The notes beneath the pieces were generated by a model. It had not been told where the DNA came from, made no database searches, and was given only the letters and a program-made list of their open reading frames with translations. From Membranipora membranacea (lineage: Eukaryota; Bryozoa; Gymnolaemata; Cheilostomatida; Membraniporidae): a stretch of DNA of 64,000 bases. Shown here piece after piece: positions 1 through 64,000 of the stretch. The stretch is from assembly GCA_914767715.1 (NCBI GenBank), contig OU612067.1, positions 5,642,001-5,706,000 on the forward strand, in the 5' to 3' direction. Each line of letters starts with the position of its first letter. Within the stretch, counting starts at the first letter, position 1. The position numbers and the translations under genes are program-made.

Positions 1-2690
1 TCATGTACAGATAAGATCATTTATACACACTTTGATCATTGACAACACCCAAGTTATCCTGACTTGTATCCAAGTAGAAATGAGAGGATAATGATAAAAA
101 TAGTGGCACAAAACAGCTTGCACAACGTGGGTCCAACATCTCTATTTATTTCCCCATTGCATCACTGACTATGGGTTGAAAACTAATTGTCAGAATTTAT
201 ATATATAAGACCCACTACGATATTATGATGCGTTGTCTACACTAGATTATTATGATTTTAATTTTGAGTTGTCCCCACGTGAATTATTAAAAATTAGAGG
301 CCAAGCTGATCAGGAATCACAAAACCAAGCAACTCCAGCCGCAAACCAGCAGTTGTTAAACCACTACAGCAGTCTTTCAAAATGATTTCCAATGTTGTAT
401 TTTACCATTGTACTGAAACACTTACAGGAATTGTATCTATCAGTATTGTCAACATTCGATTAATTTGAAATGCAAGATAATTGATCTCAAACCAAACTTT
501 ATCACGACAACAGGGGGTTTCTAGCTTTAAATTATGACATGCTTTTCCTGACTATCCCGTGGCATGCTGAGGGCTTGAAGCGCCCAAGTAAGCCAGCTAG
601 AGGTTTTGGGGGGGAGGGTCACTGTAAGTTTAGAGAGCAATTTATGGCCACGGAAATTAAATTGTCCGGGATTTGGAGGAGTGTCTAATAAAAGTTCACA
701 AGCAGATTACAAAAATAATTAAAATAGTCAACCTAGAAATGCAGCATTGAACCGTCTGAGCTGAAATCTTCAGGACTTTTAACGTTATGATCTATCTCAT
801 CATACAATCAAAGGCTTGTTGGTTGGATAAAGTATGACATAAATACTCCACTTTAACTCCACACAACAGCACCTTAATCAGCTGCTTGTATATCAATTAT
901 GTGTTTATCTGAAGGGCAATCAATTGAATTCAGCTTCAGAAGACACAGCTAAATATTATGGTGAAAAAACTATGGACCTCTTGCTAATTTAGAACAAGGA
1001 AAAATCACAGATTATTAGGAATTACTAAATCTTGAGTAAATTTTGCCTCAATTCAATTTGTGTTATATGACAGATGGTTTGTTGGCAAAACCTTTTATTA
1101 TTTTCAGCTGATACAATTCACGTGTAAGCTCATAAACCCTACAAGGTTTATTGACTGTCTATTCATACAGGTACAAAATTGTCAATTTCATTACACACAT
1201 CATCTAATATTTCTTATTTACATAATATTAAGAGCCAATGAAAAAAGGCCAAGTATTCTGCAATCTTGGGGGTCAGAGCTGGCTGGTGTGGCTGTATACT
1301 AGGAGCTCTGCACAACGATGCCAACATATATTGATATAGCCAACGGGCATTTCTTTTTACGCACAGTAATAAAAAAAATTTTTATTGTTAACAACATTCT
1401 GACCACAAGGCATAAATGTTGGAGTGTCGTTTTGGGCCTTCTACGCAGGTTTCAACTTTGGTCTTCACACAATAGCACTCTGCCAATAAAAAGGTAGCCC
1501 TCAAACAACTCTTCAGTTCAAAAAAGTTAATGAATTACACTGCATATTTGACAGTCATGTGGTTTCCCCGACCAATATCAATCATCTTGCTGCCCTTAAC
1601 CTTTTCTCCCATGGCAAACCTGCTGGCGTTAATTTATGCAGACTTGTTAACTCATGTCACGGAAGCTTGATTCAAACAATGATTGCATATAAGTTTGAAC
1701 CAGACAACACCCAGGGCCGCAGAAAAAGTTTAGGGAAAATCAAAATCCTAGAGGGTAGGAAGCAAGACCAGGTGGGGTGCTGCTATTTAGTCAAACCATG
1801 CGTCAATTATCGAAATCTTTTACTCATTTAGAGGGCTAGCATTTGCTCAGTAGTCATATGCAACACAATAACTATTTTAAAAGTGCTACTTATTACTGAA
1901 GATTAAGCCAAACACAAATAGCTAGTATCATATAAGTAGTACAGCCATCCAAATTTAATTCACTCAATCGCAAACAGATACTTGGAGATGACACATTATA
2001 AAAGAAAACTACTTAGCCTACTAAGTAAGCTTGAGGCTTATTGATATACAGAGTAAAAAATTTAAAAATAAGTGCACAACAAAGATTTAGCTACGAGTAT
2101 GAGCTATTAATCACTCACATGCACAGAGTGTTCGGTAATTTTCACTTACATTGCCAGTCATGATGGTAAATGCTCTGATGTCCCAAATATCCAACAAAAC
2201 AATCATAATCTACGTAATAATAACAGCAGATAGATTATTATTGGATTGGTGGTAATGTCTGTATGCTCTCAATGTCAAAGAAGGTGTTCGGACTACAATA
2301 ATTTGGTCAGAACTTTATACCAATAGCAGAACCTAAAGTTTTAAGGATCAAAAATACAAACAGAAGATTTAAATTCTTAGATCTTCTGCAAAACTATTCA
2401 TGTTTATCTTTTGTTGTCAGCTTAGGTCAGTTAGGCGGTACAATCTTACTAATGCCAAAGCTAATGCTAAGGGAAGCAAATGTTGGACTAATTTCAAAAT
2501 TGGTATGGCGTTTAGTAAGCTTGTAATTGAGGAAAAAATAATAAGGACACATAAAGTATCAGTTTTACCCTTTGATGACGAATACCAAATAACTATATAT
2601 ATATATATAATCTTTATTACTGAACCAATGATCATCTTCTAAAAATTAGAGGCGACCTTTAGAGGTTTCATCACAATATAAGTAAGGAAG
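1..2690. other. No gene recognised; AT-rich non-coding
   Basis: Both strands were read for splice-bounded exons, conserved protein motifs and RNA genes and none was found. Open frames here are all under about 90 codons, unrelated to known families, and lack splice context. The stretch lies downstream of the 3' end of a minus-strand LINE remnant and probably represents intergenic or old repeat DNA. Confidence 0.5.
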
Positions 2691-3374
2691 GCAACCTGGG
2701 CATGAAAATAAAAACAGAAAAAAATGAATTCTCAGACTTAATAATTTACACATCTGGCATTGCTGTAACACATGAGTAAAGTGTTGCCTCTCAATTCAAT
2801 TCGTGAGCTGGTGTTGAGGCGCTTTGTATGTCTACTAGGTTTGCAAGCACTCGGTTGAGGTAGTAAATGATGCAGGCAGTGCCCAGGTGTCTTGATCTTG
2901 TTGATGTGTTGATGGCACATAGAGTCAATACATTCGTCTAGTGGTATGATGTTTAGCAGGGCTGTCCTTTCACTATACTCGTCACAGCCTGTGGCTATAA
3001 TTTTCACTGAGAGTTTTTCCAGCTGGATTACTCTTTTTTTCTGTTGGTCGGTCATCATGCAGAACCAGGCTACGCTTCCATATGTCATACGAGGCCGTAT
3101 ACATGTGAGGTAGAACCTCGTGAGTAACCGCTGAGGTACGCCAGAGCGTTTGAGGTTAAGAAGGGTATAGGTTAGCGGTCTGACGTTCTTCAGGATCGAG
3201 TCGACATGGTCTTCGAAAGACAGAAGCTGATCGATAGTGATTCCTAGAAATCTAGTCTTAGTTGTCGGTGGTATTTATTCTCCATTCAGCTTCAGAGTTG
3301 GTAGTTGGAGTTGGTATCGAGCATGTTTGTTAGTCAGATGCATAATAGATGACTTTTTTGCATTAGCCACCATA

Positions 3375-3886
3375 TAGACAGTTTTCTGAGCTCTTATTTA
3401 TGCCTCAATTTGGAGTTGTCCTCTCTCCAGTTTGGTACTTTTAACCCACGCCGCATAGGAGAAACCTGCTGAAAGAGGTTTATATTGAAAACCGCTAATG
3501 TTAGGATAAAAACGATTTTTGATTCAGAGTCAGCACTATTGAAAACCCTGTGAGACAGGGTTTCCAAATCATTGGAGGCTTGAATGTTGATAAATCTTAA
3601 TTTTAGTGATGAAACTCATGAAATATTCTGCCAAATTGTCCGCAAAACAGGCGGAAAATGCTGTAATTGACTATCCAAATACTAAAATTATTTCCCAAAC
3701 TATGTCCATACGAGTTTTCAATGTTGCAGATTCTAAATAAAAAATAATTGTTATCCTATTATAAGCGGTTTTCAAGATGACCCTCTTTTCAGCACGTTTT
3801 TCCTATGCGGCGTGGGTTAAAAGTACCAAACTGGAGAGAAGACAACTCCAAATTGAGGCCTAAATCAGAGCTCAGAAAACTGTCTA
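3375..3886. mobile_element. Foldback (hairpin) element inserted in the LINE
   Basis: The two ends are inverted copies. The outer 85 bp (ending in a GCGGCGTGGG core) match almost perfectly, and weaker pairing continues inward to about 3550 on the left and 3710 on the right, so most of the 512 bp can fold on itself. No coding capacity is seen. Joining 3374 to 3887 restores an uninterrupted LINE frame, which fixes the insertion limits. The flanks are compatible with a TA target, but the ends are asymmetric by two bases, so the exact target duplication is uncertain. Non-autonomous, MITE-like. Confidence 0.8.
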
Positions 3887-4069
3887 TTGTACTCATCGCA
3901 CCATGTCGATACTGTGTCTAGAGAGGTTCGGAGGTCCAGTTGTTGGTTTAGTGTTTTAGCAGGCTGGCCAGTTAATGTCAGGTCATCTGCGTATTTTATT
4001 ATGTCACATTCAACTTCAAGGCTGTCCACATATAAAAGCCAGAAGACAGGACCTAGCATTGTTCCCTGG

Positions 4070-4116
4070 AATTCCCTTAGAATTTAGGCAATAAACAAAC
4101 TTCAAACTTCAAACTT
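4070..4116. repeat. 47-bp insertion with CTGG target duplication and a triplicated heptamer
   Basis: The LINE RT frame is interrupted by 47 bp flanked on both sides by CTGG. On the minus strand the insert begins with three copies of AAGTTTG. Tandem short 3' repeats of this sort are typical of tails of RTE-like LINEs or SINEs. Insert plus duplication is 51 bp, a multiple of three, but it brings a TGA stop. It could be an extremely 5'-truncated retroposed tail. Confidence 0.6.
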
Positions 4117-4640
4117 CTGGGGTGTTCCATTTATAACTGGTAATGTTCGGCTGGTATTGTTGCCGATGCGTACTGATTGGTATCGGTGTGTGAGGAAGCT
4201 GTTGATGATTTGCACTAGATTATAGTTGATACCCTTCCTCGTTAGCATATCTATCAGTTTTCCTCTGTCCATCTTGTCAAAAGCCTTTGACATGTCAAGG
4301 AAAGCGACTGTCAAATATTTTGACTTTGGTTCATCTAATAATTGGGTCCAATTATCGATAGCAGCTATGATTGCATCTACTGTACCTCGGCCTTTCTGAT
4401 ACGCACACTGGTTTCCATCAATGGTTGGTAAAACAAACTGAACATAAAAATGCATAACAGCTTTCTCAATAATTTTGCCCAGGTGCCATAACAAGGAAAT
4501 AGGTCTAAAATCTGATTCAGTATCAACAGACTTCTTTTTTTCGATTGGTACTATCTCTGCACACTTCCAAATATCAGGAAAATAACCACATTCGAAACAG
4601 CTGTTTATGATAGTGCATATAGGAAAGCAGATGTACACCA

Positions 4641-7037
4641 GCTAATCTCAGAAAGGAATTTGATCTCTCACTTATCATCCACCTGGTATTGTTCGTTAAG
4701 CTGATAATTGGGTAAACCAATTAAAATACTAAAACATAGGTAGCTGTAATTTGTGTACTGGATCATAATCCACAAGGAGATTGCGTATTGTCTTTTCAAT
4801 CACATTAGTTAGACTTAACCATTAATCCATGGGATAGGCTGTGCCTGCACCCTCCCTGGTGCCTGATTATCAGCTACTCATATTGGCTTAATATTTTTGT
4901 TCATGCATTCACTTTCAACAAGGAGTAAAAGTTACTCCTTGCTATCAACTTATAACTTATAACGCCGGCACAGTGGACTGGGCAACAGACAAAAATTGAC
5001 ACAAATACTGCAAAACATTAGGCAGTTGTGGATGCAAATGACTCTGTTCAAATAACTGACTCTGACATTGGTAGCAGCACCTCTCCTGATTATTCAACTA
5101 GCACACAACATATCATTTGCAGAAACCGTCAGAAATAAGTATTAAGGATAAAACACAACAGACCTATCCTTAACATGCTTCATGTGTCCTCACTCCTCAC
5201 TTGTGCTGATATTCTTATGAGGCCTGAGGGCCAGTGTTACTGCAACTTAAGTTGGTATCATCAGGATCATCTCACACCCCAGTGCCTAATAATTTCATGT
5301 TTAATTTTGTTGTTGTTTGTTGCTTGTTTGTTGTTTGTTGTTGTTTGTTGTTTCATGTTTAATTTCATATTAATTGCTTGACACCATATACAGCCAGATG
5401 CGCCATGTCTGAGGCTAGAAATCGATCAATCAACTCAGATAACTTCCTAACAGGGCAGTTTAATTTTAAATGTGAGGTGAGGTTTAAATTATCGAAACAT
5501 CACAACTATAGGTTAAATTTTACATACATTTAATATTCTAAATATGCCTAGAAGATGCAACATCATTTAATTTGCATGGGAAGCTCTCATAGTGTTTATT
5601 GGTGATATCAGCCACCAGCATTGTTTAGAGTAGTTGTTCACATTGTTACTGCGAGACACAATCTCAAAGCTCTAAAACAGGGAGGATTAAACTCTTGAGT
5701 TTTGCATAACCGTGTGTCGGATAGTGCCCTTTCAAAGACATGAAACACCCTGTTCATAAACAGTTGAGGATATGGATGCTCTGTAAGCCATATACTAGAG
5801 AGTAAGCTGAATACTAGAGAGCAATTGAGGGATCTGCAGATATTGTTTTGTTTTAGATTTAAGATCATCGTCATAATCACTATTATCTGTAAGCTGGTTA
5901 TTGTGTTTCATACATTACAACATCAAGATATTGAGGAGTTTTTAGTTCATAATCAAAAAACCCTGAGTCGCCCTAGTCGAACAAATAACCTGATTGGTTG
6001 AGAGCCCTGACAATAATTGTATCAGAGTCAAAGAAGGGTATTCATAGAGTTATGTGACCATGGTTTATATTCAATTCAGAGAGAGGATAACTCCGATCAA
6101 ATAGAAATATCTAGTGTAGACAACACATCGTAAAATCGTAGTGACCCATTGCATTTTTCACAGATTTCCGGTCTAATTTTCATTAGTACACCCCCATTTA
6201 TTGATCGTCCCAAATGATTTTGCAAAATGAATTTCAAACTTTAAATCAATAAATTTCCATTACAAATACACCTAAAAATATTTACAGGGTTCAATATCGC
6301 TGACAGCAGTGCTTTTGAATCGGCGACAGCCTCATTTGTCATCATTCATTCTAATCAATTTATTTGAGGAGGGGTGCAACAAGTTGACCTTGACCGAATT
6401 ACAGGGGTATTACCATAATTACATGACATATGTTCACTGAATTAGATTCTTCTCTATGGAATTCAATGCATATGTTCCTTAAGCTGTTGTTACCAATCAT
6501 TTGTGCGCAGCCTTAACAACCCGCCCAATAACACATAACAATAAGTCACGGTCTATTGATATTGGAAATTCCGAAGATGCATAGTTACGCAGTAACTGTC
6601 TCTCAACATTTCTGACTAACTCATGTTTACCACAGCTATTAGCTTTAATGGTATTTATACTACGGAGTAAGATTCTAACAGTCTCTTGTTGATATGTGAA
6701 TCAAAAACCCAGATTGGATAAGCGGTAAGCATTTTGGTGGTTGTATTTCATAGAAGTCGGTAGTTGGTACAATCAAAATGGGTAATGAAAAAACTCCATG
6801 ATTCCACTTAAATAAGATGCAGATCATAAAAATAATTATGCTTATTATTTACACAACCATTGTCACGGCTGATGAGGCGAGCGTCGGAAATCTGTAAACT
6901 GCTAACACCAATGGACTCTCAGAGGGAGAGTATGTTGCATAGAGAAGATGCCAGCTTGTTGTTACAATCACTGATGGATTTTCAAGTGGGTAATAGTTGA
7001 TCAGTATTCTCATTCATTGGGTTAGGGCGTCATGTGA
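4641..7037. other. Non-coding stretch downstream of the large minus-strand gene
   Basis: No gene or recognisable element was seen. This contains the 3'-untranslated side of the large minus-strand gene. No canonical AATAAA (TTTATT on the plus strand) was found in the first 430 bases beyond its stop, so the polyadenylation site is not placed. A T-rich TTG/TTGTT simple tract lies near 5310-5350. Confidence 0.4.
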
Positions 7038-7255
7038 TTAGCTAAGGGCAGCTACACCTCTAGATAGACATCTCTCTTGATATGATTTCTCTTGGAGAAC
7101 TTCTAAGACGTCGTAAAGTTCTTGAGGCGTGTCAGTAAACTTAGCTGATGAACCCGCCGTACCCATATCCTGTTCTTCCGGTGTCTGAGGTCGAGTAATA
7201 GGAGGTAATACTTCTTTCGCCCACATTCTCAGAGGGTTGTTACTGAACATATGCA
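7038..7255 (-). CDS. Large gene, exon 33 (terminal, residues 2178-2249)
   Basis: The acceptor TTATTTTAG precedes the codon-completing TG. The exon reads [19 protein letters not shown], then an acidic TPEEQDMG region, and ends [16 protein letters not shown] before TAA. The one-base remainder of exon 32 plus two bases here completes a Val codon, so the phase fits. A stretch at 8862-8933 was tested as an extra exon and rejected because all phase-compatible starts hit TGA. Confidence 0.8.
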
Positions 7256-10200
7256 CTAAAATAAATCGGTATGAGAATATTGGTTTAGTCTGTTAAATAA
7301 TACCTACATTATTTTCATTTTATAGCAAACCTTATGCCTTCAGGGTAGGTGACACAGCTCAGGTCAGAGTTTCAGTTAACCAACTTGACATACAGGGAGA
7401 GTGACTGGATGGATTGCAAGTGTCGGGTAGAGGGAAATAGCCGCAAACAGTTTGTCGAGGCTAGCACTGAATATCATCGTTATCTCTAAGAGGTTGCAAG
7501 CCTAGCTTAAACCAACCTTGTACCTACCTAGTTCTCGTAACTTATGGTTTTCATAGAGGTTAATTTGAAGAAACATCTGAGCTAGAACCATCCCTTCATC
7601 TGATAAGCGCTTGATCTCCCTCTACCAACAAGTAATAGGAACGGATAAATCAGAGGTGAAATGGGTCAGCCTACATAGAATATCTTATATCCACTCAAGG
7701 TGACGGTGTTTTATCAGTAATTGACCTCTTGTCAGTAGTAATCCCAGCAGGTTATACCAACAAGTAGATAGTTTTAAGTGCTCAAACTCTACCCGAATTG
7801 CCTGACATGTGGATGTGTTTGATAACGTAATACCGATACCAGCAAACAGGGTACTCAGAGAACTGAGAACTCAAACTAACAAGTAGCTCATAATGTATGC
7901 AGTTTTTTGTCATTATAATCATTGGCATATCCTTATTTCCCCATTTTATTAATGTCACAATAAAACTGAAAAAATCAAGGCACTTCAATTTGTAATAAAG
8001 GGTAAAGGTTAATCTCTACATAAACCATAAACATATAATTTAGTATTTATACGTTTATGAATTAAACAGACCATAAACCGAAAACAAGTTTCTTTGCTTA
8101 TCATGAAGAGATGTTGTAACAGGCAATCTGATTCTTCCGGATTCATTTAAGGTGAAAGGTGGCCTTGTTACGTGGCCACAGCTTTTGGTGTTTTTTGGTT
8201 TTGGGAATCCAAATCCACCAACAACCGTGGCCGCGTGATGAAGTTTGTTAACCACATTTTCCTTTCTTGGGGGGGGGGGGGGGGAACGTTTATGAGCACT
8301 TTAGACTACATGGACCAAAACCAAGTGTCACTACTCAGGGAAGTTTCAGGATCAAGGACCAGTATCTGTGGGGATCATAATTATGGGAGTATGAGTTATT
8401 AGTCTTACCAGGGAGTTTATATCTGCTGAGCTGGTGTCCTCTCGCTTATCAATACTGTGGACTGTTGACGGCTGTCTCAGATAGGATTTTATCCCAGCAT
8501 TACTATAGATCTTATGGGGGTTATAGCCCAGAATTTCTCCTAAAATGATATGTCACATACAATCATTGATATACTATGGTTGCTACTTTGAATGAGTCAG
8601 TGTATCACACATGTACAACATACAGGTATTACATACTCTAATATTGTGCAGTGTGGTGAGTAAGAACAAACGGTATATTCTGCTGACTGATGAGGAAGGC
8701 ACACTACTGAGTTTTTTTTTCATGGGCAAAAGTTTTAATTTCGTGAAAAAAAGCATCGGAATTTTTCGATAATAGTAAATCTCAATGAATTTCATTTTGT
8801 TTTCTTTCAACAATTTTTTTATTTTAGCCACATCGTTAGCCTGCATTTTTAACTTACCTCATCTTTATGGATGTTACAACTACTCAACCAGTCTCAGCTC
8901 ACTGTACCTGACCGCATACTGCACCAACACTTACCTCTCACAGATATAGAAGGAGCCACAGGGTTGTTTAACACAGAGTTGCGTCTGATCATGGTCGGTC
9001 TGAGGGGGTACCGGAGAATCCCGTTATTGCTGATGATGGGTAATATGAGACTCCTCGAGCTTTTATCATAACTACAATATTCCAGTATGAGTGAATAGAG
9101 TAAGCCACACCCATCATAACGCAACAGACATATTAAGGCTAAAATTTAGAAATAGTGCTGTATGAAAATAAGCTAGTCAATCTGCATTTTTTCCATAATT
9201 GATTAACCCATTTAGTCCATTTCTATTTCATTGAAATTCAGGCTTAGTGACTCGGAGACCTTAGTTTTGATTCCAAATAATGTTACGATAGTCGGTGGCT
9301 GGCATGCTACAGTTGTATGACAAAGAGATTATGTCCACTCCATACACTATATACAAGACAACCAAGTACAACAAGGAGAAGAAATCAAGTATTATACTAA
9401 CAATTGCCCGGTCATTTTTATTAAAAGTAAAATCGATTAAATATTGCGTATTCAATTAATTTACTATCAAGCTTTTACTTACCTAGGAGCAATATATTCA
9501 GAATGGCACCAAATACTGTCACCACCGGCTGTTAATTCTATTTTGGTCGGCTGGAGAAGTTTTGTTGACATTTTCTCCAGCCACTTGTTACTGTGTCCTA
9601 TCAGACATAATGAGTACAGTCTCGGGGAATGGCTGATATTCAGAAGGTCCGACCTCCTCATGTAGGCTCCATCAGTGGAGGGCTTGCTGCTAGTGTTCTG
9701 TAGGAAGACATTTCTACCCTGAAACATCAAAGTTAAATGAGTAACCTGTAATTCTCAAAACACAACAGCCAAGCAAAGATATGATTTTGTTGGTTAGATT
9801 GGAACTATCGGATTTTGTAATCACATTAGTGTAATCTTTTTTTGCCAACAAAAAATGACTTTATTTGTCATTACAAGGTCAATATCGCATTCAGCTTGTT
9901 ATGATTACCTTGTGTTGTGTACCAGTTAAAACTGCAACAACAAACAACATTGTAGAGGTCTGACTATATGTAGGTGGTACTTACAGACGGTATCTTTAAT
10001 TTCAGGGATTGACACAACTCAGATAGAGCTATATATAAGATCACATGGCTTGAGCTGCAGGCCTCCGAGTACTGTGTTAGAGTTTGATCTCTGAAGTCCC
10101 CTGTAACATCAACAGTATGTTTCATTATAAAATGTGACAAAAGGTGAGAGGCCTAAAGACAACGAAGAACAAGATTTTGCTCACAAGTCTCCTTCATAAT

Positions 10201-13200
10201 AAAACAAAGTAAGGAAAATATACGTTTCTTCACTATTAAACTCCTTCACTTTATGTAGAACACCACTTGATGTTTACAAGTAATACACTATATTACACAG
10301 CTATGTATGTCTTCATTAAACTTGCCTGCCATTGACTTTAGGTAGATATCTGTGACATAAAACACTGAAAGCAAATCCAGTAGTCCTAGTTTCTTGTCGC
10401 CATTAACGTCCACTTGGTGCAGAATCTTTCTAGCACAAGGAATAGTAAATCTCCTACAATTATAAACATTCAGAATCTATAAAAATGCGTCAGTGAAGTG
10501 TCACTACCATCAGAAAGCACCTCTTAATTTTTACATTCCAGCATTCCTTTTTGCAGCTCTGTGTTCTCCTTCATATCCGCTGTCAAGAAAAGTCTGACAT
10601 ATTAATTTTTTTTTCCATTAAAATGTATATTTATACATTTTTCTTGTACTAAAGTGGTAAGTTTGAAGTCTTACCTGCCGGTATGGGTTGTTAGGAGGCT
10701 AGTCAGATCAGCGGCAGAGATATGCGAGTTGTTTTCGGGTTTCACTGCGTGGTATATCTGACAACAAAGGAGTAACTCGTTAAGAGAAAATTAAATATCA
10801 AATCGAAAGATAACACATCATGTCTCATTGCAGGGATGGATTTTAGAAGAACAACCAACATAACAAGTAATCGACCAATAATGAAACATAAATAAATAAA
10901 TTATGTTATCATCGTCCTATACGTCACAGAGTAAGGATATATATCATCATACATATATCCTTATATATTATAAATATAAATATATGTATCTCAAAATATC
11001 CTCATATCCTCACTCTGTGATTACATGGTAGCGATCAGTTAGCAATCAACCATTCCATGATGTAAGAATAACAACTCATTACTTTTTTATGGGTTTTTTT
11101 CGAAACAGGAAATTTCGACCCTGTAATATAGCAACAAAATGACTTAAAAAAACTACATCTCAGTTATACCAAATATGCGATCATTTGGGGGGGGATGGCT
11201 AAGTATTTTAAGGAGGGGGGGGGGCAAAGTATGTTGTAAAAGATAATTTTATACAGTAAACTACAAGAGGGTCAGATAAATAAATCTAAATCATATAAGT
11301 CACTAGCCCTCCAATAGTACCAAACTGTTATGAGAACTTGTGACTCACGTCTTTCACTAATTTATGCTCCTCTGTAGAGAGACTCGGCAGAAGCTCGTAT
11401 TTGAGAAACTCCATCCTCTTATCCGTTAGGCGAGTTCTGGCAAGGTCCTAGCAAGATAACATTATTACATCATCTTACAAAATAGTGATATTAACTCAGT
11501 ACAACAGGGATACAAGTAGAGAGAATGTGTCGCTAATTATGTTCACTCCGCAGCGGATATGGCGATCACAGAATAAGTCTTGAGACCTTACATAGATTCC
11601 AAATTTCCAAATGTAGTGTACTGTATACTTTTGATCCCAATAATTTCAAATTAGATAATCTACAGCCTGTCATACTTAACATATCGAGAATAAAAAAACA
11701 ATAATACAATGGGGCACACTATTAAGACACCAGCTCTGCACTCACCTTCTGTACGACAGCCTTTCTAGCTGTGCATCTCCAGGGGCATGGTCTGGCGGGT
11801 CTGTTCTCAGGACGTGGGGCTTCCTGTCAAACATAAAGTGATATAATCTAGAATAAATATTTTGGTATTTGAACGGAATCAATCAACTTCGATGGGGTCA
11901 CATGATTAAACCTTGAAGGACTTCTATATATATATATTATATTTATAATTACAAGATTTGTTTTTGTCTGTGAAGCAGCTCTATATTGATACTATTAGTG
12001 AAGTGTAGTTGGGAACAGAATATCTGAGGGAACATGATTTTGTTTTAGCACCATGATGGAAGTAGTGATGACAGGGTCAATGATGTTACTAAGCTAGTCT
12101 ATACTGAGATACTGGATAATGTTTAGAGCTTCCAGCCCAGCCAATTTGAATAGAAGTAAAACTTATAGAATTTGATCCCGCCCTGTGGCTGTACATACCG
12201 GAGGATGAGGGACAAATTGACGCGGAGCTTTGACGTCAAGTTTAGACTGAGAGCTCTGCGTGGAGGCGTTTATAGACGAGGTGGATATGCGTCGGGGACT
12301 TCCTCGAGTAAAACTCGGGTGTTTGTCGCTATAATCCATGTATGGAGCCACTATCTCGTAGCTCTGTGGAGTAGCTGGTCGAATAGACTTTGTTGAGTGA
12401 CATGTGTCCACTCTAATTGGCCTACAACATAGCGATATATACTACTAAGTATGATCTAAAATTCATACCAGCAGCTTGATCTTTGTTTCAATTCACATGA
12501 TTAAAAATCACCTGGCCATTGCCAGAGCTTGTGTTTTCAACCCTTAATAGGTACGGTTTACAACTTGCATGTTATGAAGTTTCATTTTCAAAATTTGCTG
12601 CATAGTTGCAAACCCCCAACCTACTTGTTCCAAATGACTAACTCAAGCTTAAACAGTATACTGTGACTGAGGGAGAACGACTGCTACCAAACAGTATACT
12701 GTGACTGAGGGAGAACGACTGCTACCAAAGTTTGGGCTAGGAGATTGTCGGATGAAAAATAAATGATGTCAAAATATGTACAAAGCAACAGAGGGGTACG
12801 GGATGTTCTCAGAACTTTAACTTTGCCATTCAGCAGGTGAGTACTGCAAAAAAACTTACTATGGGCACAACCACCTTTTCAGCAAGAAAGCTGACATTGG
12901 TAAAGAATCCTCACAGCAATTTAACACATTTCTTATGCGCAGCAATACTTTGGCAAAAGCTGATATTTCTTACATTGAAAAATGGTAGCGCCAAGTTTCA
13001 ACTGCTGTAGCCATCAGATCATGGAGCAGATTCGTCAGAGTAAGTAAAAATCCTACACTTTTAATCCAATGCTTTAATTTCAATTCGGAGGGTTCACTAT
13101 CTCCAGTGTGGATTCTCTTCATAGCCTCCATGATCAGGTCCGACCCATATGCAGTGACCATGGCTGGAAAAGTCAAAGAACATTATGTTATCAATAAGCC

Positions 13201-16200
13201 CAGAGTACCAGAAATGACTAAGAATAGGAAGGTGGTTTTTATGGTCAGTCATAGGTTTGCTGTTAGCATTGCAATTTAGACGAAAGCAAGCTATCCAACT
13301 TCTTATGATGGAGCAAAATACCTGTTGGAAAGATAAGTATTCAGGCTATTTAGTTGTCCAGATTATATAGTTCAAAAATATTCCTTAGTCCAGTATGATA
13401 TGCAATGGTGGCTTCAACTGTTCATTCCCATAAAATTGAAAGTGGGTACGTCAGTCATATATTTTTATCGGGGTTTTGATTTTGTATGTGCTATTCATGA
13501 GAGTGTGGCTGTATTTCTAGAGCTAAACCTAGCAAAACATGAGACATCTATCTTCTGGATGAGGGGGGATTTGAAAGATATGAGGTGGACAAAAATGTGA
13601 TGGTATTGGGTTCCATTACAATAATGAAGCAACAATTCATCAGCTGATATCTCAAGATGCCACAGAGCCTGATCCGCTTGGAGTTTATCCATTAAAACTT
13701 TGATTAGTATCCCAGCATTCTAGATAACTTACCTATTACTTTTTCTGAAAAAGTAAGCTTATGGTCATCTGTGAATCGCTTCACTAAGCCGATAATGAAA
13801 CTATCTAGTAGCTCATTGAGAGTCCGGTTAAAAAACCTCCATTCTCTAGTCATGGTCTTACTGTAGTGAGGCAGTGTACAGCCTGTCGATGTGTTAGATA
13901 AAACCCTCTCAGACTTATCATCGATCACCGTCTATCAACAAAATCAAAGTACAGTTAGCTTGCCAGTCAAAAGCTTTCATCACAGACATTCACAAATTTT
14001 GCAGTTGATTCATGATCAAGAATATAAAAAGCTTGTTGGACGATGTTCAGCCAAAAGAACAAGTTAACCAGTACCAAATCATCATACATAGCAGCAAATA
14101 CCCCAATGTGGAAGTTTTTCAACTAACATCTTATACTTAGTCATTGGCTTCATAGATGTGACCTCATCAATTGTGTGTTATAACTGACAAAATTCTGTCA
14201 TGCGACGAAGCCAGTATTTATAATGACACGTCTAGCTGTTCAGTTCTGCCGTAATGTTAAATTTGACTCTTGACTTCTTAGTAACTCCTAGTCCAATATG
14301 GCACACTTTATATATGGCAGATCCATACCACAGTTTTTAACACTTTTATAATGTTTAATACATTAATTTATTACGTACAATAATGATTATTTCATATTTT
14401 AACAAACTCTTTTCTTTCAACACTGAAGATTATCCCCTATTGTTGATGCATCACATCATACCATAGAATCTGTTGGTTATACCAACCTCATGCATAGAGA
14501 AGAGCTGAGGCTCTGCTTTTTGGCTCTCTATTTTTTCCCTGTCTGTTAAAAGATCACATTGTGATCCGTAATCTCCAGCTTTAGTGGTAGTGTTTAAAGC
14601 TGTGGAAGGTGAACTCTTAATGATCTCCAAATTCTAAAACAAATTTAGATAAATGGCATGAAAGGATATTTCAGCAAGCAGCTGACAATCTTGATAATTA
14701 ACTGACTACATCGTGGTATTGCTCATGCCGTTTACTCAATGTTGGTAATGAAGGAACATAAAAATAAATCAATCAATTCGAATCAGCTGTTAAGGGTTAT
14801 GTTTCCTTGAACCAGGACAAGACAACTTGTATTGCAGGTAAGCTGGGCTGGGAGGTACACATTTTCTGGTGCAAGTTCTATACCTAGTTAAAATCGGTGT
14901 TTCAAAACCTTACAAAAAGTCACCATGCTAACTCCCTAAGAATCTGGTAATTACCTGAACAGGGACTGTCTCTAATATTTCACAGCTCTCTGCCAGACTA
15001 CACTGGCAAGCCGAATCACCATAGCCTGAGCTCATCATTCGTTGATCAGACGGGTGGTCATATGCCAGCCCTATCTTATAATGACCTTGGATCTAATGAT
15101 AAAGAAAAGACGATTTAGGAGCATTGATAATAACAATCATTGGCAGCTGTATCCTGATGTGCACAGGCATCGGTAATATTCACCCTGATAGAGGTGTTTG
15201 GGTGAAGTTATAGAACAAACTGCATTAAGGTGTGAAACCTTCAATTCAGAGCTTATCAGAGGTAAATTCTCCATATTTTTTAACGTTTTGTTGGGATTTT
15301 CATGTCAGTTGTACGTTTACTTTATTAAGCATAGCTAAAGACATGTGTTGCATCTCCTCAGTATTATATTTTTGATATTGTTTAAAATGCTGCTCTTCTT
15401 TTTTTCCCAAACTTCAGAGAATTTACAGACAGAGCTGATCATACCTGTTTATGCTTGTGCAGCGATCCTTGCTGAACATGCTGTTTAAATGTGTCCCTGA
15501 CAGCCAGATCCATAGCCAGATATACATACTGCTCTACACTGGTGTAAGAAGCCCCTTCGGCCTGACCCTCAAATTGTACCATACAATCGAAGTTCATTAG
15601 TGTAGATGCGTCCATTTTCTTCTTTCAAAATGTAATAAATATGAATATGGTATGAAATAATAAATTCCCCCCTATCACAGTCACAGAGTGATAACTTTTT
15701 TATACTACTCTCAAGGGAAAAAACTTTTTTTTCTCCAAATTTTTTTATTCAATTTTTCTTGATCATGCGGTCTGCGTGGTTGAACATACTGTTGTTAGGT
15801 TTAAACTTCCAAAAAACCCCAATATATAAAAAATAATTTTTGTCAATTTCACCACAATGATCATTTTATGTTCATTTTGAATAATCAGATAAGAAAAACG
15901 AATAAAACATCGATAGTTATGCTTACCTTGCAGTATATATAGTCAGTGTCATATGAAGTAGCAGGGAATGGTACAGGTGAGGTAACGCTTCTCCTATCTG
16001 TAATTTAATATATTCAGAATGATAATAAGTGTGAACTACAAATTGATTTTAGCTAAAAAATTTGGATCATAAAATAAGGTTTCAAGAGCTCCTCAAGTAT
16101 TAGTGATGTTTTTGTGTGTATAAAACAATTACATTACGCAAGAGTTTATGGCCAGCTTTGGTGACAGAAATCCTTAAATGATTGTCTAGCAAATCAACTT

Positions 16201-19200
16201 ACCTATTAATCTTAATTATTATAATTCTTTGTGATGCCTTCATATTCGCTAAAGACTAAAAAGTTTTAAATTTTTACCTTTGCTGTTAGGTGTAGGTGTA
16301 CGGACAGCAGGTGAGGGTGTCCGGTACACAGGTGAAGGTGTGCGGACAGCAGGTGAGGTTCTTCGCCGACGAGGCGGTGTTGGTGTACGGTTAACTGGTG
16401 GAGGTGTACACAGAGCAGGTGATCGCTGCCTAGGTGTCGGTGTACGCTGACATGGCGACCCTATAAAACAGGTTTACAGGTATACAGGTTTATATACACA
16501 CATGGCGTACAAAATACAGAATAGAGCCAACAAGGAACATGGCTGTACATTGTACATTATATAACTTCCATCTTATTAGTTTAAATAGCAAGTCTCTCTT
16601 TGACACAACCACTAATTTTGTGCTTCTGCTTCAACAAACCAGCATCAAATGAGAGCAGGAATATTTTTTATTTTATTATAATGTTTTTATTGAGGTTTTC
16701 ATATGCATAAGTATGTCATAACCACATAGAAATTCTACAACCAAAGGACTTTACTGAGTCTACCTGCCCGAAGCCTCACCTGCCACTTGTGTATATCTGC
16801 TATTACAGTCCATGGTATCGTGGCTGCCAGCCTTGCTAGCCTTGTCTCCCAACACAACAGGCGAGGGTGAGAATTGACAGTACGGGGACGGTGACCGAGC
16901 TATGCTATCGCAATCCACGGCATCGTTGCTGCAAGCCTTGCTAGCTTTGTCTTCTATCTCAACACGCGAGGGTGAGAATTGGCAATACGGTGCCGGTGAT
17001 CGAGCTGATGGGCTTATTTGCACTAAAATGTCAACAACAAGGATGGATTAAGATTGATGGCATCAACGCCACATGTGACTGGATAAAAAAGTATCCAACC
17101 TTATGTATCAACTGGATAGTCACCTATATGCTGGTATCAACTCAAACCCACAAGTTATGTCTGCACAACCCGAGTAGAAGGCTGACAACTTTTTATTGTC
17201 CAATTTATATGGCTGCGGCAAAATAAAGTTTCAAGTTTGGTCATACAGCTAAATACAGTAAATCACTATCACTAACAACATGAATGGAACGAATAAGGGT
17301 TCAGACTTACTGGAGGGCGATATTGCTAGATATTCCTCACATTCAGCCACATCATCTATTGACATGTCCGGTGTAAACTGGGCCATCCGTGGCTTGTGTT
17401 TGTATGGAGATCCCTGAGATGATACCATCAGCGATCCCTGAGATAGTGGCCGCGCAGAATACTGACATGGCAGTGGTGAGTAAGCTGGTCCTACAATATC
17501 AAAAAAAGTAAACCACTAAGCATCATCACAAGTGACTTGTTTACTAAATATTTTTTAAGTTGGTCAAATTGAAGCAAAATAAATTAAAATGCTAATTTTC
17601 CCCAGCAGTATGACCGATAATTGTATTGAGTAGATTTCTCTGTATCAGACTTAAATGTACCTCGTGATATTGGGGGCAATATTGTTGATGCCATCCCAAA
17701 ATATGTCTCGCCATCAGAGCAATATTCGTTTAGAAGGCTCGGGGAGAATGGTAGCTTAGGGAGCGGTTCACAGAAATGAGGTGCAGGACTAACTCCTCCT
17801 ATAATGTATAATGAATTGTTATTAGGAAAATATGTACAATCTGGTTTAGGGCTCAACTAACATTTCATTATCAAACACATACCCACAAGACCTCTTCTTG
17901 AGTCAACCATCAAACACAGCTCATCAGAGATAAGATTTAACCATATCCATTTATGCTATGGTTTAACACATAAAGATGAACCACATCGGAAAAAAGGAAT
18001 TATTGTAATTGAGTTATATATATATTTTTATAAACAAACATCGAACTTGAGTTAATATTGCTTTTTGTAGAGCTGTCTTGTAGAACAATGTAGGCCGTGT
18101 CAACAATCAGTAATCATAGTTCAAGATGTGATCATTTACAGGTAAATTCATACCTGATTGGAGGCTGTTATACGGGGACACAGGCATATTCTTTGGTGAT
18201 GTTGGATCTTCTAATTGAACTGGACTGGGAGTGCAACCATTCGATGCAGAATTGAAATCTGAAAACAGAAGCATAACAACTAAACAGGAGAAATTTTAAT
18301 TTTATAATGAAAGAGACAACTGCTTACAATGCAAAGACAAAACCCAACCTAGCTAACTAGACTCTAGCTAATATTTTCTCATCAAGGGTAACAACCACTA
18401 CCATCAGATCAGCTAACCAAATAACGACCAACCACTGTATGCTTCATATTGGAAAGCCAAAAGCCTCCTGCTAACCAACTGCATTGGTAATTCCTTGCTG
18501 CCGTTATATCGTTCTACTTTCCCCAGCCCAATTCTATCATAACAAACATCGATATCATCACCTTACTCCTCAGCTGTTATCATCATGATCTTGCAATCTT
18601 ATTCTAGCTACCAACTACTCTAAAGCTTAAGAAATTCAAAACAACAAGCTTCTCAGCTACTCAAAAAGCTCAACTCAACATACCGCTTCTCATTACAACT
18701 GCCGCCAAGATCTTCCTTTTTGATATCAATGTCAAATGCTGTTTCTCTTCAAGGTCTAAAACCCAATTTTTATCCTGATCTTATCAAACTGGGAACACAT
18801 TTTTCACAGCTTGTCTGCTGGAGTCCTACATCAAAACTGACCTTGACAGTGATTAGACATTACCTTAACCATTAACACAATGTTTTCTATTGAAATTGAA
18901 CAATCACACTTATCATACCTAAAACAGAATGTTCTCACATATACCAAGGAGGTGACGACTCTCCAATACATACCATACATCGTTTAGCACAGTATATTTT
19001 TAACAATTTGACTTTAATTGGAATACTTTGCTGCAATATTCAATAGCAATGTCAAGTGCTAAACCAATACCTGAATATTCGGAAGGTGGAGTAATCGCTA
19101 ATCGAGGAATACTCATCTCATCACTATCTGAGTGCTCTGGAAGGCCTTCATTACGTCCGGGCGAGGACGGAGCAATTGGCGAGGTTAAGGCTGATATTTC

Positions 19201-22200
19201 TATAAAAGATAAATCAGATGCAATAGTGTTTGTTTTCCAATGCAACGCTAGCCTTGCCTATGATGGAAAATGCTATGTAATCAGACATTTTGTTAAATTT
19301 TTTTCAGAATAAGAAAATTATTCATATCTCATTTTTTAGCATTTTGTTGTCATAGGCGATATGGATGGTGATTTATAAGATCTTTTGTACAAAATAAGGC
19401 ACTACATAGTTTAGTTAGAGATGAACTGAAATACTAGCATACCTGGCAAGTCCAACTGTTTAGCCTCGGTATCATGTTTGGATCGCATGTACTGTGGAAT
19501 TTTCATACTCGGTAATAAAGGCTGAGTTCTGACGTATTTCCTGAGTTTATTTGAAGAAGCGGCGCGCTGAGGCTTAATCTGTCCACTGTCTTCCTCACCA
19601 GTAATGGAGGGTGACCTGTTTTCTAGGTGTTGGTCTGGAGATTGAGTGGAATCCAGAAGGGACAGTATAGCAGGTAATGGGGATGGGGACACCGCTGACC
19701 CGACACCGAAAGGTGAGGGCGTTCTGAAACTCATCTTTAGAGCAGGAGAAGGTGATGACTCAGACTCGGTTTCAGTAGTCAGCGGCAGGTTCCACATCGA
19801 GGCAGGGGACGGAGATCGGCTGTGGTCTGCTACGAGAGAGATTGTCGTATCGCTAATAGATGGGGTTGATGGCATCAGTTTCTTATGACGAGTTGGTGAA
19901 GGAGTCATGGGGGGTGCAGGGGTGTCCGGAGATGAGCACGGAGATGAAAACCCGCTTAGCGTTTCTGCACACTCTGCAATGACATTTAAACACTCTTATA
20001 AAGTTTGTTTGGTATTTGATTTGCAGTCTTTGAGGATGGTTTGGTTTAATTTCCAGCATCTAAGGACATCAAATTGTTGTTGATGAATACAATCATACTT
20101 GGCAAAGTGTTGGAACAAGATTTTGCATGTGTCTTTCAATCCAGTCTTTGTCATGGTTTGCGGTTTGTTAAAAAACCAACCCATTGTCGTCCACAGGTTG
20201 GCAATTCATAGCAATGAACAAGAGAGTAGTAGCACTCAGTTGAATGTAGGAGAAACTATCCCTGAACTTGGAACTTTGGAAAATAAAACATGCAGCATAT
20301 GTGAATTACCTGAAAACTCATCATCACTATAATATTTGTAAGTGTTCGCCAGTTCAATACTGGGCTGAAGCACCTGTACTTCTAGGTATTCCTTAATGGC
20401 ATCAGACGATGGGAATTTCGATTTCATGGTTGGCGAACCCTCACCCTCGCCAATCAAGTGCGTTGGAGCTATAGGCAACATCGAATCTGCAGGCAAATCG
20501 AATACATAACATAAATTATTCACCAACTGTCCAGAGCATCCGTATTCAAATATCCTCACACTTGAACTTTTATCATGAATTGTTCAGAAGAATTTTGGCT
20601 ATTGAAATATATAATGAGAGGACCAGTTCCTGCCCAAGACCCACTCAGTCTATAGAATGCGGCCCGACAGAATTACAAAACATCTGCTCATTGGCACTGT
20701 GAACACAGTTTGATTTAATTTTGAAATTCCTACAGTTTAATGCAAATTTAAAGCTCATAATTAATTTCTGAACCATGTAGTTACCTTGATAATACTGATA
20801 CTTAGTCAGTTGTTCAGTTGTGTTTTTATCTATTTGCGATGCGGGTGGACTCACTGCTGGCTCTACTGTTGAATCCAGGAGCTGAGAGTCCATAATACTG
20901 TCATCTGCATCTAATGACATAAATAATAGTGGTGTGCTAAGTTTCATAAAACTGTGATCGGCTCATGACAAGGCCTGTATCACAACTTTGATATATCAGT
21001 TTTGTTAGCATAATTATTACGTTCATTAGGACTTAGAGTTTGGGATTTGGTAACTTACAAATCATTTTGAGAATTCTGTAATATTGAAGAAATGCAACAG
21101 TGGAAATTGGTCTTCTAAGATTCTCATGATCAACTATGAACAACTAACTAACTCAACACTATAATTGTATGTAACATTATTGAGTCATTATTTCTTAAGT
21201 CAATGCAAGTTGAAGCATCAATGCTAAAAACATCATTGGTAAGTCGGCCGTTTGAAAGGGCAATCCAGCAGTTCATCTATTGAATATCGACATGAACAAA
21301 ACGACACTCATAACTCCTAAACAAAACTTACCTCTACTGCGCTGTGAGAAGTCCAGGCTTGGCTGGATAACCTGGCTAGAAATAAAGCACTTGATATTCT
21401 CAGCAGTTGGCATTGAAAAACTTGACGTTAATGGCTCTGTCACTCCGGTGTCATAGCCTTCATCTGCATCTCGGGGTTGATCCTGCTCTACTGGGAGTAG
21501 ATCCTGCTCCACTCGAGGTAGATCCTGCTCCACTGAGGGTATATCCTGCTCCACTGGGAGTAGATCCTGCTCCATTCGAGGTAGATCCTGCTCTACTGGG
21601 GGTAGATGATGCTCTACAGGGGGAAGCTCCTGCTCCACTGGGGGTAGATCCTGCTCCGCTCGAGGTAGATCCTGCTCCACTAGGGGTAGATCCTGCTTCA
21701 TTCGAGGTAGATCCTGCTCCACTGGGGGTATATCCTGCTCCACCGGGAGTTGATTCTGCACCACTGGTGGTAGAAGATGGTCTACTGGGGATTGGTCCTG
21801 CTCCATTAGGGGTAGATCCTGCTCCACTCGGAGTTGATCCTGCTCTACTGGGAGTAGATCCTGCTCCACTCGAGGTAGATCCTGCTCCACTCGAGGTAGA
21901 TCCTGCTCCACTTGGGGCATATCCTGCTGCACTGGAACTAGATCCTGCTCCACTCGGGTTTGATCCTGCTCCATTCGCTGTAGATTCTGCTCCATTCGAG
22001 GTAGATCCGGCTCCACTTGAGGTAGATCTTGCTCCACTGGGGGTAGATGATGCTCTACTGGGGGTAGATCCTGTTCCAATTGGGGTAGATCCTGCTCTAC
22101 TGGGAGTAGATCCTGCTCCACTGGGGGTTGATCCTGCTCCATTCGCTGTAGATCCTGCTCCATTCGAGGTAGATCCTGCTCCACCCGAGGTAGATCTTGC

Positions 22201-25200
22201 TCCACTGGGGGTAGATGATGCTCTACTTGGGGTAGATCCTGCTCCACTGGGGGTAGATCCTGCTCCACTGGGAGTAGATCCTGCTCCACTGGGGGTTGAT
22301 CCTGCTCCATTCGCTGTAGATCCTGCTCAACTCCAGGTAGATCTTGCTCTACTGGGGGCAGATCTTGCTCTACTGGGGGCAGATCCTGCTCCACAGGGGG
22401 TGTGTCCTGCTCTACTGGGGGTGTGTCCTGCTCTACTGGGGGTAGATCCTGCGCCACTGGGGGTAGATCCTGCTCCACTGTGGGTACGGTTTCAGTTACC
22501 TTTGAAGAGCAGTCAATAATAGCGGGGCTTTTCTCTTCGGCTTGAGTATCTGCAGCCCCTATCAGAAATCAAAAGTGAAGATACAACTTCTTCAGTCTTC
22601 AATGGCGTCATTGTTGGCAGTAAAAATGTGCAGCATATTATTACGGGAAACAAAAATTTGTCATACAAGTTTTGAGTGGTAAGTCTGGGTGATTGAAATG
22701 ATAGAGTTAGGCTTTTCGAGCTCGCGAGACTGAATGATACAATACGATACAATGGGGGATCGAATAGAGGTATTATACCGACGCAATCTTAATACGTCCT
22801 CATCATATATCCTTTTAAATTTCCTGGCCGAACCATCACCCTTGATTGCTGCATATACATACCTGAGGCTAGAGACTGTACAATTTTGATGCTGGGTTTC
22901 AGAATCTGGTCATTTATGTACTTCAGAATTTGCTCGTCTGATGGCTGTCTCGGTTTTTTCTTCGAGATATGTTCGGTTGGGTTGTGAGCCTGAATCAGAG
23001 ATGTGGTCGGCACCTGTTCCACTGGGGGTAGATCCTGCTCTACAGGGGGTAGATCCCGCTTTACTGTGGGTACGGTTTTAGTTACCTTTGAAGCGCAGTC
23101 AATAGTAGCTGGAATCTCTTCTACAGCCTCACTATCCGCAGCTCCTATCAGAAATCAAAAGTGAAGGTAAAACTAAGTATTCAATTGCATCATTGTTGGC
23201 GGGAAAATGTGCAGCATATTTAGGGGAAACTGAAATTTGTCGTACTCATTTGGCGTGAGAAATTGTGTTGAGTCAGGCTTTGGAAGCTATTAAGACTGCA
23301 TGATTAACATACGATACAATGGGGGAATGAACAGAGGTAGTATGCCAACGTAATCTTAATACGTCCTCATAATATATCCTTTAAAATTTCCTGGCCGAAC
23401 CATCATCCTTGATTGCTGCATATACATACTTGAGGCTAGAGACTGTACAGTTTTGATGCTAGGTTTCAGAACCTGGTCATTTATGTACTTCAGAATTTTC
23501 TCGTCCGATGGCTCTCTCGTTTCTCTCTTCGAGATATGTTCGGTTGGGTTGTGAGCCTGAATCAGAGATGTGGTCGGCACCTGTTCCACTGGGGGTAGAT
23601 CCTGCTCCACAGGGGGTAGATCCTGCTCCACTGGGGGTAGGTTCTTTAGAGCTCCATGAGGCCACATATACTAGAAATTATGATTAACAGTTCTAAAATT
23701 TTGCTAGTCTATAATCTTCATAATCTTTTATTGGCAACTTGATCATTTCATATGTGGGCCATACAGTGCCAAAATAAAATTTAAAAAGGAAGATAATCAA
23801 AATAGAAAGTACTTTTGTACTGTATGTCTAGAAGATGTTTGCTTAGTAATTGAATGAATGGACATGGGTAAAGCATTCAAAACTAATGATGTGATATCTT
23901 GAGATTGTCTTCAAAGGGGATGCGGAAATCATAACACTAATCAGCGTACTTGTCCATTTGAGTTGTATTTTAATAAAAGGAAAGTTTTGGCATATTTAGG
24001 AAATTTCCCAATTAGAAAATTCACTTGAAAAAAAGTCAAGTCTTACCCGCCTCTCGTCCTCCGTGATGTAGACAGGTACGGCCTCAACCACGGATCCTGA
24101 GCTGAACCGGCCTGTCTCATTAGCGCCCTGCAACATCAAAACAAATATTATATTATAGACACAGACAACTACTTTGTCACAAGCTACACAACAAACCACT
24201 CATGCTGCTCGCACAAACTAGTTATAGTACAAGTAGTAGACAGATGGTACAATTAACAAGTAATTATATATTTGTGTTGGACAGTTTGGCGATGAGATAT
24301 GGATAGGAGCTTGCTGACACGTTGCGGACAGTGATCAGGAGTCGTCAAACCCAATGAACAAGCCGTATAACAAATGATATACAGAAAACCAAACAAATAC
24401 AATAATAAAAATGATAGACAATAATAAATAAACATTTAAATAACTTACCACAGATATAGAATGGCTGATAGATGGTTTGGGAGTTCCAAACAGCATCGGT
24501 CCCCTAACAACAGAACATAGATCATTAAAACTTAAAGTGGCGTTGAGGGTACCAAATATCCCGTTCAAACCGATTGTTATTTCCAATTTTATTACCAATG
24601 TTTTCCATTTGCTACACCCATGTTTACGTTTAATCCATTCAACATAGGATAATATCAACACACCAGGTTCATTTTCACGTCATTTCCCCTGTGATAATTT
24701 TTTGGCTGATCAGAATATGAAATGGCATGTTCACATTTTAAAACACATCAGATTTTTACTTAAAGTTGTCAAATGGGGAAGAAATGAGAACACGACTCCG
24801 GCACTTTCAAAGCATATAATTTATGGGCCAAACTCGGCTTATGTATAGCTGTCTGTGACATCATATCAGGAAACTATGATGATACCATTTTGGCTCCAAC
24901 CTACTGAGGGACTATTACATCACAAGTCAATTTTACAAATATGCATCAGTAATAACTCTTTGGGTTTGTTACGTATGGCAAGAGGACAACTTACATATTA
25001 GTCAAATCAGCAGGGGGCATGTAAGGGTTACATGTAAATGTCCCCGCCATCGAGCTGGTGTGATTCAACAAGCTAGCTGGTGGGCTAGCTGGGCTAGCTG
25101 GGCTGGCTGGGCTGGCTGGGCTAGCTTGGCTGGCTTGGCTGGCTGGGCTGGCTGGGCTAGCTTGGCTGGCTGGGCTGGCTGGGCTGGCTGGGCTAGCTGG

Positions 25201-26665
25201 GCTAGCTGGGCTAGCTGGGCTGGCTGGGCTGGCTGGGCTGGCTGGGCTGGCTGGGCTGGCTGGGCTGGCTGGGCTAGCTGGGCTAGCTGGGCTGGCTGGG
25301 CTGGCTTGGCTGGCTGGGCTGGCTGGGCTGGCTGGGCTGGCTGGGCTGGCTGGGCTGGCTGGGCTGGCTGCGCTGGCTGGGCTAGCTGGGCTAGCTGGGC
25401 TGGCTGGGCTAGCTGGGCTGGCTGGGCTGGCTGGGCTAGCTTGGCTGGCTGGGCTGGCTGGGCTAGCTGGGCTGGCTGGGCTAGCTTGGCTGGCTGGGCT
25501 GGCTGGGCTTGCTCGTCTGAAGGTTACCTCTATGCCGCCCTCTGTTACTGTTTTTTGCTCGTCCTAATAAAAGATGATAATCAAGAGGAATCAAGAGGGT
25601 CTAAATTTGAGACAGAGAAGCTCCTCAGCTTTTCTTTGATTTGAAAGGTTAATCATTAACCTTTCAAATCATTATTTAAAACATGAATGAGTGGAACATC
25701 AAATTTCAATTGTGCTTTGACGACAGACGTACTTTAATTTCATTTCAAAGCCAGTTTGGCAATGGCTTCTTTAACTGCAAGCAAATTTGTCTCGTAATGA
25801 CAACTCCACAACAATAACCTTGACTTTTGTCCAAAAAGTGTACACGATTTTGAGTTGCAACAGCAGGGGTATTAGTGAAGGAATAATAAACATTTAAGTG
25901 ATTCATAAGTATTTGGTCCATGAGTAAATCATTAAAGCTAGGCAGCAACGAACATAATCAGAGCCTCCTCAGACAAGTTAGATCCGGAGATATGTAAGAC
26001 ACATAAATGTAATCTAAATATTATACTTACAGCAAACTCCTCCTCGAAAACCCTAAGGTTCTCCAGTTCATCGTTCAAGTTCATGGTGACACTACTCCTA
26101 CCCAGGTCTCCTACGTGGTCAAGTCCAGCACTGATTTGGATAGTATACTTCATCAAGTCCTAGATGAAAATAAAGTGTGACTGTGTACTTTCTAGTTACA
26201 GTTTTACACAGCAAATCCCAACAAGAGCTGGAATGATATTTCATGTATGTAGTCTATTCAAGGAGTTGGATAGCTCCCTGATGATTTCAAGTTTTAAGTG
26301 CCCGCCCGGAGAAGGAAATTAATTTTTCAGTACTTTTTGAGTGGATTCAAGCCCGCAGACCTACTGCACAAATAACATCCAAGCTCCTGCGATGCACATC
26401 TAAGCAAAGCTTGAAATTTGGATCAGTTGAGAAAACAACCAAGGACAATGCCATAAAGATTCCTATCTTATTTTTCGGTGCCAAAGAACCATCAAATGAT
26501 ATGCAACCAAATCAACAATAATACTAATCGTTCCAGTCTAACAGAACAATTCATGAAGAAGCACAGTACCTGGATAGGAGAGCTGCTCCTCGAACTATCT
26601 TCTACATCAAAGGGTCGGTGCGGATGCGGTATACGGTCACCCTCATCGGGTGAGTCGTACACCAT
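7038..26665 (-). CDS. Large 33-exon gene, uncharacterised Ser/Pro-rich repeat protein with an EF-hand-like loop (predicted 2249 aa)
   Basis: This gene was assembled by reading splice sites on the minus strand from the ATG at 26665 to the TAA at 7038. Each of 33 exons has an AG acceptor and a GT donor (one GC donor), every junction keeps phase, and the exons sum to 6750 nt, exactly 2250 codons. Exon coordinates are given in the block entries that follow. Layout of the protein: residues 1-75 N-terminal exons; about 76-264 Pro-Ala-Ser repeats; 311-893 triplicated exon and heptad repeats; 894-1515 Ser/Pro-rich, low complexity, many SPSP and TPSP pairs; 1516-2249 mixed composition with helices and an EF-hand-like loop near 1987-1998. 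No signal peptide or membrane segment is evident, so it is probably intracellular. The family is not recognised and no function is proposed. Untranslated exons and alternative starts are not resolved. Confidence 0.85.
7256..8934. other. Last intron of the large gene, with a long homopolymeric G run
   Basis: This is the longest intron of the gene (1679 bp). A run of about 14 G lies at 8271-8284 and could form a G-quadruplex or be a sequencing weak point. No nested gene or element is recognised. Confidence 0.5.
8935..10757 (-). CDS. Large gene, exons 27-32, including an EF-hand-like loop (residues 1929-2177)
   Basis: Exon 27 10675-10757, exon 28 10535-10579 (45 nt), exon 29 10326-10453, exon 30 9985-10100, exon 31 9483-9718 and exon 32 8935-9071. 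Exon 29 carries [14 protein letters not shown], matching the EF-hand loop spacing D-x-N-x-D-x-x-x-G-x-x-D, preceded by an ARKILHQV helix, so single-site calcium binding is possible. Exon 29 must end at a GC donor (GGCAG|GCAAGT) to keep phase with exon 30. Exon 31 (79 residues) has [17 protein letters not shown]. Exon 32 contains [19 protein letters not shown]. This block reads as the best candidate for a folded conserved C-terminal domain, of a family I do not know. Confidence 0.78.
10925..11019. repeat. AT-rich hairpin in an intron
   Basis: CACAGAGTAAGGATAT at the left end is the near-perfect inverse of ATATCCTCACTCTGTG at the right end, separated by AT-rich sequence that is itself partly palindromic. 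Its size (95 bp) and termini resemble a small MITE. It lies in the intron between exons 26 and 27. Confidence 0.5.
11349..13163 (-). CDS. Large gene, exons 23-26 (residues 1735-1929)
   Basis: Exon 23 12974-13163 ([16 protein letters not shown], then [20 protein letters not shown]), exon 24 12199-12412 (basic and Ser-rich, [14 protein letters not shown]), exon 25 11746-11823 (Pro/Arg/Cys-rich, [13 protein letters not shown]) and exon 26 11349-11447 ([20 protein letters not shown]). Exon 23 looks helical and hydrophobic but too broken by charges to be a membrane segment. The exon 23/24 junction splits an Ile codon (AT|A), and exons 24-26 are joined in phase 0. Function unknown. Confidence 0.78.
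12651..12726. repeat. 38-bp direct tandem duplication
   Basis: Two identical adjacent 38-bp copies starting AAACAGTATACTGTGACTGA lie in the intron between exons 23 and 24. The absence of differences suggests a recent duplication. Confidence 0.8.
13733..15997 (-). CDS. Large gene, exons 18-22 (residues 1491-1735)
   Basis: Exon 18 15927-15997, exon 19 15445-15621, exon 20 14955-15092, exon 21 14487-14633 and exon 22 13733-13931. Composition changes here from Ser/Pro-rich to that of a folded protein. Exon 19 reads [18 protein letters not shown] and then a Tyr/Ala-rich helix ([18 protein letters not shown]). Exon 22 contains [18 protein letters not shown] and [15 protein letters not shown]. The exon 19 acceptor (15622-15623) has a weak pyrimidine tract and the exon 21 donor is GTTGGT, so these two boundaries are the least certain. 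Phases nevertheless agree on both sides. No family is recognised. Confidence 0.75.
16278..19199 (-). CDS. Large gene, exons 12-17: Ser/Thr-Pro-rich disordered block (residues 1171-1491)
   Basis: Exon 12 19071-19199, exon 13 18154-18258, exon 14 17661-17798, exon 15 17311-17490, exon 16 16780-17004 and exon 17 16278-16460. All are class 1-1 (two bases, whole codons, one base). Exon 16 contains a tandem repeat of about 37 residues: RSP(A/S)PYCQFSPS, then DKASKA, then a Cys-containing DC(D/N)S end. Exon 17 is nearly all TPTP, TPSP and RTP motifs, with an RRRR patch in the middle. No folded domain is recognised. The exons are short and modular, and their number could vary between alleles or isoforms without breaking the frame. 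Confidence 0.8.
19443..20910 (-). CDS. Large gene, exons 9-11 (residues 894-1171)
   Basis: Exon 9 20785-20910, exon 10 20310-20486 and exon 11 19443-19973, all class 1-1. Exon 10 carries GEGEGSP followed by [18 protein letters not shown] and the YYSDDEFSG end. Its AIKxYxxxQVxQPSIE segment is related to the [12 protein letters not shown] segment of exons 6-7 and is the repeated domain of this protein. Exon 9 ends in a shorter related KYQYYQG. Exon 11 begins [12 protein letters not shown] and is a 177-residue Ser/Pro-rich exon with many SPSP, TPSP and SSPSPA pairs, the style of proline-directed kinase targets. Copies of exons 10 and 11 recur on the plus strand in the right half of the window. 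Confidence 0.8.
21332..23670 (-). CDS. Large gene, exons 6-8: tandemly triplicated exon (residues 311-893)
   Basis: Exon 6 23430-23670, exon 7 22863-23144 and exon 8 21332-22558 are paralogous. Exons 7 and 8 share an AAD..A-E-E..PA.IDC.SKVT.TVPTV start. Exons 6 and 7 share DLPPVEQ heptads, then [17 protein letters not shown] and a PSDE(K/Q)ILKYINDQ segment. Exon 8 has a related but diverged end ([18 protein letters not shown]). The introns between them are also similar, including the CTGATAG acceptor and a GTATGTATATG donor, so whole exon-intron units were duplicated. Copy 1 has only 3 heptads and copy 2 has 2, but copy 3 has 48. All have class 1-1 phase, so duplication preserves the frame. 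Confidence 0.8.
21468..22478 (-). repeat. Coding 21-bp minisatellite: 48 VEQDLPP-like heptads in exon 8
   Basis: Forty-eight tandem 7-residue units with consensus EQDLPPV were counted along exon 8, with substitutions such as [21 protein letters not shown] and EQDLLPV. A higher-order period is visible: units 8-14 and 16-22 show the same succession of variants (LQRM, QPPV, LLPV, LPxx, LPPV or LPQV, HHLPPV). The array is uninterrupted in frame. Acidic, Gln/Pro-rich and lacking aromatic residues, it is probably extended and disordered rather than a coiled coil, because Pro occurs in nearly every heptad. The complementary strand is also open, but as an antisense shadow. Confidence 0.9.
24047..26665 (-). 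CDS. Large gene, exons 1-5 (residues 1-310)
   Basis: Exon 1 26570-26665 begins [11 protein letters not shown] and ends in phase 0 at a GTACTG donor. Exon 2 26031-26159 (129 nt, 43 codons) contains the [13 protein letters not shown] core followed by an acidic [12 protein letters not shown] helix, and is the exon most often found as decayed copies on the plus strand. Exon 3 24995-25563 holds the 9-bp minisatellite. Exon 4 24449-24503 (55 nt) and exon 5 24047-24127 (27 codons, [12 protein letters not shown] start) complete the block. The exon 3 acceptor was chosen because only the site at 25563 joins in phase 0 and leads into the stop-free Pro-Ala-Ser frame; the nearer AG site at about 25519 would run into TAG codons within the repeats. 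Confidence 0.8.
25081..25521 (-). repeat. Coding 9-bp minisatellite, about 49 units, encoding (Pro-Ala-Ser)n
   Basis: There are about 49 tandem copies of a 9-bp unit (CTGGCTGGG on the plus strand), with variants carrying AGC for GGC or TTG for TGG. On the coding minus strand the in-frame reading is CCA-GCC-AGC, Pro-Ala-Ser. Because TAG arises in one of the other frames, only the Pro-Ala-Ser and one more frame are open, and only the former continues into the following unique exon sequence ([10 protein letters not shown]). The unit length is a multiple of three, so copy number can change without frameshift. The opposite strand is also open (Trp-Ala-Gly) but is a shadow. Confidence 0.85.
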
Positions 26666-27028
26666 ATTTAAATTTCAATTAGTATTCTTTGCTGCTAATA
26701 CTGAGAATATAATAACTCATAGTCGCAATTTGTCGAGCATCAGCAAAGAACATCTAGGCAGAGCGAAAGTCTAACCAAGATCTGAGTGAAGCCATTTGAT
26801 GACCTCATCAATTAACAATCATCCGGGTGGAATTCAATGAATTTTCTTCGATGTTGAAAATGTAATTTGATTGTGTCAGGAGTTGTCCGTCATTATAGGG
26901 GGCGCTGAACAGATGAGACTTTGATTTTTTAATATTTTATAATAGTATTATGTTATCAATGGAGCAAATCAAGCTTATTTCGTCTGGCCACCAGGGAAAT
27001 TGGGGTGGAAATGAATTGCAAATATATT

Positions 27029-27274
27029 CTCATGCATCTTATGCTCAACTAAATTATGGTACTAATTTTTATAACAAATTTAATTACCCTTGTTATATGT
27101 GAAATATAAATTCTTTAATACTACTAAGGCTGAGCGAGATTACAAAAAATGTTCGCTAATCTTGCACAGCACAGTAAAAGGCTATTCAAGAATTTATATT
27201 AAATATATAACAAGGGTAATCAAATTTGTTATAAAAATTAATACCATAATGTAGTTGAGCATAAGATGCATGAG
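27029..27274. mobile_element. MITE with about 70-bp terminal inverted repeats
   Basis: The ends are inverted copies over about 70 bp, beginning CTCATGCATCTTATGCTCAA and with only a few mismatches. The 246-bp element has no coding capacity. A dinucleotide TT flanks both ends, so the target duplication, if any, is very short or unclear. Confidence 0.75.
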
Positions 27275-27276
27275 TT

Positions 27277-27335
27277 CAGATTAACTGAACAAGTAGAGAT
27301 CAATTTAATTGATCTTTACTTGTTCAGTTAATCTG
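27277..27335. repeat. 59-bp near-perfect palindrome
   Basis: It begins CAGATTAACTGAACAAGTA and ends with its inverse, with one mismatch and an AATTTAATT-like centre. It lies two bases beyond the MITE and could be a separate miniature foldback element or part of a larger one. Confidence 0.75.
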
Positions 27336-28984
27336 TGATCACTCTTACTTCTAATCCTCCCATCTAGTTAAGCCTTATCTTATTTTGAAGAAAACATCGT
27401 CTTGAAAATGTCGCAATCACTAGCTCTTACTATTCAAACTAACATGATTTGTGATTCTATCAATATAAACGCAAATTTATCAGGTCCCACTGATGAGTAG
27501 AGGGGGTAATTTCTAACAACAAACATAATTTTTATCCAGAAGTGCCTTTAATTTTTCAGCGTCAAAATATTGCATAACTACTGCAGAACTAGCTGCCAGA
27601 CCATATATTGGGCTGATCTATCTGTGGGCTTTAATTTTAAGTTTAGCAGGAGGCAATATTACAGCAAAACCAACAAATTCCGAAGGAATACATAATATTG
27701 AAAGCCAAGTAAATCTTACAGACACTAACCCAATGTCTTAGGGGAGAAAGTTGTCATTTACCTAGGCTTGTATTTTCCAATTCTATCTTGGGGCTAACAC
27801 AGCTTCATCTTACATCAGACATTATCCCAAAGCAGGATAGCACTGAGCCAACTAAAAATGTTGTTTCTCTTCTGGTAGTTCAGCTAGCGATGGCCACAGG
27901 CAGATGTGGATTTGGGCAAAGAGAGAGTTGGTTTGAAATTTTGAGTGTTGTGGGGTCAGGAATTTGGGGGAATCATGAGAGCTGGGAGATGCAACAAGGC
28001 AGATACGAAGGGCATATAAATGTGGGACAGGTAGAATGTTTGTCCACTAAAAAGTTGCATAGTATGCTCATCGGGAGGTGATCAAAAACATTTCTCAGTA
28101 TTTTCTTTTTAAAGTGACAGTCCTACTAGGCCATGTTTGGTATGGTTTAAAAGATATCAGGCTGAAAAGTCATTAGGGCATATGAAATAAAACAGCCTGT
28201 GAAGCTAAAAGCAGTAAAACTGCTGCAAAGTCTAAAAATTGCGATGATAGTGGATCATGGTGATTTATTGCCTCCTCCTGACCACTAGGACCCCCTATGA
28301 TTCTTGCTGAAATATTAAAAAAAAAACTAATTGCTATTTTCTACAATTTTTAATTATTTTTATTTGCCCTATGAACTCACAATATTCGATTTACTGGGGT
28401 CATATTTCCACTTTTCTCATAGGACTGACCCTTTAAGAATAATGATTTTCTCAAAATGTTTTTGTGGCACATCGCCCCAAGTTTCAATGTTATAAGCTAT
28501 TTTACTGTGTGCTTATATATTGTAGAGTAAAATCATGACTGGCAATTGAAAGAATTTGCATGCTCCTTATAGAAATTCAGAAGTTTTGTTTAAACACTTT
28601 CTTAAATCAGAATTATGGACTTTCCAGTTAAGTGTTAAAATTTTTACACATAAAAACTAGTTCCCCATTCAAGCTTTCCAGAGTCCATTTATAATATATC
28701 TGAATGTCAGTCATCTCAGTAGCAAAATCATCTACAAAAACAACATTATTGCTGTCAATAAAAAATTGTACAATTTCTATGAGATTATAAGCAATCATAG
28801 CCTCCCAATTTATTGCAGCCATTGGTGTTTAGGGGCTGATGACTGCCCTTTGGTGCCGAACCAGATCTTATGCCGTGGATTTTAATTATTGAGTATGTTG
28901 CTCATTTATGAAGGCAAAGTACAAATGGATTCATATTCAGTGGTGCCAGAGTTGAATGTAGCCTGTCTTGACAAGCTTTGTTCG

Positions 28985-29346
28985 GTGGGGGGAGGGGGGG
29001 ATGGGAACAACGCTTGTCAACTCTTGCATGCTCGACTGTCGAGCAGCCGATATTAAATATTGTCTTCTATTGTAATTGGGAAGATAACTCCTTTATCACA
29101 CAAATCAATTTGTATACATTCCTATACCAGGGAGAATGGTATATACAAATTGATGAGTGTGATAAAGGAGTAATTTTCGCAATTACAAGAGAAGACAATA
29201 TTTAATATACGCTGCTCGACTATACAAATTGATTAGTGTGATAAAGGAGTTATCTTCCCGATCGCAAGAGAAAACAATATTTAATATCGGCTGCTCGACA
29301 GTCGAGCATGCAAGAGTTGACAAGCTTTGTTCCCCCCCCCCCCCCC
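28985..29346. mobile_element. Hairpin element with three related arms
   Basis: The outer arms (about 28990-29116 and 29217-29345) are inverted copies containing GCATGCTCGACTGTCGAGCA, itself a palindrome. A third copy of the inner part (about 29135-29218) is inverted relative to the first arm, so two alternative stem-loops can form. One end is marked by a C run of about 17 bases (29331-29346) and the other by a G-rich tract. No coding capacity. Confidence 0.7.
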
Positions 29347-29459
29347 ACACGATAATGATCTTATTATTTGACCAACAGACACAACCACTCTCAAAAAGAT
29401 GTCTCAATAATGTTAGAATGTATTCTATTTACTTTCAACTGACTTTATTTTTGTTGGCA

Positions 29460-30350
29460 GGATAAGGGAGGGGACAGAGAGGTTAAAGATAAAGAAGATA
29501 CAGAGAGGGCACTTCCTAGGCAACAGTAGGACTTATTACAGGTAAATTTTAGAACAAGATGGTACTTGGTACCCAAACAACATTAAAACAAAAATAGCAT
29601 AGGCTTATAACATTATTTTATGTTAGTCACTACAAGGTTACAGCAGAAACTAAAACTTGACTACATTGAATTCTATGTTTTCATTTTACAACAAGTGTCT
29701 TGTAATAGATAGATGTGCCTACTGTACTGCCTAGCTATTTTCTATGACTCTGTTTTTCTCTGCAGGATGAGCCTGATTTATGATTGAACTTTTTATTTGG
29801 AGAGTATCTTCAGGTGATTGAGAATGTTCTGGATGAAGAGGATCAGGGAAACGAGGGGAAGCTGATTGTAGGTGATTGAATCAGAAGAGGAAGCAGTTGG
29901 TGATGTAGTTGGTATTGGAGAAGATGGGAGACAATCTGAGAAGGAAAGTGTCAGACATTAAATTTGTATAATGCATAACAAGTAATTTTGGGTGATGAGT
30001 GTTTGCTGACAGGGTAGAATATTAACACAAATCATATACAGAAGTAGGGACATTTTGTGTTGCATGTTATTCCACTTTAGCGATCAGGTTTTGGAAGACA
30101 TCACTAATGTATAGTCAATTATCAATTCAGTTTCTTATCAGGTAAGGAACCTGTGATGATGCCACTTGTATTTTGTGGTTGTAGGATGGTGTAAGGATAG
30201 GGGTAGAAGCACAGGAAAGTGAGAGGGATGAGGATAAGTTTGAGACAGAGTACAAAGGTGACAGCGAGGCAGGGTATGGCGGTGACAGCGAGGACAGTGA
30301 CGATAGTGGGTTGGATCAGAGAGTGTGTTTAGGTCTTAGGATATTTGTCG
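29460..30350 (+). pseudogene. Exon-like fragments of the paralogue cluster, including an acidic SED-repeat exon
   Basis: A fragment after a TTGTTGGCAG acceptor (29461 on) and an acidic segment at about 30210-30325 reading FETEYKGDSEAGYGG and DSEDSDDSGLDQ are related to segments at 56.70-56.83 kb and 63.70-63.82 kb. Frames are not continuous and no full gene can be built. These appear to be decayed copies of an exon family that lies in the opposite orientation to the large minus-strand gene. Confidence 0.5.
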
Positions 30351-30429
30351 CCAGTTTGTTTTATTAAAAATTATAAATGCAACGACCAGTAAACTGACAT
30401 CAACATACATGTGTGTAAGTTTAAGGCAG

Positions 30430-30530
30430 TGTTGAGTATTTTCAAGGCAGTGTTAAGTATGCAGTCATGCCAATGAGGTGACAGTTATTATTTCTCTGGC
30501 AATTTGTCTATGTCTATTTGTCTAAGTATA
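30430..30530 (+). other. Paralogous empty site of the copia insertion
   Basis: The sequence AAGGCAGTGTTAAGTATGCA followed by a CAATGAGG segment matches the two flanks of the copia element (57735-57753 and 62113-62140) joined together without the element. Similarity continues on both sides, so this is a duplicated copy of the host site before insertion. Confidence 0.8.
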
Positions 30531-30599
30531 AATAACTCTGGGATTTAAGGTCATGATGTTTACATATAATAAAATAAAAATTGCATAAAATTGCTAAAA

Positions 30600-32260
30600 A
30601 GAATCCCCCTTGAATAAGGTAAAAGAAAAAATAAAATAAATAGATATGATATAAAGATCAATACTGACTAAAATGTTCCAGGATGGGTGGCGGTCCTGCA
30701 GAGCACTAAGTTCTATCAGAGAGTGCCATCTGATTCTTTCATCAAAATCTTCATCCAAGAGGCTCCATCTCAGCATGTCATCCTCCACTGTATCCATCCA
30801 CCTTTTCTTTGGCCTCCCTCTCTTTCTCTTTCCCTGTATCCTAATATCAGCCACCATTCTAATATCTTCCTCCCTATCTCTCTTGCGTTCATGTCCATAC
30901 CATTGAAGACGTCTCCTCCTCATGCCTACTGCAATCGTCCCTATTTTGGCCTCCTCCCTAATACTCTCATTTGTTACATGGTCTTACCAGTCTATATTAT
31001 AAATGTGTGGGATCATCCTCACCTCAGTTGCACTTATCCTGTCTTCTTGTCTTTCAGTCAATGGCCAGATCTCATTTCCGTACATCAGTGTAGGTTTTAT
31101 TGCCGTCTTGTACAATAGAACCTTGAGCTTGGTGGGAATTTTCGTATCACAAAGCACTTCCTCACCTCTCTCCATCTATTCCATACCTTCTCTATCCTCT
31201 TTACAATTTATGTTCCGCATCCTCCCTCAGGATCTATAGTGGTTCCTAGATATTTGAATTATGATACCACTGCAGCAGATCAGTTGAACCTTCTCTACAT
31301 ACTTCTTCATTTCTATCCTTTGCAAATTTCCGGCTGGCGGCTGATGTTCTGTCTTTGGCCTACCAACTGTTAAGCCTGCATCTTCTAAACACCCCCTCCA
31401 GTCCTCCAGTCTCTCTTCCACCCTCTCTCTAGTTGCATCACAGAGAACGACGACTTCAGCAAATAGCATTGCCCATGGCGTGTCCTCCTGAATGTCCTTG
31501 GTGATGACATCCAAGATCATGATGAAAAGAAAAGGGCTTAGTGCAAATCCTTGATGTAATCCTACTTCTATCTCCATTTCATCTGTTTCACCTACACTTG
31601 TCATAGCTGATGTTTTGCAGTCCTTGTACATGTCCTTGATGGCACTTAGATATGCCTCAGGAACTCCACGCTTTCTCAAACAGTACCGGATTAGGTATCT
31701 AGGTACTGTATCGTACGCCTTCTCTGGGGCAACGAAAATCATATGCAAGTCCTTTTGGTGTTCCCTCATCTTTTCCTGGAGTACTCTCAAACAAAACATG
31801 GGCTGTATCGTTGACTTACCTTTCTGGAAGCCATACCGTCTGCCGCTGATCTTACTCATTTCCCTCATCCTCACCTCTATCACTTGCTCCCAGAGCTTTA
31901 GACAGTGACTGGGGAGTTTTATCCCTTTATAGTTAAAACAGTTTAGAGGTTCTCCTTTCTGCTTATACAGAGGTGTGATCTTGCTTTTTCTCCATTCCAG
32001 TGGAATCCTATTTTCCTGTACATCCTGTAGTACAGCTGTTATCCAGGCTCAACCTGGCTGCCCAAGACTCTTCACAACCTCTAAGGGGAACTCGTCTGGT
32101 CCAGTTGCCTTTCAATTTTTCATCTTTTCAAACTGTATTTTGACTTCGGATTCGCTTATCAGCCTCATCGGTTGTTCTATTCTATCGTTCCTCTGTAAGT
32201 CATTCCTTTGATTTTTTGGTCTTGAGCAACTTGTCAAAATATTCTCTCCATCTCTTTTGG
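30600..32260 (-). pseudogene. RTE-like LINE reverse transcriptase remnant
   Basis: Minus-strand pieces in several frames give an RT in order: PLYKQKGEPLNCFNYKGI finger, YGFQKGKSTIQPMF, EKAYDTVPR (first catalytic block), GLHQGFALSPFLF, then MLFAEVVVLCD where the FADD catalytic pair should be, YKTAIKPTLMYGNEIWPL, and a C-terminal GKRKRGRPKKRWMD tail block. The order is that of RTE/endonuclease-reverse-transcriptase LINEs. Both active-site Asp positions after Phe-Ala are replaced (Glu-Val), and there are frameshifts, so the copy is dead. The endonuclease is absent from the recognisable part. Confidence 0.85.
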
Positions 32261-33576
32261 AGACAAATATTGCATGTTAAAATTTTCATTCAATATTTGA
32301 TCATGTAATTTTAAAAACAGATTCACAATTTGAGACACATAATGTGCAGTGTCTCCTATGTTTACTATGATAGTCAGAGGACATTATGTCTCCTGGCTCA
32401 GAAGCCTCATAACATTTTGGATGTACCAATAACATTGAAAGAAATAGTCCCTTTATACATCATGTTGTATTGATTCGAGGTTATCATCATTTACACTCAA
32501 GCTAACTTATCACTTTTGATGAGTATCTATTGGGTGGCACTTGAAGGAGGTTCATTATTTGCACTGTGTTTGATTAGCCAACAGCCGATTATAGTAATTA
32601 TGCAGATGCTTAGGTAGGTAGGTAAGCGGCTGAGAGTAATTTTACGTAATATGATTGCGATTGATGTGATCAAGGATGTTGATAGTGTTAGACAGTTCAG
32701 AGTTCACTTCATTGCGGTGGCAGTCTCAGTTGAGTTGAGCCAACCTGCTTTGTGAAATAATGACAAAGCGTGCTCTAATTATTGTTTAGAGAGTTGTGAT
32801 TGCTGATGGCAAAGAGAACAACAGCATAATTGAAGAAGACTAATGAGGTTCAAGGTTACAGCCAAGTACAATTTATTTTCTGGTAGATTTGAGAGGATGT
32901 GAGGACGAGTGCTACGCAGCGTTTTAGAAAAAAATTGAGCAATGAAAAGAATCTGAAATGAGGAGTCATGAAAATCAAGCAGTGTTGCTTGATTGGATAA
33001 GTGAAAAAGAATCTACAAATAGTTCCACTCTACATAGTATGGTTGAGCACCAGAAATAGATATAAGTGGGTAAGCTAATGGCAGAAAACTTGAAAGCATA
33101 AGCGTCTGAGCTTTGGTAGGATATGGGTAAGAAAGAAATACTTATCAAAAGTGATCCAAACAACAGCAATACTGAGCTTGGCTCCGCTATAACAAATGCT
33201 GCATTCGGAAGCTCAGTGGCAGCCATCACACCTTGTACCTGATAGTAGAATGAATAGGAAGTTTTAAGGGCATAGTTTTTATTCTCATCTAAACCCCGAG
33301 GAAAATCCTTTACTTTGGTCCTCATAGCATCATCTAACTGTCAGCCCAGCGCCAGCCAGTTTTTTTTGGGGTTTTTGTATATTCAACCACAAAAGATGAT
33401 GGTATACTGGCTTTACTTGGCTGACAGCAGAATATAACATCAGGATAGGCCCCGAAAACATTCTCATAGGGCGACAGAACTAACCCGGGATGGCTGACAG
33501 AAATTTCATTGCAACCATTGATTTTTAACCAATCTACAAACGTCTTTTCCCTCTCAGGTCCTTCTCTGAGCCCGTA

Positions 33577-33656
33577 TTTTCTAACAGCCCAGTTTTACAC
33601 TTTTATTATCATAACCGGATATGGTTATAAAAGTGTAAAGCTGGGCTGTTAGAAAA
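33577..33656. repeat. 80-bp hairpin
   Basis: The left arm TTTTCTAACAGCCCAGTTTT and the right arm AGCTGGGCTGTTAGAAAA are inverse copies over about 30 bp around a short AT-rich loop. Confidence 0.8.
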
Positions 33657-33952
33657 AAACAAGCTAAAGTCCAAAGGTCATCATTATTGCACATGCGTAC
33701 TCATGAGTATCTGTATAATTGAAACACTGACCAAGAGGTAGGAGCACACAACTGCTCACAAAATCAGCTTTTTTCAGTTCACAAGCAATTCTGTTAGTTG
33801 TCTTATTTCTTGTTGGAGATGCACAACTACAATTTAGAATGCACATTTGAGCAGAACAAGGGGTTTTGAATTACAAGTAAGGAGTTTATGTATGTACTTA
33901 CATTTTTCTGTGCTCCATTGGCTGCCAAACAGAGATCAGAAGTGTATTATCC

Positions 33953-34327
33953 CTTTAATTGTGGGGCGAGGTAACGTCATTGGAAGGTGTAGAAACAATG
34001 ATGATATCATTGATTTACTGTCTATAATCCAGGTTTCTTGGGCATAACACGATCAATATTGATAGGAATTTGAGTTTGACAATTGCTTTACAATCAGCAG
34101 CATCTTGCTATCAACTTGATGCTATTCGTTCTTCAAAACATTAATTTTGCACAAAATTAGTAGCAAACTGTTCAGGACAAGCTGTTGATTCTAATGTACC
34201 TTTCAAACTCCAAATCCGATCAAAATTGATTGGGTAATCGACAAAAAAACTGGATTTTGGACAGTAAATCAATGAAAGCATCATTGCTTCTACACCTTCC
34301 AATGTCGTTGCGTCACCCACAATTAAA
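33953..34327. mobile_element. 375-bp foldback/MITE element
   Basis: The ends TTTAATTGTGGG and CCCACAATTAAA bound inverted arms of about 70 bp (sharing GGAAGGTGTAGAA) with weaker complementarity inward to about 140 bp. No coding capacity. Confidence 0.75.
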
Positions 34328-35261
34328 TGCCTCAGTGCCTCAATGCTAATGCTCCATCTAGTGTCCTGTCTAGGTTTATTATTGAGTCTATGGATATACT
34401 TTTATAATAAACAATTTTTAGTGACTCATCAAGTAACTCTATCAGCATCTGAGAAAAATTGGATCACACTTGAGACAAATGAAGTAAGGTAAATCTTGCA
34501 AACATAAATATGATTTCGAATAATTTTGGTCTTTTATTTTCATTGCATACTAATACACTCTTACCAACCTATGATGTGTAATTGTGGCCATGACATTGTT
34601 TCTGCCAGCCTGCATCCACTATCACCAGGATCCATGGCGGTCCATGACGAGAAAATTGTCCTTTCTTGCTATTTCTCTTTCAGCCCCATGCGCAGCCCTA
34701 GATTCGGCTAGCCATTCTTCCTCGATACATCTAGAAACTCTCTTTTCTTCAGCACTGAAGCTATTAGGCTGATATGCTAGAAGAAATAACATGAGTGTTA
34801 CTGTAACCAAAGACCAGGGCATGGCATTGATCAGTTATTGTTTTCTAGTCTAGTTAAACAATTGAAACGCTATAACTGGTGTACTTATCCAACAGTTCAT
34901 AGTCATTCAAATTATCTGTGTAACTTACTGGGTAATTCTAATGTTTGCTACTGCTTTTGGTTCAGCTTAATGGATTAATAAGGTTGTATGACTTTATATT
35001 CACTAGTGAATATAGCTACGCTCTCTAGTTGAGTTTATTATTATTTTTTTTGCAACACTTTTATGGCATCTTAAAAGTCAATATGATAAGCATAATCTTA
35101 GTCCAACATGAATTAAACTTGGTCAATATGTATAGCTGACTATATTGTACTATGTTACTATGTCAATATGTTACTAGGCCTCCCTAGCTAAACAAGTTTC
35201 ATCATTCTAATTGGAAACAAAATTTCCAATTTATCACAAAACTGAGTCAAATTGGCCGAGG

Positions 35262-35342
35262 CGATAAAAGCCTACATTCAGGAAGATATGCTTCAGCTGA
35301 GCATTGAGCTGACTACCATCTACAGTGATGATGAATTCACAG
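35262..35342 (+). pseudogene. Decayed copy of exon 10 of the large gene
   Basis: The plus-strand frame AEAIKAYIQEDMLQLSIEL followed by YSDDEFTG aligns with [18 protein letters not shown] and YYSDDEFSG of exon 10. It ends at GTTATT instead of a GTAATT donor. The upstream GEGEG part is not found, so it is truncated. Confidence 0.65.
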
Positions 35343-35678
35343 GTTATTCGCATAAGCTGCGCATTTATTTCCCAAAGTTCCAAGTTTCTTCTACATTTTC
35401 TTACAATTGAGTGCTATTGCTCCCTCATTTATTGCTTTTGTATGCCAACCTGTAGACGACAATGAGCTGCTGCTTATGTTTTTTTGCATACCGCAAACTA
35501 TCATAAAAAAATGGATTAAAATCTACATGCAAAACCCTGTTCCAACGCTTTTCCATATAAAATCGTATTCATGAACATCGATTTGATGTCAATGGATGCT
35601 GGGAGTTAAACCAAGCCATCACAAAGACTGCTTCGACATCAAACACAAAACAAACTTTAAATAAATGTTTCAAGTTTA

Positions 35679-35820
35679 TTGCAGAGTGTGAGGAAACTCA
35701 CCTTGATCTAAGTTGCAATATCATTGCAGTGTTAGGAAAGCCTGAGCGAATGCTGTCACCGTGTCCGGCTGGTGATAAGGACGTGTCCAGATAAGGCCTT
35801 GGCAAACACCTTGCCACTAG
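35679..35820 (+). pseudogene. Decayed copy of the exon 11 start
   Basis: A TTTATTGCAG acceptor is followed by ECEETHLDL, related to ECAETLSGF of exon 11. After that, a sequence shared with 63.36-63.50 kb (GGTGATAAGGACGTGTCCAG) continues but contains stops. Confidence 0.6.
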
Positions 35821-36353
35821 GAGCCATCATGGACTACTGTCATGAAGATGGGGTTACATATTCTTCAATATTGGACTAAATCACATTATATAAATATTCC
35901 GCCAGTTGCACTAATTTTTTTCCTTGTGTTCTCTATAGGATGGCCGGTTCAGATTTCTGCGAATCAGAGTAAACAAAAAGGCGAGGAAATAAACGACAAT
36001 AGAAGCCACCGAATCATCTACTAACATCGGTATAGATATAGCCTTCGAACGGCTCACATCTAGGCCCCATGCCAAGTCAGCTGATCTTTATGATCTAGAC
36101 CCATTCTTTATAACATTATAGTACCTGGATTATATCATAATAAATATACATATATAACATATTATATTATAACTGTCACACTGCCTCATATTAATATCGA
36201 CTGACATTATATAATTCTGATTTGTTCTATGTGCACCTATATTTCTTAACTTGATCAATTGCATATTATATTTAGGATTAATTATGTGGTTTGGAGCTAG
36301 TGTATTATTAGATATAGTTTAAGAGTACATGGTCACACCTTATTTCCATCTAG

Positions 36354-36482
36354 GAGTTGTGATCATTTTCGATACAGCTAGGTGCTGGACTAAACCACAT
36401 AGGGGACGTCAGAAGGAATGGTGAGCCCCTCAATCTGCACGAGGAGCTGGACAACTTAAGGGTTTTCCACGAGGAGTTAGGG
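36354..36482 (+). pseudogene. Copy of exon 2 of the large gene, broken by a TGA
   Basis: It is exactly 129 nt, the same length as exon 2, with conserved CATCTAG acceptor and GTAAGT donor. It reads QLGAGLNHIGDVRRNGEP and then ELDNLRVFHEELG. The third codon is TGA. An alternative acceptor (GATACAG, ending 36377) would skip the stop and leave 35 open codons in phase 0. Its downstream intron is the insertion site of the 14.85-kb element. Confidence 0.7.
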
Positions 36483-36507
36483 GTAAGTATTATATCAAGG
36501 TCACAAT

Positions 36508-37355
36508 GCAAGAAGGAAAAACCTACCATTTTTGGAATAGGTCCTTCTAGTCTGATCTTAATCGCATCTAATTCTTTTGCGTAACGGAACACAGCGGGTA
36601 AAAAATTTTTGTGAACCAGAGCTACTGTAACGCCAAAAGCATCGTTTACAGATACCACTTATCGGTGAGTTTTTTGAGTGGCTGAAATTATTCAGGGCAT
36701 GAATTGCGCTAATTTAAGAAAAGCTTTAGGCTGAAAATATTTATGCGAAAAGGTACACTAATAAGGTTAATATATAATAGCTAAATTTAGAGGGTTGCAC
36801 CAACCGCACTCCCGCGCTCAGCCTCCTGTAAACCTGAAAATATTTAGGCGAAAAAGCACACTAATAAGGTAAATATATAATAGCTAAATTTAGAGGGTCG
36901 AACCAACCGCACTACCGCGCTCAGCCTCCTGTAAAGCTGAAAATGTTTAGGCGAAAAAATACACTAATACGGTAAATATATAATAGGCAAAATTAGAGGG
37001 TCGCACCCGCCGCACTCATGCGCTCAGCCTTCTGAGAGGTTGAAAATATTTAGGCGAAAAAATACGCTAATAGGTAAAAATGTAATAGCCAAATTTAGAG
37101 GGTCGCACCAACCGCACTCGTGCGCTCAGCCTTCTGAGAGGTTGAAAATATTTAGGCAAAAAAATACACTAAGGTTAATATATAATAGCCAAAATTAGAG
37201 GGTTGCACCAACCGCACTTGTGCGCTCAGCCTTCTGAGAGGTTGAAAATATTTAGGCGAAAAAATACACTAAGGTTAATATATAATAGCCAAAATTAGAG
37301 GGTCGCACCCGCTGCACTCATGCGCTCAGCCTTCTGAGAGGTTGAAAATATTTAG
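36508..37355. repeat. Left terminal inverted repeat, 6 tandem subunits
   Basis: The outer 221 bp are unique and about 93% identical by eye to the inverse of the right end. Then follow six units of about 102 bp starting at 36729, each with a GAAAATATTTAGGCG-like start, a CTAAATTTAGAGGGT segment and a GCACTC..GCGCTCAGCC segment. The last unit is cut at TTTAG (37355), directly before an open exon. Confidence 0.9.
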
Positions 37356-40300
37356 ATTGACTCAGCTTTTAAAAAGAGAGTGGTAAGCTTCTACACTGGT
37401 GCTGGCGAAGCTGATAATAATTGTGCCTACAACATGAATTCGGGAATCGTTTTTAGCTCTAACAAGACAATCCCGCCTAATATGGAGAGGTGAGGTTACT
37501 GAACGTTCATGTTAGTACAGCTAGCAGCTATTTGGCTATTTGTCTAATGCCTAGGTGCCTGTTATGATGTCAAAGTGGTTATTAGGCGCCTGTTATGATG
37601 TCAAAGTGGTTATTAGGCCAGGATTAGTCTAATTTCTCAGCCGTTGGTGCCACAACCAAAGCCGATCATGATTCCGATAGGGTTATGTCACAATCCCTAA
37701 ACACATGAGAGAAACTTAGCATATCGTTTTTCCTTCCATCAACAAAGGAGGTGAGCTCTCCGATCAATGGCCTAGCTTGCCCACCCTTACATAGTACAAG
37801 GGTGCGCTAATCAGATGAGATGTATCATGTATCATATCTAATGTAACCATATTCTCATTGGCCCCGAAAGGGGCATTGAATAGGAAAATAAAAAAGTTCA
37901 TTTTTTTTTTAAACCTATATGCCCAACAAGCCACATCTGACAGCTTGTCAGTTTTTCCATTGTAGAGCTGCATTTGAACAATAGCCAATAATAGATATAA
38001 AGCGCTAAATGGTCAAGCTTAGATCCCCAAAAATAGCAAATGATGAAACAGTATTGGCAGAGTAATTAATGCTGAATTGAGGAATACTTATAACTTGTAT
38101 ATATACCTAAGCGTCAATCGTGGTTTTAAAATAGAGACTGCCTTTGGTAATAATCCAGTGAGGGGAGCTTGTTTAAGTTAGTTTGGAACTGAAACAAGTT
38201 GTGCTCGCCTATCTCATTACAGATACGCATCTAAGATGGTAGTTATAGGATTCCAGCTACCAACCATTCTGGCTAAATCGGACGCTGGAATTTCTGATCT
38301 CAATAACCTGCTTCCGGAAGCTAGGAAATGTGCCTGGGGATTTTTACAGGCCATCCCACCAATTCTGCAGGAGTTCACTTCTTTGTCAGCTCAAGATCGG
38401 TGGGCTCTAATAAGGGAAGCAAAAGAAATGCTAGGGGAGAGCACCCAGGAACGGTTGTTGGAGGGCTACGCCTCGCTGGCCTTCTTAATGAAGAGAGTGA
38501 GTCTATCATGGGTCCAGCAATGTTGGGTCTATATCTCTTTGTCATGAACAAGCGAGTTGTTTGAGTAGTTCAGTTAAACGTGTTTAATTTTTGGCCTAGT
38601 ATTAGGGTATGGCTGCATGTCATTTGCTAGGTCAGGCCTTCAAATCTTTAATTTATGTTATTTGTGCTGTACTTCACCATTCTGACTATGATTAAAACCA
38701 GTAAATGTAGGCCACCAGTCAGGTAGCGCAGTTTGGACAACATGAGGGTCATGTTCACAACATGAGGGTCATGTTCACAACATGCGGATCATGTTCACAA
38801 CATGAGGGTCATGTTAAGAAACTCTATCCTGCGTCCTGTTGGAATATGGAAACTGTACCTTTTAGCGCCTGACCATTGAAATTTGTACTAGTCTGGAGTA
38901 GGACAATGTAAATAATAAATTCATAGGTAGTGAATTGATAAAATCATGTCTGGAAGTAGTCTGAGGTGTCATAGAGATGGCCGAAAGGGAAAACCCACGA
39001 ATCATCGGTATAAAAATCGATGTCAATTTAAGGGAGCCCAAAATGCTCAACCCAATAGGTATCAAAATCAGGGTGCTGAGGATATTTCCCTAATCCGAAA
39101 ACATGTCTTTGGAACTTGCCAGGTGGATAACATTTGATAGGTTTTTTTCCTTTGAGAACTACCATAGGTATACATATTATCAATGTACTCAAAATTTGCG
39201 GAGTAGAATAATAGTGGTACAAGGCTGGTGGCAGGGATGGAAAGTATGAGATAATTCGAATGGTTTTGTCCTACATACTTGAAAACTCCCCAAAGGGTTT
39301 ATCAACATACCTGGTATTGCCTGTCCAAGTTTCATGAAAATCCGTCAACCCAAATCTTTGATGCATCCGGATTAAAAATCTCAGTGTGCATTTTACTAAT
39401 ATTGCATAATTATTTAGGAGATTCTTAGCTGTGACATCACGCTTGACATAACGCTCTGACACAATGCAAATTTAGTACACATAATGTCGGATGGCTTGGT
39501 ATATTAATGAAATAAGAGAATTTAGACTAAACTAAAATTTTAAGTGGTCAGAACTAGATTTAAAAATGCATGTTTCGCCATATTTGCTATCCCTGCCACC
39601 AGCCTTGTACCACCATAATAATCTATTACAATAATATATTGATTAGAAATTATTGCTATGTGTCCAGACAGAATAGGCATACCTCTTTCTACGAGACACT
39701 GGGTCTGTAACAATCTATGGAAGAACCCATATATGTCCTATATGTCTAAATACATGAGAAGTTCAAAACATGATACTGGCAAACCCCCCCCCCCCCCCAT
39801 CAGCATCACGATTTTGAAAGCTATCAATTAAGAATTTTAGGCTACCTTAACTTGGCTTGGTTTTTTTCGTATATAATCTTCATTAGATGGTTTTCCTGTT
39901 TTGCGAGCCGTTAATCCGAGATATGGAAAGCAATGGCGTTTGTATGAAATTGGTAGTTGAGTCATTGTGTTAAAATAATTGGATAATTTGTTACAGATAT
40001 TAAAGCTAGGGGGCATCGAAGAGGAAGCAGTGAGCATTAGTGACATATGCTGTGGATTCATCTAGTGCCAATAAGATGTTCCACAGGCTATGGAATGTGT
40101 GAGTGGGTTCATAGACAGTCTACGGGACTCAGATAAACCGGTCAGCATCTCCGTTACAGCACACAAAATTTCTCATGCTTCTAGTTGCACATGATTGCCT
40201 ATCAAACGCTCTATATTGCCAACCATCTCTCCCTATATCCCGGACATGGTATGTTTCATTTAGTGCATCTCTGGCAAAACTGGTAATCCGAGTCCATAGA

Positions 40301-43300
40301 CTTTTAGCATACATAGCCATTAATCTTCGGTCTCAATTGCATACACATCATCCGTGTTGACAGGTCGGCAACGCTTCCTTTAGAAATTATCTGTCAATAT
40401 GTTGGAACAATGAACTTAACCTCCAGGAAGAACAACTGCAGTCACATGACCAATTGAGGTGTGTGCAGTTGGTTCAGAGTTGTCCCCTCAAAAACACACT
40501 CAATTGGAAACATAACTCCATGATAGCCCAAGTTCTTTGGTAGCAATTAGGGGTGGGTTACACTGAATACACTGACTCACTAGAAAATAACCGCAATTCT
40601 GTGAATATGCTTAGTGATGAGGCTTGATGGCCATGGTGTTGACACCAATTATTCTCATAACTGATGGTTTATTTCACTAAACTGAGACATGGGACTATAG
40701 AGAAGATGCTCATTGACAGTTGAGGTGCCATCCTTTTCAGATATACAATGCTTAAACCTCAAAAATAATCCAGAGAAAAGTCATTAAAATGTTAATTTTT
40801 CACTCTATAAATCCTGGAATCTCTATGCAGAACCCTTAATTGATCAATCTAAAAACATGGAGGTATGGACAACTCCCTATTTCCTATAACTCTGTAGGCA
40901 CAGTGTTGCCTGTGCACATCCCTTTTGTGCTGTATCCTGTTTGGAGCAAGAAGCAATAATATAATGGCTCATGAAACACAAACAATATCAGTCTTATTGA
41001 TGTATTACTAATTGCCATCAATACACGACACCACAATATAACAAACTGGCGACGAGGATGAAACACAAGGAGAAGAATTAAAGGCAAGTAAACCTACTGT
41101 ATGCTTGTAAATTGTCTTGGAAATTTCATGCATGGCACTCAGCCTGAAATTTTAATCTCCTAACTAGCATAGATTCAAGCTTGATGTTGCTGTTATGCTA
41201 GGAAATAGGTAGGATTTAGCAAAGGTATAAATTCTAAAACAAGCTAGTGGAGATAGTGAGTGAGTCATGCATGCTTTGTAGGATTTGTGAATTGATTTAG
41301 ACTTGAGATCTCTGTGAGAAGCCATTGCTAGGATTTGAAAACTGTTGAAATCTGCATTAAGCAAGCTTACTCTGTAAAATAGACTCATTACCCTGTATCA
41401 TGGATGCTAGGGGTCCTGAAAAATTCGATCCCGAGGGAGATGCTGCCACTGTTTCTTTAAACTGGAGGGCTTGGGTAGAAGAATTTGAACCTTTTGTTGA
41501 GTTCAAAGGCCTATTTAACTACGCAGATGATAGTGTAAATGAGATAAATCACTCTGATATGAGAAGGCAAAGGCGGGCTGCTTTATTATTTTATGGAGGC
41601 CCTAGGGTTAGGCAAGATCTCCCAAACAAAGGCAATGATGATAATTATGACGCTGCCATTACTGCTCTCAACAGATATTTTACAGTCACCCCAAATAGGA
41701 TTTTCCAACGTCATATGTTTCGTAAAGCCGTGCAAAACCAAAATGAGACAGTAGCACAGTATGTTTCAAGGCTGAGAACAATGACTATAGGTTGCGAATA
41801 TGCCGATGTAGATTCAGAGATCACTGACCAAGTTGTATGTAACTGTTTGTAAAACTCTTTGAGACAAAAATGCCTGAGAAAAGGGGCTACTCTAAATTTG
41901 GAAAGACTACTCATTTTTGCCGCTACTGATGAAGCCGTTGAACAGCAAAACCGCGAAATTACTGGTGCTAGTTCTAGCTCTGTAAACAGAATGGCAAGGG
42001 TAGTAGACATAACAAAGCTTCTAGTGAAAAACTGAAACTTGAGACTAAATCCAATGAATGCTACCGTTGTGGCTCTACTGAGCACTATGGTTCAAATCCA
42101 AAATGTCCAGCCAAAGGTAAGGAATGCCGCAAATGCGGCAAGATGGATCATTTTGAGAAAAAATGTAGGACAGGTGAGGCTAGCAACAAAAGCAGATTTC
42201 AGCCTAAACACCGAGGTAAAAAGGTCAACCAAATCAATCAAAACAGTGACAACTCTGACACATCAGGCGCTGAAAATTCTGAACATGTCTTCACTGTCAA
42301 AAAGTCAGTGAGATACCGGAACCAACCAACCAATCGACTCGGGTAGCGACAGTAATCTGATTGGAAAAGATACCTGGGCAGCCATGAAAAATTCTAAAAT
42401 TCAGTATACTAATGGAAAAAAAAACCTAGATAATTCAAAATGATATGGCTATGCATCAGACAAGCTATTGTCCATTTTAGGCACGTTTGAAGCAAAATTA
42501 GAATTCGGGGGGACTGTTCTTCACTCTGAGTTCACAGTAGTTGATTCCGATGCTGATAATTTGCTCTGCTATGACGATTCTGTTAGTCTAGGTGTGCTAG
42601 TTATCAAAACTGATCAGCCTAATGTCTGTAATAGTGTCGCTCCAATTCTCGATGTCGATTCTCTCTGTAGTGAGTTTAGTGGTCTGTTTTCCGGGCTAGG
42701 TTTGTTGAAGGATCGTGAGATTCAGTTAGAGATTGATCCTAGTGTTAAACCGGTTGCACAACCACATCGTAGAATTCCGTTTGGTTTACGCAAGAAGATT
42801 GAGTCTAAAATCCAGGAGCTGATTGATCTAGATGTCATTGAACAAGTCGAGAAGCCCTCAGATTGGGTGAGTCCTGCTCATATCGTACCAAAACCTAATG
42901 GAGACATACGCCTCACTATTGATATGAGAGAAGCTAACAAAGCTGTGAAGCGTGAAAGACACCCGATACCAACCATGGAAGAAATGCTGCTCGACATGAA
43001 TTAATCTAAAATCTTTAGCAAGTTAGATCTGAAGTGGGGATATCATCAAATCATGCTAGATGAGAAGTCGCGTAATATCACCACATTCTCTACACACATT
43101 GGTCTCTTCAGATATAAGAGGTTGCTATTTGGCGTGAATGCTGCTGTTGAGGTGTATCAACACGAGATTCGGAGAGTAATTCAGGGAATACCAGGCGTAG
43201 CCAACATGAGTGATGACATCATTGTTCATGGTGAGGACAGAGCCCAGCATGATTCCAGACTAAGAATGGTTTTCCAACGTCTACAAGATGCCGGCCTAAC

Positions 43301-46300
43301 ACTCAACCGTGAGAAGTGCAAGTTCGCTCTGCCAGAGATCGAGTTCCTTGGACACAAGCTCTCTGCTAATGGTATTGATCCTGGAGCTGGTAAAGTCGAG
43401 GCTGTACAGAATGCTCGCCAACCAGCTAACGCTGAAGAAGTAAGAAGTTTCCTTGGTCTAGTCACATATCTCTGCAAATTCATACCAAATCTCAAATTCA
43501 AGTTCGGAGTGAAGGAAATCCAGGCATTCAACAAAATCAAGGAAATAATGTCAAATCCCGTCACTCTCGGTTACTTTGATTGTTCTGCTGAAACAAAAGT
43601 TATCGCTGATGCAAGTCCTATAGGACTAGGTGCTGTTCTGATTCAAATACAAAATGGTGTATAGTCGTATTATTTCCTATGCTAATCGTACATTATCTGA
43701 TGTTGAAAGGCGCTATAGCCAAACAGAGAAAGAAGCTTTAGCTCTGGTTTGGGCCTGTGAGCGTTTTGAGTATTATCTCCTAGGTCTAAAATTTGACCTT
43801 GTTACTGATCATCAACCATTGCTGACTATCTATAAGGGTAAAAAGAAATCGAAGCGTACTAGTGCTCGTATCGAAAGATGGGTTCTTAGGCTCCAGCCAT
43901 TCGAGTTCCGTGTTGTTCACATTCCAGGTAAAAACAATATAGCTGATCTGTTGTCTCGTCTAATCAAAACTGATAGTTCTGCCACTTTAACAAAATCTCA
44001 GTTAGAGGACATGGCCTTTATCAGGCATGTTGCTTTGGAGTCAACTCCTCGTGCTCTCACAACCAAACAAATTGAGAGATTCTAGTACAGATTCTGAGTT
44101 ACTTGAGGTTCGCAGATGTGTTCAGTTTGGTGACTGGTCCAAATTCGCTGGTCATAAGATGTATCGAGCTGTCGCTGATGAGTTATGCTGTGTAGGTAAC
44201 GTCCTGCTAAGAGGTAGTCGCATAGTGATCCCAAAATGTTTGAGAACTCAAGTGATAGAACTAGCCCATGAAGGTCATTTGGGTATAGTGGATACAAAAC
44301 AAAACCTAAGGTCTAAAGTCTGGTGGCCAAGCATGGAAAAAGAAGCTGAAAATTACACTCGTTCATGTCATGGATGTCAACTGACAGGCCGTGGGCTAAG
44401 CAAACAGCCTATTCGTTCCACAAAAATTCCTTCTAATCCATGGGAAGATTTAGCTGCTGATTATTTAGGGCCATTGCCTAATGGTGACAACATTCTTGTT
44501 GTTGTAGATTACCACAGTAGATTTTATGAGGTGCGTTTCATGAAAACTATCAATGCTGAGTGTACTATCGCTGCTCTATCTGATATCTTTTTCACACATG
44601 GCCTGCCCAGAACTCTGAAAACTGATAATGCTACTACTTTCACATCAACACAGTTCCGTGATTATTGTGATCATCAGGATATAAAGCATTTGAGAATCAC
44701 TCCTCGATGGCCTCAAGCCAACGGTGAAGTGGAGAGACAGAATTCGTCTCTCATGAAAAGAATTGAGAGAAATGTAACAATATAACAATCCTCCATAACC
44801 ATGTTTCATCATAAACAATTACTCCTAATGATTGCAATTCCATTTTTTACTGATCACTCTCTAATTTCAAGTGACCATTATTTATGCATGCACACCATTT
44901 TTCAATTTTTTGGAATTAGCCAATCAGCAGCCAGCTTGACTATGAGTTGTTCTTCATTGGTTGGAAGCTCACTAAAGTTCAAATGTAGAAACTACAAGTC
45001 TTCCTATCTAAGTATACCAGGAGAATACTAAAGCTGAGATGGTTCCATAAGACTAGCAACAAGGATCTTCTTGAGAAAACCAAGCAACACAAGATGGAGC
45101 ACACTCTGGAAAGTCGAAGATGGCCATATCTGGGGCAAACTTTGAGGAGAATGGATTCGAGCATGGCTGTAAGTCTCGGCTGGGCTCCGGAAGGAAAGAC
45201 ACTGCCAGGAAGACCAAAAGAAACTTGGAGGAGAGTGGTTATGAAGCGATTGAAGACAGTTGGTGTGAAGACCTGGAATGAGGCAGCAGATATAGCGAAA
45301 GATAGGGAGAAGTGGAAAGCAACTGGGAAGCTGTTATGGGAGACGCTATGTGTCACGAGACATTCAGCATCATAAGTCAAGTAAATCAAATGTTCCTCCA
45401 TAAATTTCTAAAACATCAGCTATCTTTCTTCGCCTTCATAATGCACAAACTAGCAGAAGAGTGGTACGAAAGGACTGTACGAGATTGGATTGATTTTGAT
45501 ACATAGACACCCTGTCTATATCACATGACAAATGTTTTATAATGCTGAAATGTTGTTGGGATTTGAACTACGTCGGAAGAACTGTGCTTTTTAACTGTAA
45601 AGAAAATGTTTCCTGAGTGCTTCGGAGAACAAAATATCTGTCTACCCAAGTTTGCTGCCCTCGAGCAGCAGCCGAAGTGCCTACAAAAAGTTGAAAGAGG
45701 CAGTCGGCATGGAGCGCACGAGTAGGCTTTTTGTGGATGGTTAGTAACTACTTGCATCGGTTATCGTATTATGTTCATTGCCCATGCTTTACTAAACCTG
45801 GAGACTGGTTATTAAACCAAGAACATGGAAGAACTGACTTTCGTGACATTTGTGAACCTGGGTGGTAGGAGGGACCGTAGAAAACAGATCCTGAGAGCGT
45901 GTCATGCTTACTTGGTGATCATGTAGTCATGTTAGTTCGCAGTATGCTGTAGTCAATATTTTCACTTAGTCACTTATGAGTCTTTTATATACTATTTATA
46001 TTCATTTGCAGAAGTCAGTGGAAATATGGTTAAGTGCTGCTGCTACAGTCTCGCCAGAGAAACACTGACACAGCAATCTTGGAGTGATCTTGTGCAAGGT
46101 ATGACCAATACAGCCAATTGGAATGAAGATCCTCCCTAATTGAAAGTGTGCAGGCCAGCTATAAATCACTTAATGCTGAAGCTGATTACTTTGACTTATC
46201 AATTTTCTCTGGTCGGTATAAGTACTGTGTGAACTCAGGCTATGCCGGAAGGTCCTGCAACAAAACTCTAAATTGTTAGTTCAACCGAAGAGTCAACTCT

Positions 46301-49300
46301 TTAGTTCAACCAGGTCAAAATCTTTAAACACAGACCACTTGTAAACTTACTCTATGTGTAGCAAATTGTGCTGTGTGAGAGCATTATGGGTATCATGATG
46401 CCACATTCCCAAATATAACTGCAAAATAAGCACAATGTGTAGCTAACATTTTAATAAGGAATGTAAAATTATAACCAAATCAAGATGTGGTAGCATAGGT
46501 TTGTAGTAAGATGAGAATTGAAATAATGTGTGCATAGTAAAATTGCAGGCCGGTATGGTGGAGGGTAACGCCCACCAAACTTGATCTACGTTATTACAGG
46601 TCCCTATCATGTGTTTAGGCTTTGCGACACCCCCCCCCCCCCCACCCAGCAGTGTAATTTTGAAGTCTATCGGTAAATGATTTTGGGTTAGCTCAATGTG
46701 GCTCTGGCTTAGTCGTAAATAATCCTGATTGGTGGGTTTTTCTTTCCAGCATGATTTGCATCTTCTGGCTCAGTGTAGATAAGACCTGGCTGTCGTATGT
46801 CAACTTATTAGCATATGTATGTTATTTGGAGATTGATAAAATCTAGTCATAAGGGTCATGACACAAATCTGACGACCAGTCCAGATACTTAATAGCGAGA
46901 AATATTATGATTGTTATGTTGGACATTATCCTATAGGAGCTCATGGTGATAGATCCGAAGAGAAGGAAACATCCGATGGAGTTGGTGAAGCAAATCGTGG
47001 TATGTATCTGACTACTATAAACTAAACTTGTCTGTTAAAGGATAATCTTGTAAAACCTGGTTAAACTCTGAGGGTAATTAGCTTTGATGCACCCACATTC
47101 AATCATATCTTCTAAACTGGCTACATGTCTATCCTACAGGAATAACCCTTAATCTACGTACTGCTTTACAAGCAAGAGGTTTTCTGGGCGAAGTTATTTG
47201 GAGATACCATCATTTATTAGTTGTCTTCTCATGACACTGTGTCATCAGCGCAAGAGAATACAACTATTACATATAGCAACAATATAAGTTTCTTTTGCCA
47301 TTGTTACATTGGACACTGTCTTTTAGGAGCTGATGATGATGGATCGAACAGTGTCATTGAAGGAAATCAAGGTATGTATCTGACTACCATTAAACTTGTC
47401 TATAAAGGGATAATCTGGTTTATCTCTGGATAACTCCTGATTAAAGCTTTGATGAGGAAATGTTCGTTAACAGTCAGTGTGGGTAATATGAAGTTACAGT
47501 GTACAGGGCTAGCTTTGAGTATACTTGTAGGCCCAAATGCATCATTTATATTGAATTAGTGTTGTTCAAATAATGCGAACAAACGGTTGTAGAATGTGAA
47601 ATTATAACCAAATTAACCTGTGGTAGCATAGGTTTGTAGTAAGATGAGAATTGAAATAATGTTTGCATGGTAAAGTTGCAGGCCGGTATGATGGAGGGTG
47701 AAGCCCACCATACTTGATCTACATTATTACAGGTCCGTATCATGTGTTTAGGGTTTGCGACATACCCCCCCCCCTCCCAGCAGTGTAATTTCGAAATCTA
47801 TCGGTAAATGATTATGGGTTAGCTCAATGTGACTCTGCTTAGTCGTAAATAATCCTGATTGGTGGGTTTTTCCTTCTAGCATGATTTGCATCTTCTGACT
47901 CAGTGTAGATAAGACCTGGTTGTCGGTATGTCAACTTATTAGCATATGTACGTTATTTGGAGATTGATAAAATCTAGTCATAAGGGTCATCACACAAATC
48001 TGACGACCAGGCCAGATACTTAATAGCGAGGAATGTTATGATTGTTATGTAGGAGTTCATGGTGATAGATCCGAAGAAAAGGAAATATACGGCAGAGTTG
48101 GTGAAGCAAATCGTGGTATGTATCTGACTACTTATCCTGTTAGTCCTACTACTACTATATATTCTATCATTTTTACCGTAATCTAGTGGAAAATAAGTAC
48201 GCGCCTTATAGGGGGATGTGACTTTTTAGGGGTGGTGCAGTTCAGCTGGTGGGCACCGTGCCCAAATGCTGAGAACTTTTATAATTAGAATGACTAATGA
48301 CTAATGACACACGCAAATCATCAGGTACATAACAAATATTCGATAGAATCCTGCGTAACTTAAAATTCTGTTTCTAAATAACTGTGTTAGACCTTTCTTG
48401 CATTCCGACCAGCCGTTTGATGTCGGCAAGTACACATTGCGAGTCTAAAATAGACCTGTATCATCGTACTAGATTGAGAGTTTGCTTGAATTCTCATTGG
48501 CCTGTACTCTGTGTCGAATTAACAAAGGTGCTAAGAGTTGCCCCATATTATTTGTGAATGAGATTGACCTTGTTCAATACGCAAATTTTTGAAATATAGG
48601 AGAACAGCTTGACATTTGACATCTACTGAAGCGTTGATCGTCATTATCACTTATCACTCTAATTTATTGTAGGAGCAAGATATGAACTACGAGTGAGAAG
48701 GAGCCAGATTGCAGTAAGTTTTCTTTCTCTCGAATCCCCTGATCCGATTCACTGTATGGCTATTCGCAATTGTACATAGATTTGCAATATGCAGGAACAT
48801 CCTAAAGCCAGGGCCTCTAGTAATATGTGATGAAACAGCCAGGATTGTGTGATATGGTTATGAGATAAATATTGATGAATTATGTGATCTTTCATATGAA
48901 AAACCGCCATCATTTAAGCAAGGAGATTGCCAATCAACAGTTTGAACTTGACATGGTTTATTGAAGCAACTAACGAGCGAGTCAAGCGTTCAAGATAGAG
49001 TTGTCTACTTTCGGAAGCACCAATGCAATGCGGTTTGAGTTTAAAATCATTGTGGACATAGCACTAAGTGACATATTGTGAGATAATTGGCCATAATTAT
49101 ATGGAAAAACTCTAGCATATAAGGATGGCTGATAGCTTCAGTTCCATGACATCAACTTCCCATTCAAAGCTTTTGAACCTAGGCCATACCCAAACGATGG
49201 AAGGAGAAACCCACGAAACGTGACCTCTATATGACAAGTTTCTATCGTGTGTTTAGGGTTCATGACATGCCCCGATCAGCAGCATGATTTTGAAAGCTAT

Positions 49301-49793
49301 CGCTTTGTGATTTTGGGTTAGCTTAACATGGCTTTGGTTTAGTTATTAATCTTCATTGGCAGGTCTTTCCTTCTTGCATACCCAAACACCTGTTTTAGAA
49401 AATGCTGAACGTTGTAATGACTTTGACGACCTATAATGTTGTCCTAAGTATTACATTGAGATCCTAATGTATGCAGTTGGTAGTTATATGTGGCGGCCAG
49501 AATGTAAAATAGCTTCTAAGGTGTACAGGTTATACAAATCTCTACGGATTCACGTTTTGTAATTACTGTTGGCAATATATGTGTGTTAAGTAGAACTGAA
49601 CTACAGTGAACCCTTTCCACCGTGATTCAGTTGATTGTGACGGACAATTTTTCTGTGAATACCAAACAACTTGACATTTGACATGAACGCCTGTTAACCT
49701 GGGCTAGTTGATTTATGAAAAGAGAAGATAGTATATGGATAATTGTTCTTTTAATTTTAGAATGATGCGAAGAAGAGAAGAAGAACCCTTTGA
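37356..49793 (+). CDS. Unrecognised 11-exon gene carried inside the composite element (5' end not found)
   Basis: Eleven exons with AG acceptors and GT donors chain without a phase error to a TGA: 37356-37489, 38223-38496, 39997-40029, 40364-40458, 45651-45739, 46012-46098, 46937-46999, 47327-47371, 48053-48115, 48673-48713 and 49761-49793. They total 957 nt (318 codons plus stop). The first exon (IDSAFKKRVVSFYTGAGEAD) follows a TAG that is both the end of the left TIR and a possible splice acceptor, so the true start lies upstream or the gene is truncated. Exon 2 (91 codons) contains PEARKCAWGFLQAIPP and QDRWALIREAKEML and looks helical. Exons 7-9 are small duplicated exons. The end KKRRRTL is nuclear-signal-like. 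No transposase or known domain is recognised; the short exons make parts of the model tentative. Confidence 0.55.
38737..38816. repeat. 20-bp tandem repeat, 4 copies
   Basis: Four copies of ACAACATGAGGGTCATGTTC, the third with two changes. It lies inside the composite element, in an intron of its gene. Each unit has a partial internal palindrome (AACATGA..TCATGTT). Confidence 0.85.
39214..39614. mobile_element. About 400-bp MITE inside the composite element
   Basis: GGTACAAGGCTGGTGGCAGG at the left is repeated in inverse at the right (CCTGCCACCAGCCTTGTACC). The arms are about 27 bp and the interior is non-coding. It lies in an intron of the carried gene. Confidence 0.7.
39780..39850. repeat. 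C-run dispersed repeat
   Basis: A run of about 16 C followed by CAGCATCACGATTTTGAAAG is related to segments near 46.63, 47.77 and 49.27 kb that share the downstream GTTAGCT..CTTAGT block. It is a dispersed repeat of unknown type. Confidence 0.5.
40893..44784 (+). pseudogene. Ty3/gypsy retrotransposon, decayed and missing its 3' end
   Basis: In order: a putative 5' LTR of about 150 bp (40893-41043, TG..CA); a TGGCGACGAGGATG primer-site-like sequence at about 41047; gag from 41400 (MDARGPEKFDPEG); two zinc knuckles near 42058-42170 (CYRCGSTEH and CRKCGKMDH); protease DSGSDSN near 42340; reverse transcriptase 42680-43560 with NMSDDIIVHG; RNase H near 43700-43960; and integrase 44100-44784 with HHCC, the D, D, E residues and GEVERQN. 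The [I/M]SDD form of the RT motif is usual in K02A2.6-like metazoan gypsy elements, so it is not damage by itself. Several frameshifts and stops divide it. The integrase C-terminus and 3' LTR are absent. It is nested in the intron 40459-45650 of the carried gene. Confidence 0.85.
45000..45375 (+). pseudogene. C-terminal fragment of a LINE ORF2
   Basis: From about 45030: RRILKLRWFHKTSNKDLLEK, then RRWPYLGQTLRRMDSS and GKTLPGRPKETWRRVV, with the usual Trp-rich end. This is the conserved tail of endonuclease-reverse-transcriptase LINEs, plus strand. It follows the truncated gypsy integrase by about 250 bp; its N-terminal parts are missing. Confidence 0.8.
46460..48134. repeat. 1.13-kb tandem duplication with small duplicated exons
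   Basis: 46460-47014 and 47591-48134 are clearly similar throughout, including a GTGGTAGCATAGGTTTGTAG block, a C run, and an exon (46937-46999 and 48053-48115) reading HGDRSEEKE and ending GEANRG. A third, shorter related exon (47327-47371, DDDGSNSVIEGNQG) lies between. All three have class 1-1 phase. A more diverged non-exonic copy of the C-run block is at 49170-49400. Confidence 0.8.
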
Positions 49794-50335
49794 ACTTCAC
49801 ATAACAGGAGCGTTCATTAATACATAAATACATAAATACATGAAAATAAAGCTTATGATCAAATCTGATAAACGTTTATTACTATGACAGCTCACTGTCG
49901 GCCTAGTAATCTGATTTTTAATACTTATCCCTCGCCTTTGCTGCCACATATTATACTCCTCCATACTCTCACATTTTATAGGGACAGGGACCAGAACTAC
50001 CGTTACTTCTTATAGTAATGTAACATAATTGTAATGAGCAGAAGAAATGATTGGAAGTAATTCTGGGACCACTAACCGTTGATAACTGTGATTATGGTTG
50101 AAGTGAAGGAATTTCAGGGACAGTAAAATAGTGGTGCGCTTAGATGATGATGCAACAAGTTTAACCTCTTGAATAAAGCCCAAGAATAATAATGAACTTA
50201 AATTGCCACCCTGCCTGGTCATATTTCTGCTAGCATTGGCAGCCTATTGACAAAAATCTATTTTATGGCTGGACATAGCTTTATAGCTGATATCCATATT
50301 TGCCTGAGATCAATTTTCGGCCACAATGTTTTGAA

Positions 50336-51356
50336 CGCTGAGCGCAGGGGTGCGGTATTGCGACCCTATAATTTAGGCTATTATATATTAACCTTAGTGT
50401 ATTTTTTCGCCTAAATATTTTCAAGTTCTCAGAAGGCTGAGCGCAAGAGTGCGGTTGGTGCGACCCTCTAAATTTGGCTATTATATATTAACCTCAGTAT
50501 ATTTTTTCGCCTAAATATTTTCAACCTCTCAGAAGGCTGAGCGCAAGAGTGCGGTTGGTGCGACCCTCTAAATTTGGCTATTATATATTAACCTCAGTGT
50601 ATTTTTTCGCCTAAATATTTTCAACCTCTCAGAAGGCTGAGCGCAAGAGTGCGGTTGGTGCGACCCTCTAAATTTGGCTATTATATATTAATTAACCTTA
50701 GCGTATTTTTTTGCCTAAATATTTTCAACCTCACAGAAGGCTGAGCGCACAAGTGCGGTTGGTGTGACCCTCTAATTTTGGCTATTAAATGTTAACCTCA
50801 GTGTATTTTTTTGCCTAAATATTTTCAACCTCTCAGAAGGCTGAGCGAACAAGTGCGGTTGGTGCGACCCTCTAAATTTGGCTATTATATATTAACCTCA
50901 GTGTATTTTTTCGCCTAAATATTTTCCACCTCTCAGAAGGCTGAGCGCACGAGTGCGGTTGGTGCGACCCTCTAAATTTAGCTATCACATATTAACCTCA
51001 TTAGTTTACTTTATCGCCTAAATATTTTCAGCTTTACAGGAGGCTGAGCACTGGATTGCGGTTGGTGCAACCCTCTAAATTTAGCTATTATATATTAACC
51101 TTATCAGTGTACATTTTTGCCTAAATATTTTCAGCCTATACCTTTTTTTAAATTAGCGCAATTTATGCCCTGAATAATTTCAGCCACTCAAAAAACTCAC
51201 CGATAAGTGGTATCTGTAAACGATACTTTTGGCGTTACAGTAGCTCTCGCGCACAAAAAAAGTTTACCCGCTGTGTTCCGTTACGCAAAAGAATTAGATG
51301 CGATTAAGATCAGATTAGAAGGACCTATTCCAAAATGGTAGGTTTTTCCTTCTTGC
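50336..51356. repeat. Right terminal inverted repeat, 8 tandem subunits
   Basis: Eight units of 100-105 bp, recognised by CCTAAATATTTTCA starting near 50410, 50510, 50610, 50713, 50813, 50913, 51017 and 51120, are followed by a unique 220-bp end that terminates in CCTTCTTGC. The arm is the reverse complement of the left TIR but has two more units, so the arrays have diverged in copy number. Confidence 0.9.
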
Positions 51357-52017
51357 GGTCACAATTGTGTGTGATACATATCTCCTGATGTATCTCGTCT
51401 GAGGAGGCTCTGATTATGACTTTTGCTGATAAGGATGATTGCCTAGAATGAAGTTAACAGAGAATAGATCAAGATGATTATTCGTATGGGGGGGGGGGGC
51501 AGGTCATAGGGGCACAAATAGTCGGTACAAAGAAGAGAAGGACCTTTGATTGAGATTTGTTTTGTTTAAATACATAGTAGAAAATGATGTAATAAGAAGC
51601 CATATTCATTTCACCGAAATCGGCTTTGAATTGTACTAGGTAAGCTCTGGAATGAAATGACCAGAGTCGAAGATCCAGTGTATGCCCGGCGTAACAGTCA
51701 GGTATCACTGACATTTTGTTGCCACATTTTCAATCTGGACTTACTAAATTCAAAACTCAGATAATTACTTTTGTTCACCATATGCTTCACTTGAATATTT
51801 TATTTGATGAGTACGATATCAGTATATTCAAAAACTTCAATGAAAGAAATAACTTCAAAACGAATGTGTCGCATAAGGACTATTGATGACTCTTTTAAGG
51901 ACAACCCTCTCCCCCAAACACAAGTAGTTATTAAAACACTTGCTCAATATAAATGCGTGCGTGTAGTGTGTAAAGCTGTAACTAGAGAGCACACGACAAC
52001 GCTTTATTTTCACCTAG

Positions 52018-52163
52018 GACCTGATGAAGTACTCAATACAGCTAAGTGCTGGACTTAATCACATAGGGGACCTAGGACGGAGTAGCGTGACCATAAAGAG
52101 TAGTGTACAATGAACTTAGATCAAGAGCCGGATAACCTAAGGGTTTTCCAGGAGGAGTTTGCC
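52018..52163 (+). pseudogene. Copy of exon 2 with a 17-bp internal duplication; downstream intron is the empty site
   Basis: A CACCTAG acceptor is followed by DLMKYSIQLSAGLNHIGDLG, closer to exon 2 than the other copies. A 17-bp duplication near 52105 shifts the frame into TGA. The GTAAGG donor is followed by an intron in which ATTACAATTATG aligns across the insertion point of the 14.85-kb element, uninterrupted. Confidence 0.75.
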
Positions 52164-52405
52164 GTAAGGTTATATTAAGATTACAATTATGTGTCCTACA
52201 TAATATCTCCTGATCTAACTTGTCTGAAGAGGCTCTGACTATGTTCATTCCTGCCATACTTTAATGATTTACTGCACCATGCACTCTTATGCACCAATTG
52301 GATGTTTATATTCCTTTCAATCATACCACTAACTGTTGCAAGTCAAAATCGTGCACATATTTTTTTGGGAAAAAAGTACACAATAACACATCAATTTCAT
52401 CTAAG

Positions 52406-52510
52406 ATCTCATTACGATAACAATCCAACTTAGTGCTGGACTCAACCATGTCGGTGACATGGAAAGGAATAGTGAGCCAATGAATTTGCAACAGATTTGG
52501 ACAATTGTAG
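52406..52510 (+). pseudogene. Third copy of exon 2, truncated
   Basis: It reads TIQLSAGLNHVGDMERNSEP and then loses similarity before the LENLRVF part. The acceptor is CATCTAAG. Confidence 0.55.
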
Positions 52511-55500
52511 CTAGGCTAGGTGACGAGTATCTTCCTGCAACAAAAGAAGAGACAACTGCACAAAGCTGCTAGGACAGGCTAGACACAAAAAACTAGTATT
52601 TCTCATCAGAAAATTCTGGTTTTGCCAGTAGTGTTAGGGTGCTTAACGTTTTAACACGCTCAAGATCCAAGCCATATGTATTACATGTATATGTTAAATG
52701 TGTCAACAGATAATCTTTACTGCCGTTGGTCGACATTTATATTTATGTTTTATTATGGATCTTTTTTATATCAGAAACTACCCTCTGTATGAAAATTCTG
52801 TAAGTTACAATACTTTCTATAACAAATTGTATGAATATTTTTATTTAAGATTAAAGTTATATTTAAACAGAATCAAATATCATGAAAATGCACACTCCTG
52901 CCAAACCCAGTAAACACAGCTATGGAACATTATTGTGCATTAAACCAACAGCAATGGGAACTAATATAGTCACCTTTAATCTCATTTAATTTACTAGATT
53001 ACTGTTTACATGTATTTAGATAGACCCTGCTATATTAATTCACTATTTACACAATAAAATTGGTTTTTTTACACTATATTGGCAGTCTATTTCATTCCAG
53101 TAGCAGGATGTTTTCTACATCTGCCGAAAAAAAGACGAAAAGGAAAAAGGAAAGCTCGAGAATGAATATAAGTTAAAATGAAGATTATAATTGAAGATTG
53201 TAATGAAGATAAGAATTGTTATATTATAATTAATTTTACAGTGGGTTCTTATGAGTAGATGTATGTCATCGAACGCTGTGTGCAATCATACCTGCTGTAT
53301 TAGATGTACTCGATCATCAACCTATCAATATTGTGAGTTTTTGTTTCAGGTGTATTTACTAATTAAATGAATCAATATTTTCTCCATTTTAATGACTCTC
53401 ATCTATAGTGAGGAAAAATAATAATTTTTACATACTCCAAGAATTTTATTTGATTAAATCTGAGTGTAAGAATTTTCTTATAACCTTGACACAAGTATCG
53501 CCGTTTTGTTAAAAAGATCCACTAAAAAGACAAAGAATAAATGGTACAATTTTCGGATACAGTTCCTCAGAATTTTACAAATTGATCATGGAAAGCTGTG
53601 GTACATAACCTAGCAGTACTATCCCAACACTCTTGTGTGTATCATAACATCATCTTAATGCACTCACTCACCACCAATCTAGACTCTTTGTATTTCATAT
53701 AATTTGAGACCATAACAAAAAAAAAGACAACACCCAGAGGGAGTGGATTGATGATTGGAAAGTCTCAATCCTGTTTGTCTTCCAATGCAATAAGCTGATT
53801 AATGAGTGGATATGCAGCCTTGCATGTGGGTCTCACTGATTTGGATTGTTGTGGATTAAACAGATAGTGCCTGTATTCTCTTTGTTACCAATAACCTAGT
53901 TAGAGCCAGCAGCTGGATGGATCTTGACATAACATTATTAACTTTTAATGAGAAGTCAGCCGCCGGACAAAAGCCTTTATGCCGTAACAAATTACCTGTT
54001 GTTTACCAAGCATCTTTACCCAAGAAAATATTATGTAAAACTTTTATCTTATAGTTCACCAAATGACTTGATCCATTGTGATAAAGCTCCACGCCAATTA
54101 GAACTGGAGGTATCCTGCAAGAATTATGTTGTTATTTGACCATTATATGTAATTAGTACCTTTTGATTGTGTGCCCATGCTGACCTGGTGTTGTGACCGC
54201 TGCCTATATAAATGAGAACTTTTATATTCAGTAAGTTAGTTAGTTAGTTGAGTTTTACACTTGCAGTTAGTTGAGTTTGGACTTATGCAATTTTTATTGC
54301 GTTTCAACTTTGACTTTTCATAGACATAAAATAAAGTATTTTAGAGAGTTTTCAATAACTGGGCTTATCAATTGTGCAGGTTGAGTTAATGGTAAATTTG
54401 GACATCTATTGAGTTAGTGGTAATTATGATACAACACAGACCATTAATAATTGATATCTACCCTTTATCTTTAAAAAGGGCTGCTCTGGTAGCATCTACA
54501 TAAGTAGTCGTCATGGACAGTCACCATGCTACCATCAGGTAGAAACCAACATGGATATTGAACTTGTTGGTGATGGAGAGGAAGTAATGGATGAGGAAGC
54601 ACTTGGTGATGCAGTTCACACCACCAACTATTGAGTATCTTTGATACGGGGAGAAGCATACTTTTTTTTTCTTCTTTTTTTTTAACACTTTTGTTGGCAG
54701 TCTACTTCATTCCAGTAGCGGAATGTTTGCCGAATAGTGCCGAAAAAAAAGGAAAAGGAAAATAGGAAAAAAAAGGGAAAGCTTGAGAATGAAGATGAGT
54801 TAAAATGTTTCAGCAGTGAGGTGGAAATAAATAACTTAACCTATTTAACATCACAGTATAAACTGTTAAATATTCTGATTCCTTCAATGGTGGTGGACAC
54901 ACAAACAAGTCCATTTTGCATCATATAAATAGCATGATCAACCCATTTTGTAAAACTGCATACACAGAGATGAACAAAATTTCGTATTTTCGATATTCTG
55001 GCAACCCTTTTTTACTACCTCTCAGATTATTTACACTGCTCAATTTGTTGCCACACTTCAAACTGGAGTTGACAAGTTTAAAGCAGGGATTTCTCATTCA
55101 AAACCCAGATAATTACCTCTGTTCACCATTTGCTTCACTTCTATTTGCAATTTTGGGGTACGATTACATTGAACAAACCAAAATACTGATATATTCAGCC
55201 GACCACCATGTGAGATCCCTCAGAGCTCTGTGGCCTAGTAATAATATTACATAAATTGTTCTGTACCATATCCAAAATCTTCACTTAGAGAGTAAACTGC
55301 AAAACGAATGTATTGCATTGAGACTGTGGATGACTCACTTAAAGACAGATCCCCTCCCCCAACCAAAAGAAGATATTAAAATACTTGCTCAAGATAAATG
55401 TGATGGCTATAGCAAAGCTCTGACTGCCATCTGCTCACTATAATCCACTGGAGCAGCCCCTCACTTTGAAGAACACAATGCTTTCAGCCGTAATTTTCCT

Positions 55501-55616
55501 CCTGGTAAGATGAGCTGATTACATTAGTATAATTACGGCTCTTGGTGAGATGTGTGATGTAAAGCTATTATTTGACAATATTATATTATATTCATTCACA
55601 TTTTATTTTATTCAAG

Positions 55617-55690
55617 GATCTGCTTCTCATAACAGCTTGGTGCTGGTCTCAGTCATCTCCGAGACTAGAGCAGGAATATTGTATCAAGCT
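55617..55690 (+). pseudogene. Fourth copy of exon 2, remnant
   Basis: After TTATTCAAG, the DNA GCTTGGTGCTGGTCTCAGTC resembles the SAGLDHVGD codons but is frameshifted. It corresponds in the tandem duplication to the copy at 52406. Confidence 0.45.
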
Positions 55691-56575
55691 CCTTGAATAA
55701 AAAAATCAAAACGATCATTCTGACTCTTGTTGGGGCGTGCTGTGTTAAGCTGGAAATAGAGAGTACACAATCACATTTTTATCCTTTAATATGGATCTTT
55801 TTTTATGTCATAAACCACCCTCTGTATGAAACAGGAACTGTAAATAAAAACAACTTCTATAAAATTATTGTATACATATTTTTGTTTAAGACTGAGTTAA
55901 TATTTAAATTGAATCAATTCAACATGATAATGCATATACATGCACTCTTGCCAAACCCAGTAAAAACAGCTATGGAAAATTATTGAACATTAAACCAACA
56001 ACGTTGGGAACTTTCTTAGTCACCTTTAATCTCATGGAATTTGGAAAATTACCATTTACATGTATTCGTATAAATGCTGCTCATAATTCATATATTAAAT
56101 CTCTATGTACTCAATAATATTGTCAGATCATAATTAATTTTCCAGTGGATTCCTACGAGCTGGTTTATGTCATCCAATGCTATTAAAAATCACAACCGCT
56201 GTATTAGGTGTATCGATCATAGGCTTATTAAAAATTGTGAGTTTTTGCTCCAGATAATTTCATTAAATGTATAAATTCATATTTTCACAACTCTAATGAC
56301 GCTCATTTATGATCACAGATCGTGAAAAAATGATCCTTTTCAAATATTCCATGAATTTCGTTTTGTGAATTATGTGTGCAAAAATTCCCTTATAATGGCG
56401 AAACATGTATAGCCAAACACCCACCATATATAATGTTGCATTTCACCATGATATTCAATACCAGTTTTATTCATAATTTTGCCGGCAAGCATAATTATTA
56501 TATTTAGGATTTAATATGTATATATGCAAATCAAACACCAAACAAGCTTTAAAATATATTTTAATGTTATTGCAG

Positions 56576-57003
56576 AGTGTGAGGAAACCCTCAGCAGTTT
56601 CTCATCTCGATCTAAGTTACATTTTCAATGCAAAGTGTTAGGTGAGCCTGATTGGATGTTTTCACTGTCTCCTTTAATTATCAACAAACGTAACTCAGGT
56701 AGAAACACAGGTAAGAGAGGGAGTGAGGATCAGATAGAGACTGAGTATGATGGTGACAGCGAGGCGGAGTATAGCCGTGACAGGGAGGACAGTGACGACA
56801 GTGGGTTGGAGCGAAGTTTAGAATTCGAAAATGTTGAAAAATATGAGAGGAGATCAATTGCAGACCTGTTACTGTTTTTGAAAAACTCTCTTAGTAAAAA
56901 TAACATAAAATTCTCAGTCTTCGAAGGAAACATTTTTCTGGCACTCACAGCCTGCGATAGGAAAGAAGGCAATGGAGAATGTAAGCACAAAATATTTCCA
57001 TGA
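56576..57003 (+). pseudogene. Exon-11-like open exon with an acidic SED-rich end
   Basis: After a GTTATTGCAG acceptor the frame reads ECEETLSSFSSRSKL, continues into QIETEYDGDSEAEYSRD and DSDDSGLERSL, and runs open to a TGA at 57001. It is the longest intact piece of the plus-strand paralogue cluster. Related but broken copies lie at about 30.2 and 63.7 kb. It may be a terminal exon of a surviving paralogue, but no upstream exon chain can be built. Confidence 0.5.
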
Positions 57004-57180
57004 AATATTTTGTGCGAGGAGGGAATGTTGCAGTGCAGTCTTGTTAAGGTAGTAGTCAACATGGCAATGTCTTGTTAGAATGATTGATTACATTAGTAGT
57101 CAGGATATGACAGCCATAGCATTCTATGCAATAGTATTTACACTCTCTGGCATCAAAACATTTAAAAGGTAGAGAAGGTT

Positions 57181-57550
57181 TTTTCAACAAGACATCATGT
57201 TACTATCCATCCAACATTTGGGTTGACTGTACTAGATTGCCTATTATTTTACTTTCTGTGTTAAGATTTCCCTCTTGACGAATGGCAATAGTCCTCTTCA
57301 TCTACAACCAATTGCTGTCGCTTTCATACACAGATAGACATCACTGTAAACAAGCGATTTTGCTAAAATGTTCGCCACCATACTTTATACTGACAAAGTT
57401 TGTTTCGGCAAGATGAGGAGGATTATGGCTGGAATGGTTGTTTGTGAATGAATGTGGTCGTCAAGGATGGGAATAGTGATAATTTGCCTAAAATAAGCGA
57501 CGACTTGTTCATGGTAAGCTTTTGAATGCCTTGGCAGCAGTGAAGAGTCC
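57181..57550. repeat. Segmental duplicate of 62440-62775
   Basis: The segment shares GTAAACAAGCGA, GGGAATAGTGATAATTT-like and AGCTTTTGAATGCC blocks, in the same order and orientation, with 62440-62775. The two copies bracket the copia element, with about 5.2 kb between them. It is non-coding. Confidence 0.7.
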
Positions 57551-57753
57551 CATGTATGCTAGGACATTTGTTGCTAAGAGTTTTTTTAAATATAGTTTAT
57601 GCAATGACCAGTAAACATCACCAACTGATAGGTGGTTTCAGTGTAACCTGTAATTATGACACTACCAATGATAGCTTGAACAAGCTGCATATCACCAAAT
57701 CATTTCTTTTTTGCAAATTCTACTTAAAATTCTCAAGGCACTGTTAAGTATAT

Positions 57754-57967
57754 TGTTTATACAGTAGTTTGATGTTGTATTTTGGTTTTACCTGAAAAAC
57801 TCACATGTAATTAGGAGTTATGTTCACACTGTTTGTGGAATTATGTTCCCATTGTCTTTTGTGTTCTTTGGTGAAAAAGTCAATTAAAGGATTCTTCTTG
57901 TTCCCTGAAAAGATTCTTGGTGGTTGTGCCTGAAGTATAGTTCTAAAGAAATCCATGACATCCTACA
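57754..57967 (+). repeat. Copia 5' LTR (214 bp)
   Basis: TG..CA termini. It contains an 81-bp segment (57765-57845) that is missing from the 3' LTR. The remaining 133 bp match the 3' LTR except at two adjacent-region positions (GCCTGAAG against GCTTAAAG). Confidence 0.9.
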
Positions 57968-57981
57968 GGTTATGGGCCCAG
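57968..57981 (+). promoter_or_regulatory. Primer-binding site matching the initiator tRNA-Met anticodon arm
   Basis: GGTTATGGGCCCAG directly follows the LTR and is the complement of CTGGGCCCATAACC, the anticodon stem-loop of animal initiator tRNA-Met. This is the half-tRNA priming used by Drosophila copia, not 3'-end priming. Confidence 0.85.
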
Positions 57982-58031
57982 TATCTCTATCCCACTGTGA
58001 CAGAAATATAGCTTAACTTCCAGCAATCAAA

Positions 58032-61000
58032 ATGGAAGAGAAGTGGAGTATAGATAGACTGACTGCTTCTAACTACACTACATGGAAGTTTAAGTTTAAG
58101 CATTTTCTGATAGCTAGAGAACTATATGGCTATGTGGATGGATCAGTTACACAGCCCACTGAAGAGCCAGCCAAGGCAAATTACACCAAGAAACTTAATA
58201 AAGCACTTTCCCTCATAGTGCTTGCAGTGAGTGATGAGTTGCTGTATCTCATCACTGAGTCTGACTCTCCAAAAGCTGCCTGGGAGGCTTTATCGAAACA
58301 TTTTGAGAGAGACACTCTGGCAAATAAGATGTTCCTCAAGAAGCGCTACTTCCGTTCCGTGATGAGTGAGAGTTCAACTATAGAGCAACACCTCAAGTTC
58401 ATTAAAGACTTGACTGATCGTTTAGCGGCGATTAGGGCTCCTATTAGCGAGGAAGATCAGGTGGTTACTCTGTTAGGTTCGCTTCCTGATAGTTATTCAA
58501 CAGTCGTGACCGCTCTCGAGACTCAGCAAGACCCACCTACGCTCGAATTCGATCAACAAGCACTTCTTAATGAGGAACAAAAACGCAGGGAACAAGTATT
58601 ACCGGCTTCGGTCGGCGTCTCTGGTGCCAGGAGTAACAATGCTAATCCTCCTGACACCGCCATGAAGGCTGGTCGCCCCAAACCCAAGTGCTGGGATTGT
58701 GGGAAGGTTGGACATATGCAGAGACAATGTCCAAACCGCAAGCAGCACTCTAACAGTAACAATCACAATAGATCTCAGCACAAAGCCAAACATGTAGCTG
58801 ATGATACAGAGTCTGCTTTTGCTATCAACAATGATGATGGTGAGAATAGTACGAGTCAACGCTGGCTCATAGATTCAGGTGCTACTAAACACATGAAACC
58901 CTATCGGTCACTGTTTACTGACTACCAGGAGTTTGAGAAGCCTGAGAAAGTAGCGATCGCTGACGGTAAGACTGTAAATGCCTTAGGTGTAGGCCGTGTC
59001 ATGGTATCAGTCAGTGCTAACCGTAGTGTAGCTCGTAAATCTACGCTGTATGATGTGTTGTATGTGCCTGATCTCAGTTCTAACCTGTTCTCCGTGAGGG
59101 CAGTAACATCCAGAAATATGACGGTGCAGTTTGGTCATAGTCGCTGCTGGGTTAGAAACAAGTGTAATCAGTTATGTGCTCGGGGCACATTGGTAGATAA
59201 GTTATATTACCTAGATCTGGAGTCGTCTGACCACGCAAATGCCGCTGTAGCTAAATCTGATTCTCTGTGGCACAGTCGTTTAGCACATGTACATGAAGCC
59301 GCTATAAAACGTATGTGTCGTGAAGGGCTTGTGAATGGAGCCGAACTATCTGAGACTAAAGTCGGACTGTGTGAACTGTGTGTGAAGGGTAAGATGAGTC
59401 GTATGCCATTCAAAGCCAGGTCAGAGATCAAGTCTACTAGAGTACTTGAGCTCGTACACACCGATGTGTGCGGGCCCATGAGAACGACGTCGTTAGGTGG
59501 TAGTAGGTATTTTGTCACATTTGTTGTTGATTTTACTAGATATACACATGTTTATTTTTTGCATGATAAATCTGAAGTGTTTTCTAAGTTTCTAGAGTTT
59601 TCTGCTCTTGTATCAAATCAGACAGGTCGATCGATAGGAACGCTGCGTTCAGACGGAGGTGGCGAGTATATATCCAACGAGTTTGAAACTCATCTGAAGT
59701 CATGTGGTATACGTCACGAGATCACTGTACGTTATTCTGCTGAACAGAATGGTGTGGCGGAGAGATATAACAGAACGGTATGTGAAGCTGCCCGTGCTAT
59801 GATTATTGAGTCTAGGCTACCCAAGTTCTTGTGGGCTGAAGCCATAGCCACCGCTGCCTATGTTAGAAATCGTGTGCCCACACGTGCTCACTCAGAACCG
59901 ACCACACCATATGAGCTTTGGCATGGCAGCAAACCTGACATAAGTAATCTCCGAGTATTTGGATGTCTAGCATACTCTCATATTCCTGATCAATTACGTG
60001 GGAAACTAGATGATAAGGCTGAATCAATGTTACACGTTGGATACAGTACCAGGTCCAAAGGCTATCGTCTATATGATATCAAAACTAAGTCTGTTGAAGT
60101 TCGTCGTGATGTTGTATTTGACGAAGCAGTTTGTGGTGTTACCAGTGATGAGTCGTGTCATGTACCAGTTGTCCGCCCTTCGCCGTGTGCAGACAACTCC
60201 AGCTCAAAACTCATCGTTGATCTCGACACCGCCGACGACAGTCACCCTCTAAGACGATCAGAACGCCAACGCCGTGAGCCTGACCGCTACCAGGCTGCAT
60301 CTACAGCTGATCACGTTGCCTGTCACGCTAGTGAGATCATTGAGCCTCAGACCATTGATCAAGTCGAGAACAGCCCACAGAGATCTGAGTGGATCGCAGC
60401 TGCAGAGCGTGAGTATGAAGCTCTTATGAATAATGAGACGTGGTCACTAGTAGAATTACCTCCAGGTCGTAAAAGTGTAGGCTGTAAATGGGTCTTTAAG
60501 GCCAAGTACACCCCTGATGGTAATGTAGATCGCTACAAAGCTCGATTAGTAGCCAAGGGCTATGCTCAGAAAGCAGGTGTGGATTACGATGAGACATATT
60601 CACCTGTTGTTAGCTTTCCATCATTGAGAGCAGTCTTAGCTGAGGCCGTGGATAGAGGCATGCACATTCATCAAATGGATGTTGTGACCGCATTCTTGAA
60701 TGGCAGCCTCGATGAGGACATATATATGGATCAGCCGTCAGGTTTTGTACAGCCAGGAGATGAAAATCTGGTATGCAAACTCAGTAAATCACTATATGGC
60801 CTCAAACAGTCACCACGATGCTGGAACATTGTGTTAGATAACTTTCTCAAATCGTTGAACTTTGTGAACTCCAATGCCGATCAGTGTGTCTATGTGCGTG
60901 AGTTATCTGGCTCTAAGGCTATGATTGCAGTGTACGTCGACGATTTAGTGATTATGACAGATACTGAAGATCAGATGCTTGACATAAAGCAGGCTCTCGC

Positions 61001-61874
61001 AGCTCAGTACAATATGAAAGATCTCGGGCCCCTTCATTTCTGTCTGGGTATCTCTGTAGAGCAAGAACAGAGCTCAATCACACTCAATCAGAAACACTAT
61101 GTCAACCAGATTCTTCACAAGTTCGGTATGAACAACGCTAATCCAGTCTCAACTCCTATGGCAACCGATGTCAAGTTTGAGAAAGAAGACGGGAGTAAAC
61201 CCGCCGACCAATCTACCTATCAGTCTATTATCGGCAGCCTTCTCTATGCTGCATCAGCTACTCGCCCTGACATAAGTCATGCAGTGGGAGTTCTGTCCCG
61301 CTTCAACTCGTCTCCAACTGAGACTCACATGTCTGGAGCGAAACGTGTACTCCGATATCTGAAAGGTACCTCAGATCGCGGTATCAAGATGGTCAAGTCT
61401 GATGGTAAGTTAGTAGCTTATTCTGACTCGTCATGGGCTGACAATTCTGATAATCGAACATCCACCTCAGGCTCTGTGTTTATGCATGGTAGTGCACCGA
61501 TCTACTGGTCCAGCAAATCACAGAGTGTCGTAGCTGTCTCTACTGCTGAGGCGGAGTATATCGCTCTATATGATGTCGCCAAGCAAGCTGCTTGGTTGAA
61601 GCAACTCTACAATGACATTAGAAGTCTCGACAACCCCGCTATTCTCACTCATGTTGACAATCAGTCGGCAATCTCAATCGCTCAGAATAACACTAGCTCT
61701 AAACGTACACGCCACATGGATATCAAATACCATTACTGCAGAGAAGCGATAGAGAAATGTATCATTCAGACAACCTTCTGTCCCTCCGAATCCAACGTTG
61801 CCGACATGTTCACCAAACCACTCGCTCGTCCCTTGTTTGGCAAAATGCTCGCTATGCTAAACGAGTGGGAGTAG
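58032..61874 (+). CDS. Copia gag-pol polyprotein (1280 aa)
   Basis: One uninterrupted frame encodes all proteins for replication of the element. In order: a gag domain (residues 1-200, starting WSIDRLTASNYTTWKFKFKH); a zinc knuckle CWDCGKVGHMQRQC near 220; an aspartic protease LIDSGATKHM near 280; a pre-integrase segment LWHSRLAHVHEAAI near 413; an integrase core with Asp in HTDVCGP (about 477), Asp in RSDGGGEY (about 539) and Glu in NGVAERYN (about 577); reverse transcriptase (about 800-1040) with YVDDLVIM near 968; and RNase H with YSDSSWAD (about 1130), AEAEY and DNQSAI. All catalytic residues are present and length is normal for the family. Gag and Pol are fused with no frameshift, as in copia. 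The ATG lies 50 bases beyond the primer site. Stop TAG. Confidence 0.95.
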   Translation: MEEKWSIDRLTASNYTTWKFKFKHFLIARELYGYVDGSVTQPTEEPAKANYTKKLNKALSLIVLAVSDELLYLITESDSPKAAWEALSKHFERDTLANKMFLKKRYFRSVMSESSTIEQHLKFIKDLTDRLAAIRAPISEEDQVVTLLGSLPDSYSTVVTALETQQDPPTLEFDQQALLNEEQKRREQVLPASVGVSGARSNNANPPDTAMKAGRPKPKCWDCGKVGHMQRQCPNRKQHSNSNNHNRSQHKAKHVADDTESAFAINNDDGENSTSQRWLIDSGATKHMKPYRSLFTDYQEFEKPEKVAIADGKTVNALGVGRVMVSVSANRSVARKSTLYDVLYVPDLSSNLFSVRAVTSRNMTVQFGHSRCWVRNKCNQLCARGTLVDKLYYLDLESSDHANAAVAKSDSLWHSRLAHVHEAAIKRMCREGLVNGAELSETKVGLCELCVKGKMSRMPFKARSEIKSTRVLELVHTDVCGPMRTTSLGGSRYFVTFVVDFTRYTHVYFLHDKSEVFSKFLEFSALVSNQTGRSIGTLRSDGGGEYISNEFETHLKSCGIRHEITVRYSAEQNGVAERYNRTVCEAARAMIIESRLPKFLWAEAIATAAYVRNRVPTRAHSEPTTPYELWHGSKPDISNLRVFGCLAYSHIPDQLRGKLDDKAESMLHVGYSTRSKGYRLYDIKTKSVEVRRDVVFDEAVCGVTSDESCHVPVVRPSPCADNSSSKLIVDLDTADDSHPLRRSERQRREPDRYQAASTADHVACHASEIIEPQTIDQVENSPQRSEWIAAAEREYEALMNNETWSLVELPPGRKSVGCKWVFKAKYTPDGNVDRYKARLVAKGYAQKAGVDYDETYSPVVSFPSLRAVLAEAVDRGMHIHQMDVVTAFLNGSLDEDIYMDQPSGFVQPGDENLVCKLSKSLYGLKQSPRCWNIVLDNFLKSLNFVNSNADQCVYVRELSGSKAMIAVYVDDLVIMTDTEDQMLDIKQALAAQYNMKDLGPLHFCLGISVEQEQSSITLNQKHYVNQILHKFGMNNANPVSTPMATDVKFEKEDGSKPADQSTYQSIIGSLLYAASATRPDISHAVGVLSRFNSSPTETHMSGAKRVLRYLKGTSDRGIKMVKSDGKLVAYSDSSWADNSDNRTSTSGSVFMHGSAPIYWSSKSQSVVAVSTAEAEYIALYDVAKQAAWLKQLYNDIRSLDNPAILTHVDNQSAISIAQNNTSSKRTRHMDIKYHYCREAIEKCIIQTTFCPSESNVADMFTKPLARPLFGKMLAMLNEWE

Positions 61875-61979
61875 GTAAACGCGTAACCACATGATGTGAC
61901 GCTCTTATATTACATACATGTACAGTTCGTTTGTATTTCATGTTTCATTTTTATCTTTTATCAAACTAAGTGGGAGTAT

Positions 61980-62112
61980 TGTTTATACAGTTCCCATTGT
62001 CTTTTGTGTTCTTTGGTGAAAAAGTCAATTAAAGGATTCTTCTTGTTCCCTGAAAAGATTCTTGGTGGTTGTGCTTAAAGTATAGTTCTAAAGAAATCCA
62101 TGACATCCTACA
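61980..62112 (+). repeat. Copia 3' LTR (133 bp, short form)
   Basis: Identical in ends to the 5' LTR, but TGTTTATACAG joins directly to TTCCCATTG, so the 81-bp block is lacking. It is followed by the host sequence AAGTATGCAACC. Confidence 0.9.
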
Positions 62113-62439
62113 AAGTATGCAACCATGCTAATGAGGCAACATCTATATTCCTCTGGCAATTTTTCTTAGGTTTCCAAGCAGTAAAAATTACTCTTGGATT
62201 TAACCTGGCTTCAAGTCCAACTATTTTATGACCTATTACGATTATACATATTCTTTTTCCGTAATATGTATGTTGATCAATTATATTCTTCCTAGTTCAT
62301 AATTACATTATGCCAATCCATATTATTGTTGATGACAGTATTTCTTTGACAATTGGCAAAAGTTCACTTATCAAGTCCTCAGTAGGGTTAGCAGTTAATC
62401 CATCGGCAGATTCGACCATAGCAAAAAAAAGACAACTGA

Positions 62440-62775
62440 CTCCTGATGGAATGATCAAGCCACACTTCATCTGCTGTTGCTTTCATAACACCGATAGACA
62501 TCGCTGTAAACAAGCGACTTTGCTTAAATGTTCCCCAACCTCACTCTACTGACAGTGTTTTTCAGCATGATGAGAGGGATTATGGGGTGGCGTGGTCATT
62601 TGTGGGCGATTGTGAATAGAGCGTGGTCGTGAAGGACGAGAAGGACAGGAATAGTGATAATTTACCCAAAAAGCTATGAATTGTTCGAGGTGAGCTTTTG
62701 AATGCCATGGCAGAAGTGAAGGATCCTGTGTATGCAGTAACAATAGGCTTACCAATTAATGTATTGCATAGAAGT
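62440..62775. repeat. Segmental duplicate of 57181-57550
   Basis: Same-strand duplicate of the segment left of the copia element. It contains GTAAACAAGCGACTTTGCT and AGCTTTTGAATGCCATGG. Non-coding in all frames. Confidence 0.7.
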
Positions 62776-62972
62776 TACAATACGACCAATAGACACCACC
62801 CGCATTCAAAAAGTTGTCTCAAGAACGCTTGACTGTTTCTCAATCAGAGATTGTTTCTTCTACATATTACAATTGGGTGCTGTTGCCAAAATTATTTCTC
62901 TAAGGATTTCTCATGAACAATAAATGAGCTTGTGATCGTTCGAAGTTATACAGGTGAATGATTGGCCTGCAG

Positions 62973-63114
62973 ACTCGAAGCTCCCAGTGGCTCCCATTCA
63001 CTCTGTAGGTGAGGGTGAAGGCTTGCCACCTAGCAAATCACCTAGATTCTCTCCATCGGCTCAAGCCATCAAAACATACACCGAGGAGATGGTGATACAG
63101 CCGAGCATCGAGAG
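62973..63114 (+). pseudogene. Copy of exon 10 (GEGEG exon)
   Basis: After GGCCTGCAG the frame reads DSKLPVAPIHSVGEGEGLPP and then AIKTYTEEMVIQPSIE, matching exon 10 ([19 protein letters not shown], then [16 protein letters not shown]) in the same phase. The final YYSDDEFSG part and donor are missing. This is the best-preserved plus-strand copy of exon 10. Confidence 0.7.
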
Positions 63115-63359
63115 TAATTACAGTGGTTTATTCACAAGCATCATCTGCATGTTTATCAGAATTATCAACAAGAAATTTCAATGCTCAATGTGACAACCCG
63201 TAGACAACGATGAGCTGAACTTGATTTCTATGTACAAACCTAAAACACAAAATATTTGACTTGACAATATGTCCATAGTTGTTGAAAGTTAAACCGAGTC
63301 AACAAAACTGATGTTCAAATAAAACACCAAACAATCTCTAAATAAATGTTTCAGTTTTA

Positions 63360-63850
63360 TTAGCAGTTTCTCACTTCGATCAAGTTACAATTTCATTGCG
63401 GTGTTAGGAAAGCCTTAGTGGATGTTGTCACCGTCCCCTGCTGGTGATAAGGACGTGTCCAGATCAGGCCTTGGCAAACGCCTTACCACCAGGAGCAATC
63501 ATTCTCTTCTGAAGATGGGATTATATTATTAAATATTAGTTTGGTTATAATACAAAAATTTTATTAAAGGCAAAACTGAACAAAAACAAATAAATTACTT
63601 TTCCATCTTAATTCATTTATTATTGGAGTCCATTGAATAGTTGAATAGCCTGATTGGATGTTTTCACTATCTCCTTTTATCATCAACAATACCACTCAGG
63701 TAGAATCACAGGTAAGCAAGGAGGTGAGGACCAGATAGAGACTAAGTATGATGGGACAGCAAGGCGGAGTATAGCGGTGACAGCAAGGACAGTGACGAGA
63801 AGTGGATTAAAGCAAAGTATAAAAGAGAATAAATATGAGAAATCAATATG
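63360..63850 (+). pseudogene. Decayed copy of exon 11 and of the acidic SED exon
   Basis: 63364-63520 matches the exon-11-like segments at 35.69 and 56.59 kb (FSSRS..-like start, then GGTGATAAGGACGTGTCCAG) but the acceptor has been damaged. 63650-63830 repeats the GEDQIETKYDG and acidic part of 56.70-56.83 kb, with a frameshift after YDG. The remaining 150 bases of the window show no feature. Confidence 0.55.
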
Positions 63851-64000
63851 CTGACCTGTCACCGTTTTTGAAAAACTCTCTCTGTAGTAAAAAAAAACAA
63901 AGTTCTCAGTCTTAAAGGGAAATATTTTACAGAAACATTTACAGAGCATTTCTTTCTTCCACTGGAGCACCCCCAGTTATTCTCATTGTAGCAGTCATTC

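Follow-up and report, generated by a model that had tools for sequence, protein, structure and literature searches.

A 14,849-bp foldback-type element with tandemly repeated inverted termini and part of a spliced gene in the genome of Membranipora membranacea

Foldback elements are suspected carriers of large DNA. The family described here was reached from a 64,000-nucleotide stretch of the Membranipora membranacea genome (contig OU612067.1; hereafter the window) and ranges within a single genome from short elements through a gene-bearing one of 15 kb to what may be one of 71.5 kb, with target site duplications (TSDs), which allows links between element size, tandem terminal inverted repeats (TIRs) and gene carriage to be asked about, along with a search for the transposase that moves them. 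The close precedents of the window element (W) are Tm1 of nematodes and Ssk-FB4 of flies, and these and two further systems are compared here.

Tm1 is a Mutator/Foldback family of root-knot nematodes in which the TSD measures 8-10 bp in 45 of 53 complete elements and most often 9 bp (PMC3169594). It resembles the W family in its composite TIRs, with tandem repeats variable in number, in its MITE-like short members, in a spliced transcript unit (Cg-1) lying within an element and in an unrelated 936-bp transposable element nested in one (PMC3169594). It differs in a repeat unit of ~14 bp, against ~100 bp here, in TSDs of mostly 9 bp rather than 10 bp, in outermost motifs that are not inverted, unlike the ends of W, and in the Phantom-like transposase encoded by some members, whereas none was found in the W family (PMC3169594).

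FB4 was judged Mutator-like by its authors, with no transposase known, and Ssk-FB4 of Drosophila melanogaster shares with W repetitive TIRs (~700 bp), TSDs of 9-10 bp and the lack of a known transposase (PMC8277862). An almost complete gene was captured in Ssk-FB4, and several copies have distinct TSDs (PMC8277862); in W, by comparison, the gene is 5'-truncated and its 14.8-kb unit also holds fragments of retroelements; the only sister sharing a W exon lies between ends 71.5 kb apart. The same study surveyed 100 animal reference genomes, reported no Pack-MULE among them and went on to describe Ssk-FB4 in fly populations (PMC8277862). The Ising transposable element of Drosophila likewise involves large DNA moved between foldback elements, but is described as cytologically visible and hundreds of kb long (PMC6431247), whereas the 71.5 kb of the sister unit is inferred from a TSD matching at 9 of 10 positions and family interiors at its ends. 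Rehavkus, which is MULE-related, has a 9-bp TSD, TIRs of 26-400 bp and a transposase with a PHD finger; its minisatellite precedes the 3' TIR, whereas the tandem units of W are part of both TIRs (PMC6446971).

The window element and its insertion site

W occupies positions 36508-51356 (14,849 bp), with exact termini GCAAGAAGGAAAAACC on the left and GGTTTTTCCTTCTTGC on the right, and is bounded by two exact copies of a perfect 9-bp TSD, GGTCACAAT. Its TIRs, ~850 bp long, are 91% identical over 853 aligned positions (36508-37355 against 51356-50511). The unit of about 14.85 kb with inverse termini and a perfect 9-bp duplication proposed in the first-pass annotation was thus recovered, as were the long TIRs with tandem subrepeats. 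The features used below were as follows.

36499..36507 (+), left TSD
36508..36727 (+), non-repeated outer part of the left TIR, with the left terminus (one of the family ends, 35 of which were aligned near full length)
36728..37355 (+), left TIR tandem array, 6.2 copies of a ~103-bp unit
37356..37489 (+), truncated exon (3' part) joined to the left TIR array, with AG (2 bp) common to both at the junction; exon end by eye; the C8 counterpart extends upstream
38223..38496 (+), exon B, containing MVVIGFQLPT..FLMKR; splice frame fits the preceding exon by eye; other match at C8:19724590, 92%
39997..40029 (+), candidate next exon by eye, ILKLGGIEEEA; if real, mostly missing in C8
40003..45973 (+), segment missing from the C8 sister, containing retroelement fragments
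40900..44785 (+), Ty3/gypsy-type fragment with RVT_1, RT_RNaseH_2, Integrase_H2C2 and rve domains spread over separate ORFs; a short 5' LTR and a primer site were also read by eye
44989..45375 (+), LINE-like 3' ORF fragment by eye, without Pfam match
46459..48132 (+), 559-bp direct duplication (46459-47016 and 47592-48132, 90%), shared with the C8 and C5 copies; contains small pieces that look exon-like by eye
48300..50332 (+), right interior; portions of it are found again in many family members
49196..49377 (+), nested MITE-like repeat of 182 bp, whose termini, GATGGAAGGAGAAACC..GGTCTTTCCTTCTTGC, are related; dispersed matches of 71-85% for this stretch
50333..51356 (-), right TIR: tandem array, 8.0 copies of a ~100-bp unit (50333-51137), then the outer part with the right terminus
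51357..51365 (+), right TSD
25953..26189 (-), paralogous exon-intron without insertion (empty site), no gap at the junction in the joined-flank alignment
51986..52243 (+), second paralogous empty site, 70% in the joined-flank alignment

The nested MITE-like repeat is itself bounded by a perfect 10-bp duplication, ATACCCAAAC (49186-49195 and 49378-49387), and self-comparison returned no second LTR for the gypsy fragment. The earlier term "composite" suits W for its contents and not for its flanks, which belong to a single element as its two ends and are not independent elements: each flank consists of one TIR, rather than of a two-ended element as in bacterial-style composites.

For the empty-site comparison, the flanks of W were joined with one copy of the 9-mer retained and aligned to paralogues in the window. 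The joined flanks matched 25953-26189 (minus strand) at 180 of 238 positions, with 2 gaps, both ~140 bases off the junction, and 51986-52243 (plus strand) at 183 of 260, with 23 gap positions, some of them close to the junction. Both matches cross the junction and span, by eye, the end of an exon, a GTAAG donor and the start of an intron, in agreement with the earlier observation that the joined flanks reproduce a paralogous intron. The first of these alignments is gap-free at the junction, which supports a single insertion of W into an apparent intron of a gene repeated nearby.

A dispersed family of foldback ends

Searching the genome with the outer end of the W TIR, as the first-pass annotation had suggested, gave 42 matches, of which 24 form 12 pairs, one belongs to a candidate pair on C5 and 17 are unpaired; the same TIRs are therefore paired elsewhere, contrary to the outcome that the first-pass annotation had named as refuting a single insertion. 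A TSD of 9-10 bp was found in 10 of the 13 inverted pairs examined (a count that includes both L012 and L013, which represent a single locus that was duplicated), while two lay in homopolymers and one had none. The 9-bp length reported earlier is correct for W and not for most of the family: the TSD is 10 bp (at most 1 mismatch) in nine pairs and 9 bp in W only. When left and right flanks of 12 of these inverted pairs were deliberately mismatched (132 pairs), there were no matches at 9 bp and two at 10 bp (at most 2 mismatches); in each of the two, the flanks came from L012 and L013. The flanks of the C5 candidate (~14.3 kb) differ and hold no matching TSD, and C5 was for this reason rejected as a clean sister of W.

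Among the 35 near-full family ends aligned, the first 16 bases are each conserved in at least 95%. TIR identity within elements is 82.4-96.8% (8 pairs) and the all-pairs mean over the 35 ends is 90.9%; TIRs within an element are thus barely more alike than TIRs generally, and insertions are not datable from them. Of 11 elements scanned, nine carry arrays of ~100-bp units (W, L009-L014, L015/16 and L019), at both ends in seven of these and as one array in L010 and L019; no such array was found in the short members L017 and L018. L018 (364 bp) is near-palindromic, being self-complementary along its length (78%). The family also includes a pair spanning 9,985 bp and, on C8, a unit of 71,510 bp; W, which the first-pass annotation held would be unusually large, is not unique in size.

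Foldback traits in the family include TIRs with tandem subrepeats variable in number, a TSD of 9-10 bp and a near-palindromic short member, and the TSD length falls within the range for MULEs, about 8-11 bp. Judged from TSD and TIR shape, the class is probably Mutator. Of the 32 genomic MULE matches (PF10551), none lies by position inside W, C8:19661146-19732655 or any TIR pair, a count that an intron-split domain could escape, and no transposase was identified in any family copy read; an autonomous member may lie elsewhere in the genome. What stands of the earlier designation "Foldback/Mutator-like" is therefore the Foldback-like TIRs and a TSD length fitting Mutator, and not Mutator membership as such. 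Pfam gave no match for L044 2965-3726, a stretch suspected to resemble DUF6589, nor did it support a LINE reverse transcriptase, suggested by eye, in the L028 ORFs; both were set aside.

The carried gene and its C8 sister

The gene in W is 5'-truncated, the left repeat joining it mid-exon. Exon sequence upstream of the W junction is present in C8, and the earlier claim of a whole spliced gene was rejected on this ground. Exon B (87 residues; the one exon searched) gave two genomic matches, W and C8, with none outside them, and no TE-free parental copy was found.

The C8 unit (19661146-19732655) spans 71,510 bp between family ends, with the TSD ATAT[T/C]GGGCC matching at 9 of 10 positions. From 48300 to the terminus at 51356, W aligns with C8 continuously at 92%, and the right interior of both is found again in other family members. 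The interior adjoining the left TIR of C8 matches those of L009, L014, L016, L023, L024 and L030 at 80-92%. Helicase gene fragments, RecQ-like by eye, were seen in C8.

Origin of W and coding content of its gene

W is very probably a non-autonomous DNA transposon of Foldback type, probably of the Mutator class, that entered an apparent intron in a single cut-and-paste event. It would be related by internal deletion to a larger sister bearing more of the gene, and a transposase acting in trans would have mobilised it. It would have descended from a longer gene-bearing element and lost all sequence from the left TIR array to mid-exon; interrupted gap repair or a template switch within the repetitive TIR is the probable cause (2-bp AG microhomology). 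A transposase supplied elsewhere would recognise the conserved termini and cut with a stagger of 9-10 bp. As for the retroelement fragments, they may have entered W later or been lost from C8. The direction from a C8-like element to W is tentatively proposed from these two copies, and since W keeps a candidate exon largely missing in C8, the present C8 is not its exact parent.

A fresh, Pack-type capture like that put forward for Ssk-FB4, in which an ordinary foldback element copied the 3' part of the gene from a host locus, with C8 as the host parent, would also explain why the left TIR meets an exon mid-way with 2-bp microhomology, and the Ssk-FB4 breakpoints, one with a reported 2-bp microhomology and the other with a 45-bp insertion, offer a parallel (PMC8277862). 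We consider it unlikely: the right part is continuous to the terminus and common to W and C8, and C8 is bounded by family ends and by a TSD matching at 9 of 10 positions, so that the gene was seemingly in the family already, and exon B has no match beyond these two. Two separate foldback insertions facing each other by chance around a host gene would be in keeping with the lone ends (17 of 42), but such an origin is barely credible against the perfect 9-bp TSD, a right interior made of family sequence and the absence of any 9-bp match among the 132 mismatched flank pairs, and it was rejected on the empty site, gap-free at the junction. The single-insertion model of the first-pass annotation is instead favoured by the TSD, the joined paralogous intron and the TIRs paired elsewhere.

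Galileo, of the P superfamily, has a TSD of 7 bp. Membership of the W family in such a superfamily with repetitive TIRs, rather than in Mutator, would agree with the lack of any MULE match by position within a unit and with the occurrence of FB-like TIRs outside Mutator, as in Galileo (PMC3573991). We hold this to be distinctly improbable, given family duplications of 9-10 bp (nine of the 13 pairs have 10 bp and one has 9 bp), which fit Mutator/Foldback and not Galileo, a nested MITE with related ends and a 10-bp TSD, and the presence of MULE transposases in the genome. On the 9-of-10 TSD and the family interiors at both ends, the only grounds for taking C8 as one 71.5-kb unit, it is conceivable, if doubtful, that C8 transposed whole as a giant foldback unit with several genes (the shared spliced gene, the RecQ-like helicase fragments seen by eye and others); the family would then be a giant eukaryotic cargo transposon, and W its deletion derivative.

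Residues of the carried gene joined from C8 exon-like pieces (340) gave no protein-collection match at E ≤ 0.001; Pfam returned no family for them even at E values up to 1, a PDB search returned one match, with E 0.8, and none of the single C8 ORFs scored above Pfam cut-offs. The stretch SESSATGKSSA in this gene looks P-loop-like by eye.

Insertion site and termini of the gene-bearing element

The gene-bearing foldback element occupies 36508-51356 (14,849 bp) and is flanked on both sides by GGTCACAAT (36499-36507 and 51357-51365). Its terminal inverted repeats (TIRs) are 91% identical across 853 aligned positions. Each comprises ~220 bp of outer sequence and an array of tandem units of ~100 bp, 6.2 in the left TIR and 8.0 in the right. 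For an empty-site test, the flanks were joined with a single copy of the 9-mer retained and compared with the window sequence. The joined flanks matched 25953-26189 on the minus strand (180/238 positions alike; ~140 bases separate the junction from the 2 gaps) and 51986-52243 on the plus strand (183/260, with 23 gap positions). This match is the empty site of the element, so a single insertion is the economical reading; the single-unit insertion with a 9-bp duplication described in the first-pass annotation is real, having both a perfect target-site duplication (TSD) and an empty site. The joined flanks had also been said to reproduce a paralogous intron, and they do match two paralogues in the window, the intron itself being apparent by eye. 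Because the matched stretch contains an apparent exon end and a GTAAG donor (both by eye), the element apparently inserted ~16 bases into an intron of a gene repeated within the window.

Family copies and target-site duplications

A query of 231 bases (18 flank bases plus outer TIR) was searched against the genome (339 Mb, 18 contigs), giving at least 42 matches. Eleven inverted pairs, including the element, were chosen on the orientation of their ends and a distance of at most 15 kb between them, a twelfth, the sister unit on contig C8 (19661146-19732655), was chosen among unpaired ends for its matching flanks, and a thirteenth, a ~14.3-kb candidate on C5, was obtained by reading on from one end. 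By our own tally of the matches listed, 24 fall within the first 12 pairs, 1 in the C5 pair, and 17 are unpaired, 5 of the latter forming a C10 cluster that shares one left flank. The shortest pair spans 364 bp and the longest 14,849 bp, apart from the sister unit, which measures 71,510 bp.

Target-site duplications of the inverted pairs
Gene-bearing element: 9 bp, perfect
L009, L011, L012, L018, L015/16: 10 bp, perfect
L013, L017, L019, C8 sister unit: 10 bp, one mismatch
L010, L014: sites in C and G runs, uninformative

Comparison of the C5 flanks found no TSD. The copy search proposed by the annotation thus yielded TSDs in 10 of 13 pairs, L012 and L013 sharing a site, and 12 inverted pairs other than the element; L012 and L013 are one insertion, duplicated. 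Among 132 mismatched flank pairs from 12 pairs (C5 left out), there were no matches at 9 bp and 2 at 10 bp, both L012/L013. The chance of a flank match of at least 9/10 in one given pair was reckoned at about 3 in 100,000, which remains small across a handful of candidate pairs, though the C8 pair was chosen by its match. An alignment of 35 near-full ends shows >=95% conservation at every one of the 16 outermost positions; pairwise identities, duplicated loci among them, span 72.2-100% and average 90.9%.

L012, L013 and L022 (C3, 11.78 and 12.26-12.28 Mb) carry the flank CCTTCCAAAG, or one change from it, in three copies, an apparent duplication of one inserted element. At L032-L036 (C10, 8.855-8.940 Mb), five left ends have one identical flank, and L032 is 98.7% identical to L034 and L035 over ~5.67 kb; these represent a segmentally duplicated insertion.

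Interiors, carried gene and sister unit

Interiors were compared across the family with TIRs masked. Parts of the element's right interior were also found in L009, L011, L012, L013, L022, L029 (within the sister unit), L030, L032-L035 and L042; element and sister unit have their right part in common. The stretch adjoining the sister unit's left TIR (L028 3575-4118) is 80-92% identical to interiors of L009, L014, L016, L023, L024 and L030; family interiors at both its ends support its being one unit. The element has no left interior of this type: its left array runs directly into mid-exon at 37355, where an AG is common to both fusion partners, and in the sister unit the truncated exon extends upstream, with further exon-like ORFs before it. 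The "whole spliced gene" of the annotation is therefore truncated in this copy.

Two exons of the carried gene join in frame (by eye). Exon pieces of the two units differ by 7 synonymous (0.080/site) and 10 non-synonymous (0.033/site) changes, uncorrected, too few to show selection. An 87-residue exon had two genomic matches at E<=0.001, the element and the sister unit (92%), and comparisons with a protein collection, Pfam and PDB gave no recognised family. A direct duplication of 559 bp with exon-like pieces lies at 46459-48132, and the sister copy has further overlapping copies.

Segment 40003-45973 is not present in the sister unit. Domains RVT_1, RT_RNaseH_2, Integrase_H2C2 and rve mark a broken Ty3/gypsy fragment within it, and it also has a piece that looks LINE-like by eye. 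TTA stands on both sides, so the segment was either gained by the element or lost from the sister unit; a candidate exon starting at 39997 (by eye) speaks for loss.

The sister unit was read from 19661146-19669600 and 19687000-19732655. These parts carry the shared spliced gene, a MADF domain (1.1e-09), a Harbinger-type DDE_Tnp_4 ORF (8.3e-12) and two helicase-like ORF stretches, RecQ-like by eye:

L043 7612-9264, minus strand: helicase-like gene fragment, Helicase_C, 6.2e-07
L045 1073-5075, plus strand: helicase-like gene fragment, DEAD and Helicase_C matches below cut-off

The Harbinger-type ORF is probably a nested element, so part of the 71.5 kb may postdate insertion, and the unit may have differed in size when it transposed.

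Mobilization and known systems

A profile search of the genome with PF10551, the Mutator-like element (MULE) DDE transposase domain, gave 32 matches, none positioned inside the sister unit or any pair; exons were read singly, so a split domain could be missed. The three best matches lie within 58 kb (C10:14070494-14128501) and are candidates for an autonomous partner. Within the element, a 182-bp MITE-like repeat (49196-49377) has termini related to those of its host and a perfect 10-bp duplication (whole, 49186-49387), and its relatives are dispersed in the genome at 71-85%, which suggests that one transposase may serve several families. A trans-acting transposase, probably Mutator-class, would move the element, which may have arisen through internal loss by interrupted repair or template switching.

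The element was well read in the annotation, belongs to a family, and is of a kind already known. Tm1 (PMC3169594) and Ssk-FB4 (PMC8277862) behave like this family; a giant-transposon review (PMC6431247) records no Pack-MULEs >7 kb in one early survey and locates the Ising TE between foldback elements; and Rehavkus serves as a comparison system (details in PMC6446971).

Elsewhere in the window, a Ty1/copia-type retrotransposon (57845-62112, plus strand) has an open frame of 1285 codons and LTR stretches (57845-57967 and 61990-62112) differing at 2/123 positions. Tandem repeats at 21464-22486 and 25072-25513, each open in more than one reading frame, appear to have periods of 21 and 9 bases; they are possible repetitive proteins or simple repeats.
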